Shown here: piece after piece, positions 1-64,000 of the stretch | Numbering within the stretch: the stretch's first letter is position 1 | Layout: every line of letters begins with the position of its first letter | Source: Schistocephalus solidus | Taxonomy: Eukaryota; Platyhelminthes; Cestoda; Diphyllobothriidea; Diphyllobothriidae | Direction: 5' to 3' | Length of the DNA stretch: 64,000 nucleotides | NCBI GenBank assembly: GCA_017591395.1 | Contig: WEDG01000289.1 | Span: forward strand, 62,001 to 126,000 | Notes under the pieces: generated by a model | What the model was told of the DNA's origin: nothing | The model's input: the letters and a program-made list of their open reading frames with translations, nothing else | Database searches by the model: none | Made by a program: the position numbers and the translations under genes

Positions 1-1597
1 ATATGGTTTATACCGTCCATCCTGACCGAGACGCTTCACATACTTTCTTTACAAGGTGTATTTCAAGCCTATTTTGACTAACACGGCGTCTCTCAACGAC
101 AAAGTGGGTATCATGTTCCTAAACGAACTTTCCAGCTCCATGAATTCACCATCGTGTCAGAGTTTATAGTGCCTCAACCGTAGTTCACTCTGGGAAAAAG
201 CCCCAAGACCAGAGGGCAAAATGCGATCGCTGGAACAGGGCGTTTATTGGCCGGACGTTCTGGATTCTCACTCGAACCCATCAGCACAGACAGTCACAGT
301 CTGTTTGAGTGAGAATCCGAAAGGTTAGGCCAAAAAAAAACTTCTTGTTCCACTGATGACACCTTCTACTCCTGAACTGCTTCCTGAAACTTGTCTGTTC
401 GTTTCTATCAGCAAACCCCGAGATATCATCCTCTGTAAAACCGTTCCCGACTGTTGATGGTGAGACGTGAGTGAAACTGCCCTCGACAGAACCCAGCCTT
501 GCCCGGTCTTCGTTCTGAAAAACTGGTGTGCCATCTGACTAAATATTGACTTTTCTGTCGTTAACCGACTACAATAGAAGGCAGCCACGTATGATACGGC
601 CATCAAGCAACAGGGCGCCGGCTGAATGACAAATGTTGTCACATTTAACAAAACTATTCCTTATTACGCCAGAGAGTTTTCAAACGCGTTTTAAAGAAAT
701 CAGCCTGTTTTAACTTTACATGGCGTTAGATTAATGGAGACCTGAGAAATTACCTCCCCTTTGATTGGTTATGTGAGAAGCGACCGGGTATAACCGTACT
801 AAAGTCAGCAACAGTGAAAAGATCTTCTAAATGGTCAATCAAACTTTCCCATGGAGCAGTAGTATGAATTGTAATTGAGAGCTTGACGTAGACCCCCTAT
901 CTATCATTGGTGACATGGAATTACACGGAGGTCCAACACAAATCTAGTAGGCCTCTGGAAATATATTCGGGTTAAGATCGACTGTAGCAAATAAAACTTG
1001 CTAAGTATGACAAACTGGGTCCTTATCCTGCCATTACAGTCCACAAAAAGACCGGGTCGCAGTCGGAGGCATCTTTATGCGGTCTAAAAGACTTCTATAA
1101 AGTTTTCGCAATTTCTCAGGGTTGGCATACATAAGTAGATTTCTATGATTGCAAAAGCAGAACGAAGGGTGGCAAATATTCATTAAGGCACGTTCGAGCA
1201 TCTGTTGACTAATTCGCCAGCTAGGTTTCTTTGTGATCTTAAGTCGATTCTGCTCGATAACTATTTTGCTTGACTATGCAACTAGGAAAGTCAAAAAACA
1301 CAATTTGGAAAATGTAAGCCCCTTGGTAGGCGTTTGAATTTTCTTTTATAAGAATGGCATCAAGTCTAAATTAAGCGAGAGCAGTATGAAAAAGAGTAAA
1401 GTAAAATAATATTTTATGCATTTTAAACATACTTTTTTGTGTCAATTTCACCTTACTTCAAAGTCAAATAAAGTTTGTTAGTAAAAGAGTGGTCTTATTT
1501 ACTTTTGTACCTCGTGCGCATTTGTATAGACCTATAGAAATTGGCACGTCTTCTCTGCAAGTCAACCAGTTTTTCTAACGAAATCATACTTCCTTAC
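1..1597. other. Downstream flank or last intron of the alkaline phosphatase gene; no exon recognised
   Basis: The strong splice donor at 1597 means the gene continues to the left, but no sequence here encodes the expected C-terminal segment with the last zinc-ligand His. I looked on the minus strand for the family's Gly-Glu-Asp-Val region and did not find it. The stretch is AT-rich and otherwise featureless; the 108-codon ORF near 325-651 has no family features. Confidence 0.4.
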
Positions 1598-1775
1598 CTT
1601 TGACCCGTAGACCACCTCTCTTAGTAAAAGGTTTTGGAAGCGACTTGGCTGACCAACCAGTTCAAAGGTGTGCGAATGATCGGCAGTCACAAGAATCAGC
1701 GTTTCTTCAGGGTTGGTGAATTTCATCGCTGCCACAATCGCGTCATCGAGCTCCAACATTTCTGTCAAAGCCTTC
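1598..1775 (-). CDS. Alkaline phosphatase exon 5
   Basis: 178 bp, entering in phase 2 after acceptor AAAG and ending in phase 0 at AAG|GTAAGG. Encodes residues 363-422, including the second metal pair Asp395-His396 in TADHSHTF. Sequence after HTFELVG diverges from the vertebrate family, so the 3' boundary rests mainly on the strong donor. Confidence 0.88.
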
Positions 1776-4494
1776 CTTTGAGAAAAATGGAATAAAGGAA
1801 AAACTTTCAGTTGACTTCGCGTTGACGCTGATTTAAAAATATCTGCATTCTGCTCAGTACCTTCTAGGTACAGGCAGAAACCGTAATTGTGACAACAATT
1901 ACAGCTAAGAGTTCCGTTGTGTGCACATACTTAGCCTTGTTTTCGTGGTGGCCCATGTCTATCTGGCCGCCCTCAACCAATAGGAAGAAGCCCTTTTCAC
2001 TTTTTCTGAGGATTTTGATGGCTTTTTCTGTTAGATCCTTAAGTGTTGGATCGCCACTGGCCTTATCGAGGGCGTAGGGCAGATGAGAGGGAAAGAGAAG
2101 GCCTAAGGAAAGAAAAGCCCAAGAAGGAAGGTTGTATTGGGAGTTGGGCATAAAAGCGAATAGTAGTTCTGTTGGCATATCTGACTAAACATTCATCTCA
2201 CCCATGACGTATTCGGTGTCGTCGAGTGATATATTTTGATATTCAGCGACACTGCGAATCAAAGCGGCCCTTCTGCCTTTGTCCGTCTGAGCTTTCAGCC
2301 AAAGTTCAGGTAGTTTTTGGGAATCTGTACGTTCTCCTTTTATGGTTGGAGCGCTGGGTAGGTATTCAGTGTTGGGATAAAATTTGGCTTGTCCACCTCC
2401 AAGGATAACATTGATGTCAAGGTTATCGAGGGCCAACTGTTGAGCTATGTCCGTACAGTTGCAGTCAGGACCAATGCAGTCCGATCTAATGTCCCTAGAA
2501 ATCAGTTTGAGCAAGTGAGACTATCATCAGACTCATCATAAAAGCAGAATGCTCTGTTTCATATAACACTTTGTTCGTTATGATAATTAAGTTAAAATCC
2601 CTCGACAAAGTGGACGATTCATTATTTACATGTGCCTTTAGCTCAGAAGTGAAGGTTAAAATATATATATATACATGGAGGTAAAAACTATAATAGTTTT
2701 GGACAGTTACTTTGGTTTGTTACTACTGCACCTTTTTATCTTGAAAATACTTTCGATAAAACTTAGCTTTGGATGGGGTCAAGTTGAATTACCTCCTACA
2801 ATTGAACAACTCTTACTCATATGTGAAGTGTCTTACCATAATACTTAAAGGGGAACATGTTACCTGCAAGATAGCATGCTAAAGCTAGACGTGGTGCAAA
2901 ACTGCATAAAAACCGGTTAATTAACTTACTAGATTGAATACCTACTGAGGTAGCTGTTGGGGGCAATAGAAAATGTTCGATAGCTTCAACCAGTGAGTAC
3001 CTGTTGGGCACAGGGCAAATTATTGACCCGAGGTTAAGATTCATTTTCCTTTTACATGAAAGGCTTACCATAACCCCTGTTACTCAGCAATTAGATCAAG
3101 CACCAGTGGATTTTAGCTGGATTCCATAATCAACCATCCACAGTCTTCATACTATAAAGGTACCATTTTTTCCCTTCTTCTCATCTATCACACCCTATCC
3201 GTTCGTGTGCTTCAGCTACTGGCTATTACTCATGCAGCTCTCGTCATACTCACACACTTTCACAATTTGTCTGCTTTTGCATGAAACGTCATAAGCTGTA
3301 CATAAATGAGTGAGATTTCATTAAGCTTACTGTTCTAAGTAGATCCGTTTCCATCGCACTCTTGATTTCATTGTAATAAAGATTATTCGTGTTTTACCGG
3401 GCTCCACATCTCCTGTCTTTCTCTAATGCACTCTGCACGCTCTCAGAATTGACTAAAAAAATACAATTTTCCACTAGTATATTTATCAAAGGTCCACTCC
3501 TTTCCTATTTTTTATCCCAATGTGCGGTACCATCCTACTTAATAATTGTCTCCGGCCATTACAAGTAAAAATATTACGTCGATCGTTTACTTGGAACCTA
3601 AAGGCCAGGTTTATCAATTTGACCACCATTAACTTAAGTCAGTGAGGATCTCACCTGACAACTGTTGTCTTCACGCTACCTACTCTTGCAACGTAGATGA
3701 GAAGTGTGAATAATTGGAATTAATACTCACGTATCACACTCCCAGTTGCGATATGCCACATGTGCGTATGCTGCAGCTGGTGAGGCGTGAGTAACGCGAG
3801 TAGTCGTCACTATTCCTGTAGACTTGCCTGCCCGCGAGGCGGCCTTCAGAATGGACATCGTCTTCACCGACGCATTGTAGGCCAAACATTGTTTCAGCTC
3901 AACTGCTCCCGTCAAGCCAAGCATCCCCGTGCGGGTTTTTGCACCTAGATTAATTATAAAGTATATCATTTACCCTTAAAAGTCCTATTCTAGTTTCGGT
4001 TAAAATAAGGACATAAATTATAAGTAGTATAACCGATCTCAGTACAGAAACTGCGATTGAATTTGGGTGGCAAATCTCTCCTTACCTGTTAGGAAGGCTG
4101 TTGCGGAGCTGGCCGAGTCAGTGACCATGGTCTCCAGATCGTAAGTTCGAACTAGTGTGTTAAAGTCGAAGTTCTCAAAGCTGAACTGGCGTGCCCCTCC
4201 CGGGCTGTTGGTCGTCATGCCTCGATAGAACCTGCCCGCTGCGACAGTGGGTAAACCCATGCCGTCACCCAGGAAGAGAATAACATTCTTGGCTTTTTGC
4301 GTAGCCTGAGCAAACGGTGAAAAAAGGTGCAGTGCATCTTGAAAATTCTCCCGAGCCTTAGTCTCCCAATAGGATTGCGAGATCTCCTCTGGTAGAACTT
4401 GCACGGTCTGGACAAGGCAGACGCACATACAAGTAATGATAGCGATGGCTGTAAAATTAATTAGGTTCGGGCCAGAGGTCTGAATGCTTGCCAT
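1598..4494 (-). CDS. Alkaline phosphatase, 5 exons visible, C-terminus missing
   Basis: Alkaline phosphatase hydrolyses phosphomonoesters at high pH and is usually a GPI-anchored ectoenzyme. Joining 4494-4086, 3944-3731, 2494-2202, 2102-1931 and 1775-1598 gives 422 codons with no stop and consistent phases; animal enzymes are about 520 residues. Residues about 10-35 form a hydrophobic signal peptide. Catalytic residues seen are Asp77 (FLGDGMG), nucleophile Ser127 (TDSASSATAF), Ser191 (RVTHASP), Glu349/Asp354/His358 (EGGQIDMGHH) and Asp395/His396 (TADHSHTF). The last zinc His and the GPI signal would lie in unseen exons. All introns are GT-AG. The position next to the zinc-ligand Asp in the EGG motif is Met where vertebrate enzymes have His; it is not a ligand. 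No lesion is seen, so the gene looks functional apart from its missing end. Confidence 0.93.
1931..2102 (-). CDS. Alkaline phosphatase exon 4
   Basis: 172 bp between acceptor TTTCCTTAG and donor GTATGTG. Encodes residues 306-363: the conserved KGFFLLVEGG segment and IDMGHH with Mg ligand Glu349 and Zn ligands Asp354 and His358. Phase 1 in, phase 2 out; both joins restore the family reading (VMGLLF; NKAKKALTEM). Confidence 0.92.
2202..2494 (-). CDS. Alkaline phosphatase exon 3
   Basis: 293 bp between acceptor TTTCTAG and donor GTGAGATG. Encodes residues 208-306: the CTDIAQQL segment, the INVILGGGQAKFYP motif of the family, and EYVMG before the crown region. Phase 2 in, phase 1 out. Confidence 0.92.
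2495..3730 (-). other. Intron 2 of the alkaline phosphatase gene, 1236 bp
   Basis: Starts GTGAGT and ends TTTCTAG on the minus strand. It holds an AT dinucleotide run near 2658-2676. The 84-codon ORF at 2817-3071 has no family features. No other element is recognised. Confidence 0.75.
3731..3944 (-). CDS. Alkaline phosphatase exon 2
   Basis: 214 bp between acceptor ATCTAG and donor GTGAGTATT. Encodes residues 137-208 with GIVTTTRVTHASPAAAYAH, which supplies Ser191 (Mg ligand equivalent of placental enzyme Ser155) and the conserved TTTRV strand. The intron to exon 1 is only 141 bp. Confidence 0.93.
4086..4494 (-). CDS. Alkaline phosphatase exon 1 with start codon and signal peptide
   Basis: 409 bp from ATG at 4494 to donor CAG|GTAAG. 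Encodes the signal peptide, the NVILFLGDGMG motif (Asp77) and the nucleophile motif (Ser127). The ATG is chosen because it is immediately followed by a hydrophobic leader of usual length. The ORF overlapping upstream at 4461-4664 is in another frame and is not an extension. Confidence 0.92.
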
Positions 4495-6480
4495 TTGTTC
4501 ATAGACCTGACAGGCCGGCAGAGCCTTAAGTGTGCTTTTGGGTCATTGAAGTTGTACAAGTGTAAACAAAGCAACCAATGAGCCCTCACCGGGGGGAAGG
4601 TTCTGATTGTCGGGGTGTACACGCAACTTACTGCATGTGTGTATTCTCTAAAGGTCATAAACAATCCGCGATGTCACAAGTAGAAAGGTTGAAGTTGCTA
4701 ACCGAAAATTATTTATGGTTCCTGGTGGAGCAACTGAGTTCCGATATTTCACACCCACTTTTCTAAGTCTCTAAATATTTGCTGAAATGGCCATTCCTAT
4801 GTCCTTATCTTTGCCGGGAACACTTCTTTATTGTTGTGGGAAACGCGATCGCCCCCCCCCCCCCCCCCCAATGCGTTAGCTGTAGATAGAGAGGACTCCC
4901 TCTTATGGTGTCCTGTAATCAGGTCAAGACCCTATTTATTTATATTGACGTATTTCGATGAAAGCATGCATTGTAGTAGGTTTACGGCAAATCACAAGCC
5001 TTTTCGAGGCAGAAATGTAGAGGTCTTCGTACTAAAAATGCCTACCTTATATACGCCTTAGCTTGTTTTTAGTTTTCCCCTATGTGATCAGCAGATAAGC
5101 CAGTAAAAAGCCTATTTAAATAGCGCCTCACTGTCATGATTGTCAAGCACTTGCAAGCTACGTCATTTAAGCAGTGCGTGTTTGTGTTTTCAGTAAAGAA
5201 GCTTATTACAAACAGTACACGCTAAGGTGTTTTAAAAAGCCACATAAATTAACCAGTTTGTCATCAGACGAAATAAAGAACGAATCAATGGCTTATTAAA
5301 TGCATAATTTCAGAACCTTTAACTAGTCTCCTCTCCACTGCAGCCGAATGTTCCTCATCTTCGGCAAATATATGTAATAATCTCAGTCTGTATTATTGAT
5401 AAACTTTAGATAGGACTAAAAATAACTGCTTTAGGTTTCCGATATAGTTTACCCATATTCTATGGTATATTACCCATGATTTATGGTCTCGCTGGCACAA
5501 CACAGATTTTACTTGGCCGCTATTCAAAATAAACCTTATCAGAACTTATCGAATCATGCGTACTTCATACCTCTAATGAATCGTAAAGAGATTAATTAGA
5601 AGACAATGGAATGAGAATATTATTTAATTTTCCAACAGTAGCTACTGGAAGTGGGAAAATTTCCTTACACCAATCGACCTTTGAGCGATATAGGGGGAAA
5701 TCGATCAACTGATTTGAACTTCAATTTGAGTTCCTGCCAACTGCAAACTCGTCTTTGGTGTTTTGATCCAAATACGCAAATTATGCATATGACCTAGTTG
5801 TAAATTTGCACATTAATGCTTTTTTCACTACTTTTGAACGATAAACTGCCGCATTTTATGTCTCTTTCTAAGGGTACACTAGTTAAAAGGCCAGTCCATA
5901 ATAAAAGAAAGCCCCGAGATTTCAAGGCGGTTATGCAAAGGGAAAATACAAATACATTGCAACATCGATGAAAAACATACCAGCAGGATTACCAGATGTT
6001 CCTTTGGCTCGTCATATTTTTTTACGAGCCTTTGTGACACTAAAATTTCACAAGTGCATGTTGGGAAACCAATGCTTCTTCAAAGGGTATTGTGGGGATT
6101 TTATTTTAGTCCAAAGTGCACGTCTCCAACAGCTTTTCTTATGTAAGAGGTCCTAGATATCGGCCAGCTTTACCGAGGCACTTTACTTCTCCGTTCCTCA
6201 TTTGGCTTCTCTGAGGTTGGATGATTTTTGTTCTGGTTTATTATGCCGAACATTTTATCAAGATAGCAGGCCAACAACTTTAATTTTTGTACTCTACTAC
6301 AAATTTATGCACAGCAAAGTATGGTTAAAATTAAGCTCCCCCCTACGTGACCCATTACAGTGGACGAAATGGAAGCTTGCTTTCCCAACTTGCTGTTCTC
6401 GTTTGATGATAAACCGACGGTTAACTGACAAAATACAAGTACAGTTAACAAACCAGCCCGTCTTATATACTAAACTGCAA
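4495..6480. other. Intergenic, upstream of alkaline phosphatase
   Basis: No recognised gene. The 135-codon ORF at 6202-6609 (+) has mixed composition, no motif and runs into a repeat, so I do not call it. Promoter elements for the phosphatase gene must be here but I cannot assign them. Confidence 0.5.
4852..4869. repeat. Poly-C tract, 18 C
   Basis: Uninterrupted run of 18 C residues about 360 bp upstream of the phosphatase start codon. On the minus strand it is an 18-G run. Its length is probably uncertain in the assembly. Confidence 0.95.
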
Positions 6481-6484
6481 GATC

Positions 6485-8160
6485 AAACAACGTCAGTTCG
6501 ATCGTCGCATGCATCAATGTCCACCGTTTACCCCAAAACGGGGTGGGCCAGAGACGGTGGCTTCTGCTTTAGTAATTTCAAAATAACATCGGACTTGCGC
6601 AGCAGTTAACAGCGTGCCATGCATGAACTATACTCGGATTACATGGGGCTCACTAGGATCTGACCTCAGTGAGTCATTGAGCCGGAGCATCAGTCCCCGA
6701 ACCAATCATCCCACATGCATGCAGTAACGATAACGGGAACCCAGTTATTCCGTCATGTGACAGCACATTATGAAGATCTCTAAGTGCGTTAGATATATCA
6801 TTCTTGAGAATGCGCTAAAGGGCCGAGAGTATGGAGTCTCCAAAGTCGACCTACCTATTTCGACCCTCTCTCTCCTCACTGTCCGAGATGGTCAGCCATC
6901 TGATGCTGGGATTGCAACGTCAACTGACAGTTCGACCATCGCAAACAATAATGTTTGTCCCATCACATGACGGGTGTAGGTACAGGGACTTGGATGCGAA
7001 TTATATTATGTTGATTGTAAACTTGCACATCATCTGCCACATTGTCTCTTCCCTCAAACTTCTGAGTCTGGTGGCAAGACAGAGTCAAGAATATTGAAAA
7101 CAAGATCGGGAAAATTGGCAAAAAAAGCTAAACGGCTCGTCTACGCGTCCCACTCATGATATATTTGCATACGATGAGACAGGTTTTCACGGGAACAAGT
7201 AGTGGTCAACTGGGACATCATCTGAGTAGGCGTCATAAACGCCAACTTCGGGAGGTGCCATTGCAACCTGACTCTCAGCCCTTGGGAAACTAAGTTATCC
7301 CATCAGTTAGTAGCCTTCCGAGCAACTAATTTTAGTACACCGTGATAGTTTAATAGCTCGTCAAATTATTTATAATTTGGAATATGCGCTTAGTGTTCTG
7401 GACACGGAGTCATCAGAGTCAACCTCATAATTTCATCCCTCTATTATGCACTAATCCACTATCTGCATAAGTCGGTAATTTGATGTGGAGTTTGGGCCCA
7501 AGTGACTGACAAATCTATACAGCCCGTCTGCGCGTGTCACACACCGCTTGGCCATAACTGTAAATGCCGCTTTTTCAAACAAACTCGGGTTGCCGGATCG
7601 GATCTCACATTCCTTAGAGGTCATATTAATAATGAGCAATTTAGCCCGACTCACAGTCCATTTGTTGGCCACGCCACACAAACACACAGGGCCAACTGCC
7701 CGATCATAGTTTAGCATCAGTTGCCAACCTTTCAAGCCCCAAGAATTAATGCCTCGTGATAAATTCAAGCGCGTCAACTATGTTATATTCAAAAATGCGC
7801 TGAAGTGCTTTCGAATGTGAGACCTTCTAGTCGAGTTCACTCCCTCTTCCCTCTTTCAAGCAGCATTTCAACGTCGGAGCCGTCAGACATCACGGTAGTT
7901 CAACTGACGTAGTCTGCCGATGTCTACCGTATGCTCCACAGATGGGTGGTGCAGGGACGGTGACTTGTGCGCAAATTATTTTTAAGTGATAGTATACATG
8001 TAAGGCATCTACTGCACTCTCTCTTCCCTTACTCGCCTGTGCTCGGTGTCAAGACATAGTCAAGAAGACCGGAGGCTGGGTCGGGCGCAGATGAATAATC
8101 TCCAACGGAGTGGAGAGCGTGGTGCGGTATGAGCCGGCACCTTGGCGTGCCCAGGTTTGT
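6485..8160 (+). repeat. Family H degenerate repeat, about three units
   Basis: Non-coding repeat recognised by recurring landmarks in fixed order: GACAGTTCGACC, TCACCGTATGCTC, GACGGTGACTTGTGCGC, CACTCTCTC, GTGTCAAGACAGAGTCAAG, GGCCACATTA, CAAACACA, then GTCAGTTGACAACCTTCC, CACCGTGATAG and GCGCTGAA. Landmarks recur here near 6485, 6925 and 7890, and again at 18985-20100 (+) and 25440-25870 (-). No ORF is conserved between units. Probably the non-coding part of an old mobile element. Confidence 0.6.
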
Positions 8161-8224
8161 TACGCGTACCCCACCCCCACCCATGTTCCACATTTTTGGG
8201 ACCGCATCCCAAATAACGACTGCC

Positions 8225-9010
8225 GCACCCTGATTTGGCCCCCGTTTTGGTCCAGCGCATCTACCACGCTACCCGTATAGGGGGCACATACAGTGATGGC
8301 AAACGAAGGGTACAAAATACTAGACGCAGACATATATTTCATGGTGGGTACCGATCATCAGTGCGCCATAGGCCTTATGAAGTGAAACATGTACACAAGT
8401 CAAATAAGCATGACATTTTGCAAAAGCAACCTGACAACCCCAGTGACTACACCTACGACCATCTCCTTGGTCACCTCCACCACAAACCTCATGACGTCCT
8501 CAGCAGCCAGCGAGCGAATTCCCGATGCCCCGTTGAAACCTACCAACACCACCCCTATCATCGCTGTCAGTAGCCCGTAACGACGACGATGACGACCCTC
8601 ACCCATCTCAGTGCCACTCGTGATGTGAATGCTCCACTCATCATCACTTTCCCACCACCAGCAATGCGAACTCGATCCCAGCCTGTCCTAAAAGCGCTCG
8701 CTCCTTTTCATCGTACAACAGCCTGGACAGTTTCCTGTATCAACATCGTATCGAAACCGGCAAACCAGCGCCAGGATCCCCAACATGCACCCGCCACACC
8801 CGATTTAGTTACGCACAGCGCTTACGCATGTTCAGCCACCGCATGGACCTTTTCAACAAAATGCGCATAGGCGAGAGCGGGATTCACCGCAATACCAAAC
8901 TACCACGCAACTCGCACTTCACACAACTCCTCCACCTCCAGTACTACCGACACTCCCTCCACCAGTGTCACCACCACAGAAATATTGCATGCAAACAACG
9001 ACTACATTAA
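8225..9010 (+). pseudogene. Degenerate C2H2 zinc-finger tail of a cestode LINE
   Basis: A Thr/Pro-rich stretch (8430-8580) is followed, across frame changes, by a reading that ends at 9010 and contains RIETGKPAPGSPT and MFSHRMDLFNKMRIGESGIHRN-like text. This matches by eye the cestode consensus of tandem fingers with SRIGLVGHLRIH, THRMGLFGHMRIH and SGIHRN linkers. Cys/His ligands are mostly lost and several frames are needed, so it is a dead copy. The family function is unknown; it sits at the C-terminus of a reverse-transcriptase element (see 9614-10346). Confidence 0.55.
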
Positions 9011-9432
9011 ATTAACTATATCATGAAATGTCAACCGAAATACTGAAATGTGTTTTTGATTCGTAAAAACTGCTTAAGTATAGTGGTAATAGTTAATATC
9101 GTGTAGCCTAATCCCAAGATATTACATTCAGTTAAGGATACCGGCGTTTGAACGAGCAACCTTCTTGCCGCCCACAAAATCAACGCTGTAAAAAACGACT
9201 AGTTACCTTCTATGAATTCTTCTCACTTATTTTCGATGTCCTTATAAATTCAACTATATTTTAAAGAAAGCATGCATGAAATAACCTTTCTTGTACTTTA
9301 TTGGTATAAAATAACGTCTTTTTCGATTTTTTTCCTTGAAAAAAGTGTACCTTTGGGATGATTCTGTACGGTAACGCTATCGATGTGCGCCCCACAACTA
9401 CTTACTATACCCAATCTAAACAGACAGGACAA
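9011..9432. other. No recognised feature
   Basis: AT-rich spacer between the zinc-finger remnant and the SINE. I see no ORF, tandem repeat or splice signal of note. Confidence 0.5.
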
Positions 9433-9605
9433 CGAGCACGTGGCGCAATGCTTAAGACGGCGGATTCATAACCGATGGGCTGCGTGTTTGAGTCTCAGGT
9501 GTTGCAACACCTGGAGCAGGATATGGCTGGCTGATGACAACTAATTTGCCAGAAAATATATTTCAGTCTCCTTTATCTTTGCCGTTACTTTCACTCTGCT
9601 TAGAA
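9433..9605 (+). mobile_element. tRNA-derived SINE, copy S1
   Basis: A tRNA-like head (A box TGGCGCAATGCTTAAGACG, B box GTTTGAGTCTC) is followed by a body with GGATATGGCTGGCTGATGA and GCCAGAAA...TTCAGTCTCC, then TGCCGTTACTTTCACTCTGC. The same head-body-tail order occurs at 26608-26778 (-) and 29043-29216 (-), and a tail fragment lies at 29393-29460 (+). The head cannot fold as a sound tRNA. Transcription would be by Pol III from the internal boxes. Confidence 0.75.
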
Positions 9606-9613
9606 AATACTAT

Positions 9614-10346
9614 CTACTGAGCGGTTGCTGGCATGGCCTCAGCGTTCTTATCGGTAATACAAGTGGCAGTAGTCGTCATCGTAGGATTTATGGCAGAGGA
9701 CGGACGTTGTGGCCAGTAGCGAACGGGCATATGGGCCCGCACACCGGTGGTGATGGTGGTCATCGTTGAGGGTGCTATGGGAGTAAGAGCAGAGGTAACG
9801 AGGAAGGGAGTAGTGAAAACGTAAGGTAGACTTATTGTTGGACGAGAACATGTGATTTCTGCGTGCTGTTGTTGCTGGATTTTTCGTGTCGTTGTTGCAC
9901 CGAGGCCCAGGATATCCACCATGGCCGATCCCTGAACAAAATATTTGGTAACACCGTGGACATTTTAGACGGTGTTGAATGTTGGCGATATGAGTTGAAG
10001 GTGCCTAAATTTTTAGAGTCGCTCTCTGAGCTTTAGCAGCGGCGATCCTGTTGGTTTCGTAGATTGCTGCTCTTGTCTTCACTGCTCTCCTCCACGACAA
10101 TCAATCCTGACTGAGGCCCTTCCAGGTCACCGGATTGATTAATAAATCTTTAAAGATATCTTTGTATTTTCTATAGTAGAGATTGGTTCCTGAGGAAATG
10201 GTATACTGCGCAGGGTCGCCAAAGAAGGTCGCTCTCGTTGCAGCAGCCCATTTTATGAGGACCTGTAGGAATCCAAGCAGTGTTTGTACTCGGATCACTA
10301 CAATCCTCACGCCCAGTTCCATTTTGGAGGAGAAATGGGAAGACAC
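9614..10346 (-). mobile_element. 3' end of a LINE with C-terminal zinc-finger tail, degenerate
   Basis: Read on the minus strand, the frame gives INPVTWKGLSQD, a stop, then WRRAVKTRAAIYETNRIAA and, near 9990-9920, CPRCYQIF..IGHGGY.GPRC, followed by a Thr-rich tail. This corresponds by eye to the cestode retroelement C-terminus with CPRCQRTF..RIGLVGHLRTQC. The last Cys pair is seen; the His of the finger is altered. At least one stop and a frameshift are present. The reverse transcriptase itself is not found upstream (10347-11430), so this is a 5'-truncated copy. It faces the related remnant at 8225-9010. Confidence 0.65.
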
Positions 10347-11439
10347 CAGTAGAAGTTGTGTACTCTGTACAGAATATTAGTCGTGGTCAGTAACCTCTAC
10401 GTGCAACGAATACTGGGCATGCGCGCGCATCTGTCCGCTAGTGTGAGGTAGGCGTTACTTAATAAATGATATACGAAGGTGAGTCAATTGTCACTCGAGC
10501 ATTTGATTCGCCGAAGCAGTTTGTGGGTCACTTTAATTAGCAATCACAGAGGCAGCTCGAGAATTGTGAGCACATGAGCGCGAACGCCAGAGAAGGAAGG
10601 TGCTATAGACCCAGATATTCCTGCCACGCTCCTATACCTCTTTCTCCAAATAAATTTTTAAAAAACGAACTTTACCTGAAGAAACTTTCTTCCTGTCAAA
10701 TCTGGGCAACAAAGTAATCGTTTCTAGCACCTTCCATCCTAATCTCTTCGTTGACGGAGGTCATTCGAAAAATGGCACCCATGGTTTCACTCAGTTTTTT
10801 CGAAACAGCTAGTATGCCTCTTCACTTAAATGGATCTTCAATGCATTCCCTATGAGATTAAATATGGCCATCGTGTGCACAACCCTGTCTCATCCCATTA
10901 GTCAAAGTGGATGCTGACATCTTTGCCACCTCACGTTGTGACATTGGCTTTGGGCTTGAAAAAATCATTCAGGCATTTGAATTTCAGAATGATTTTCCCG
11001 AATGCATCGCGATCGCTGTCTCAAAGGACTTCATACGGTCAACAAGGAGATATTTAGACTTTTATTTACTTCATACATGTTTTTAGGAAGCTGGTTGACC
11101 TAAGAAAGGCTGATCTACTTTTCCAGGGTATGTTCAGCATCAACCCGGCGCTTTGGTGGGCGATATTGTTAAGGTTACCTGTTCAGGCGACCGATAAGGT
11201 TGCAGGCGAAGATTTTTTCAACAATTTTGCGAAATAGGATATCTTTATGCCTACATCGACTAGATTTTTCCAATCCTTTTTGTTGATTTGCACTCTGAAG
11301 ACATCCATTAGGTCCAAGGGGATTTGTCTTTAGATCTGAAAATCCAAGAACACAAGGTAAGCTTTTCGCTGATTTATGATCCGTGGTTTTTGTAGGTCCC
11401 TGATGGAACCACATCTGCATCCGGTGCTTTTCGAATTGG
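10347..11439. other. No recognised feature
   Basis: I looked for upstream reverse-transcriptase motifs of either neighbouring LINE and found none. An 81-codon minus ORF at 11175-11420 has no family signature. Confidence 0.45.
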
Positions 11440-12260
11440 TCAATTGCCTTGATTCCTCAGAATGGCAGCCTCATCATCATAAGACGACAGTTGATGCCCT
11501 GTGATTGGCCTGAACGGCAATCAACTAAAAAAGGTGGGCGGCCAGAAGGATTTGGGTTTATAGGTGATGAAATCCCTCATCCGTCACTCCACTGCTCAAA
11601 TTTGGCTAAGTCGGCGATGGCAGGCCTACACCTCGTGAAACGGACATTTTTCTCCTTCGCTGAAGACTGCTTCTCAAAGTATTTTCGAACTTAATGCGGC
11701 CACAACTGGAGTTTGCCATCCAAGCATGTGAATCCTGGGCCGCAAAGTACCGCAGGTACCTCGAAAAAGTGCAATATCATACAATCTTATTCGTAACTGG
11801 ACAGGGCATACTACCCTACGGAACCCTTTTAGCTTATCTTGACCTATTTCCTTAGAGTTACAGGCTGCTACGGAGGCGACCTTATGCAAACATTCCCCAT
11901 CCTATGTGGTTAGGACGGCTGCCAAATACCAGTAAACTTGTTCGAGCTAGCCACCAAAACCAACCTACAAGGTCATTCACTCAAGCTACGTGTGATTGGT
12001 GTCAAGCTGGACACACGGGAATCCTCCTTCCTTAGCAGAATGTTTGAAGTTTGGAATGCCTTGCCGGAGGATTTTGCTACGTCCGCAGCCGCGGAAAGTT
12101 TTAAACGGAAACTGGATCAACATTTCAATACGCACCACGATGCATTCCGACCGCTGTTAGCTCAATGCATTAAGTTACCTATTTACCGTTGTTTATAATA
12201 TTAATTGTTATCTTTAAATGACATTTGTTTATAAAAATTTATTTGTGTATCCACCTTGGT
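11440..12260 (+). mobile_element. CR1-like LINE, 3' fragment of ORF2 C-terminus
   Basis: Joined over at least three frames: GGQKDLGL near 11545, SLHCSNLAKSAMAGLHLVKRTF, LEFAIQACESW, YLEKVQYHTILFVTGQGILPY, then an open stretch 11938-12198 with LATKTNLQGHSLKLRV and FEVWNALPEDF. These are the conserved thumb and C-terminal motifs of CR1/Jockey-group ORF2 (QKDLGV, VRP.LEYA.QAW, RATKLV, TNLRGHPFKL, F..R..E.WN.LP). The catalytic domain is absent, so the copy is 5'-truncated. An AT-rich 3' UTR follows the stop at 12198. Confidence 0.75.
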
Positions 12261-14559
12261 GCGCGCATTCCTTACTGACATTCATCCTCCCGCATGCAGA
12301 CCCGAGAGCATTCTTTTTTCCCTGTAGCGTACTTGTGCTTAAAGTGACTACTGCAATTTGTGCATGTGTGCGTAAACATGCCTTCAAATTCTGCTGACGC
12401 ATGACCTAGTTCATCTTTCTGTCAGGTTTAGGGATTCCCTTTGCTCTTTTTATGTTCCCTTTACCAAACTTTTGACATACATCCGATGCATGTAACAAAT
12501 AATATGAATTGAACTTAAGAAAATTTTTCATGCGTCATGCCAGACAGTGATGATGATTTGGTCATATTTCGGTTTTTCTCTTTGACATCTGCTCCCAAAA
12601 TAACGTATATCCACCACCCACCTTCTTCATTTTACCTGGTCAGGCTAGTAGGACTCAGTGATGTTATCCTATCTGACTTATAGCGGGTAGTTAGGCAACG
12701 GCCCACATTGTTCTCCCTTCTGCGTTGTTCGCCATTAAATTGTCCAAAAGTGACCAAATATTAGAGATTATCGAGGTAAACAGTGGCATTCTAAAGGATT
12801 GTCGGGAGAAAAGCTTTAAATTACTTGCGGTAGTTGCAGTGCATTTTCCCGTTCACAAGTCACGGCAAACCTGCAAATGACATGTTTTACTAGCGATTTT
12901 TAAGAACCTTTTCATATCACCAACATCCGCGAGTATGTATGCATTGGCACCCCTCAAAAGCCCTCCTTATCCATCATATTCCTTTGCCAAATTCATCTAA
13001 GGCTTGCAGTCTTTCTCCTATGGAAGTTGACCAGATTCAAACCTGGGCCGCCAACGGTATTACAAATTGCTTTCTCCGTAGGAATTCCTGCATGGGGGTT
13101 GACAAGGGATTTAGGAGATTGGTTCACGGACAACAAAAGGTAAGGACGTGCACACCATAAAATCTCATCTAGTTTATCTTATCAGTCAATGATTTTTATC
13201 ATTGTGAGGACGCCGTGAGTGTGCACGGCTTAGTGGAGACGCAGCTGACCGATGGGCTTCTGGATGGGATTTATTATCAACTCTGTCCATATATGCGCTC
13301 AACTTGGATCGCGAGTGTACCGTTTATAGGTATTTCTTACAATCGAACCCGTTTTTATGTCTCTAGGCCCAGTCGGTTTCCCCTATGCTGCATCTTCGTG
13401 CATGTTAATCGCCGCCGTTATATAAATGCCAGTGCAACAACCAGTTAAACGCACCGACGAACATGAATTGACCGTCAAACTACGACGTGTATTCCTGCCC
13501 ACATCACTCCACGCACCTGACCCTAGCTAGGTCAGTTTGTCCAGTAGTAACCTCGACCATAGTTAGCGCTTTTTAGCGGAACACTGGCAGTTCCTACTAA
13601 TCGCATCGATTATCCTGATGGATAGTTCTGCTTCACCCTGCCCTGCTCCGGTAATAGGCTCTCACCCGAGTCCTTGATGTCGCTACGCACCGGTTAGGCC
13701 ATTCATCAGCAGGTTAAACAACATAAGATTTTCAAGCCTTGGTAGGCCCCTATTTCCGGAAGCCCTTGAAGTATTCTGCTTCCTCACCGCACTTCCCCAA
13801 GAGCTGAATTTCCAAGAGGCCGATTGTCAAATAATACCATAAGAAGCTTTCGGTTGTCAACATAGCTTTTCGTTGAAGGAAAATATGACACCATATACGA
13901 ATCAGAAAGTCGTCAGGGATGACTTAACTGTGCTATTTTGCGAGGCATCGCCAACGAAAATGTGTTTCGAAGTATGTCACGTAAAAGCTGAACGTTATAT
14001 GTATAACTCACTAGCGCGGTTGAGAGGGTAAATAATCAACAGGCAGTCCTACAATAAAACTTATTATTTAACTAGAGCTTGTCAGAAATAAATGGACTAG
14101 GTCTTGCTGCCCGAGGAGGTGGTGCCCTGTTAGACCATCCAAGGAGAACCCGATTTAAAATACGGCTAGCTCTGGTTGACCAGTTACAGACAGCTCCTAT
14201 CACGACAGTAACAATTTCCAATATGATCTCTGGATATATTTGTGATCAAGTGTTCTTTATTATATAAGGAAAGATGTCCTTCCTGAATTGAATGTTTTTT
14301 CAATTTTTCTTTAATAACTGCGAAATATTTTTACGTCCTCGATTTACATCACTTTTTGTTTATTTCTGGTTTAATCTTGCTTCCACTTGCTTCTCTCTTT
14401 CATCTTGTTGCGTTAATGTAAAACCCATTAATTGTTTGTCTGCCAACTCTACTGCCTATGCTCTAAATTATAAGTAATTGCGGGGAATATTATTGCTTAT
14501 TTTCAGTCTCAAAGACAAAAAGAAACAACTAATAATCTATTATTTCCAATACCTATCTC
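12261..14559. other. Intergenic, no recognised feature
   Basis: Short unrelated ORFs only (62-77 codons). No exon with paired splice signals and no repeat shared with the rest of the window was recognised. Confidence 0.45.
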
Positions 14560-14562
14560 GTA

Positions 14563-14614
<52 letters not shown>

Positions 14615-14618
14615 CTCG
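14563..14618 (+). repeat. Compound microsatellite (CT)n(CTAT)n
   Basis: About 19 bp of CT dinucleotide followed by about eight CTAT units, ending at CTCTCG. It lies 90 bp upstream of the BUD31-like ATG. Confidence 0.95.
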
Positions 14619-14709
14619 TTCCTCTCCCTCTTCTTCATGATAGGTCTGAACAATTATCTCACACGAACCGTCGAATGGTACAATAGTGATATAGTAGCCC
14701 ATTTGAACA

Positions 14710-15143
14710 ATGGCCCCTGTTCGACGAAGCAAAAAGCCTCCACCGGATGGTTGGGAGCTAATAGAGCCCACTTTAGAGGAACTAAATAAGAAATGCGTGA
14801 AGCGGAGACTGATCCACATGAGGGTAAACGCAAGGTTGAAGCAGAATGGCCAATATTCCGAATTCATCATAAACGATCGAGATTTCTGTTTGAACTGTAT
14901 TATAAACGGAAAGCAATCTCCAAAGAACTGTATGACTACTGTTTGAAGGAAAGGATCGCAGATGCCAATCTTATCGCAAAATGGAAAAAGCAGGGCTACG
15001 AAAATTTGTGCTGTTTACGCTGCATACAATCTCGCGATACTAATTTTGGCACGAACTGCGTGTGTAGGGTGCCAAAGTCGAAATTAGAGGAGGGTAAGGT
15101 CGTTGAATGTCAGAATTGTGGTTGCCGTGGCTGTTCCGGGTAA
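14710..15143 (+). CDS. bud31: BUD31/G10 splicing-factor homologue, intronless, one 1-nt frameshift
   Basis: BUD31 (G10) is a small Cys-rich zinc protein of the spliceosome. The ORF from ATG 14710 reads [20 protein letters not shown] and ELNKK, then a shift into the frame from 14793 continues [15 protein letters not shown] to [19 protein letters not shown] and CGCRGCSG, stop at 15141-15143. The two pieces together cover about 144 residues, the family length, and all zinc-binding Cys are kept. The junction is at 14791-14793 (AAA), where one more A would restore the frame. No intron is present. It may be a young retrocopy, a true single-exon gene with an assembly error, or a recently broken gene. 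No poly-A tail is visible within about 100 bp after the stop. Confidence 0.85.
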
Positions 15144-18100
15144 ACTATCGCGCTTAACTGGTGTAAAACAGTTGTTAATTGGATTTTATGCTTTCTATGA
15201 ATATTTTCTACTCAAATACAAACCAGTTCTTACTTTCCTTTCTGTATACCGTTTACGTGACAGCCAGCAACTGAACCGTTTAGTCATTCAGTTTTCTTAC
15301 TGAACAGCCGTGACACCGGGGTTTCTGACTTGCGCTTCTTGGGGTCTGAGATATCGTTCAAATCTCCTAAGTTTCCGTTGGGATGCCCAGTCGTCTTGCT
15401 CCCATGGCCATGGTTACAAGCACCCTTGTCGCGTGCTAAATAAGCCTTCTCTTACACATCAAGCTGTGTTGTTAATTCTTCGATCCACTTTTCGCCTGAA
15501 TTCGCTCTTAGCAAATCGACCACGTTAATTCCTACATAGCTATTTTCTCATCAAACTACTGGTCAAGTAAGCTTCTCTCCTTTCTTTACGTTGACTCTTT
15601 CTGTGGCTTAAGTTACGTGACTTTAATAGCAATCTGGAAAGAATGCTAAATATGAAATTGCAGGTGCCTGCCTACTTGGATCTTGCCATGCTTCGCTTAT
15701 GAAGCAAAAGCCATTTTTGAAGATGTTTGCGAAGATCTTAGGGGCTATCAACCACTTCGAGACTCCCTGTAGTAGCGTCATACAATCACAACGTTTGCGA
15801 CATTAACTTGTTTCTTTAGTGGGTACTCTTCCTAATGACATTTTCCGCATCGTTTGAAGCCGTTATGTTCACTTTAAAATCATTTTCACACCTCAAGCCG
15901 TCGTACTTAGCAAAACTGACGGCTATTTTCTGCCGTTAGTCTCCTTTACACATCTTCCGAGGTCTGACGATGAAAATCAAGCCGCTCAGGCCTATGCGCC
16001 TTAAGTCATGGCAAAGAAAAGTTAGGCTTACGACTGTGACGTCCTTGAAGTGTTTATTCGAGTAAAGTCGTGGGCCTCCAAATATTATCGCAGATGGCAG
16101 AGTGAGCGTCCTTCAAGGTATTGAAGTGATTAACTTTGTTCATCTCAAACCAGATTCCACGACCGCATATTTTGGGACTTCTTTGAGGACATTTGCCACT
16201 CAGGCTCTACGTTGATCATCCTCTTCTATTAGCCCGGGGCTTCTAGACTGCTGGTTTTTGCTTACATTTCCTAAGCAGTGGTTTGCATGCATTGTAGCCG
16301 TTCACTGACAATGCAGACGTTTCTCGGGCACTAGCACGCATCGACTCGATTCCTCAGAAAACTTCTTTTTTTGGCTATGGATAAACAATTTAACTAGGTA
16401 TTTTTGTTGAGATACTTTTTTAATATTATTTTTCCGTACTCGAGCGCAATATGAGACACCCGGAAATAGTGTGTTTCGATGGACTAGTTGTCTGGAATAG
16501 CTGAATTCATGCATAACTTAGTCCGATATTTTAGAAACTGCATCTAGGTTCAGTGACTTTTTCTTATAAGTGTTGGGGAGGAACCTTATCGCACTTTGTT
16601 CAGCAAAATACTATACCTTCTTTAGTTATTTTTATAGTGTGAATCTGTTCTTTTTTCGTTTTGGTTCAGTTTTCTGATACATTGGCGAGTGTGTATTACA
16701 CCTTACCATGTCAATAAGCAGTTTTAATATTCTTACTTTTCTTTGGTAGGTCATAATCCATCACCTTGTTCTGAACTCTGACAGACATGCTGTTTTTTTC
16801 GAAAATGATAACGAGTTTGGGCCACTGTTCTTTGTTATTATTTGCGACAAATGTCGAAGCTCGTCTATATACTGTCTATTCCACGTGGAGGTATTTTGGT
16901 GATTGACATTTTGCCCGCTAATTACCTCACCCATTACTAATCTAACCTTAGAGCTGATCATATACTAAACTTTGGGTTGCCTGGCAACTTGCTTGCCACC
17001 CAGACTCAGACTTCGTTCGCTAACTCTTATCGAAAATACCGATCATTATGGGGTAAAGTTCGGTCACTGTTCGTACTTGCCTTTTTGTCTACCTGTTGCT
17101 TACCTAATGTGAAGCAAATATGAGCTATACCAACCTCTCTTTCTAACTTGCGGTGTTGCAGTGGAAATAGCGACCCAGTATAGCCGGAGTGAAATGATCG
17201 AAGCCACGTCTGGGCGTATCACATGCCCTTATCTAACTCCATACCAACTTGTCTTCAGTAAGGCCTCTTGTGTCCAGCCTAAGTAAGGATTTTAAATCCT
17301 AAAAAACAGCTAAATCTATTGAGGTAAACATTTTGTCACCACTTATCAACTACCTATTACTTCTTGCGTGAATTGCATTTATTCAGGAAACCAATATTAT
17401 GATAATTTTATACTTCGTAAGACGCGGTCTTATTGGTGAAAAGAGCTTATTTTAAAAATCGGGGAAAAATTAAAAAGACAGTAACGTTCATATGGGTGTG
17501 CAAATGAAAGGACTAGTGAGTATCACAACAGGCTCCGGTTTACCACATGGTCTAGTTGTTTGCACATGTGAGGCTTTTACCTCCCTACGTAGGCTGCTTC
17601 GAAATAGCAGTCGAAGCTGTTTTTTTGGTTATCGGGGATTCGGGAGCCTCGTTGTGCCTCAACGGTATTCGCTACCTATGTGTTTGTTAATAGACGTGCG
17701 TTCAAGATCTCACGAGGGAGGGACCGAGTTATGTCGTCACCTGGCAACCCCTCAAGCTACACCCGTTTATGGTGAACAAACTCGGGGCTGAATCTGAAGC
17801 AATAGCAAGTTCTGGTGGGAATGATGTTCCGTAATACCCTCTTGCGCGTGCCGCACGCGCTCGCGTTGTAACTAAAGCTCGTTCGAGAAAAGAATTATTC
17901 TTCAACTACAAAGATCGATTAGAGTACATTTGGTCTAGCTGCTTGCTTATTAGTTTGTCCACGGTTGGCGTATAGTGAATTTATCTTCTGTGAAGGTTTC
18001 ATGCTAACTTATCAGTCCTGTGAACAGCAAATAAACGGGCACGGACCCGTAGCAGCAATGCAAGCTAGATGCAGAGGTCTGAGTCCGGTGTTGGCAATTT

Positions 18101-18340
18101 AGCTTTTCAAGCGCGACTCCTCTCACCGCCTTTTGACTCAGTCCTGTATCAAGAGGCGGGTCTGCATTGCCAAAATGCTCGGAATTGGCCCGCATCTCTC
18201 GAGTTTTCCGTGGTGGTTGTAGTGGCGAGGATTAACTCATGGCAACTTCACAATACCTACTATTGATAGAATTTGAGAGGGTTCAGTAGACTTGGATGAT
18301 TTGTTTGACCCACGTGTGCTTAAATTCATGGCTACGGGTT
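15144..18340. other. Intergenic, no recognised gene
   Basis: About 3.2 kb without an ORF I can support; the 99-codon ORF at 17492-17791 (+) has no motif or splice context. No repeat shared with the rest of the window was recognised. Confidence 0.45.
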
Positions 18341-18437
18341 GGGCCTCGTAGCTCAGGATGTTAGGGCGTTGGCTGTGCTGAAGCCACCCCCTAACTGTCT
18401 TGGGTTCGAGTCCCACTAGGGTCGCCGAGTTTTTTTT
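18341..18437 (+). ncRNA. tRNA-like sequence with Pol III boxes and T-run terminator
   Basis: A box TAGCTCAGGATGTTAGGGCG, an anticodon-like hairpin GGCT-GTGCTGA-AGCC (anticodon position GCT, Ser), an extended variable region, B box GGGTTCGAGTCCC, and T8 at 18430-18437. The acceptor stem pairs poorly (GGCCTCG against TAGGGTC has one mismatch and three wobbles). A diverged tRNA-Ser or, more likely, a SINE head; it is not the same family as the SINE at 9433. Confidence 0.55.
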
Positions 18438-18839
18438 ACCAATTGTCAAATGACTACTTACTATATTACTCCTTTGAATTGTGGCTGACTCGTGAGTTTA
18501 ATGGTAAACTGCGAGTTTTATAACTGTATGTTTCATGTAAGATTAATAGTTAATAAAAGCAATTACACCTCACATGATTTCGTTAAGTTGAAGTATGAGT
18601 TCCCTAATGTGAGACGTCACTTACCTCGTTTCACCGAGAGATGTTCCATTTCTCCAACATATGGAATGAACTACAAGATAACTGAAGAACTGTTGGCCTA
18701 TGTGCGGTGGATGAACCTTTGCCTACCTGCACTTACACTATATCTGTATCCCTATTGAGCCTGCTTGCTGTATATATAGCGCTTCCTGAGTGTTCGGTCA
18801 CTTATTAGGCATACCAAGTAGGCGCTGACCGGAGGATGA
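18438..18839. other. No recognised feature
   Basis: The 88-codon ORF at 18492-18758 has no motif and no splice context. Confidence 0.4.
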
Positions 18840-18980
18840 TTTTACCAGAAACTGGTTAGATGATGCTGGGGGACCGTCTGAGGAGCTTCAAAATTCCCGG
18901 CTGCACCAACAGCAGCAGAAAAATCGGTGTAACAGGTGTCTGGAGTTTTAGGTAGTACCTATGTCGGCAGTACGGTGACA
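18840..18980 (+). repeat. Family I repeat, single fragment
   Basis: Contains CAACAGCAGCAGAAAAATCGG, GTCTGGAGTTTTAGGTAGTA and CCTATGTCGGCAGTACGG, the landmarks of the array at 20200-21600. It abuts the family H array directly. Confidence 0.6.
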
Positions 18981-18984
18981 GTTC

Positions 18985-20100
18985 GACCCTCGAGTCTGGC
19001 GATGTTCACCGTATGCTTTAGACCAGATCGAAAGCAAGCATGATGACTTGCGCTCCATATACTTTACTCTCTCCTCCACCTCGGCCCAGTGTCATGACCA
19101 AGTCAAAATGTCTGGAAGCAGGAGAGGACGCAGGTCCTTGGCACGGCCGGAGGCACCCCTAGGCATGCCGTCCCACCTGGCTCGTATCCCACAGCGTGGA
19201 AGTGCCGCAGCGGCCACATTATGAAGGAGCCGCTGTAACCTGACTGAGTCCGTCATTCAGTAACTCTACATATACATGCACAAGGCTGACTGCGCTATCC
19301 GAGTTATTCCGTCAGTTGACAACCTTCCAACCCACGGTTTCTAGCGTACCTTGTTAACTTCAAGCACATCAGATTGTTTATAGTGAGGAAAATGTGCTGA
19401 ACCTTCGACTTCAGTCTCGATCCCCGTTTCCAGGCCCCAACCAACGTCCGAGCCGGTCATTATAATGGTGTTGGGGATGGGCGCATTCTGCTGACATACC
19501 TAATGACCTCGTCTGTGTGTGAGTACTATAGAGGCCGCATTAAGAAAGAACCATTACAGTCTGACTCTCATTCCGCCAGTCAGCCACTCCACAGAAACAC
19601 ACTGAGCTGACCGCGCGGTCCAAGTTATCTCGTCAGTTGGTCACCTTCCAGGCCAAGGCTTTTAGCGCACCGTGATAGCTTCAAGCGCGTCAGATTTTTA
19701 TAGGGAAGAAAATGCGCTGAGCTATAGACCTCACTTGATATTCCAATTTCCAGGCCCCAGCCACCGTCCGAGCTGAACATTGAACTGGTCCAGGGAATGG
19801 GCGCAGCTGCCGATGACCTCACCTACACGTATTACGTACACGATCTGCCCCCCAACACAAGCACAAGGACGCCCCACAAAAGGGTTTAAGCGGCTCACAT
19901 ATCACATGCGTGAGAGTACCTTAGGTCACGTTAAGACGGAGCCATTGCTTTTTGACCTAGACCACCAGTCGGCCACTCCACGCAAACACATATTGAGCAG
20001 ACTGCGACGTCTGAGTTCCATCGTCACTTGGCAACATTCCAAGCCAAGGCGCTTAGTGCAACTTGATGGTCTTGGGCTCGAATGACACAGGCAGCAGAGG
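18985..20100 (+). repeat. Family H repeat array, about three units
   Basis: The landmark GTCAGTTGACAACCTTCC recurs near 19311, 19632 and (as GTCACTTGGCAACATTCC) 20024, each followed by CCAAGGCTTTTAGCGCACC-like text and a GCGCTGA..C block, and preceded by CACTCCACGCAAACACA. Spacing is about 320-390 bp, so here the family is tandem. ORFs inside (91-101 codons) are not conserved between units. Confidence 0.65.
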
Positions 20101-20199
20101 AGCCGCATGGAGAAGGATTCGAGGATCATACTTCCATCATACGCAGGAGGTGCAGTTTGTAAATATACGTTGTGTGATGTAAATGCTAGTGAGAAGAGC

Positions 20200-21600
20200 A
20201 ATAGTTTGAACTAAACGGTGGATTCTACCACAGGTGTTCATGGAAGCGCATGCTGACTTATATGCTCGCAGTAGATGATTGTCTTCGAATCAATCGTTCT
20301 TTGGAATTTCGGGTCTGAATCTTATTAAAGTAATGTAATACTCACCCCCACCGATCATCCGCGTGTTTTATATTTTCTGAACTTATCATAACCCACGTAG
20401 AGAACGTTGGGTGACACACTGCTCAGCTGAACCTCCCCCGCAGCTGCACCATGTGGCAGCGAATACATTGGCCGAGCCCGTGCCTGGGCTTTTAGCTAAT
20501 GCCTGGAGTACTTTTTAACACCACTGTCACATGAAATTTATAAAATGTGTAGTACCACTTGCTTGTAGAATGGACATAGTGTTAATTTTACAGCGGTTGA
20601 TTGTCTTCGACTCAAATGTTCACTGCCATTTCGGGTTTGACCCTAAAAATAATGTCCCACTCACTTAAATCCATGTTTAGAACTTAGTCATATTTGAAAA
20701 TATTACCACGATTTTCATCTGAATTCGTTTACAAGAAAAGGCATAGAGAATGCTGGTGGACCCACTTAGTATCTGAAACCCCACAGATGCCTCTTGCAGC
20801 AGCAGAAACATTTCTCAAACACATTCTGGGTATTTAGTTAGAACCTATGTCGGAAGTACTGTATAATAAAAGTTGTCATATGAGGTGGCACTCACCCAAC
20901 CCATATCTTGCACTTAGCTCTTCCTGAAATTCTAACCTTGATTATTCGTTGGAGTCCATACGCCAGAACAAAAACATATTGAGCATATTTTGTGCAGCCA
21001 TACACCTGCACTCGCGTAATGCGGTAGCGGTAACATCTGTAAACACCTATGTCGGGTGCATGATATAACGCCATTGTCATAGGAAATGCATAACACTTGT
21101 AGTACTACGCGTTTGTTTAGTGGGTATTAGGTAGTTATTCCAAAGTATTCGATTTACTTTGACACAGATTTTCATTGACAGTAAGGTTCCAACTATAAAT
21201 AGGTCGTTTTCTGGTCACTTTTGCCATACCCTACATTTTTAGTTCTCAAAATATTACCTTGATTATTCGCTGAAGTTCATATATCAGAGACCGCTTAAAT
21301 TTCGTGTCTTAGTCTAAATAAGCCACGTGTGATTCACTTATATCTATATTCTTCACTTTATAATTTATGAAGTTATTGCCTTGATTATTCTTTGGAGTTC
21401 ATACACCAGAAAACGCAAAAAGAACGCTAGGTAACCCATTGACGATAAGAACCCGCCACTAAAGCACCAAACAGCAGCAGAAACATCGGCGAAACACGAG
21501 TCTTTGCTTTCAGTTAATACCAATTTCAGGAGTACGATATAATAAAACTGTCATATGAAATATATAGCACTTTTAATACCACTCATTTTACTGTGCCAGC
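20200..21600 (+). repeat. Family I repeat array, about four degenerate units
   Basis: Recurring landmarks: ACCTTGATTATTCGTTGGAG with TCATACACCAGAA, GCAGCAGCAGAAACAT, CTATGTCGGAAGTACGATAT, AACTGTCATATGAAAT and TAGTACCACT. They recur near 20440, 20800, 20990 and 21470 at uneven spacing. No coding content. Confidence 0.6.
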
Positions 21601-21639
21601 GCCCCCAGTCGTTGTAAGACTGCCTCACTACTCAGGCTA

Positions 21640-22400
21640 GACAACGGCGACTCCATCGATGTACCTGTGACTTGTTCGTACACGGTTCCATCGAAGGGGA
21701 AGCAGGTACTAAAGCACTGATTCAGGAAGCCGATAAGGCTCATTGTCGTCGTCGGCTTGTATGGCCAACGTCAGCGCAAGAGCAGTTAGCACACGGAATG
21801 CGGTATATAACGTTAGTTTGCTGCTCTATGGGCATGAGGTCTTTCACTCGGGATATTGTTGCGCGCAGGGACGACGCCGGCTTGTGAGCAAATGGGGATG
21901 GCGACGGGTTCAATTGTCAAACGATCGCTTCGAAAATGTCAGGCATATAGGCTATCTTCATTGTCATCTCCCTTGCTCAGAAATCGGCGTCGTCCCTGCG
22001 CGCAACACTATCCCGGATAAAAGACCCCATACCCAGAGTGCAGAAAGCTAATGTCATCTACCGCATTCCATGTGCTAACTGCTCTTGCGCTGGCGCTTGT
22101 CATACAGGCTGACGACTTGGGACGCATATTAACGAACATAAGCTAGCCATCCGCCCATGTGACCCTTTGCCACTCGTGTTTGCACGCACTCTTGAATGCG
22201 ACTATAGTTTCAATTGGGATGGAACTGAAATTGTGCCATGGCTAACACCAAGCAGGCTTAAGAATGTCTGGAGACCTGGAACTATAACATGAACAGGATC
22301 AACCGCCATGCCGATCTAGACGCTCGTTACGAAGGCCTGCGTGTCCGGCTCACTGACTTGCGCCCATGATCGAAAGTCAGCCGCTTATCTATACTGGACC
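21640..22400 (+). mobile_element. Penelope-like element 3' remnant with GIY-YIG endonuclease fragment
   Basis: From about 22048 the plus strand reads KANVIYRIPCANCSC, then TG, a stop, RLGTHINEHKLAIR, CDYSFNWDGTEIV and NRINRHADLDARYEGLR across small frame changes, to about 22367. IYRIPC..C...(Y.)G.TGR.L..R..EH is the GIY-YIG signature at the C-terminus of Penelope-like retroelements. The Tyr-Val-Gly-Gln expected after the Cys pair is mutated, so the domain is dead. The reverse transcriptase is absent. The left part is an inverted copy of the start of this segment. Confidence 0.65.
21747..22121. repeat. Imperfect inverted repeat made of two Penelope-like fragments
   Basis: Arms 21747-21902 and 21961-22121 are reverse complements along about 155 bp, sharing for example CGCAAGAGCAGTTAGCACA, GGAATGCGGTA and GTTGCGCGCAGGGACGACG. 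The spacer is about 58 bp. The minus-strand reading of the left arm also gives TNVIYRIPCANCSC, so both arms carry the GIY-YIG start in opposite directions. Confidence 0.75.
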
Positions 22401-23070
22401 ATTAGAGTTTCACTGTCTCACCACCCCTCCCCAAAACACAGTGAACCACAGCTGAAACTCTTAGCATCTCCGATCTTGTCGCACTGACCTCTGCCCCATC
22501 CTGAATCGATGACCGTTAGCTCCGCCGTCTGAGATATATTGAATCGCCATCCCCATTCCCCTCCGACACAGGGAGCCCTAAGAGTTCTGCCTCCTCTCCC
22601 CCGGTCCGAATCTTACCGTACTTATGTGCTATTCCTTCTAACACCCAAGTTGTCTTTCTGTGAGTGTCTGTCTTGTCGCGCAAACTGGTCTAGTCGGATA
22701 ATTTCGTTTTCTTCTCTGTTCCTTAGCAATTGTGTACAGGAATTTGACTGCCATCGTGCTGTGTTTGCAGACTATATAGAAATCTGGAAAGTTATCCACA
22801 ATATTGCCGACGAAGCCAACTTCCAAGAAACTCTTAGTCAACTGAACGAGTGGTCCCGCAGATGGCTCTTGTCCTTCAAATCGAATGAATGCGTGCTGCT
22901 AGGTCTGGAAAATCGAGATCAGGTCCCTGATGCGCGGCCCTACTATCTTAGCGAATGCCACTCCGAGAAACAGAAACACAGAAAGATCTTAGCATTTGGA
23001 GGACAGACAATGTAAAGCCTACTTTACAATTTTGCAAGGCGGTTAAAGCAGCAACTTCAATGCTAAAAAT

Positions 23071-23440
23071 GGTAGGAATGGCTTGTATGGCCGCCTTGGG
23101 AACAGGAACCACCCGTGTGGCTTTGTGTCAAGTTCTGGGTAAATTACGTTTGAGATTAAAGTTAATGTTAGGTTTAAGTTTAGGGTTGGGTTTAAAGTTA
23201 GAATCGGGATTATGTTCAGGGTTAAGATTTGGGTTCGTGTAACCTGTAGGATCTAGGTTTAGAGTTGGGCCAGAGTTATGATTAAGGTTAAAGTTTAGTT
23301 TTTTGTTAGGGTTAGTGTTAGGGTTAAGATACTGGAATATTTACCATTCCAGAAATTCATCGCAAGGTCACTGATGTTAAGTGTGCGGGGCGCGCTCATG
23401 CTTGTGTCCTGGTTAGGCGGCCATACAAGTCATCCTTGCC
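23071..23440 (+). mobile_element. 370-bp inverted-repeat element with telomere-like core, copy 1
   Basis: Begins GGTAGGAATGGCTTGTATGG and ends with the inverted match CCATACAAGTCATCCTTGCC; similarity between the arms continues inward to about 90 bp (GTGGCTTTGTG.. against GTGACCTTGCG..). The core 23130-23335 is GGTTA-rich. It lies inside LINE G copy 2 exactly between the codons for SML and YAI, so the LINE gives the empty site. The two LINE halves share CT at the junction, a possible 2-bp target duplication, and AAAAAT lies before the left arm. No coding capacity. A second copy in opposite orientation is at 30188-30595. Confidence 0.75.
23130..23335 (+). repeat. Degenerate telomere-like (TTAGGG)n core
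   Basis: Repeated TTAGGGTT, TTAAGTTTAGGG, GGTTTAAAG and GTTAGGGTTAGTGTTAGGG units. TTAGGG is the telomere repeat reported for flatworms. The run is interstitial and imperfect, more eroded in the middle than at the right end. Confidence 0.8.
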
Positions 23441-24060
23441 CTGTACGCCATCAGGCGGACATTTAAGGTTTTCAATGAAGGTTGCGTTTCTAAAGTCTTC
23501 GGTAGGCTTGCAAGGCTGCTTCTTGAATTAACTATTCAGGACTGGAGACCCTGGATGCAATGGAATTACAATCTACTCGAAAGGGTGCATAGACGAGCCT
23601 CAAAATTAGTAAGAGGTCATGGTATAATATCAAACACAATCCGCCAAACAATCCAAATATTTATCCCCTGAGTTATAGGCAGTTGGATGGAGACTTGATA
23701 AAACCTTTAGATTTCGTGCGTGGCTTGGACTGCGCCCTTCTATGTGATGATTTTTTCCAAGTCGCACTGCAGCTGGCCTACGGGATCATTATTTCAAACT
23801 ATGTGTCCCAAGGAAGATTAAATGTGAGCATGTTTTTCCAACCGTCTCGTTGAAACGTGGAACAACCTACCCGAGGCGATTTTAATGGTGACGGCTGTGT
23901 ATATATTCAAATATCGGCTTGACAAACCTGCTGCAGTAACAAGCAGACTCTGTAACAATTAAACATTAAAAAACTTTGTACTATTTGATTAAGTCTACAT
24001 TCACTTGATGCTACAGTTCAAGGCGCAATCCTTTTTTCGTCAAATGCATTGAACTGATCC

Positions 24061-24557
24061 CCATACACTATCAGGGTGGTTGCAGCGTGGAACGCTCTGC
24101 CAGTGGATATGATTATCTATTAAGCTCCTAATTCACCAACTGCTTGCCAAGTTACATAAGTTCGTGTAACCATACTACTATCAATAAGCAAGTAGTCGTT
24201 TATATTTACTCTTAAAAATAGCCAACAGCTGCTTTTTCGCATGTAGTTATGTAAAAAACTTTTTGAATTGTCCTTGTGTACGGCTGCTTTTTATTAGCCA
24301 TTTTGTAAACTATATTGAGCCAAAGACGTTCACCAATCTTTACTATAATAAAATGGAACTTGACCGAGCATTTCGTCAGAGGACGTGCTGGTGTTACCAA
24401 CTTTAAAATTCGTGTACGACTCGATTTTCCGATGAGCCTTCCTTCTTCATTATATCGTCTCAGAATGCACTCTACCTCAGCTATTCGGGATATATTTTTA
24501 TATTGACACATGTTTATATTTCGAATAGGATGACTCCCATTGGCTACCGGTACTCAC
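24061..24557. other. No recognised feature
   Basis: AT-rich; the 99-codon minus ORF at 24212-24511 has no motif. Confidence 0.4.
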
Positions 24558-24958
24558 CGCAGATATTCCTTTGCCGGAGGCCGGTGTGGAGGACGCCACC
24601 TCAACTGCGATTGCGTGCTTATCCAAAGCTTCCCACCACCTTATCACCGGGCTGTTCTCTTGGTTGACAGAAGAGTGGATGCCAGTGATCGCTGCTATAC
24701 GAAGATACGAGTCTTTCGTCCATATTGATCCTTGGAAGCAACATGGCAGAGACGATATGCCCTTTGTACCTTTTCCAGATGACAACTGCGACACGCGATA
24801 CTTAGAAATGAAGTGGATGCTCTGCCGGGCAGTTTCCCATCCACGTGTGCCTGGTTTAACCCCGCTTTCATAAACAGGCTGCGCTAATGCGTCAGACCGA
24901 ACCGAGAACCCTACGGGCTTGAGACATGCGTCTGTTGGGCAGTGTAATCGTGGCATTC
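24558..24958 (-). CDS. Candidate internal exon of an unidentified gene
   Basis: A 401-bp interval open on the minus strand, bounded by acceptor GGCTTAG at 24960-24959 and donor GCG|GTGAGTA. It encodes about 133 residues including GWETARQSIHFISKYRVSQL and ENSPVIRWWEALDKHAIAVE. Composition looks protein-like, but I do not recognise a family and the neighbours are repeats. The opposite strand is also partly open (24571-24873). No partner exon found within 2 kb either side. It may be a chance ORF. Confidence 0.3.
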
Positions 24959-25439
24959 CTAAGCCAAAACCATGGGTACGTGCGGCGCGTTAAACTACTG
25001 TCTTTGGCCACATCAGTCAATAAGTCAAAAATATTATCTGCATGGTCTTAGTGGACATTGTCAGTACTGTAGGGACAAGGGATGAGGTGGATTCAGCTCA
25101 GATTAACCACCTGAAACTATCATGATGCTCCGAACGTTCTAGATTGTAGGGCTACCATTTGATAATTTAATTCGGTTCTCTCCCAAAATAAGGACCAGAC
25201 TGCAATGGCTCCGTATTTGGGATTGTGTGATAGCCCCCTTTGACTGGAAATACTCAACCCTTTTTCTTTATTTCTGGTTCAAGTCCATGACACGTTGCGT
25301 ACGCATTAATGCCTGTAAGCCTTCTTTCAACATAACTCCACTCTGGATATAGGAACATAGTTATTTATATGCTACTCGAGTCCTGTCACTGTAGGGGCAA
25401 GCCTAAGACGCTACGCGTATTGCATTCCTTCTCCAATAA
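24959..25439. other. No recognised feature
   Basis: No exon or known repeat recognised between the candidate exon and the family H copy. Confidence 0.4.
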
Positions 25440-25870
25440 AGTAAATTTACCGCCTCAGACGGTGGCTGGGGACTGAGAATGTGAATAATTACATTGACGG
25501 CCCGGCGAACTTTCCTCACTATAAGCAACCTGACGTGCTCGGAGCTATCATGGTGCGCTTAAAGCCGCAGCTTGGAAGGCTTCCAACTGACGAGGTAAGT
25601 TGGATCGTGTAATTGTCCCAATGTGTTTGTGTTGAGTGACCGACTGGTGGACTGAAAGTCAGGCCGCAATGGCTCCTTCCTAATGTGGCCCCTATTGAAC
25701 TCCTACTGCGCGGGATCCGAGCCAAGTGTGGTGGCACGTCTAGGACTGGTTCTGATCGTGCCAGTCATTTGTGCCTTCTTCCCTCTTTCGGCTTCTTGAA
25801 TTGGTCATGACACCGAGTTAAGTAGGGTAGGGGGAGAGAGTGCGTTAGATGCAGCGCAAATCTACTCTTA
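25440..25870 (-). repeat. Family H repeat, single copy in reverse
   Basis: The reverse complement matches 19040-19470 in order: CACTCTCTC, GGTGTCATGACCAA, GGCTCGGATCCCGCGC, GGCCACATTAGGAAGGAGCC, GTCGGTCACTCAACACAAAC, CGTCAGTTGGAAGCCTTCC, AGCGCACCATGATAGCTC and TTATAGTGAGGAAA. This is the clearest evidence that the family is interspersed as well as tandem. Confidence 0.7.
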
Positions 25871-26607
25871 CTATAATTTTATTAACACCCCAGCCACCGT
25901 CCTGTCATCACCTTGTTGTGAGGCATACGAAGGCCCTCGCCATACTCAAGGGTCAATATGTTTTTGTCTGCATGTACTTATTCTTATAGGAAGGTGCAAA
26001 CACCGAAACAAATAAGCTCTGTATGTTTGACAAACTTCACGAGCAAGCTAATAACTGCCTACCCGAATTTCGCCATGTCATAAAAGCATAGGGATCAACA
26101 GAAAATATGGATAGGTGGAAATTGGCTTATTTCTGCTTCTTCTCCCAAGATTTATCTAATTGCAACCATGATAAACGCCTGTGACCTAAAACATAAACAT
26201 GTGCCCGTACACGAAGCAGATCGTTCACAAACAGATTCTAGTAGAAGCGTCATCTGCCCTTCATCGAAACAGGGTTGATAAGTGTCTCGCCATATATCCA
26301 ACTATGTTACTGTTGATCGAGTACGTCTTTATTCAGGGATGGGCACAAACTGATCATTAAGTTTCTGGAGCAACTAATCTCTGGGTGGTTGGCGGAGTTA
26401 CTGAATATTTATCCTAATAGTAGGCTGAATTTGGCCAATTTATAGGATGGTCTGGTGCATAATTTACGGATTGGAATAGAGCAGCGTGACAATGTTCTGC
26501 ATAAATACACCCACACTCATCGATCGTGTTACCGGGCACAGTCGTCTCGTTCTGTCTAAATGTTCACTTTTAGGTATGGACCGCGGCCACAGAGTGGTGA
26601 GTAGCAT
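25871..26607. other. No recognised feature
   Basis: No gene. The last part (26460-26607) may be the distal tail of the SINE or its flank. Confidence 0.4.
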
Positions 26608-26778
26608 GGGCAGAATAAAAGTACCAACAAACACAAGGAAGATTGGAATGACCATTTCTGGCTTACTAGGCTTTATCTGTCAGCCCTCTGCAATCCCATG
26701 TTTTGCAATCCATGTGGCTTCAACTCGCAACCGGTTGCTAAGACGTCGACTGCCCCACCGATTGAGCCATTGACCAGT
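26608..26778 (-). mobile_element. tRNA-derived SINE, copy S2
   Basis: On the minus strand: head TGGCTCAATCGGTGGGGCAG (A box) and GCGAGTTGAAGCC (B box), body with GCCAGAAATGGTCATTCCAA and TCTTCCTTGTGTTTG, and tail TTGGTACTTTTATTCTGCCC. Same organisation as S1 and S3; the middle of the body is diverged. Confidence 0.72.
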
Positions 26779-27394
26779 TGTCCTGTCAGTATCAATCGAA
26801 TCTCCGCAATTTTATACGGACGCTAGCCAATCGCGTTACTAGAAACACTTATCCTGTTGTGCTTTGGAGCTCAAGCACCACCAGCAGCCGTTCATCATAA
26901 CGCAGTTGGTGAATTCCCATTCGAAATTTTAAGTAAATCTCGATGGATGTATCGACAGGGTCAGTGCGTGTTAGTGTGTAAGTTCCAAAATTTTTTTCTG
27001 ACTGAAAAATTAACTTCTAATCGTTAAAGTCGCCAATTAAGTCACCTAGCTTTTTAAAACTGCATTCATCAAGATGGGCTTTAACTCTTACGTTCACTTT
27101 AAAGACAGGTATAATGCGGGGCACTGGATTGTGGCTTAGAAAAATAACATTAAAAGAGGTTGTGCACAGTGAACGCCTACCAAAGCCTAGAGGAATTTTA
27201 AACTTATTCAATAAGCTGCAGCCTGTGATAAAATCCCAGGTTATGTCTCAGGATATACCGAAATGGCAAGTTAATATAGCCCTTGATCAGTCAACAAATA
27301 CAATGACAAAATGATTAAAATTAAGATTATCACAGTGATGTGTACGACGGGTAATTCAAGGAAAAGAGACGGTTGCGATTCAAGCCTTGATTAG
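26779..27394. other. No recognised feature
   Basis: AT-rich; short opposing ORFs of 64-66 codons at 27017-27314 show no motif. Confidence 0.4.
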
Positions 27395-28195
27395 TAATAA
27401 ATAAATAGTTGTATTTAATGCCAGTTTACAGGCAATGTCAAACGATATATCTATTGCCGATTAGGCTCGCAATGAAATAAACTCCTGAAAGAATATATTT
27501 CCTAGTGTTTTTTTCTCAATAAAGGTAATTCAGGAGAAAAAAATCTGCAGCCCGTTGGAGTATAGCCGTACGGAACAGGGAAGGTTATGCACACGCGCAG
27601 TGTATTTCAGTATCCCTTCATTTTCGTAGAAGGGGAATTCTGCACCATGCAAGGGTGCGTCCGCAAACGTTTGCTCGCTATCGGCTGAAGATTTCACCGG
27701 TGGATGGTTGCAGAGACGGTGCCATTGCTCCTGAGTTAAGACCTGGAGCCGGACTGAGAGGCCGTGCACTCCGTCAAGCATGCAGATAGATTCAACTATG
27801 TAGGCACCCAGAATTCGTGGAAGGTGTTCTTAATGCAGAAAGCTATTGATAATCTTCTTAACAAAGAATAATTTTGCAGGATTTTTATATTCCTGGGTTG
27901 CTTTTTCCATATAGAATGGGCGCTTACCGAAAAAAACTGACGATACTTAACTGCAATTATCGAAGGAAGAAATAAAAATACATCGCGGTGACTGTTGTGC
28001 CAAGAATGGTCTGCCTGCTTCAGAGTAGTAAGCGGGCTAAATATACGACAGGTTAATTGCTTAAGAAGTAAAAATTCCCTTTTTTAATCAGCAAAACTGC
28101 AAAGGATCAAAGTTTGCACGCCCACAACATTGTTGGTACGTCAGCATATGGTGTTTCGAAGATACAACTCTTTTACTGATAGCAGAAAGAGACCA
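27395..28195 (-). mobile_element. LINE 3'-UTR end, family C copy 1
   Basis: About 800 bp alignable with 36515-37350 and, in reverse, 51405-51853. On the minus strand it ends ATTAAATACAACTATTTATT, a short microsatellite tail typical of non-LTR elements. Shared blocks include GCAGAGACGGTGCCATTGC, GGGTGCGTCCGCAAACG, ACCGAAAAAAACTGACGATAC and CCCACAACATTGTTGGTACG. No coding domain is in the shared part, so I cannot name the clade. Confidence 0.6.
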
Positions 28196-29042
28196 GCATT
28201 TATGGAAAGATTAATAAGGAAGTGCTAAGGGATCGAATCATCCAGCCTACTTGCCACACGGGGAAGCTTTAACATGGATGTCTCCGTTCATCAAAATAAA
28301 CAGTACGGTAAAAGCAAAGAGATCAGATAGTTAGTGACATATTAGTCTGGCACCTCGACACATACTTAACCCTGACTTGAAATGTTGATGTAAGGTGCCG
28401 ATGTATCAAAAAGCAGATGGCATCGGAATCTACCAGGCAAAGAAGGCCCTTAGAGCCCAAAATAGCCCCAACTAAAGGACAATTCATGAAACCTGGACAG
28501 GAGATTAGCATATCTGATACAAAGAAGCAGATGTCCTCGGTGTTTATGCTCAGGGCACGAAGGTTTGTGCGTAGTTCGTTAACCTGCGCAGACCGTTGGG
28601 GCGGCTGATGTTACAGAGTCTCCGCAGGTGCGCGATCCCGAACAACTCGGTGTGCCACAGTCATGTGTCCTCTGTTGTAGGACTGCTGCTACGTCTAATT
28701 GCATTCACGTCCGATTGCCACAGACAGTCTGGAGGGCCTCCTGCTGCAAAGAGAGCTTGAGAGCTTTATCAATGACAGCAGATTGCCTTCAGACCAGCCC
28801 ATCTGAATCTCCGGGTTTTTGATTCGTTGATGAACTGCTCCATGACCTACTTGTTTGAGGCCACGGCATATAAGAATGGGAAAGCCTTAAGAGTGAGGAG
28901 CAAAAGTGTTTGATAAAGTCACAGATGCCTTCATCCATTTAGTTGAAACTTAGCTGAAATTCGGTATGCACAAACCATGGGTGCGCGGTGCCTTGAGGAT
29001 CACTTATAGGCGGGTGAAAAGGTAAGCCCGGAAGAGGATCGA
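28196..29042. other. No recognised feature
   Basis: ORFs of 62-64 codons at 28323-28822 are unconserved and lack splice context. Confidence 0.4.
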
Positions 29043-29216
29043 TATAGGCAGATGAACGTAACCGAAAAAAATGAGGGAGATTGGAATGAACATTTCGAGC
29101 TTGTTAATCATCATCACCCAGCCATACCCAACACCAGGTGGTGCACCACTCTAGGTTCGAACCCTTGACCTGTTGATTAGATGTCCACGCTCTACCCACT
29201 GCGCAACGGCGTCGGT
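29043..29216 (-). mobile_element. tRNA-derived SINE, copy S3
   Basis: The best-preserved head: TTGCGCAGTGGGTAGAGCG (A box), then TGGACATCTAATC, AAGGGTTCGAACC (B box). Body: GGGTATGGCTGGGTGATGATG, then CGAAATGTTCATTCCAATCT and tail CGGTTACGTTCATCTGCCTA. The acceptor stem and anticodon loop are not sound, so this is a SINE, not a tRNA gene. Confidence 0.78.
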
Positions 29217-29392
29217 GTCTCATTAGTTTTTGAATCGAGAATATTGAAATTAGTTAATGAACGCTCACAGCTCGGTAATGGGATTCACCCGCCCATTCTG
29301 CCATGGGGCTCACTCTCGAGCCCAACCACAAGTTAAACAGCGGCGAGTAGTAAAGTTAGATTAACATTGATGAAATCGGGTATGACTTTCTG

Positions 29393-29460
29393 ATGCTGGA
29401 TAAGGAGCCAGAAATAGTCATTCCAGTCTCCGTCGTCTTTTTCAGCAATGTCCATCGGCC
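29393..29460 (+). mobile_element. SINE tail fragment, copy S4
   Basis: GCTGGATAAGGAGCCAGAAA then TAGTCATTCCAGTCTCCGTC matches the body and tail of S1-S3. The tRNA head is absent, so it is 5'-truncated. Confidence 0.6.
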
Positions 29461-30187
29461 TATGCTTTTAGCCGCTGTCTGGCTTCTGGTGGGGCGCGGG
29501 AGTGATTTCCAAGGCAGAGCAGGACGAGTGAGTTTCGTAACCCATCGGTCAGTGGTCATTAACTAATAACGATCAACATCACATCTGCTGAGCGAGTGAG
29601 GTCAATAACTCTGTCATTCTGGACAACGAAAATAGCCCCACATTGCGGCTGCTCATCTACGCAAAGGGCAGTAGCCTTCATCTGCGCATCCCAGCATTAA
29701 AAATCCACCGTATTGACAGTATAGCTGTCAGGGGCGCAAATGGTTCTGATTGACCCATCTTCTTGATTTCCTTAACTTACTTGCCCATTAGGTTGTCAGA
29801 CGTCTTCGACCCCCGTTGCCATCAAGTTGTAAAGAATCCAGGTATAGACAAGCCCGAACGACTGGACATGGAACGAGCCAGAGACTTTGAAGGCTGTAAC
29901 TGGCTACTTATAAACTGACATATTTATTCAGATATCAGTTTGAGGGTTAAACATCTGGAAACAAGTATATAATAATATTGGCGGTGGGTGTAGCAGTTCG
30001 AGGCAGAATTAATCGGTGATAAGGGTGTCTCTTGAGTGGAGCGATGGCGGTTATTTCTGGAGATCTCTGTGTCAAGTCCTCGCCTATAATTTTGGGTTTT
30101 CACTCTATCAGGTAGTATATATATTTGGATCTAGCTTTTGAGGTAGGTTTATAGAAGAAGTCAAACCAACTCGAGCTAACAATATAA
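29461..30187. other. No recognised feature
   Basis: No gene or shared repeat seen. Confidence 0.4.
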
Positions 30188-30595
30188 GGTAATGATGCCT
30201 TGTGTGGCTGCCTAAACGGGACAAGGGAAAATTGACTAACCATCCGCTTAAGATAGGTGACCCTACGATACATTTCAGCAAGGGTATATATACCTGTGTC
30301 TTAACGCTAACACTAGCCCTAACATAAAACTAAACTGTCACCGTAACATTATCCCTAGAACTACCTTAAATATAACCTCAAAAGTAACATGATATAATCA
30401 TTATACCTTAGCTTGATCACGACCCTAAACCCAACGCTGGCTGTACCCTCAAACTAAAACCGAACCTTAAACTTACCCTTACCCTCACCTCAATCCTTAT
30501 CGTAATTTCCCCAGAATCCGGTGCAAAGTCACATACATCGTGCATGGTTCCTTTTCGAGTGTCCAGTGTAGGTGGCCCTACAAGACATCCTTACC
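30188..30595 (-). mobile_element. 408-bp inverted-repeat element with telomere-like core, copy 2
   Basis: Begins GGTAATGATGCCTTGTGTGG and ends CCCTACAAGACATCCTTACC, the inverted match. The reverse complement of its right arm continues like the left arm of copy 1 (GTGACTTTGCACC, GATTCTGGGGAAATTACG), so the two copies are the same element in opposite orientation. The core 30300-30500 is rich in CCCTAA-like units. Flanks are AT-rich (TATAA left, AAATA right) and no clear target duplication is seen. Confidence 0.7.
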
Positions 30596-30849
30596 AAATA
30601 ATACTAATAATTAACGGTAAGAACACGTTATTATAATAAACATTTCACAAGAAAGTTCAATCGTGCCAGATCAGACCCTACGGTTTAACTCGGTAACAGA
30701 CTTGGTTACCATTCGCGTTAAAAAGTATGCCAAAAGAAAATGTTGCAGGCAAGCGGAAGAATGCACCTTCCCAAATGATTCAATATTCGGTGTATATAAG
30801 GGAGACAGATAGAGGTTTTGAAACCCCTATTTACAGATAGAAGCTAGCA
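30596..30849. other. No recognised feature
   Basis: Short AT-rich spacer. Confidence 0.4.
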
Positions 30850-33330
30850 AAATAGGCAAATGCTACGTGGCTATATGGTCATAGTACATCGGTCATTGGT
30901 GTAGGTGAAATAAATGTCCATCAAGTAAAATGCATCAAGTTTTCTTTTAAACATTGCAGCGCTTTTAGCCTGAACATCCTAAGTAGGCATTTTGTTCCAT
31001 TTTTCAATTATCCGGTTGGCCCACACTTCAAGTTTGTATTGGTGACCTAGGAGATTTACAATTTTTGCCAATTCAAAATATCGGCCATTTGAAGAGCACA
31101 ATCAACTCCTCTGACACGTTTGAAGACTAAAATCATATCCCATCTGTATTGCCTATAATAGAGAGGAAACATGTTTAGTCTTTCTAATCGGCCCTTATAG
31201 GGTAGGCATTCCAATCCACTGACTAGTTTCGTCGCCCGCCGTTAAACGTTCTCCAACAGAGTGTAATCATACTTCGTCCAGGGGCACCACACCTGGACGC
31301 AATATTCCAATACCAGCCGGAGAAATGCTCCAACTACGCGCCCTAAAAGCTCTTCCTCAAAATTAACGAAGGATCTCCTGATCGTTCCTAAGATACACAT
31401 AGCTTTCTTCGGTAACTTGGCACAGTCTGACAATGGTTTGAGAGTGGGTGTTATCCACATACCTAACACCTTTAGAACACTTACCTCCTCGAGTTGATGA
31501 CCGCTAATGAAGTACTGATATTCAAACCTCATCAACCATCTGTAACTAGACTGTAGCCAGATGATTTGGCATTTGTTAAAATTAAGATTCAGCAACCACT
31601 CATCACCCCATGTTGCAAGTGATCTAAGTTATTTTGTAAGTTCCGCTCATCCTCTGGTTTTTCAATCGAATTCCAAAACTTTTGATCCAGCAAACATGAC
31701 CTTCTCGCATGTCAGAAAATCAAGGCAGTCGTTCACGTATATCAGAAACAGAATCATACTGGGAAGGCTCGCCTGTGGAACTCCAATGTGAACGGTTTCC
31801 CATTGTGACTTGGCGTCTTCAATACAAATACTTTGGCGCCTGTCTGTGAAAAAGTTGGACAGACCGTTGAGTTGGTTGCCAGTCACATCCATTTGACGCT
31901 GTGTGGAACCCTTTCAAAAGCTTTGTAGACCGCATTGACTTGCAAACCAATTTCGAATGATTTCTTCCAGCTTTCCATGGATTTAAGCAGGTTTGTGATG
32001 CAGGATCGACCACTTCTATATCCATGCTGATCTTAAATAAGCAAGTTATTCTCTTCAATATACCTAATCAGTTCGTTTTCGATTATCTTCTCCATTATTT
32101 TTCAACAGATACTTTTAAGGCTGACTGGTTATGTCCTCTTTCCTCCTTTACATATTGGGTTTATGTTAGCTAGCTTCCACTGGGGTTTTGAGACGCGAAA
32201 TCTCCTTTTAAGTGGACAGAAGTTCTCTAAAAACTGCTAAATCAAGTTGCTAATGAAGAACCAGACAGCATTTGGGTCATAAACATGTGCAGGACTCCAG
32301 TGTCTCTCATTCAGTAGTTCTTTTATTTAGGAATAATCCCTTTTTCATACATTGCTCTCCCTAACTGCTCGAATTTCGGGTACAGAAAAATGACTGGACT
32401 CCCAACCAAGAAAGCAATGATCACTTCGTCCAAGGGGAGTGAGGGAGCTTAATCTAATGATGCGAATGTCGTCTCTACGTATAATTATATCCAAACAGCT
32501 TGACTGCTATCCATTTCGGAACAGCGTGTTCATTGTGACGTGTTGGGTAATAAACTTGACAGTTACCAACTGAATTAAATCCTGTTTGAATGAATTTTCC
32601 GATCTGGAGCAGTAAATTTATACCCAATCCATGTCGGCAGAATTGAAATATCCAAGTATTAATAAGTGTTTGTCAAGGCAGATTTGCTTTACCTCCGTGA
32701 TGAGTGCTTCGACCGTGTCCATCCGCTGTCCTTGAGGTCGATATACCCCGGCAATATGGAGGTCCGGTTGGTTTGGGACTTTCAATTGTCAACTGAGTAT
32801 TTCGCAAAACATGTTCCTATTTGGTGAGGGCCCATCTGGAATGAAGTTAATGCTATCTCGTATGAGCATTGCGATTAATCCACCCCTACGTCCGTTTTTA
32901 TCCATGCGGATAAGCTAAAATCCATTTATCCTGACTTGCCTGCGATTTGCTCATTTAACCATGTTTCAGTTATTGCTATGAAATCAGGTTGTAAATGGCC
33001 CATGACCAGTTTGATTTCATCCATTTCGTTGAATAGACTCTGCACATCTGTGTACATAATTGTCATCTTGCTTTTTTCTCTCGACTTCTGAAGATTGTTT
33101 GTTGTTTCTTGCGCCTGGCGATTATTGCTGGATATTTCACAAGGTATATCCAGTCCCCTGTCTGGGCTCAAATCTATAGGCATTTGGTAGGGCTGCTGAC
33201 CAGTATAGATGCCGTCAATTTCAACGGATGTTCCCATAAAAATGAGCCCACCGTTTTTATGATTTAGTTGTCTAAAAGTTTCAAGTTTATTTCCCCCTCG
33301 TATTGAGGTCTTTTTAATTCTGTTACCAGT
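30850..33330 (-). mobile_element. CR1-like LINE, family D, old and heavily mutated
   Basis: On the minus strand, in order: endonuclease start near 33060-32930 (MYTDVQSLFNEMDEIK, PDFIAITETWLNEQ), decayed endonuclease and linker to 32060, reverse transcriptase near 31880-31660 (GNQLNGLSNFFTDRRQ, GVPQ.S, LFLIYVNDCLD, VMFAGS in place of YADD), thumb and C-terminus 31595-30960 (LNLNFNKCQIIW, LEYCVQVWCPW, RRATKLVSGLE, FPLYYRQYRWDM, DCALQMADIL). Stops and frameshifts throughout. The catalytic motif is lost. Confidence 0.78.
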
Positions 33331-34639
33331 GTCCTTATTTTCAGCCGATTGGTGGGAGAGAAATTAGTCTGAGTAACTAGGAGAGTAATTAGGGAGAGTA
33401 ATTAGACTGACACCACGATGATTCTTTCGTCATCTGGACTTTCAAGAGAGCAGTAGATCAAGCTGCTATTTGCTTCCCAAGACGGCTTTCAATGGTCTTG
33501 TTGCACCTCCTTCGTTTAATTTCTAGCGAGAGGCCCCAATCGAAAGAGCTTTTGGATTTTGACTATCACACCAGGTTTATGTGTATCATTCACTACATTT
33601 TGGAATGTCAGCAGATCATGCTTAACACTTTCTTTCGTGGATTCACCAGTAGCCTCGGCGACTCCCTGACTAACAAGACATAATGATCTATCAGGGAAAA
33701 TCCTGTTTCTGCATTCTGCTATCTTTTAGTGATGGAAAGTGGAATCATGGAATTTGTTACTGCCTTTATACCTGTGTTCAAATTGGTCCTCATCGATGAG
33801 TCTGCTGGTTGATTTTCCGACATCGCTTTGGATCTTTCAAACAGCGCAAGTTCTTCTGATACTGCATTCGGTTGAACAGCTCCCGGGGAAGCCTAAATTT
33901 GGGTTTGTGGCATCCAGATCTTTCGATAAGTCGCAGGCCTCTTTTATGCCATTACTTCAATGGTTACCATTATCTGTTCCCTTGTAGCAAGAGGGCCATG
34001 CAAAGAGTGTGCTGCTGTCGCTCTTACGTGGTGTTGGAGATCCCTTATGATTACTATTTGTCTATTTTTCAGAGGATATCGCTCACTGATTTACTTTTGT
34101 ACAGACAGATTCTGTGGGCAACAGATTTTCTGAACCTGGGGAAATTCAAGACATAGGTTCATACTCGCTTATTTTCTTTCTGGTCATCTGTATTTCAACT
34201 GACTCAGGGTTTTTTAATGACTTCGTTCTTTCTCTTTTTGTTTCGCTTAAAATTGTATCAATTGACCTTCGGCGTTTCCTTGCGATGATTATAGTCTAGC
34301 TTGCTTATGTTTTCAGCTCTTTCGCATCGTGTTCGGGTGATTTAATTTTGTTATGTTTGATGAGCTCTGTTATTATTTCCAAGAGGAGATCGAAGTCTTC
34401 TTTTTAATCTCAAAACTCTGGTTTTGAGTTCTCAGCATCCATCACCGCGCGCAAGCTCTTCTGTTTATCTTACTTTCGGTCGAATTCAGTAGCGCACTGC
34501 TTTCTTCAATATTGCTACTTGGTGGTTCTTCTCGATCAGCTGAGAGTAACTTGAGAATTTTAAGCTGGGCCAGATCTAGTTAAAGGAAAGATTTATTTGT
34601 GAACTATGTGTGAATAGCCGCGAGGCACCTGGGTGCTAA
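33331..34639 (-). other. Possible decayed 5' part (ORF1) of the family D LINE
   Basis: The minus strand has lysine/arginine-rich readable stretches such as RRSIDTILSETKRERTKSL near 34270-34200, which would suit a CR1 ORF1, but no known ORF1 domain is visible and frames break often. The plus-strand ORFs here (63-94 codons) are not convincing. I leave it as an inference from position. Confidence 0.25.
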
Positions 34640-35640
34640 AGAAAAGATGACGTCAAAATCACAAGCCGAAAACGATATACTCTAACTTCAAACGCCACTG
34701 GAAAACCGAAAGTGTCCGCTGCCCAATCAGTCGTCGTCCTCCGTCGCCTCGTCCGGAATTGTCTCCTTGCTTTATACAATAAGTTCAGATCAGCGCAGAG
34801 GAAGATAAATACAGTAATCAAATGGGTCTTAGGGGATTATTATCACACTGCCCCCCTACTGAAGGAATGATGTCCGATTGCTTCGAGATTTATAAATAAA
34901 TGCGAAGCCATCTCGTCCGTCATGGTCACCATCTGCGTCACAAGGTGCTCGTTAGGCGTCGGTAATAAGGAAGTGGAGAGCTGGGCAATGGAGGATGGCT
35001 GGAACCGTTAAACCTCTAACATCCTGTCAACCATCTAGGCTAGCTATGAGACCGAGATGTCCTCTGAGCCGGATGCCAGAATGTTTTGAACATCCGAGGG
35101 CAGACGCTCTATGAACATCGCCTTAAACAGTTTGTCGTCAATATGCAGCTCATCACGAAGAGTTTGCATTCTTCTGAGGAGTTCGGTGGGTTTCCGGTAA
35201 CCTAAACACGCCTCGCGAATTAGCTGATGGCACAGTTGACGGTCAGACACAGCATGCAGGCGAAGGAGGGTAGCTATAAGCTGGGTGTACGATTGGTCGG
35301 CCGGTGGACTGTGCATGACTGCCTGAACCCGAGACAGAACTTGCAATAGGAAAGCTTGACAAGCCTGTGGAATTTGGTTACTTCCTTGGTAATATTCGTA
35401 GATTAAAAACTAAACTCAATGCGAAGGAAGTAAAGTTCAGCTGCATTTGTCCAAAAATCGGGTAAGGATAGAGACATCGCACTAATAGCGGCATCCATGA
35501 TAACTGCGGCATTAAGCGGAACTAAGTGAATGTGCACGTAATAAAAGGACTAATAAGGCACTGTTCTTGTTGGAGAGTGAAAGCGCGGGAAAAGGCAGCA
35601 CGCGTTCCCCTTCGGGGTCACCACTTTAGCGAGCAACTTC
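34640..35640 (-). mobile_element. Gypsy LTR element remnant: primer site, gag, polypurine tract and LTR start, internally deleted
   Basis: Minus strand: TGGTGACCCCGAA at 35623 matches the first 13 bases of a tRNA-Trp primer site (TGGTGACCCCGACGTG), as used by CsRn1-type flatworm Gypsy elements. Gag text follows at 35346-35044 (YTQLIATLLRL, LCHQLIREA, LLRRMQTLRDELHIDDKLFK, FIERLPSDVQ, LASGSEDISVS), then continues with stops to about 34865. GTAGGGGGGCAG at about 34848 looks like a polypurine tract directly before TGTGATAATAATCCCC, a plausible LTR start. Protease, RT, RNase H and integrase are missing between gag and tract. Confidence 0.6.
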
Positions 35641-36159
35641 GATCGATAATACGATTCCAAACTAATAAATAAGAGAGACAAGACACGCCAAAGGTAACGA
35701 TTTGACGGAATCAGCTGACGACGCCGACCGGTGAAGAACAAAAGCAAAAGGTGGAAAATCAGTAATGTCACTAAACCCCAAACCCGTTGTAGTGTAGCGC
35801 ATTACAGTTAATAAATTCCAACTTAAACAACTATTGGTAAATGCGAGTTATGTAAATGTGTAACAAGTGGAATTAGTGTAAAAAAGTAGTTTTTAAAATA
35901 AAGATCAAACTTCTAGGGATCACTCCTATAGTACGCATCACCAGGACGTCAGTCAAATCTGACCCTGGGCAGCCAACCATGATGACAAAAAGTGTCGGCC
36001 GTTCGTCAGCGTGAAACGGCTATGGGCTGTCAGCTCGATTTCCTCCTTCGTGGGGTGCCTGCTGACTTGGCTGATAGTCTGGTTGATCGCATTGCCGGGG
36101 CCTGAACGTTGTCTGCTTCGGCAGCATCATGAAGCCCGGTGGATGGGCCGGCCGAGTAC
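35641..36159. other. Probable 5' LTR or leader remnant, otherwise unassigned
   Basis: Lies directly upstream of the primer-site match on the minus strand, where a 5' LTR would be, but I could not align it with the LTR-like end near 34640-34848. A 69-codon minus ORF at 36030-36239 has no motif. Confidence 0.3.
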
Positions 36160-36235
36160 CAAGCAGATTTGACGGCGCCAAAGCAGATTTGACGGTGCCC
36201 AAGTAGTGCCAAATCAATAAACCTATTTAAATATG
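36160..36235 (+). mobile_element. LINE 3'-end fragment, family N copy 1
   Basis: GACGGTGCCCAAGTAGTGCC and AATCAATAAACCTATTTAAA match the ends at 56917-56965 (+), 37890-38110 (-) and 57363-57480 (-). An internal duplication of AGCAGATTTGACGG is present. Severely 5'-truncated. Confidence 0.55.
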
Positions 36236-36514
36236 GCAAAGGACTACTACAAATTGGAATGCCTAAACCACCTTCGGGAGGGCATTATACAGTACGAAAA
36301 ACTCGTGGGGACAGAAAAACAATAAGCGGAGTTGGAGTTTGGACGGCCGGAAGAGGGAGAAAATAGGAATATGAAGTGATTTGTGAAGGATCAGTGGGAA
36401 TTCCCGAAAGATCCGCAGAGGGAAATACAGGTAATTTTGTAGAGACAGGACCGCCAGAAGTATCATCCAAGGTGCATGATTTGACCTTCTTAAAATGAGC
36501 CACAACTAAAGATA

Positions 36515-37350
36515 TAAGTAAATAAATGTATTTAATGCTAGTTTGCAGACAATATCAAAAGAAATATACCGTGGGGATCAGGCAAGTACTCGAAAACAAC
36601 TCATGGAGGAATAAACGTTTCAGTGTTTTTCATAACTTTATGTTATTCAGGATAAACAACTGCTACCCTTGCAATGACAGCGATTCGGAACGTGTAAGGG
36701 TAAGCACAAGTGCAGTGTGTTTACAATATCTTTGTTTTTTTAAGGAACAGGGATTCTGCACCAGATAAGGGTGCATCCGCGGACGATTGCACGCTGTTTG
36801 CTGAAGAATTCACTATTTGCGGGCTGCAGAGACAGCACCATCGCCCTCAAGGTAAGACCTGGGATCAGGCTCAGATACCGCGCACTCCGTCGAGCGGAAC
36901 AAAGATTTGACCATGACGGGGCTCTCTGGGCCTTAAATATACAATTTATTTATTTAAAGTTGGTACCCTGAACTCCCGGAAGCTGTTCTGAATGCAAAAA
37001 AATTGTGATAGTTCTATTAAACAACGAATATATTTGCAGTATATTTATATTCTGGGGTAGTTTATATCCCACTTTTATGCAGTTTACCGAAAAAACTGAC
37101 GATACGTAACTGTGCGTTTTAGTGAAACAAGTAAAAAGATATTGTGATGAGTGCTGTGTCGAGGTTGGTCTAGTTTCCTCACAGTGGTTAGGCTATTAAA
37201 TGTTTGACTGGTTATAGCTTAATCAGTAAAAAGAGTCCCTTCTGCAATCTGCGAAACGATAAGTGATCAATGTTTTTTAAGCCCACAGCGTTGTTACTAC
37301 GTCAGATTACGGTGCCCCGACGATAAAGCTCTTTCAATAAAAAATGCTGG
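36515..37350 (-). mobile_element. LINE 3'-UTR end, family C copy 2, with a nested family B fragment
   Basis: Aligned with 27395-28195 for its whole length (GCTGCAGAGACAGCACCATCG, ACCGAAAAAACTGACGATAC, CCCACAGCGTTGTTACTACG). On the minus strand it ends in a TTTATTTAC tail. It is interrupted at 36912-36957 by a short plus-strand piece absent from the other two copies. Confidence 0.62.
36912..36957 (+). mobile_element. 46-bp family B LINE 3' end inserted in family C
   Basis: TGACGGGGCTCTCTGGGCCT then TAAATATACAATTTATTTATTT is the reverse complement of 42509-42540, the 3' end and AT tail of LINE B1. Copies 1 and 3 of family C lack it, so it is a separate, extremely 5'-truncated insertion. Confidence 0.7.
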
Positions 37351-37459
37351 ATCGATTATATTTTCTTCCATTCGCTAGTGCGCATAAGGCTTAATAAAAA
37401 TGATCAGTATTCCAGGCCAGGCATAACGTAAATGTGGAACCATCTGCATCCTCAGAGGT

Positions 37460-37880
37460 CATAAGGATTTAAATGGACTTCCATGGCAACTAAAGGCCCA
37501 ATTCAGTGCAAAGAAAACTTTTTGGATGACCCATGTGGCAGCCTATCCTGAAACCAGCACACCTTATCGCCAGGTTGGTAAGGTGTTCTGTGCGCAAGGT
37601 AATCATCGAACGCCGTTTTTCGCGGATGGGCCGTGGAGAGACAAGTGCGAGCGAGTTTTTGGGTACGGATGAGGCTAGCTCTCAAATTTCGTAAAAGGTA
37701 AAAAGGGACGGGAAGGGTCCAGTAAAAGATTTACCTCGTGACATTGCGAAAGGGCAAAAGGCGTATGATCCGCTGAAAAGTACGCGGTGGACTGATAAAC
37801 AAGAATGCACCTCAGAAGAGCGAAATTCTGGGAGGATCCCGGGCAACTGTTAACTAAGGATCGAATCAAGCCTCTGAGTG
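37460..37880 (-). mobile_element. Gypsy integrase C-terminal fragment
   Basis: Minus strand: NFALLRCILVYQSTAYFSAD, HTPFALSQCHEVNLLLD, then a gap and RTQKLARTCLSTAHPR, FDDYLAHRTPYQPGDKVCWF. This is the end of a Ty3/Gypsy integrase (LAYRST.H..TG.TPF.L..GRE) with its C-terminal GDKVW block. Frameshifted and truncated. Distinct from the complete element at 43828-49219. Confidence 0.7.
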
Positions 37881-37889
37881 TTTGATTCA

Positions 37890-38110
37890 TATAATAGGTA
37901 TATTGATAAAGCACCTTTTGGGCACCGTCAACTTCCATAGAACACTGGAAAAACCTTAAACAAACTCCTTCTTTCTGCTTCCACTTTAGCATAGTCCACC
38001 AACAAAGACGCGAAACTATCAGAACCCGCATCGATCATCAACTGAACCGGGAAACCATCGTCAGAGTTGCAAAATCGGAGGAAAGTATCAAGGTTGTGAA
38101 CAGTTGGTGA
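37890..38110 (-). mobile_element. LINE C-terminus and 3' end, family N copy 2
   Basis: Minus strand reads NLDTFLRFCNSDDGFPVQLM, GSDSFASLLVDYAKVEAERR and a stop, then GTTGACGGTGCCCAAAAGG, GCTTTATCAATATACCTATT. The coding part resembles the C-terminus of LINE B1 (DDGLQVQLRIKAGSDGFASL), so N is a relative of B with a short 3' UTR. Confidence 0.65.
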
Positions 38111-38138
38111 TGCTAGTTTAAAAGGAGGGGACGAAAAA

Positions 38139-38489
38139 GTGAATGCAAAGATTGACTCTGCAGAGGATGATGGAAATATTTTTTTAGAGACAAATATAAT
38201 ATCAAGAGAGCTGCCTCAAATACCAGGAGGACCATTTTCAAAATCCAAACGCTGCGAGTTTGGGAATGAACCAGACAATAAGGACGTAATATCTTCCGAA
38301 GTTAAATGTTTGCGTAATTTGGTTTTGAGAATAACTAATGTAGACGACAACCTAATTTCCAGTGGAAGATTATTCCATATGAAAGCATATTTGGAGGCAA
38401 AAACTGTCTATTTAAACAACTTTGTCAAAACTGTGGGTTGTTATACATCGTTCTGGTGTGTGTTTCGGCGGTTTGTTAGTCTTATTTGA
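38139..38489 (+). CDS. Unidentified ORF in the 5' region of the LINE
   Basis: 116 codons with an acidic N-terminus (KIDSAEDDGNIFLE) and no known motif. It lies just before the conserved ORF2 leader. It might be what is left of ORF1, or a chance ORF. Confidence 0.25.
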   Translation: MNAKIDSAEDDGNIFLETNIISRELPQIPGGPFSKSKRCEFGNEPDNKDVISSEVKCLRNLVLRITNVDDNLISSGRLFHMKAYLEAKTVYLNNFVKTVGCYTSFWCVFRRFVSLI

Positions 38490-38554
38490 ACTGATCTCTA
38501 AAAAAGGTTAAAACGGATTATGGGCATGAACCGTTCACCGGCAGGAAAATTCCA

Positions 38555-39418
38555 ATGCTAACAGGCAGCACTTCTGTTAGAAGGAAGGAGGAACTTACGG
38601 GGATCGCACAAACAAGTGTTTTTTCAGCCGGATTACGAGCCGAGGGAACGGCTGAAAATGAGGGAACTTCGGAAAGAATTGATGGAGAGAATTGGCAGAG
38701 GAGAGAAAGGGCTGAAAATCAAAGACGGTCAAATAGTCCACATAAATTGGTCATTCCTGTGGCTAAAACCTGTAACAATGAAGGCTGGGTCTCCCCGACG
38801 AATCGATCATTGAAAGTCATCTCCGCAAATGTACAAAGCCTGTTCAACAAGCTGGATGACCTAAGAAACGTTGTTGACGAAATTAAACCAGACGTTATGG
38901 CTTTCACTGAAACGTGGCTTACTGCAAAAATAACTGATTCCGAAATATCCCTCAGAGGATATCAGCACTTCAGGAGAGATAGACCAAGTCGAGGAGGAGG
39001 AGTCATAGTTTATGTCACTCGCAAGCTGACCGCAATGGCTGACATACATATTCCATTACGCGATGTGGAAGTCTTAAGCATTACTATATCTGCTAAGTAT
39101 TCTAGACCACTGACGATATCGGTTGTGTACCGTTCGCCTTATCAGACTTCTGATCAGGATCTCATTCTCATAACGGAACTCTACAAAGCCAGCGAGAAGA
39201 AAGCTGTCCTCATTGTTGGGGATTTTAACGCTCCTGATATTGACTGGAAAACATGGACTGCGCCGGGAATGCCAGATAACTTCAACCACAAACTACTACA
39301 ATGGGCAACAGACAAACTTCTCTCTCAGTACGTCACCTTTGGAACACGGACGAGAGAAGGACAACAATCAAACTGTCTTGACCTGATTTTTTTACCCGAG
39401 ATGAGGAAAATGTGCTAG
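38555..39418 (+). CDS. LINE ORF2, apurinic-like endonuclease domain
   Basis: From ATG 38555: a charged N-terminal 80 residues, then SANVQSLFNKLDDLR, PDVMAFTETWL (catalytic Glu), GGGVIVYV, VVYRSPYQ, VGDFNAPDIDW (catalytic Asp-Asn) and, after the frameshift, PLGSSDH (catalytic His in SDH). These are the endonuclease/exonuclease/phosphatase fold motifs of CR1-group LINEs, which nick the target DNA. The frame breaks at the T7 run 39387-39393; one extra T would continue into TRDEENVLDIQDRPPLGSSDH in the next frame. Confidence 0.85.
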   Translation: MLTGSTSVRRKEELTGIAQTSVFSAGLRAEGTAENEGTSERIDGENWQRRERAENQRRSNSPHKLVIPVAKTCNNEGWVSPTNRSLKVISANVQSLFNKLDDLRNVVDEIKPDVMAFTETWLTAKITDSEISLRGYQHFRRDRPSRGGGVIVYVTRKLTAMADIHIPLRDVEVLSITISAKYSRPLTISVVYRSPYQTSDQDLILITELYKASEKKAVLIVGDFNAPDIDWKTWTAPGMPDNFNHKLLQWATDKLLSQYVTFGTRTREGQQSNCLDLIFLPEMRKMC

Positions 39419-39804
39419 ACATACAGGATCGACCGCCATTAGGTTCAAGTGATCACATTACGCTGTGCTTCGAGTACTCACTGTTTTCCAAACCAAATTT
39501 ACCCGATACTTGGGTAAGAAACATTTGGAAGGGGGACTACTCACTTATGAGAAGACAACTGTCAGAGATATCCTGGGAAACAGAACTACATGGTGAAACC
39601 AATAAAGATTGGACGACATTGAGTTCGTTATTGAAAAAGGATTGTTTACCTCAACTGTCCTCTCAGGAAAAAGACAACCACAAACCGCCCAAAGTGGATA
39701 AACTCAAACTTGCAGGCCTCTTTCAAAAAAAGAAATTGCGTTACAGACAAACCGGCTCTGATGCTCATTTCCGGGAATATAAGCAGCAACGCAACGTTTG
39801 GTAA
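39412..39804 (+). CDS. LINE ORF2, endonuclease end and linker
   Basis: Continues the frame after the T7 lesion: PPLGSSDHITLCFEYSLFS, WKGDYSLMRRQLSEISWETE, KLAGLFQKKKLRYRQTGSDA. This is the usual Lys-rich linker between endonuclease and reverse transcriptase. Ends in TAA at 39804, a lesion. Confidence 0.75.
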   Translation: MLDIQDRPPLGSSDHITLCFEYSLFSKPNLPDTWVRNIWKGDYSLMRRQLSEISWETELHGETNKDWTTLSSLLKKDCLPQLSSQEKDNHKPPKVDKLKLAGLFQKKKLRYRQTGSDAHFREYKQQRNVW

Positions 39805-40400
39805 TGTAAGGCTACTAAGCTGCGGAGGAAGTTTGAGCTAAACATACTGCAAAAAAAATCGTTGGAACACCCCAAAAATGCTATATGACTACATAAGGAG
39901 TACAAAGAAAATTCAGGAGATGATACCTGCCCTTAGGTCTGCAGACGGAAAAACTGGAGACCGATGACCAGGTTAAAGCATCCCTTCTTTCCAAATTCTT
40001 CCAGACCGTCTTCACTAGAGAGCCTAATAATTTTGCTGCTATTCAAACAGTTTGTCAACCAATGTGTACCCCCTTTACCTTACTCCTCCATCTCCTCCCT
40101 CATCCACAACAGAGGACCTAGAGCTAGACTTTTCACCGACCGTAGTTAAAAACCGAATTACTCCGTATAAAACCAGCCAAGTCGCCTGGGCCGGATAGAA
40201 TTCCTGCATTAGCCCTAAGAGAACTTGCTAACGAACTGTGTATACCACTGTCCATCATATTCCAAAAAGTCCTTTGAAGAAAGCAAACTCCCGGAAGAAT
40301 GGAAGTGCGCATCCATCGCCCCGATCTATAAAGGAGGTTCACGACTCGACTGTGAAAAATTACCGCCCTGTCAGTTTAACTTGCATAGCGTGCAAAAATA

Positions 40401-41129
40401 ATGGAGCGTATTATCAAGAGGCATTTAATGCGCTATCTGGAAAACAACCAAATCCTATGCGATGCCCAACACGGCTTCCGTCCAGGACGTTCCTGTCTCA
40501 CGAGTGCCCTTCAGTCGCACGAGAAATGGACAAAGGCCACAGATAAGGGTCATGCAGTAGATGTTGTATTTTTTGACTTCAAAAAAGCCTTTGATAGTGT
40601 ACCACACGGGCTTCTTTTGCAGAAGATTTGGAACGTAGGAATTCAAGGAAAACTTTTCAATTGGATCAAGAGTTTCTTGTCTTTCAGAGTACAGAGAGTT
40701 GTTGTTGGAAACTCTAGCTCAGAATGGGTAAAAGTAGAAAGTGGTGTTCCACAGGGTTCTGTTTTGGGCCCCCTACTCTTCCTAATCTACGTGAACGACT
40801 GTCTCAACGACCAAGATTGTGAAGCTGTCATGTATGCAGATGACATTAAAATATGGACTGAAGTCAGCTGCGCTGATGACGCAAAAGGTTTACAATCGAA
40901 TATCGACAAACTAAGTGCCTGGTCGGCTAAGTGGCTTCTTAAGTTCAATGTATCCAAGTGCGTGATCCTACATCTAAGCGCCGGTCGAAAAGTATCTCTG
41001 AGACACCAGTACTTTATTAATGACACTGCATTAAAAGAGGTCGAAACATACAAAGATCTGGGCATGTGGACAACTGTGAATTTGATGCCCTCAGAACACT
41101 GTAAGAAAGCAGTCCAGAAGGCAACATGA
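40401..41129 (+). CDS. LINE ORF2, reverse transcriptase palm and thumb
   Basis: 242 codons with all core motifs intact: HGFRPGRSCLTSAL, VVFFDFKKAFDSVPH (first catalytic Asp), SGVPQGSVLGPLLFLIYVND, VMYADDIKIW (catalytic Asp pair) and YKDLGMW. Preceding text in other frames (NYRPVSLTCIACK) shows the N-terminal fingers are also present. The TGA at 41127 could be a mutated Arg codon (ACA TGA ACA), because the reading continues as LHWIRRAFKIFPPDLFGK. Confidence 0.85.
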   Translation: MERIIKRHLMRYLENNQILCDAQHGFRPGRSCLTSALQSHEKWTKATDKGHAVDVVFFDFKKAFDSVPHGLLLQKIWNVGIQGKLFNWIKSFLSFRVQRVVVGNSSSEWVKVESGVPQGSVLGPLLFLIYVNDCLNDQDCEAVMYADDIKIWTEVSCADDAKGLQSNIDKLSAWSAKWLLKFNVSKCVILHLSAGRKVSLRHQYFINDTALKEVETYKDLGMWTTVNLMPSEHCKKAVQKAT

Positions 41130-41682
41130 ACACTACATTGGATCAGACGTGCGTTTAAAATATTCCCCCCTGATCTATTCGGAAAAGTCTATGGCGCCTT
41201 TGTGAGACCACATTTAGATTACGGAGTACCAGCTTGGATACCGTGGATGAAGAAAGATGTTGACCTCCTCGAACAGGTGCAAAGGAGAGCAACGAAGATG
41301 GTTGACGGTCTTAAGACTTTACCGTACCAAGAAAGATTAAAAAGCTTGACTTATTTCCTCTTTCCTACAGGCACTTACGGTGTAGCCTGCTCTGGACATT
41401 CCGGATTATCCGGGGCCATGATTCCACCTGAGATCGGAGGATTTCTTCGACTTTGCCTGCACAACTCATCTGCGTGGTCATCCTTACAAGGTTAACAGCG
41501 AACGCACGCAATTGAACCTCAGAAAGTTTTCTTTCAGCCAACGAGTGGTTCGACCTTGGAACTCGTTACCAAGTGAGATGGTTACCTCTGAAAGCATTAT
41601 TGATTTTAAAAGAAGGCTTGATTGCATTGTATTTGACAAAAGACGACTGTCACAGCCTGATTTCTTAAAACCAGCCTTTTAA
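41130..41682 (+). pseudogene. LINE ORF2 C-terminal region, frameshifted
   Basis: LFGKVYGAFVRPHLDYGVPA, LLEQVQRRATKMVDGLKTLP in one frame to about 41370, then YKVNSERTQLNLRKFSFSQR and PWNSLPSEMVTSESIIDFKR in another. These are the C-terminal motifs of the group. Confidence 0.75.
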
Positions 41683-41904
41683 AATCTTTCGGGCTCTACT
41701 TTTCTTCCACAATGTTTCGCTTATGGCTGTGAAAACGCATTTGAAGTTATGTTATGCTTTGACTCAAACATTTTAAAATGTACAACATTTTATATTGACT
41801 GTACACATGCAATGATAACCTAACATTAATAGGGTCATCAAGGGCAATGCCTGTAACCCTTCAAAATATACATATACATATTGTGTTTGGTAATTTAACT
41901 GATA

Positions 41905-42491
41905 AATTAAACTGAGAATAACCTATTGAGTGCAGCCCAGCATGGGTTCCTCAAAACAAGGTCTTGTGACACATGTCAGCTACCTTTCTTCGATCATGTT
42001 CTACAATCTAGGGATAATGGCTTTGCACTTTACATAGTCTATTTCGATTTCACCAAGGCCTTCGATCGTGTTGACCATGCCCTTCTTCTCCTGAAACTCT
42101 CCTCTTTCGGTATATGTGGTAAACTTCTGAGCTTGATATCTTCTTACCTTAGTTATCGTACACAACATGTTAAGATCTCCAATGCTATCTCAAACTCGGC
42201 ACGTGTGAGGAGTGGAGTTATTCAGGGTAGTGTGCTAGGCCCGCTTTTATTTTGTCTTTTTGTCAATGATGTGCCAGGTTTATTTCGAAATGGTAGGCAT
42301 TTTATGTATGCTGACGATTTAAAAGTTGCCTATCGATACAAGCCGGCAGATCGCGACACCGTGCTTGATCTATTAAAAAATGATCTCGAGGCCTTTGCCC
42401 AGTGGTGCTGCACATGGCGCCTTTCCCTTTCTTGGCACAAATGTTCCGTTATGGTTGTCGGTGACAACCATCAGCCTCATCTAAGCATAGA
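41905..42491 (+). mobile_element. LINE A1, reverse transcriptase fragment, 5'-truncated and split
   Basis: From about 41926: AAQHGFLKTRSCDTCQL, IVYFDFTKAFDRVDHALLLL, RSGVIQGSVLGPLLFCLFVN, FMYADDLKVAY and WRLSLSWHKCSVMVVGD. All catalytic motifs intact in one frame. It stops being LINE A at AGCATAGAT (42491) and resumes at GATGGCCACGATATAAATG (49291). Against copy A2 (50244-50806) about a dozen differences over 565 bp are seen by eye. Confidence 0.85.
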
Positions 42492-43827
42492 TAATAATAA
42501 ATAATAATAATAAATTGTATATTTAAGGCACAGAGAGCCCCGTCATTTCAAACTTAGTATCGCGGTATAAATAAATACAAAGTGGATAATTGCTGCACTA
42601 TGTGAGCAGCCATATTAACAGCAGAAATGAACAATATGGTAGGCATATCCGATTCAGAACGATTTGCCATTTTTAAAACAACAGTCAACAATCTTTAACA
42701 TAAAAGGTGAACAAGAAAAGAAGCAGTAAAAAACGCCTACAGTTAAATCGGAGGCGGAGTTCAGCGAGCCGCCAATTTAAAAAAAAATAGGAGAAAAAAC
42801 TGCTTCACTAAAAAATTAATAGCTAGATGCAATGGGATAGTGCTGTGATGTTGCTGACACCGTATGAGGGTTCGGAACGCTCCTTGTCGTGTGAGAGATA
42901 ATATAGCAGTCAGAGCTACTGTTTGTAACCACCAGTGGAGGTGAGAGAGGACGAACTCATCGTGGACACCAGGGTCAAAACGAAGAGGGGACAGTAGAGG
43001 TCATGAGATCATCATCGAGATGCGACCTTGCCGACTGCATAGTCCATCAATCAAAGAGGCAAAACCATCAGAACCCGCCTTGATCCTCAACTGAACCTGG
43101 AGACCATCGTCGGGGTTGCACAAGCGGAGGAAAGTACCAAGGTTGGCTTCGAGTCTTCTAACCCACAGAAATTTAATGTCTGCTAACTGGCATCTATCCG
43201 CATAAGAGATACTGGATCCAGGAGAGAAAATAGTCTTCGAGTAAAAACCTTCTGAACTTTTTCAATCTTACTGCGGTCAGAGGCGTTCATCAGTCCAAAG
43301 AGGGGACAGCAGTATTCTAGAATAGGAAGAACAAACATGCGGTACAGGTCTAACTTTATTTCCGGAAGGAAGAAATTATGCGATAGAAAACCACATATCT
43401 GTGCAGCCTTTGCAGAAATTCAATCTGCATGAGGCGATAATGCTAGCTTGTTCGTATAACTTAAACCTAAGTCTTTTATGGTTGATCGTTCTTAAAGTGT
43501 ACTATTTTGAAAAACGAGGGGTCCAGGAAGCATAGCGGGGTCAAAACACATAAAACTACTCTTGGATGAAGAAAACTCCATCTGCCAAGTACAGCTCCAA
43601 CGTGAGAGCATAAGTAGATCAGTGTTGATTTTATCCACGCAACTATTGGCAGTGTCGTTAGAAAATGAATAAATGCACTTGAGATCATCAGCGTAAACGA
43701 AATTTTGTGAATTTGTGAGTAAAGCTGAAATTTCGTTTATGTACAGAATAAAGAGAAATGGACCTAGAACCGTGCCTTGAAAAACGCCACTCGTGATCGG
43801 TTGAGGCGTCCAGTTGCTATTACCTAC
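42492..43827 (-). mobile_element. LINE B1, 3' part, inserted in LINE A1
   Basis: Minus strand: NSNWTPQPITSGVFQGTVLG, PFLFILYINEISALL, NFVYADDLKCIYSF, SCTWQMEFSSSKSSFMCF, then with frame changes RFKLYEQASIIA, LFSPGSSISYADRCQLADI, GSDGFASLIDGLC, a 3' UTR and an (ATT/ATA)n tail at 42492-42520. The YADD site is intact, but several indels follow. The 5' remainder is at 49220-49290, beyond the inserted Gypsy element. Confidence 0.85.
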
Positions 43828-44338
43828 TGTAACCGACCCGTATTAGATACGCGACGAATCCCAAATTAATAACGACGCCCAAGAGAGAACAAGACAGTAG
43901 GCAAGGGGAAGAGTTTAGGGATTAGTTGAAGCTATAAATTGGAACTGTATTTGGGGCTTGGTCCTGGGAGGATCCTTTGGTAGGGATTGGCTGTCCTAGG
44001 AGAATCCTTTGGTAGGGATTGGCTGTCCTGGGGAGAATCTTCGGGAGGTCCGTGGAGAAGAGAGGCGATGGCTGGAGAAGCGTCAGAGAGCGGTCTCCGG
44101 TCCAAAGTGATGAGCCTCAATTCTCCTCGGTATTTATGTCATGTTCTCCAGACGATTTGATAGGTTTACATAGAATAGACCAATGGGTATGCGTAAATCA
44201 CACGAAAACAACCAATAGGGTTAAGAGTTAATATTTTATAGACTTCCGGGCTGGCGCTAGTAATCTGGGCTACTGGAGTAATCTGCTAGTAATTTGGGCT
44301 ATAAGAGAAAATCAAAAAACTTTGATTCCATCTTTACA
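43828..44338 (-). repeat. Gypsy 3' LTR, 511 bp
   Basis: Plus-strand start TGTAACCGACCCGTATTAG, end TTGATTCCATCTTTACA. Contains a direct repeat of AGAATCCTTTGGTAGGGATT-like units near 43965-44035. Differs from the other LTR at three sites seen by eye (C/A in TTGGTC/ATGGG, C/T in TTCTC/TCTCGG, A/G in AATCA/GAAAA). Confidence 0.95.
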
Positions 44339-44350
44339 TTGCCCTCTCCT
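44339..44350 (-). promoter_or_regulatory. Polypurine tract of the Gypsy element
   Basis: Minus-strand AGGAGAGGGCAA lies directly before the 3' LTR. It is the expected primer for plus-strand DNA synthesis. Confidence 0.7.
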
Positions 44351-44610
44351 GCGTAAAGCTTTTCGCTGTCCTCAGCGAGCTCAATGTCATTTCGCAAAAC
44401 GCACGGAGTCCCTTGAATTTTGAATGTTATAAGGCATTACGGTTTCTTCTCCACCTTCGGGTGGGATTTCAACCCACCTCTCGACCCCCTCGTGATCTAC
44501 GTAACGCACTGCATCGCCTGGGCGTTCTGCTCTGCGGTTATCTTCCATTGGCCTCTCCCCCAGTTTAAGTCTATTAAAGTGAACCGTGAATTCAGAGGTG
44601 AAAGGTCGAT

Positions 44611-45599
44611 TTAATCTTGAATGACGCAGGTCGTATCAGAGAGCATTCTGATGACGGTATATGGCCCTGACCAGTCCATTACTAACTTACTCGGTAATCC
44701 TTGGGGAGTCGCATGCTCCCTAAGCCAAACCACATCACCGACATCATATGGACACCCATGTGCCAGCCTGTCATAGTGTTCCTTTTGGTGCCTCTGGGCT
44801 CCTTGTAAGTGTATCCGTGCTTCCTCAGTGGCTATACGCATTTTCTTATGGAGTGCAGCGACGTAAGAACCAACCGGTATTTGATTATTCTCAAGAGGAA
44901 CCTGTAGATCCTCTGGTATTCGCATTTCACGACCACAGGTGAGTGCAAAAGGCGTCTGTTGTGTCGAAGAGTGAACCGTGGACCGGTATGCAAGCATGCA
45001 CGCTGGCAACGCATCATCCCACGTGAAGGGAGCCTGACGATCTACAAAAGCCTTTAGTAAACCAACTAAAGTCATATTCGTCCGCTCCACTTGACCGTTT
45101 CCCTTGCGGGTGGTAAGCCGTGGTGCGCGTCTTATTGACCTTTAAGTATTTGCACAGACTGTGAAGGACCGCGTTTTTCAAACGAGGACCCTCGATCCGA
45201 ATGGATCTGTTCTGGTGCGCCCCATCTACATACCCAATTGTTAAAGATGGCCTGAGCAACAGTGTCAGCCGACATGTTGGGAAGGGGTTCCGCTTCAGCC
45301 ATTTTGGTAAAGGAATCAACCATCACTAGAATATATCGGTTGCCCCGAACTGATGGCGGTAGTGGTCCCACTAAGTCAACGCCTACACGTTCGTTGGGGT
45401 ATCCCGTCAGAATAGGCTGAAGAGCAGCCCTATTCAGCTGTCGTGGCGGTTTGATCTGATTGCACAAGGTGCAATACCGAATAAAGTTCCACACTGACCG
45501 CTTCAAGTTAGGCCAGTAGTATCGGCGCCTAAGGGCCCACTCGGTCTTATGGATGCCCACGTGCCCCAACTGTGTGTGGATTCTATTAAGAACCCTCAT
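44611..45599 (-). pseudogene. Gypsy integrase, two frameshifts
   Basis: Frame 1 (45599-45132): zinc-binding HTQLGHVGIH and YCTLCNQIK, then GVDLVGPLPP (first Asp) and QIHSDRGSSFE (second Asp). Frame 2 (45250-45080): NAVLHSLCKYLKVNKTRTTA, YHPQG. Frame 3 (45090-44611): VERTN-type segment with the catalytic Glu, then AYRSTVHSSTQQTPFALTCG and GDVVWLREHA, WSGPYTVIRM (C-terminal GPY/F motif), stop at 44613. The D,D-35-E triad is complete across the frames. Integrase inserts the cDNA; 4-bp target duplications fit. Confidence 0.88.
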
Positions 45600-45719
45600 C
45601 TACCATGGATAAGGGTAGAAGAATACGTCGCGGGTATTGTTCGCCATCGCGATAGAACAAAAACGTCATTATCCATAAATAGTTTGTCCCACACCGTGTG
45701 CAAGCAACGCGTCTCATAG

Positions 45720-46280
45720 CTATGGCCTCTCAGTTCGAACTGCACTAAGTGGTCGAGAACCACTTAACTTCCCTATGATAAATCGGGCCAATATGAGGAT
45801 CTCCTTGCTGCGCTTGAGCCCAAAGACGGCTTTGGTCGTCTTGTAGTGACACGGCACTAATGTTAATGTCCGTACATGATGGACATTCGCCATGGGGACG
45901 GTAGGGTTTTTCGAGAGAGCATCAGCATTATTGTGCTGACGTCCTGGACGGTATACGCATTCGAACTCATACCCGGCTAGTCTCTCTTGCCACTTAGCGA
46001 CCTGTCCTTCAGCATTCTTAAAGTTCTGCAACCAGGTCAGAGAGCTATGATCCGTGCGCACGATAAAAGGCCGGTATTGGAGGTATGGCCGGCATTCCTC
46101 CACGAAGTGGGTGAGTGCGAGCATCTCCCTTCTGGTCACACAGTAACGGCGTTCGGCCTTTGTCAGGGATCGGTTTAGATACTGAATGACGCCCTCTGTA
46201 CCATCTGGTTGTTGCTGGGATAGGACGGCGCCTATGGCAGTGTCACTAGCATCGGTATCTAGAATAAATTTCCTGGCGTC
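45720..46280 (-). pseudogene. Gypsy RNase H domain
   Basis: FILDTDASDTAIGAVLSQ (first catalytic Asp), then YCVTRREMLALTHFVEECRP (catalytic Glu), FIVRTDHSSLTWL (Asp), QERLAGYEFECVYRPGRQHN and NADALS (last Asp). Mostly open. Upstream, the A7 run (plus strand) near 46303-46309 breaks the frame from RT. RNase H removes the RNA template during reverse transcription. Confidence 0.88.
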
Positions 46281-46559
46281 ATTGCTTATGTCAGGAAAAA
46301 CTAAAAAAAGGAGTAGTGCACAACTTATCCTTCAACGTCTGGAAGCTACTAGTACAACCAGCCGTCCACTTAAATTGTACTTCCTTCTGGGTCAGCTTGT
46401 GAAGCGGACCAGCTAGGTGAGCATAGTCTTTAATAAATCTTCGATAGTAGGAAGCCAATCCTAGAAAAACGGCGGACTTCAGTTACGTCCATAGGGTGGG
46501 CCACTCGCGGATCTGCCTAACTTTATCCTCGTCCGTTTCTATGCCAGAGGCCGAGACTA

Positions 46560-47219
46560 CATGCCCTAAAAAAACTTGACACGAGGTCTTATAAAAACAC
46601 ATTTACAGGGCTTAAGGGTGAGACCAGCCTGTCTGAGACTGGTAAACACAGCACGGACATTGCTAATATGACTATCAAAAATCCTTACCAAGAACAATTA
46701 TGTCATCCATATAAACTAGGCATGACTTGGGAATGAGTTGAGCCAGGACTTGATTCATTAGCCGTTGAAACGTACTGGGAGCATTAGCTAGGCCAAAAAG
46801 GCATTGTCTCAAACTCGTAAAGACTCCGAGGGGACTGCGAAAGCAGTCTTCTCTCTGTCAGTGGGTCGCACTTCTACTTGCCAGTAACCGGCTGCTAGAT
46901 CTAAAGTAGAGAATACCTGATTACCCGAAAGGGCATCTAGGGTGGCATCAATCCTGGGCAGAGGGAAAGAATCCTTAGTTGTTACTGCATTTAATTTGCG
47001 ATAGTCAACACATAACTGCATAGTGCCATCCTTCTTCATAACTAACACGACCGGAGACGACCAAGGTGAATTGGACGGCCTGATAATTTTCCGGTCTAAC
47101 ATATCATCGATCATGGCTTTTAACTGTGTCTGGTAGAACACGGGTAATCGCCTAGGAGGAATCTTCGTGGGCCGAGTCACACCTGTATCAATCTCATGCT
47201 GGGCCACATTAGTACGTCC
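46560..47219 (-). pseudogene. Gypsy reverse transcriptase, frameshifted
   Basis: EIDTGVTRPTKIPPRRLP, IIRPSNSPWSSPVVLVMKKD, CVDYRKLNAVT, FSTLDLAAGYWQVEV (first catalytic Asp), then a frameshift near 46825, FGLANAPSTFQRLMNQVL, CLVYMDDIIVLG (YMDD), and another shift before DSHISNVRAVF, LKPCKCVF. At 46568-46574 a plus-strand A7 run needs one more base to read FFLGHVVSASG. A TAA at 47220-47222 separates it from protease in the same frame. Confidence 0.88.
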
Positions 47220-47222
47220 GAG

Positions 47223-47996
47223 TTAACGGCCGTCCCAATCGAAGATATCTTTAAACTCCTCTATTAAACTACATAATTTAGACAAACTATTCTTGTCAAG
47301 ATTAGGGGGCACTAAATTATTGACATCTTCTAACTTGAATGCATTAATTACAGGTTGACTAACCGGTACCTCGGTCCGGAAAGGCACCTTAGTACCACCG
47401 ACATGGAGAGTGTTAACGTTAAAGTCTAAGGAACATTTAAAAGCATGAAGAAAATCAGCACCTAATATGCAGTCCCAGGCAATATCAGGACAGACAACGA
47501 ACTTATGAACAAAAATAAGGTCACCTATCTCCAAACTAAGCTCTATCATGCCTTTGTGTCGCAATGTGGCTCCGTTGGCCGTCTTCAGGCTAACCTTAGG
47601 CTTCGTGCAATACTTCACTCTAGCCTGAAGTTGAATGAAAATGTTCTGCCTAATAATGGAGCAGCCGGCTCCTGAATCAACTAAGCATGGCAACTTAGTA
47701 TTTCCTATGGTTGCATCTATGGCAGGGTAGTGTGGTTTGTAACCTACGTTTGCAACAAGCATATCAGATATGAATATGCACTTATCAAGGTCTTCTTCCT
47801 CACCAGAGGTGATCACATGAACACCTGGGGAAGGTGGAGGGTGGGTCGGACGACCACGTTGTTGCCTCCAGTTCCCGCGTCGAGGAGACTGTGGAGAGCC
47901 TCGCCAAGGAGAGGTCGGCTGTGGAGGGCCGCGCCACGGAGTTTGGGGTTGTGGAGAGCTACGCCAAGGAGTGGGCTGAGGAGGGCCCACTGCCAT
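47223..47996 (-). CDS. Gypsy gag tail and protease
   Basis: Begins with four Pro/Trp/Arg/Gly repeats (PWRSSPQPQ, PWRGPPQP, PWRGSPQSPRRG), then an aspartic protease: CLVDSGAGCSIIRQN (catalytic Asp in DSGA) and CILGADFLHAF (second psi loop). Frame is -1 relative to gag, as in elements that make Gag-Pol by -1 shifting; I see no clear A/U-rich slippery heptamer, so an indel is also possible. Ends at TAA 47220. Confidence 0.85.
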   Translation of the reverse strand: MAVGPPQPTPWRSSPQPQTPWRGPPQPTSPWRGSPQSPRRGNWRQQRGRPTHPPPSPGVHVITSGEEEDLDKCIFISDMLVANVGYKPHYPAIDATIGNTKLPCLVDSGAGCSIIRQNIFIQLQARVKYCTKPKVSLKTANGATLRHKGMIELSLEIGDLIFVHKFVVCPDIAWDCILGADFLHAFKCSLDFNVNTLHVGGTKVPFRTEVPVSQPVINAFKLEDVNNLVPPNLDKNSLSKLCSLIEEFKDIFDWDGR

Positions 47997-48682
47997 TGGG
48001 CCGTTTGCGTGCCGACGTCACGGCTCTGTCGCTGTCCCATGGCGAAGACATCGACTGGAGCGTCCTGTATGGCGGCAGGAGCTTGATGAAATCCGTAGGC
48101 TGATGGGGAGGAGACTTGGACCAAGGGACAAGCCGTATAAATGGCCTCCTCTCGCCGAGCAATATCGAGGGCAACCTTGATGCTGCTGGGGGGGTCGCGG
48201 AGGAATCGGCGCCTGATCTCAGGGAGAGAGATCCCGTCGACAAAGTTCTCCAGAATTCTGGCCTCGAGCTCGGTGAAGGACTCGGTAGGGTAGGCTTGAC
48301 GGGCCAGGACGCGAAGATGTCGTTGGAAGTCCACGACAGACTCGCCCGCGTGTTGTCGGCGGCTTTTGAGGGCGGCGCGGGCAACCCAGGGCATCGACGA
48401 CCGTCCGAACTCGCGCCGCAGACGCTCGAAGATTGTCGCGGGGGTGAGCGACGCTGTAAGGTTAGCAGCCCTGGCCACCGTGTATACTTCATTGTCTAAT
48501 CGTCCCAGGATGGCGGCTGGGCGGGCGCCTTCGTCTACGGCCTCTAGGTAGACCTTCATTCGGTCCTCCCATAAGTCGTAGTCATCATACACGGTCAGCC
48601 TCTCCGGCTTGGGTGGACGACCTCCAGAAGTTGATACTCGCTCCATTGCCTGGACTAGTCTTGTGATCAGGTCGTCGGACAT
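47813..48682 (-). CDS. Gypsy Gag, 289 codons
   Basis: Start chosen at ATG 48682 (MSDDLITRLVQAMERV) because upstream codons lie in the primer site and LTR. Capsid-like region: FERLRREFGRSSMPWVA, SRRQHAGESVVDFQRHLRVL, LEARILENFVDGISLPEIRR, SSIKVALDIARREEAIY, the retrotransposon gag pattern. There is no CCHC zinc knuckle in this frame or in the -1 frame; the basic Pro/Trp/Arg/Gly repeat in the -1 frame (47880-47990) is the only candidate RNA-binding tail. The frame after about residue 228 is probably not the native one. Confidence 0.85.
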   Translation of the reverse strand: MSDDLITRLVQAMERVSTSGGRPPKPERLTVYDDYDLWEDRMKVYLEAVDEGARPAAILGRLDNEVYTVARAANLTASLTPATIFERLRREFGRSSMPWVARAALKSRRQHAGESVVDFQRHLRVLARQAYPTESFTELEARILENFVDGISLPEIRRRFLRDPPSSIKVALDIARREEAIYTACPLVQVSSPSAYGFHQAPAAIQDAPVDVFAMGQRQSRDVGTQTAQWQWALLSPLLGVALHNPKLRGAALHSRPLLGEALHSLLDAGTGGNNVVVRPTLHLPQVFM

Positions 48683-48685
48683 GGT

Positions 48686-48705
48686 GAATCCCACCGCTGC
48701 ATCCA
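48686..48705 (-). promoter_or_regulatory. Gypsy primer-binding site, tRNA-Leu-like
   Basis: TGGATGCAGCGGTGGGATTC, 3 nt after the 5' LTR. Its complement matches the 3' end of animal tRNA-Leu (GAATCCCACCGCTGC..CCA) except two bases next to CCA. Confidence 0.75.
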
Positions 48706-48708
48706 AAA

Positions 48709-49219
48709 TGTAACCGACCCGTATTAGATACGCGACGAATCCCAAATTAATAACGACGCCCAAGAGAGAACAAGACAGTAGGCAAGGGGAAGAGTTTAGG
48801 GATTAGTTGAAGCTATAAATTGGAACTGTATTTGGGGCTTGGTCATGGGAGGATCCTTTGGTAGGGATTGGCTGTCCTAGGAGAATCCTTTGGTAGGGAT
48901 TGGCTGTCCTGGGGAGAATCTTCGGGAGGTCCGTGGAGAAGAGAGGCGATGGCTGGAGAAGCGTCAGAGAGCGGTCTCCGGTCCAAAGTGATGAGCCTCA
49001 ATTCTTCTCGGTATTTATGTCATGTTCTCCAGACGATTTGATAGGTTTACATAGAATAGACCAATGGGTATGCGTAAATCACACGAAAACAACCAATAGG
49101 GTTAAGAGTTAATATTTTATAGACTTCCGGGCTGGCGCTAGTAATCTGGGCTACTGGAGTAATCTGCTAGTAATTTGGGCTATAAGAGAAAATCGAAAAA
49201 CTTTGATTCCATCTTTACA
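48709..49219 (-). repeat. Gypsy 5' LTR, 511 bp
   Basis: Same length and ends as the LTR at 43828-44338, three differences by eye. On the minus strand this is the promoter-bearing LTR. Followed by the target duplication CTAC at 49220. Confidence 0.95.
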
Positions 49220-49290
49220 CTACTAAGACCGTCTGGCTGCGGTTAGACAAGTAGGAACCAATGAAGTCAAGAGTAACCAATGAACCAATG
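49220..49290 (-). mobile_element. LINE B1, 5' remainder beyond the Gypsy insertion
   Basis: Minus strand encodes DFIGSYLSNRSQTVL, the reverse-transcriptase segment just before the 43827 boundary. The junction to LINE A1 at about 49290 is the 5'-truncation point of B1. Confidence 0.8.
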
Positions 49291-49342
49291 AATGATGGCC
49301 ACGATATAAATGTACCTGGCGTTGTTAAGGATCTGGGCATAT
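49291..49342 (+). mobile_element. LINE A1, short continuation
   Basis: GATGGCCACGATATAAATG, then CGTTGTTAAGGATCTGGGC and ATATCA repeats the A2 sequence at 50806-50858 and continues A1 from 42491. After 49342 the sequence is A2 upstream coding sequence, so A1 is cut short here. Confidence 0.75.
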
Positions 49343-49528
49343 CAAATATATAGCTTTTTCTTTGATTTTCGATTAGCGCTTTCGACAGAATTATTGATAC
49401 ATCTTAACTCCCACGACTGGTCTAATATCATTTTGTGTCAGGATGTGAACACCTGTACCGGTATGCTTTAAGAAGTTTTAGATCCACTTATTTCTCGTTT
49501 TGTTCCCCGTAAGAAATTAATTAATGTC

Positions 49529-49750
49529 ATGGATGAGGTTTATCTCCCTCTATATTTTCGCCGTAGGTTGCGTAAACTCTCCCGTCGATTCCATTTGCAA
49601 AACGACATTTCCGTTCTGCCCTTGATTCACCGTATTTTTGAGCAGACAAAGAGGCTAACCGAAGAAAAACGGCTAGCCGAAGAGGTCAAATATGTCGAAA
49701 ACCGTTCGTTAAATGTAGCGAAACGTTTCACGCGCAATAAGAACCCATAG
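49529..49750 (+). pseudogene. LINE A2 linker ORF
   Basis: 73 open codons of basic linker (RRRLRKLSRRFH, EEKRLAEEVKYVENRSLN) before the reverse-transcriptase fingers; stop at 49750. Confidence 0.7.
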
Positions 49751-49808
49751 TAAAACATGGCATCCCGTACTACTGGACTCCGATGGCAATCCTGTAGTTG
49801 ATGACAAA

Positions 49809-50588
49809 TTGACGGCTGATAGATTTAACGTTTTTTTGTCCAGAACATTAATTGAAAATTCGACCGCTCCCCCTCCGACCATCCAGGTTTGGACCGGTGC
49901 CGTTCTCAAGACCAAAACTTTTACCCTCTGGGACGTAACCGTAGCCATTCGACGTTTTCGTCAATCTTATATTCCTGGACCAGATGGCGTACCGATCAGT
50001 ATTATAAAGGCGGATGCTAATTATATTTTCCCGTCACTTCTATGTAAGATATTTAATCTAGCTCTTGAAAGTGAAACCTTTCCCAGTGTATGGAAGGAAT
50101 CGCACATTCTACCTATCGCCAAACGCGGCCAATCTACGTCATTTGACGATTTTCGGCCAATCAACACACTGTCCGCAGCTTCGAAAATCCTGGAGACCTT
50201 GATCAAAGATAAGATGATGTAGCATTTAACTGAGAATAACCTATTGAGTGCAGCCCAGCATGGGTTCCTCAAAACAAGGTCTTGTAACACATGTCAGCTC
50301 TCTTTCTTCGATAATGTTCTACAATCTAGGGATAATGGCTTTGCACTTTACATAGTCTATTTCGATTTCACCAAGGCCTTCAATCGTGTTGACCATGCCC
50401 TTCTTCTCCTGAAACTCTCCTCTTTCGGTATATGTGGTAAACTTCTGAGCTTGATATCTTCTTACCTTAGTTATCGTACACAACATGTTAAGATCTCCAA
50501 TGCTATCTCAAACTCGGCACGTGTGAGGAGTGGAGTTATTCAGGGGGAGTGTGCTAGGCCCGCTTTTATTTTGTCTTTTTGTCAATGA
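49809..50588 (+). pseudogene. LINE A2 reverse transcriptase, N-terminal half
   Basis: One frame from 49809 with a single TAG at 50220-50222. Motifs: FRQSYIPGPDGVPISII, DDFRPINTLS, GFLKTRSCNTCQLSF, YFDFTKAFNRVDHALLLLKL, RSGVIQG, after which the 1-nt gain shifts the frame. Confidence 0.8.
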
Positions 50589-51312
50589 TGTGCCAGGTTT
50601 ATTTCGAAATGGTAGGCATTTTATGTATGCTGACGATTTAAAAGTTGCCTATCGATACAAGCCGGCAGATCGCGACACCATGCTTGATCTATTAAAAAAT
50701 GATCTCGAGGCCTTTGCCCAGCGGTGCTGCACATGGCGCCTTTCCGTTTCCTGGCACAAATGTTCCGTTATGGTTGTCGGTGACAACCATCATCCTTCTA
50801 AGCATAGATGGCCACGATATAAATGTACCTGCGTTGTTAAGGACCTAGGCATATCATATTCCAACGGTCTCAATCTGTCAGATCATTGTGCTCTGATTGT
50901 CTCCAAAGCACGCAGAACTTCCGGGTTTATCCTCCGAAATTTTAAAACTATTGATATTAGACTCCGCCTTTATAAAATTTACGTTAGACCTGGCCTGGAA
51001 TACTGCTCGTTACTATTTAGTCTTCTGCGCGCTAGCGAACGGAAGAAAAAAGAATCGGTCCAGCACTTCTTCACGAAAAGAATTTTATCGTTGGAGCACC
51101 GTAATCGGTCGTATCAAGAACGCTGTGGGCTTGTAAAAATTGATCCCTTATGGTTTCGCCGAGTGCAGAAGGGACTCTTTTTGCTGTTTAAGCTTTTGAA
51201 TAGTCGTACATTTAATCCCCTTACCACTGTGATGCAGCTTGACCATCCTCGGTGCAGCAGTCATCGCAATGTCTTTTTATTTCTTCCATTAGCTTGCACA
51301 GTTAAGTATTGA
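50530..51312 (+). pseudogene. LINE A2 reverse transcriptase, C-terminal half
   Basis: 260 open codons: GSVLGPLLFCLFVNDVPGLF, MYADDLKVAYRYKPAD, then the thumb and C-terminal region to HHPSKHRWPRYKCTCVVKDL, KIYVRPGLEYCSLLFSLL, FFTKRILSLEHRN. Would be continuous with the preceding frame after removal of one base near 50545. Confidence 0.82.
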
Positions 51313-51404
51313 CGGTTCTTTTCGGTAAACGCCATGGCCATGTGGACTAAACTTCCCCATAATATAAAAATCCAGCGGTTATTCTTTGTTTAAGATAACT
51401 ATTA

Positions 51405-51853
51405 CTAGTTTTTTGCATTCAGAACAGTTTCCAAGAATTCTGGGCACCGAGCCGGTAGAATCTGTTTTCCTGTCCGACAGAGTGCGCGGCATCTGAACTT
51501 GATCCCAGGTGTTACCTTGAGAGATATGGCACCGTCTCTGCAGCCTGCACCCGTTGACTTCTTCGGCAGACAGTGATCAACCGTACACGGATGCTTTCTT
51601 GCCTGGGGCAGAATCCCGGTTCCTAGCAAAGACAGAGAGACTGCATACAGACTGCAATTGTGTTAGCCCTTCCCTGATTTGAATTGCTATCATCCTTACA
51701 GGTGGCAGTTTTTTCTCCTGAATAACATAAAGATAGGAAAAACACTTATAATGATATATATTCAGGAGTTTTTTCACTGCCAGCCTCTACCCACTGAATA
51801 TTTCATCTGACAATGCCTGTAAACCGGCATTAAATACAACTATTATTATTATT
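51405..51853 (+). mobile_element. LINE 3'-UTR end, family C copy 3
   Basis: The reverse complement matches 27395-28195 and 36515-37060 (CAGAATTCTTGGAAACTGTTC, GCAGAGACGGTGCCATATC). It ends GCATTAAATACAACTATTAT with an (ATT)n tail at 51838-51853. This copy lacks the family B insert found in copy 2. Confidence 0.65.
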
Positions 51854-52489
51854 ATATTACTTTGGTTAGTGACTGATCTCGATCAGAAAATAATTATGAG
51901 CGGGTAATCTCTGCAAGCTTATTGAGGACATATACCCTTAAAATGTTAGCTATTTCGCTCAAGTAATCGCTACTCTTGGGATAATTGCTGAAGTAATTTT
52001 AGAGAACGTTGAGTCGATTCGTGGTTATGAAGAGCATAAAATAGAGCGTGTCTGTATGCAACAGACAAATGGGTTAAGTGAAGGCATGTTGGTAATTATT
52101 GATGGAATTATTTTTAGAAATCGAAAGATAAGCACATGGCTATGATAAGAAAAGGAAAATGGAAATTCATGATCATCGTACTTTTATGCATTAATGTAAA
52201 TATTTGTTACTGAAAGTATTTTTTTGTGTCCGATAGGTCAATTAATGGCTGTGAACGGATAAGGAGGAAAGACATGAAATATTTAGGATTCTGGTACATT
52301 TATACATTATTTTTGATTATACAACATTAAAAATAAAAAAAATTATTTGTTTCTAACCTGGTATTGATCATGGAATTAGTTTATTGAGATCTCTATAGGT
52401 TTAGCTGAAATTATGTTTAGGGTCAGAAAATTCGACTTAAAGGAAAAGAAAAAATTTAAGATAATTGGAAGTTTGTTCAATTATGTCAA
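51854..52489 (-). repeat. Unassigned non-coding LINE-like repeats (families L and M)
   Basis: 51868-51940 (GACTGATCTCGATCAGA, AATCTCTGCAAGCTTATTGAGGA) recurs at 59045-59115. 52230-52430 (TTGTTTCTAACCTGGTATTGATC and context) recurs at 54990-55160. No coding content. Confidence 0.5.
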
Positions 52490-52703
52490 TATTTAAGTCA
52501 CTTTAAGTCACTTTATTGAGAGAAGTAGGCTTTCGCCCTTGAGCTCCCTATTCACATGCAAAAATGTCAATAGAAGAAACGTTTACATTGATATATCTGA
52601 CAAATGAAAATGTAGGGTCATCGATATGTGTGGGCCAGGCGCAACCTGCCACTGTTTCCACAATCTTCATTATATTGACAATAGTTTCTCAGAAAATGAG
52701 TAT

Positions 52704-53078
52704 CTAGTTTGAATTTAAATGTGTCAACAGTTTCTGAAAGGACCACCTCGTCAGGGAGTCCGTTCCATGCTCCAACGACCCTCTGGAAAAAGGCGTTCCG
52801 ATGGACTTCCGTGTGGACAAATTCCTCTGCAGTTTAAAGGGATGGCCCCGCAGATTTTCCGTCCCAACCAATGCAAAGAAGTCAGCAAATTCTAGGGCAC
52901 ACTCGCGGCCTTGGACAATCCGGTAGGTTTGGATGAGGTCACCGCGTAGTTGCCTGTAATTTAGAGGAATCAAATCAAGTTCAACTAGTCTGGTTTCGTA
53001 AGGCAGATGACTAAGATTCTTGACCATCTTCGTAACCCTCACCTGCACTCGTTCCAGCTGTAGATAATCCTTCTTCAA
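52704..53078 (-). pseudogene. LINE F ORF2 C-terminus
   Basis: 124 open codons with LERVQVRVTKMV, PLNYRQLRGDLIQTYRIV, ENLRGHPFKLQRNLSTRKS, stop at 52704-52706. Confidence 0.75.
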
Positions 53079-53664
53079 CCACGGACGCCAGGGCTAGACG
53101 GCATATTCCAAGTGAGATCGAACAAATACCCCGTAGGTTTTTCGGAAGAGTTCCTTATCAATCTGCACAAATCCACGTCTGAGCGCAAATAAGACCTTGT
53201 AGCACGTTAACCTGCCTTTAAACACTGTGAAGATGGTTTAAGTGAGCAGTTTTTTAGAACACCGAGGTTCTTCTGTTCCTCAACAATTGAAAGGGGCTGC
53301 TTATTGAGAATGTATTGGTAGGAATCATCCTCCTCACTGGTCCTTCTGGTACGCAGTCTAAGGACCACACACTTCCCAACGTTAAAATTTAAGAGCCAAC
53401 GAGTAGACCAGCTGCTAAGACGGTTAAGATCCTCTTGAAGTGCGTGCCTATCAAAATCAGATCTGATGACCCTCCCCAATTAAACATCATCTGCAAATAT
53501 GATGGCGCTGCAATCCAGGTCGTCGACACAGTCGTTGATGTACACTAAGAAGAGTAACGGTCCTAATACCGAGCCTTGGGGACAATACTTAGAACCGGAG
53601 TAGGTGTTGACTTCGAGGTATCGACGCACACAGTTTGTAATCTATCTGTAAGAAAGTCTGCGAT

Positions 53665-53928
53665 TCATGTCAGCAGCATTCCTCTTATGCCGATTTCGGA
53701 TAATTTGAAGATGAGACGTTTGTGTGGGACACTGTCAAACGCCTTCTTGAAATCAGTGTATATGACGTCAATCCTACCATTTTTGTCCAGTGCACGAGTC
53801 CACTGCTCTGTGGAGAGTAATAAACTAGAAAGACAGGAGTGATTCTGTCTGAAGCCATGCTGGAGATCTGAGAGTAATTGGTTTTCCTCAAAGAACTTCA
53901 TGGTTGCCTTCTTGATTATTGATTCCAT
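53665..53928 (-). pseudogene. LINE F reverse transcriptase, palm start
   Basis: MESIIKKATMKFFEENQLLS, DLQHGFRQNHSCLSSLL, IDVIYTDFKKAFDSVPHKRL: fingers and the first catalytic Asp. Confidence 0.78.
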
Positions 53929-54944
53929 TATTTTACAGCAAATGGAGGTTAGGCTGACAGGCCGATAATTGTTGACATTAGATCGAGCACCACTCTTGTA
54001 TATGGGGTATATATTTGCTGCCTTCCATTCGGATGGCAGTTTCCATGATTCAAATTACGAATTAACTATATAAGCTAGTGGTTTGCACAGTTCGCTGGCC
54101 AGTTCTTTCAAGAACTTGGCCGGTATATCGTCCGGACCAGATGACTTCGCTTCTTTCAGATTTCGCAGTTCTCGTTCCATGAGAGGTTCCCGGAAGATTA
54201 TTTATTCAAGCACTGGACCGGCGTCTATAAAAGCACTTTTGACGTGGTCAAGCTGAAGTTCCGGTTCTCTAGTGAAAACGGAGGCAAAAAACCGACCTAA
54301 GTACTCGGCTTTGTCGCAATTTTCAACGACTTCAACACCATTCCCATCCATGAGTACTGCTACTGGGTCCTTGTTTTTAGTCGGCTATTGATATAATGAA
54401 ATAAAATTTTGGTTTATATTCAGCCTGTTGAATAATTCTTGATTCATAGTTCTTCCTTGCCTGACGAATCATTCTTTTTACAGCGTTTCTTTGATGCTGA
54501 AATTCTTTGAGATGCTCTGCTGACCCTGTTTGCCAGAATACCTTCCATTTTTTATTCTTCTTCTTTAACTGCCTGTTAAGTTCTCTTGTTAACCAGGCGG
54601 GGCGACTATTCTTTTTTCGCACCTTCACTGGACAAAAGCGTTCAATCAGATCGAGTGAGACTGTCTTAAATTATCGCCAGTCATCCTCTGGATTCCCTTT
54701 AAGCAAACAATCCCATCTCATAGACATCAGTTCTTTCCTCATCGCGTTAAAATCAGCCTTCCATATATTTCGCTTGCATTCCGTTTCATTCTGGCGCTGA
54801 GAAAAAAGTGAGTAATCCCACATCAGCGTACTATGGTCACTCTTACCGAGGGGTGCAACAGAATACACTTCATCAATGCTAGAGAATTCCTTCGTAAATA
54901 CTTAAATTATGCTTAAATTATTTTTTAGTGTCTATTAGGCCACC

Positions 54945-55160
54945 TGATAGATAGATATATGTTTTATTTGAGTACCCGGAAGGGCAATATCATTGTTGGC
55001 TGTGATAAGAAAGGAACAGATTAAATATTTATGATTATGGTGTGTTTGTGCATTTATTTTGTTTATGCGATATGCAAAAATTGTTTGTTTCTAACATGAT
55101 GTTGATCCTGTAATTTTTGGTGTTAGATATTTATAGGTTTATTGATGTTATGTTAATAAT
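54945..55160 (-). mobile_element. LINE 3' end (family M), B-like tail
   Basis: On the minus strand it ends CCCTTCCGGGTACTC, AAATAAAACATATATCTATC with a short (ATCT)n tail. The same end is at 62365-62400. The internal part matches 52230-52430. Confidence 0.55.
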
Positions 55161-55179
55161 TGTTGCCAAAATTATTTTT

Positions 55180-56520
55180 TTTTGTCGGGTACAAGACTAT
55201 AGCCATGACCTGAGAAACGATGACAATTTCCAGATATCAGAAATGGAAAACAAAGCTGAACACTTTTCACAGTTCTTTCGGTCGTTTTTCACTAGAGAAG
55301 CTCTTTTTATTTCCATCTAGTTGCGACACTATGGGAGCGCCAATTATTCGGGATATGCTCTTTCGAGAAGAGGTGGTCTTTGAAGAACTAAAAAGTCTGA
55401 AGGCATGCAACTCCCCTGGCTCCGACGAGATTCCAGTAAAGCTACTCCTCGAACTTGCTCGAGAGCTGGCGAAACTGCTTTCCTTTCTGTGTTAGAAATC
55501 GTTCAATATGGGAATTCTTCCTACCGACTGGGAAACAGCCCACATCACATCGCTTCACAAAAGTGGTAGTCGTGCATTTGCTACAAACTACAGGCCTGTC
55601 AGCCTGACCTCAATCTGTTGCAAGGTTATGGAGACGATGCAGACGATTTCCAAGAAAATCTTCGTCAATTGGACGAGTTCTCCCGCAAATGGCTCTTGTC
55701 CATCAACTCAAACAAATGCATTCTGCTACGTCGAGGAAATCGAAATCAGGTCACTGATAAGCGACCCTACTATTTGAACGGTTTGCCACTCCGAAAAGCA
55801 CACACACAGAAGGATCTTGGAGTTTCGATGAAAGAAAACCTGTAGGCTTCTATGCAATGTTACAAGGCAGCTAAATCCGCCAATTCAATGCTGTACGCTA
55901 TCAAGTGTGCATATAAAGTATTCGATAAAGACTGCTTTTCCACAGTCTTTGGTACGTTTGTAAGGCCACATCTCAAATATGCGATCCAAGCCTGGCGACC
56001 GTGGACCCAACAGGACTACAACATGCTCGAAAGGGTGCAGCGGAGAGCCACAAAATTAGTAAGAGTTCAAGGTGAGCTGTCATATGCGATTCGCCTAAAT
56101 TATCTAAAGCTCTATCCTCTGAGTTATAGGCAGTTGCGCGGACACTTGATACAAAGCTTCCGTTTCATGCGTAGCATAGATTGCGCCCTCCTATGTGATG
56201 ACTTTTTCCAACTTGCCACTAGGAATAATCTCCGAGGTCATCCATTCAAAGTAAGAGTGCCCCAAGTAAGATTGGATGTGAGGAAGTATTTTTTCACCAA
56301 CCGTGTCTTGGAACCGTGGAATAACCTAACTGAGGCAATTTTAATGTCCCATTCTGTGGACACATTCAAACATTGGCTTGATAAACATATATTGCTGCAC
56401 CACGAACACTATGTGACTACTTAAACTTAACAATATCAGTGTACCACGTAAATCTGCCTGCATTCACTTAACTCTAACTTCTTTACATTGCTGCTTTTCC
56501 TTGCTATTTTTATGTAACAA
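55180..56520 (+). mobile_element. CR1-like LINE, family G copy 1, reverse-transcriptase core deleted
   Basis: Fingers region 55220-55630 (SLKACNSPGSDEIPVKLLLE, LPTDWETAHITSLHKSGSRA, NYRPVSLTSICCKVME), then directly thumb DDFQENLRQLDEFSRKWLL (55640), LPLRKAHTQKDLGVSMKENL, a TAG at 55843, and an open C-terminus 55852-56424 (FGTFVRPHLKYAIQAWRPW, ERVQRRATKLVRVQGEL, LYPLSYRQLRGHLIQSFRFM, NNLRGHPFKVRV). The palm with both catalytic Asp motifs is absent: a deletion at about 55632-55640. It may have moved in this form with help from another copy. Confidence 0.85.
55852..56424 (+). pseudogene. LINE G1 ORF2 C-terminus, fully open
   Basis: 190 codons without a stop, the best-kept C-terminus in the window. 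ANSMLYAIKCAYKVFDKDCF here is the uninterrupted form of the sequence split at 23071-23440 in copy G2. Confidence 0.82.
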
Positions 56521-56916
56521 ATAGGGATTTCAAAGGTGTTAGCCTATTTTCCTCAAATACACGGAAAGTACACTGAACTGAACTAATGGAAAGGTGCAAT
56601 GCTGGAATGTTTCCATAGGTCTGAAAAAGTTGCATTTGCTTGAAATAATGTAAATAGTTCAGCGAGGAGTATTGGGGCATATATCATATGGTGAATTATA
56701 CATGGAGGGATTTTTTTGATCACATAGGATGGAGACTTGGGTAGTTTTCAGATAGCTGCTTTTACTGGTTCTGTGCTAAAATGGATCTCCCTTGGGATAC
56801 AGGTGGGTAGTTTGACCTGTCTGTTTTACTTGTGGGTGCGAAGACAAAGAGCGAGATTTACAAATATTAAGAAGTTAGCAGAGCTCTTCCATTATGAACG
56901 ACTCAAAATAAGCACC
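56521..56916. other. LINE 3' flank, no recognised feature
   Basis: Contains ACTGAACTGAAC at the probable LINE end (56570-56582). Nothing else recognised. Confidence 0.45.
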
Positions 56917-56965
56917 CCGATCAGATTTGACGGCGCCAAGCAGTGCCAAATCAATAAACCTATTA
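56917..56965 (+). mobile_element. LINE 3'-end fragment, family N copy 3
   Basis: GACGGCGCCAAGCAGTGCC and AATCAATAAACCTATTATTA match 36160-36235. Severely truncated. Confidence 0.6.
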
Positions 56966-57048
56966 TTATCTGAATGGAGCTGCTGAGGAACTGCATGGCA
57001 GCAGATTCAATCGCTAGAGCTGGCCTTGCCAACTGTGACAGTTTTAGC

Positions 57049-57362
57049 TTAAGATAGAGGTATTGTTTCACACGAATCAGCGAAAAAGTATGCTAAAACT
57101 AGAAGATGACCATTTCCATGGTGGGAAGGAGGCGTTAGATCCATCAAATCGACACTAACAATTTCATTTGAGTAACCTGCCAGAATGGGCTGCAGTGGTG
57201 CACATTGCGCAGGGTTGGGATTTTTATCTCTGCATATACGGGCAAGTGTTGACGATGTCCTGGATGACTCACTGCAACACAATGTTGTCGGAAAGAGCTT
57301 GACCAGATCGATATGAAATCGGGAAAGTGTGGGTTTAATCGCCCTCTGAGACAAAACCAGGT
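57049..57362 (-). mobile_element. Gypsy integrase fragment
   Basis: Minus strand: ARICRDKNPNPAQCAPLQPI, LAGYSNEIVSVDLMD (first catalytic Asp) and HHGNGHLLVLAYFFAD. Matches the integrase core start of Ty3/Gypsy elements; diverged from the complete element here (AALQPILTGYPNERVGVDLV). Confidence 0.7.
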
Positions 57363-57480
57363 GATGTGGGTCAGTTATAATGGGTTTATTGATAAAGCAC
57401 CTCTTAGACACCGTCAATCTCCTTAGAGCACGGGAAAAACCTAAAACAAACTCTTTTTTTCTGCTGCTAATTTAGCGTTG
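57363..57480 (-). mobile_element. LINE C-terminus and 3' end, family N copy 4
   Basis: Minus strand KLAAEKKSLF then a stop, ATTGACGGTGTCTAAGAGG and TGCTTTATCAATAAACCC. As at 37890, a family N end abuts a Gypsy integrase fragment in the same orientation. Confidence 0.55.
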
Positions 57481-57740
57481 TTTTGGTTTTAGGCTTGGTT
57501 AATAGTGTGCGAAATGAAGAGTTTATGTTAAATAAAAAATCTACCTTCGAAGGAATAGCAAAAACATAAAAGGAAAAATAACCGCACAGTAAAAGAATTA
57601 ACGTTTCGTGCTAAGACATTTTTGGGTCAAGAATAATCTGTCACTTATGGATGTTCGAGTACTCATTCCACAGGGGTAGAGTCGATAGCGGGCTATTCGA
57701 TTATCTATTACATCCAATCAGATGCGAATGCCTACAAGCG

Positions 57741-58259
57741 TGTAACGAACCACAGTTCCGACAGAATTTTTAAAATGGACTGGAGGCACATTTCGCGCGA
57801 ATCCCGGATGGGAATGGAGTGACAAAATGTCGGTGAAGATGCCAGTGCCCTTTCCACTCTCGAACGCTGGCCCTGTCCCAACGATTACCCCCACCGCTTA
57901 TCGTATCTTTATCCTCCATTCAATGTCAGCATCCCCTAATCCCGACCCTGCAGTTGCCCACAGCGTTGCACTCCCCACCAGTTATCCAACGGACATGACA
58001 GAATTCCCCCCACTCCAAAAGGGATATAGCTTCGTGTAACGGTCCCTTCCTTATTTTCTATCGTGTCCTTTCATACGTTTATATCCTTCTTAAAAATAGA
58101 ATCCATTTCCGATATTTCTGTCGTTCCTTCTAATGACTGTTGCGTTTGAGTGATCGGCATGGTGCTTAGAGACCCTTTTCAATGCGAACATCGCCTAATA
58201 ACGACTACAGGTGCGCTACTCGCCAGTATGTGCCAACCTCGAAGTCCTCGGCCACTAAA
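57741..58259 (+). repeat. TRIM 5' LTR
   Basis: 519 bp. ORFs of 70-98 codons run through it but are not conserved between the two LTRs. It ends CTAAA where LTR 2 has CTACA, so the CA terminus is mutated. Confidence 0.82.
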
Positions 58260-58358
58260 TTGGTGGAAGCGGTGCGTTGGAGAGGAGCACACACTCCCAC
58301 ACCTGCCAAACCAACCCGCACAACACTGAGAACAGTGCTGCTTTTCAGAAGGAGCCCA
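58260..58358 (+). other. TRIM internal region with primer site and purine tract
   Basis: 99 bp: one spacer base, primer site 58261-58276, a short unique stretch, and purine tract 58347-58358. Confidence 0.7.
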
Positions 58359-58880
58359 TGTAACGAACCACAGTTCCGACAGAATTGTTTAAATGGACTG
58401 AAGGCACTTTTCGCGTGAATCCTGGATGGGAATGGAGTGACAAAATGTCGGTGAAGATGCCGGTGCCCTTTCCACTCTCGAACGCTGGCCCCCATCCCCA
58501 CGATTACTGTCGCCGCTTATCGTATTGTTATCCTCCGTTCAATGTCAGCATCCCCTCACCCCGACCCTGCAGTTTCCCAGGGCGTTGCACTTCCCACCGG
58601 TTATCCAACGGACATGACAGAATTCCTCCCACTCCAAAAGGGATATAGCTTCATGAAACGCTCCCTTCCTTATTATCTATCGTGTCGTTTCATACCTTTA
58701 TATCCTTCTTACAAGTAGAATCCATTTCTGACATTTATGTCGTTACTTCTGATTCCTGTTGCGTTTGAGTGATCGGCATGTTGCTTCGAGACCCTGTTCA
58801 ATACGTACATTGCCTAATAACGACTACAGGTTCACTACTCGCCCGTGTGTGTGCCAACCTCAAAGTCCTCGGCTGCTACA
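58359..58880 (+). repeat. TRIM 3' LTR
   Basis: 522 bp, TG...CA ends intact. Scattered substitutions against LTR 1 (for example TTTTTAAAA/TTGTTTAAA, CCCTGTCCC/CCCCATCCC, GCTTCGTG/GCTTCATG), so it is clearly older than the Gypsy at 43828. Confidence 0.85.
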
Positions 58881-58904
58881 AGCGCATCGTTCTACTGGTT
58901 AGTT

Positions 58905-59115
58905 CAGTGATTAGTTAGACTTACTTGAACTGATCTCTAAAAACGGTAGAAACGGGATTTAGGCACGAATTGTTCACCTGCAAGAAAATTCCGATGATAC
59001 CAACCAGTAATTATATTGTGCTTGATAATTTGAGATTATTTATTGACTGATCTCGATCAGACAATAATTTATGCATGATTAATCTCTGCAAACCTATTGA
59101 GGATATAGCCCTGCT
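58905..59115 (+). mobile_element. LINE 5'-region fragment plus family L repeat
   Basis: 58925-59003 (GAACTGATCTCTAAAAACGG, GTTCACCTGCAAGAAAATTC) matches 38488-38555, the leader just before ORF2 of the CR1-like LINE. 59045-59115 matches 51868-51940. Confidence 0.55.
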
Positions 59116-60239
59116 ATCACCAACCCCACCTAGTCCTGGCAAAATTGGTGTGAGTAGAATTTACAGTCAAGTTCCAAGCTAAATGCCTTAACGACTTACA
59201 GTCCTGTTGGATTATTAATACTTTCATAAATTCCAACTACTATCGTAGTCAAAAGTACTTAACATTTTTGCCAAAAACCAATCGCAAATCGTCTGCGTAT
59301 AAGCAGACTAGAAGACTGGGCTGGGCCTACGCTAGGACTAGATTATAGTCTTTTAGGCGTGGCCATGCTAGCCGTGGCATCCCCTCTCCCACCCAGCCGA
59401 ACTATCATCTAAGTGCAGTGGACGGTATGACGCATTCGCCAAATCTACATTCCACAGTATTTGCATGTCTTAAGTAGCGCGCTCATGCGCACGCACGCTC
59501 GCAGTAATGCCAACCTCCGAGTCATGACCACTTCTCATATCGATTTTTTGTACGAGATTGTCTGCGAAATTTTGACTAGCCTACCTGCACTGTGGGATTT
59601 TGACTGCAGTACTGTTCCTGTTGCTGGATCTTGTCGTGCACTCAGACAATCAGTCACGCACGGATTACTAAGCGGAAGGGAAAAAGGCAGTACATAGGAT
59701 AACAGTATTTACCGTGTCCTCGGATGCTGGCAGAAGTGGGCAATCCTGTGCGTCTGGGTTTGTTTAATCTCGCCGTCTTGACCGTCCACCATACAAATCT
59801 TTCGCTCCGTGAAACCAGTTAATGTCGATTTTTCTAACTAATTGACTAGGTATAATACTAAAGGTACTGTGTTTACGGATTGCCTCTGAAGGTTTTACAA
59901 ATGATTTTCACATACCAGTGAAGACAGTGTAAAGTAGGCTGTCAAAGAAGGACATCTTGCCCGCATAACCACTCCAACAGAAGCTCAGGCACAAAAGCGG
60001 CTGCAGCATTTCCGACCATCTACCATAGACAGGCAATCGAACACTGGACGGCCTCAGGTTGGCCACAGCGACGGTCTCTATCCCCAGCTGAAATTTTTCC
60101 GTGATCGTAGCCCACAATTATTTTAGTTCATTTGTAATCGCCTGATCACGGGTGATCCGATCTGCCTTTTTACTATATGAATTTACTTAAATAAAAAGGA
60201 CAACAAGCCTACCAAACGGACTCCACCTTCTCTTCTCAG
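59116..60239. other. Intergenic or intronic, no recognised feature
   Basis: A 78-codon plus ORF (59461-59697) and a 69-codon minus ORF (59908-60117) lack motifs. If the exon at 60240 is real, this would be its upstream intron. Confidence 0.4.
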
Positions 60240-60500
60240 GTGTCCAGACACTTTTCAGTAACGGAAGCGGTATGTCATTGCGGCTCCGAAGGCCAAGTGC
60301 GTGAGTTGGATGCTGCTGGACTATGTTCGTCCGATGGTGGCCTAAAATTTGTAAGACATACGTATGCCTACCGGAGTATCGATGGTAGTTTGGGCCAAAT
60401 ACATAACCGTCTTTTGAACGACCGTGGACAAGCCACGTCTTTGTCCTTGTCATTTTCCGACTCTGAAGACAATTGGCGGGGAAAACTATCAAAACCCTGA
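60240..60500 (+). CDS. Candidate terminal exon of an unidentified gene
   Basis: A strong acceptor (CTCCACCTTCTCTTCTCAG) precedes 87 open codons ending in TGA at 60498-60500. The text (SVTEAVCHCGSEGQVRELDA, YAYRSIDGSLGQIHNRLL, SLSLSFSDSEDNWRGKLSKP) looks protein-like with an acidic end. No family recognised and no upstream exon found in the window. Phase assumed 0. The minus strand is also open here. Confidence 0.35.
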   Translation: MSRHFSVTEAVCHCGSEGQVRELDAAGLCSSDGGLKFVRHTYAYRSIDGSLGQIHNRLLNDRGQATSLSLSFSDSEDNWRGKLSKP

Positions 60501-60709
60501 TAATTATAAGGCACAATTACTTGGTTCATAGGGCGTGACCCATTTCACCGGGCTCTGAACTCGAAAGGTCAGAGGAGTTCTCCGTCCTCCATGCCGTAAG
60601 GCGGGCCTTTTCCAAAGTTTAGTTGTCTTTCATAACATGCACAGTGTAGACAGGCTTTCCGTCAGGTGAACTTTCATTTCGCTCTAAAAGAGCGGTCAAT
60701 CCCTAATAG

Positions 60710-60850
60710 CATGTCTATATCAGACGTATATCGCACTGATATCGATATGTCGAGATACGTATATCGCCTGTATATCGACTTTGACCTCTGTGTTGATATA
60801 TGCCTAATATCGACATGCCGATATTTGTCGAAATATGCGAGAGGTTCGGA
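60710..60850. repeat. ATATCG-rich quasi-palindromic stretch
   Basis: ATATCG or its complement CGATAT recurs at least eight times, spaced 10-20 bp, with TATGTCGA, CGACATGCCG and TTGTCGAAATATGC. Both strands are open because the motif lacks stops in several frames. A looser echo is at 62075-62130. Confidence 0.6.
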
Positions 60851-61334
60851 TAATTCCTTCAAAACCCTCCATCGAATAAGAATATACACGGCGCGCCCAA
60901 TTCGATTAATTTACTGCGTCCGCCTACTACGTAACCATCGTTTCTAATCCTATGTAGCTCGCGTATACGCCACTTCAGTCAAATTTAAACATTCCCCGCG
61001 TTTTGTAAGAAAAAGTAAACACATATCTGATAGGAACTTATAAAAAGGTTTATTAAAAAACGTGCAAAATTATATATGTACAAAAATAATTAATAGTCCT
61101 CTTTATATGTACAATGCGGGTCGCTGGGATGGGTTCAATCGTGGGGTAGGTGGGTTGTTATCATGGGGGACAGGAGTGGTGGCAAATGCAGGCTGGCCTT
61201 CTATAAACAGATAGTGTGGTTAAGTGAAAATAAATCAACCAACCGTAAAAAGGGAATTCTGATGGGTGTCTTTGCACCCCTTGCCGGCGGCGTATAGCGA
61301 CCGTTTTAGCCGCCGTCTTAATGCAACCTCCAAA
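60851..61334. other. No recognised gene; minus-strand poly-A signal candidate
   Basis: AATAAA on the minus strand near 61040 would suit the ORF pair at 61335-61797 as a 3' UTR end, about 290 bp past its stop. Confidence 0.35.
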
Positions 61335-61797
61335 TCATATAGGTTTATGTGGGCACCTCCATTCCACCTGATGTACAGCTCTACATAGTTTGAAATCTAT
61401 AAGAGGTGTTATAGCCCACCTGAAATGAGTTCGTTCACCTTTGATCCGCCTAAAGCTTCCTTTCCTTTTCGTCCTTGGAACCGTACGTAGGTGGCTATGG
61501 GCAATATTTGATTCAATAGCCCATTCCCTAACCCTATCCCGAATCGACGTCTGTGAGGGTATACAACTCTCAGTGCTGCTTTCCTCCTCTCTGACGACGA
61601 AGTACTTATCCCTCGCTTTTATTCGTGGGCTCAACTGCAGATAACCACAACGGTGATTCATCTGCATCTAGGAGCACTTCCATCCAAGTTCGATCGCTTG
61701 ACGGTGTAGATGTGACTTCCTTGTCAGCTTTTACTCGCTTATGCTTGAATCTATACCTGTTAACCTCCTCAGTAACTTGGTGGCATATTTCCGCCAC
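61335..61797 (-). pseudogene. Hypothetical protein, two overlapping frames
   Basis: Frame 1 (61797-61606): EICHQVTEEVNRYRFKHKRV, TWMEVLLDADESPLWLSAVE. Frame 2 (61667-61335): KYFVVREEESSTESCIPSQT, RDRVREWAIESNIAHSHLRT. A shift near 61620 joins them into one protein-like reading of about 150 residues. The REWAIESNIAHSHLRT segment resembles a WAIE.NI.H..L helix I have seen in animal transposon-related proteins, but that is a weak memory. Could be a broken gene or a transposon-derived ORF. Confidence 0.3.
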
Positions 61798-62349
61798 GAC
61801 GCGGGCAACATGCCTTCTAATTGTCCTCTTACTGGGCTGCCTTAAACATTATAGAAGGTTAATAGACAAAATAAATGGATATAGTAAACAGAAATGGAAT
61901 ATAAATGCCAAAATGGGTGGGTCAGAAGTGCAGGCAGAATTACGGTCAAGCGCGCACGCCAGGACAAATAAAAGGGTCATGGCCGCTTCCCGCGCACACT
62001 ATAGGCACACTAACAGCACACCAACCAATCACAGCACGGAGTCTTAATATAGATAAACCAATGATCAGGGGCTTTTTCGTTTCTCGACATGTTGAGATTT
62101 CAGTATATCCGGGCTATATCGACTGCTATTAGGGCATTGCCTCTGCAAATTTGGCCACATGACGGAATGGTCTGAAACGAACAACGTCTTTTGAACCTCT
62201 GAGTCCACATTGTCAATTTGAAATTCCACAACTGCGCAAATCTAAGTCAACGTGTAAGTCTCTTTCATAATAACAATGTCTCATGATAAAAAACGAGACA
62301 AACATAATCGTTCAGAAAAACTATGCAAAAGGGGGATGATGAAAAAAAT
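61798..62349. other. No recognised feature
   Basis: A 140-codon plus ORF (61625-62047) is mostly the opposite strand of the pair above. Confidence 0.4.
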
Positions 62350-64000
62350 ATAATCAACATTATAGAAAGATATATGTTTAATTTAAGTACCAGAAAGGGC
62401 ACCATCATTGGAAAATAATAAATTAAAATGAGCCCGAAATCATGTACAGTTAGGTTATGAATATTAGGTCAGCTTCTTGGCGATGACAAATGACAAAAAT
62501 CAGTGTGATCAAAAAATATATACAAAAGGGTAGACAGTGAAAACATTTCTTGGGCCTTTTTATGGAAAAGGCATATGTTTACCGGGGTTAGTTGGTGTTA
62601 AAGGAGAAAAACATACGCATCAGGTGGAGCAGACATGCTGATGAGAGCGTATGTGTGTTCAAAACGCTCCTCATCGTGTAAGAAATCATGTAACGACAGC
62701 GGCTACTTTTCACCCCTGCAGGTGGGATCACAATGCGTATCGACTAGCTATAAGCGTAACCGTCAAAGATTACAGACAGGGAAAACCTTCGCAGGCATCA
62801 TTCGCAAACTTACGGTCGAACAAGAAAAGGACCGATGAGATCATGAAGGTCATGGTAGAATTGCCAGAGAAGCGACCATAGTACTCTTGTGGCTGATTTC
62901 TCAGACCATCAACAGAGCAACCTGAAAAGATCGTCAAAAGTCCTTTTAAGATCGACACCGGGGAGAAGAAGAGGGCCGCAGGCACCATCGCCTGAAGGCG
63001 CGGCAGATGTGATGGCTGACGAGCTTGTGGCCGTTTGCAAGTGTTCAAGAAAGAGGAGAACCGCGAAGACCAAGGAAACGATTACAGTATTCAATATTTC
63101 CAAAATGATGGTCAAATTTAAGAGGGGATGAAAACAGGCGGCGAAGATCGTCTTTAAAAAAAATAGGTGCAAGAGAAACAAAACTGCTCCACGAGGGCAT
63201 ATGAAGCAGCATGTTCGGTTGCTTCTGATTGTAGTACGGAAGGATAATGGGAGATCTGGTTATTAACTAAGAAGAAATAAACATAATGTGTTCAGGCGTG
63301 CTAGTGGGCATGATAATAGATAATGAATCTGAGGCCTGTACAGCTCAGTATTCAGTTTTAATTCGGATGATAGCAATCGGCAAATGAAAGGAAAGTGCTT
63401 TAAAATGAGCACGCAATATTACCCAATTATTTTGCGCTCATTTTATGGAGGCATGGGTTAAGAAGATATCATAGTTCGTGGGGGAACGATGCATGGGAGA
63501 CGTAGTGTGGAGACGGACTTCTAAATTACCAATGGTATTTTCTTGGGAGCATGGAGAAATTTGCTCGGAAAAGAAGAGGAAAATAAAAGGTTAATTGAAT
63601 CAGGCTTAAGATAAATTTACAGTCTTCACTCAAATGTAGGCAGGTTATTTGATAACCTTATATCGATTTGCAGGTTATTCCAAAGAAAGCAATACCTGGA
63701 AGCAAAGAGCAGAGGGCGTCTAGATATTGAGGATAAAGGAGGAGGTAAAATCAGTTAAGAATTACGTAGGTTTACGGACGACTAACGGGGGTAAGAAATT
63801 GAATTCTGGGAATATTAAAACTTTTATTTAGGTGATAAAGGAGGCAGAAGCCAGCTTCTAGTCTCTGAACACATAGAAATATTAGGTTAGTTTGTTGGAA
63901 CCTTTTCGAGTAGAAGGTAGTTAAAAGTATCGGAAAAAAGAGTTTCCGAGTAAAATATCTTCAAACTTTTTCAATTTTAGAATGGTTAGACTCGGTTATT
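62350..64000 (-). mobile_element. LINE B2, C-terminus and 3' UTR, continues off the right edge
   Basis: Minus strand from 63990: SNHSKIEKV, a stop, RYFTRKLFFP, VQRLEAGFCLLYHLN, matching LINE B1 (RSKIEKVQKVFTRRLFSPG, VRRLEANLGTFLRL). The 3' UTR shares AACGCTCCTCATCGTGT with 42870-42895. The 3' end at 62365-62400 is family M (as at 54945). More diverged than B1. Confidence 0.7.

Follow-up and report, generated by a model that had tools for sequence, protein, structure and literature searches.

The window considered here, a stretch of 64 kb of tapeworm DNA taken at its full length, carries an inverted-repeat element with a telomere-like core inside a LINE (copy 1), and a second full-length copy at 30188-30595 (copy 2) that the preliminary description of this DNA had overlooked. 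The two copies lie among genes and repeats of several kinds. An open reading frame (ORF) at 14790-15140 spans most of the pre-mRNA-splicing factor BUD31 in a single uninterrupted frame (E 2e-56), and minus-strand ORFs at 1565-1930, 2188-2520 and 4042-4542 match alkaline phosphatase with the gene order kept and are probably exons of one gene; the alkaline phosphatase exon is matched best by two unnamed proteins (58% and 53%), and its named matches are, among others, from Spirometra erinaceieuropaei (47%) and from two Hymenolepis species (49% and 51%). A U3 small nucleolar RNA at 35901-36110 is a full-length Rfam match of 53.1 bits. Direct repeats at 43828-44338 and 48709-49219, which are 99.4% identical and each contain a 32-bp minisatellite, flank protease, reverse transcriptase, RNase H and integrase ORFs, and the whole (43828-49219) is a young LTR retrotransposon, presumably Ty3/gypsy-like by its gene content. 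Two LINE reverse transcriptase copies (41906-42492 and 50224-50809) are 97.4% identical, and some LINEs of the window are therefore recent; a LINE endonuclease ORF has its closest match in Schistocephalus solidus (81% over 65%). The protein matches thus give good support for a cestode host. There are also two closely spaced direct repeats of about 515 bp (57741-58252 and 58359-58873, 89.5% identity) and a dispersed repeat family at 19045-19805, 25449-25862 and 7615-7803 (67-73% identity, both orientations).

Telomeric repeats in the interior of chromosomes are usually taken as scars of chromosome fusion or of break repair. Among cestodes, TTAGGG probes are described as labelling both the chromosome ends and interstitial sites on five chromosomes of Atractolytocestus huronensis (PMC6458723), and telomeric repeats are described at one chromosome end only in Hymenolepis microstoma (PMC7653826). 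That MITEs can carry tandem repeats has already been described (PMC6947457). In this study, we examine the ends, arms, core and insertion sites of the two copies, and what they imply for the nature and the movement of the element.

Results

Copy 1 interrupts a LINE

The coordinates of both copies and of the interrupted LINE are collected in Table 1. LINE homology stops at 23064 and restarts at 23441 with nothing aligned between, and the LINE frame runs on across the insertion (AATSM before it and LYAIRRTFKVF after it, against SANSMLYAIKCAYKVF). The split frame, whose uninterrupted form had been placed near 55880, and the empty site, said to be known to about 2 bp, both hold: the uninterrupted form lies at 55884-55898 with the frame restored, and the two LINE halves overlap by 2 bp, CT. 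The LINE shows a net gain of 378 bases, which exceeds by 8 the 370 counted from GG to CC. Just upstream of the LINE piece at 55.6-56.4 kb stands NYRPVSLTSICCK, a recurrence read by eye, and the same motif occurs in the ORF at 53665-54054, which matches Pfam RVT_1; for the 192-aa ORF at 55846, Pfam gave no match.

Table 1. Coordinates of the two copies of the element, their ends and cores, and the sequences around them
Feature	Position	Strand	Remarks
Copy 1, inverted-repeat element	23071..23440	+	370 bp; boundary common to four ends, and LINE empty site
Copy 1, left TIR	23071..23096	+	starts GG; identical to right TIR at 22/26
Copy 1, right TIR	23415..23440	-	identical to left TIR at 22/26
Copy 1, core of degenerate TTAGGG	23146..23338	+ (TTAGGG on + strand)	133/191 phased bases are TTAGGG; top hexamer
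Possible left 8-bp target duplication, CTAAAAAT	23063..23070	+	3/8 match; geometry only, 378 = 370 + 8
Possible right target duplication, CTGTACGC	23441..23448	+	identical to the 8-mer of the empty site
Interrupted LINE, left part	22821..23064	+	76.7% identity to LINE piece at 55.6-56.4 kb
Interrupted LINE, right part	23441..23921	+	72.3% identity to LINE piece at 55.6-56.4 kb
Empty site in uninterrupted LINE relative, TTCAATG followed by CTGTACGC	55884..55898	+	homologous piece 55635-56386; part aligned to the interrupted LINE 55641-56380
Copy 2 of the element	30188..30595	-	408 bp; from blastn and arm scores; flanks unrelated to copy 1
Copy 2, end corresponding to copy 1 left TIR	30570..30595	-	identical at 21/26
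Copy 2, end corresponding to copy 1 right TIR	30188..30213	+	identical at 21/26
Copy 2, core of degenerate TTAGGG	30278..30497	- (CCCTAA on + strand)	141/217 phased bases are TTAGGG
8-mer beside copy 2, CAATATAA	30180..30187	+	5/8 match to 30596-30603
8-mer beside copy 2, AAATAATA	30596..30603	+	5/8 match to 30180-30187

When the outer 26 bp of copy 1 are compared, left against reverse-complemented right, the inner 15 positions are all matched, and inward of these ends the arms pair only with gaps. The best local alignment of arm against arm scores 18.5 (300 shuffles: mean 7.7, maximum 14.0), and the arms can be paired across about 90 bp when gaps and loops are included. The imperfect inverted arms of about 90 bp that had been described are thus real as inverted ends, and only the wording "near-perfect" for the outer 25 bp proves slightly generous, since the termini agree at 22/26. 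In single-strand DNA folding, none of 100 shuffles reaches the stability of 23069-23443 (z -3.07).

Neither copy carries a recognisable gene: each of the 12 frame readings (six per copy) contains 4 to 20 stops, and the longest open run in any frame is 70 codons. The copies are in this respect like MITEs, which are short and lack a transposase gene. The antisense frame of copy 1, used as a protein query, had two weak matches (E 0.25 and 6.1), both to repetitive LTLT sequences, and an RNA-family scan found no match within the element.

Copy 2 has the same ends at an unrelated site

By blastn, the copy 1 unit matches 30188-30346 of the window at 73.75% along 160 aligned bases (E 1.9e-21); the remaining half of this locus is matched more weakly (E 4.5e-4 and 0.019). 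The left arms of the two copies align with a score of 31.5 and the right arms with 32.0, as against maxima of 15.0 and 14.0 in 300 shuffles each, and the two arms of copy 2 pair with each other at 23.0 (maximum of 300 shuffles 15.0); the crosswise pairing, copy 1 left arm with copy 2 right arm, scores 14.5, equal to the best of 300 shuffles and no higher. Copy 2 agrees between its own two ends at 20/26. All four ends begin with 5'-GG at one common boundary, every pairing among them being identical at 20-22 of 26 positions, and TIRs are in this way common to the copies, as in a MITE family. The flanks are unalike: over the 64-75 bases compared they score 5.0 and 6.0, where shuffles average 7.2 and 7.0, and the common ends thus stand at unrelated sites in the two copies available. 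The preliminary description had looked for several complete copies that agree in their ends and differ in their flanks as the mark of a transposon, and for homology that always extends into the same flanks as the mark of a larger repeat; copy 2 has the expected ends and its flanks diverge, although two copies fall short of "several".

The local alignment of the copies overruns the GG end by 1 base and the CC end by 5, of which 3 match, and the boundary was therefore set from the four ends jointly; it was picked from the shared GG after the sequence had been inspected. With gap columns omitted (30, 19 and 37, respectively), the left arms of the two copies are identical at 64/80 positions, the right arms at 70/92 and the cores at 130/174, the last being near the values for the arms. 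These identities suggest that both copies are old.

With up to 3 mismatches allowed, the window contains 9 occurrences of CTTGTATGGCCGCC, of which 4 are the element ends (shuffle mean 3.2; none of 100 shuffles reached 9). A profile of the two copies, which match it by construction, found no third copy in the 64-kb window, and searches with TIR patterns retrieved no stretch from the viral contigs and none from the genome contigs. A looser TIR pattern retrieved nine stretches from viral contigs, all of them matching the copies over 19-20 bases only; they were judged to be chance, because those 19-20 bases are the search pattern itself. A near-palindrome of 369 bp (21748-22116), 76% identical to its own reverse complement, precedes copy 1 by about 1 kb. 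It was considered as a third copy and is taken as a separate inverted repeat: the 13 bp that it has in common with the TIR, GGCTTGTATGGCC, are at chance level, and it has no broader likeness to the element.

The telomere-like core is common to both copies

The core of copy 1, which had been put at about 200 bp of degenerate TTAGGG, measures about 190 bp and does have a 6-base period, with autocorrelations of 0.51, 0.49 and 0.50 at lags 6, 12 and 18. TTAGGG scores highest there among all cyclically distinct hexamers; in copy 2 it ranks third, behind AAGGTT and AGTGTT. When the window was scanned for TTAGGG in 200-base stretches every 50 bases, the best scores were 73.0 for copy 1 and 57.5 for copy 2 against a window median of 6.5, and every one of the top 14 stretches listed overlaps one of the copies. 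The two strongest TTAGGG-like clusters of the 64 kb both lie within the element.

The two cores are homologous and run in the same direction relative to the ends. Their alignment scores 57.5, whereas 300 permutations of the copy 2 units gave a mean of 27.2 (sd 4.7) and a maximum of 41.5, which makes it most likely that the common ancestor of both copies already had the array. Alignment scores carry the homology, and not percent identity: in 40 simulated array pairs the mean identity was 0.719, so that the observed 0.753 is little above it, while their maximum score was 42.1. Moving the register of the alignment by 6 or 12 bases lowers the score slightly, to 45.9-55.5, and moving it by 30 bases lowers it to 18-28. 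Deviations from TTAGGG that the copies share (32 the same, 11 different) were considered as a sign of inheritance and set aside, because 39 of 300 unit permutations reach 32.

Target duplication

The 8-mers on either side, which would be the putative duplications, agree at 3/8 in copy 1 and at 5/8 in copy 2. At copy 1, agreement at 3/8 or better has a chance of about 0.30, and decay of a true duplication to 3/8 or less has a probability of 0.027 if identity is kept at 75% per site and of 0.17 at 60%; an alternative reading takes the 2-bp CT as the overlap and AAAAAT, six bases, as an addition at the left end. At copy 2, agreement at 5/8 or better has a probability of about 0.037 in its AT-rich flanks. 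Exact 4-bp flank matches at copy 2 are meaningless as a duplication, because exact matches of at least 4 bp are found in 620 of 1000 random pairs with free offsets. A TTAA or TA duplication, judged by eye, does not fit the ends common to both copies.

Discussion

Judged by anatomy, a unit that has TIRs but no gene and stands at two unrelated sites is a non-autonomous DNA transposon, and we regard the element as probably an old, MITE-like transposon of a cestode with a telomere-like core as its passenger. Its ends are not of the hAT type; hAT ends start with CA or TA, and those of the element start with GG. The superfamily that resembles it in several respects is Merlin (IS1016-related), whose TIRs measure 24-462 bp and start with 5'-GG and whose target duplication has 8 or 9 bp; for Merlin, TIRs of high imperfection and tandem repeats in the interior, like those of the element, are reported, as are sequences from nine flatworm species (PMC8101967). 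In the element, GG is found at 4/4 ends, the TIR of 26 bp (22/26 in copy 1 and 20/26 in copy 2) falls within the Merlin range, and the length of the insertion is compatible with an 8-bp duplication. On the other side, the duplication is illegible in its letters, no telomere-like core is described for Merlin in the part of PMC8101967 drawn on here, and a Pfam scan of all 46 window ORFs of at least 110 aa found no DNA transposase, hence no DDE_Tnp_IS1595 partner among them; the ORFs that matched encode reverse transcriptase, RNase H, endonuclease, integrase, protease, alkaline phosphatase and BUD31, with one sub-threshold DUF. Because the duplication agrees at only 3/8 and 5/8 letters and no transposase was recognised among the 46 ORFs, Merlin is a lead and not a membership: that the duplication is of 8 bp, and that Merlin rather than a Mutator-like or other family is the source of transposase, is a tentative and weakly supported reading that falls somewhat short of an even chance.

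About as much can be said for a foldback element or some other inverted-repeat type, or for a short member of a superfamily other than Merlin, such as Mutator-like; this has some weight without being the expected reading. The pairing of the arms over some 90 bp with gaps and loops and the unclear duplication speak for it, but the conserved part is a discrete terminus that starts with GG and extends for 26 bp or little more, and not a long repetitive arm. It is improbable to a high degree that the two sites are parts of a larger dispersed repeat or segmental duplication whose ends differ from those given here. With only two copies, both of them old, and an alignment that slightly exceeds GG and CC, the ends might be misplaced; farther out, however, the flanks are unalike, and LINE homology restarts directly at the right end of copy 1.

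The core invites two further explanations. Interstitial telomeric sequences made in break repair consist of telomeric repeats without shared flanking arms, and the arms here are common to both copies. That telomeric repeats were put in at double-strand breaks by telomerase- or capture-mediated repair, so that interstitial tracts arose by chance beside filler sequence, would suit the telomere-like core and the want of a clear target duplication at copy 1, but repair of breaks makes nothing like some 170 aligned non-telomeric arm bases with the same ends at two unrelated sites. Copy 2 already largely refutes this explanation, to which we give hardly any credence. We consider it rather unlikely that local slippage of a short G/T-rich motif built up the core within the element, its likeness to telomeres being coincidental. 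The two hexamers that outscore TTAGGG in copy 2 fit such growth, as do the MITEs with other internal tandem repeats described in PMC6947457; against it, TTAGGG is the best hexamer in the core of copy 1, which is nearer a regular array than that of copy 2 (133/191 versus 141/217), and TTAGGG probes are described as labelling cestode telomeres (PMC6458723, PMC7653826).

For a transposon with a telomere-like passenger, we infer movement by transposase. An enzyme encoded elsewhere would recognise the GG-starting TIRs, over 26 bp or somewhat more, excise the unit and insert it at staggered cuts. The (TTAGGG)n tract would have been in the element before the two copies parted, and would then have decayed as passenger DNA to about the extent of the arms. 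How the tract came to lie between the ends is a matter for speculation; it may have been captured in gap repair after an insertion near a telomere, or filled in by telomerase or slippage.

Telomere-bearing elements (TBE) of Oxytricha are ciliate elements of the Tc1/mariner type that encode a transposase and have telomeric repeats at their ends, whereas in the tapeworm element, which is without such a gene, the repeats are central. The likeness lies in TBE being transposons named after telomeric DNA (PMC12242761). Similar in build are the tandem-repeat MITEs Xstir of Xenopus and (GTCY)n of insects, likewise gene-less TIR units with an internal array, although as described in PMC6947457 their arrays are not telomere-like, and their hosts differ. 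The interstitial telomeric sequences of A. huronensis likewise place TTAGGG signals, seen by FISH, inside cestode chromosomes, but they are cytological signals near centromeres, tied in the account of PMC6458723 to chromosome rearrangement and with no element described there. The view that no flatworm family of this kind has been described is in keeping with a literature search of titles and abstract openings, in which none of the matches listed concerns a flatworm transposon with a telomere-like core.

Transposition of the element could be a route by which telomere-type repeats enter chromosome interiors. With a telomere-like array inside a transposon, dispersal by transposition becomes an alternative to fusion and break repair, and the weight of the element in the spread of telomeric repeats hinges on copy number, which is two in these 64 kb. 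The broader proposal, that a flatworm MITE family, perhaps driven by Merlin, scatters oriented telomere-like arrays and is the source of a real share of the interstitial telomeric DNA of cestodes, is one that we put forward with some doubt. If it is true, telomere signals inside chromosomes need not imply fusion.
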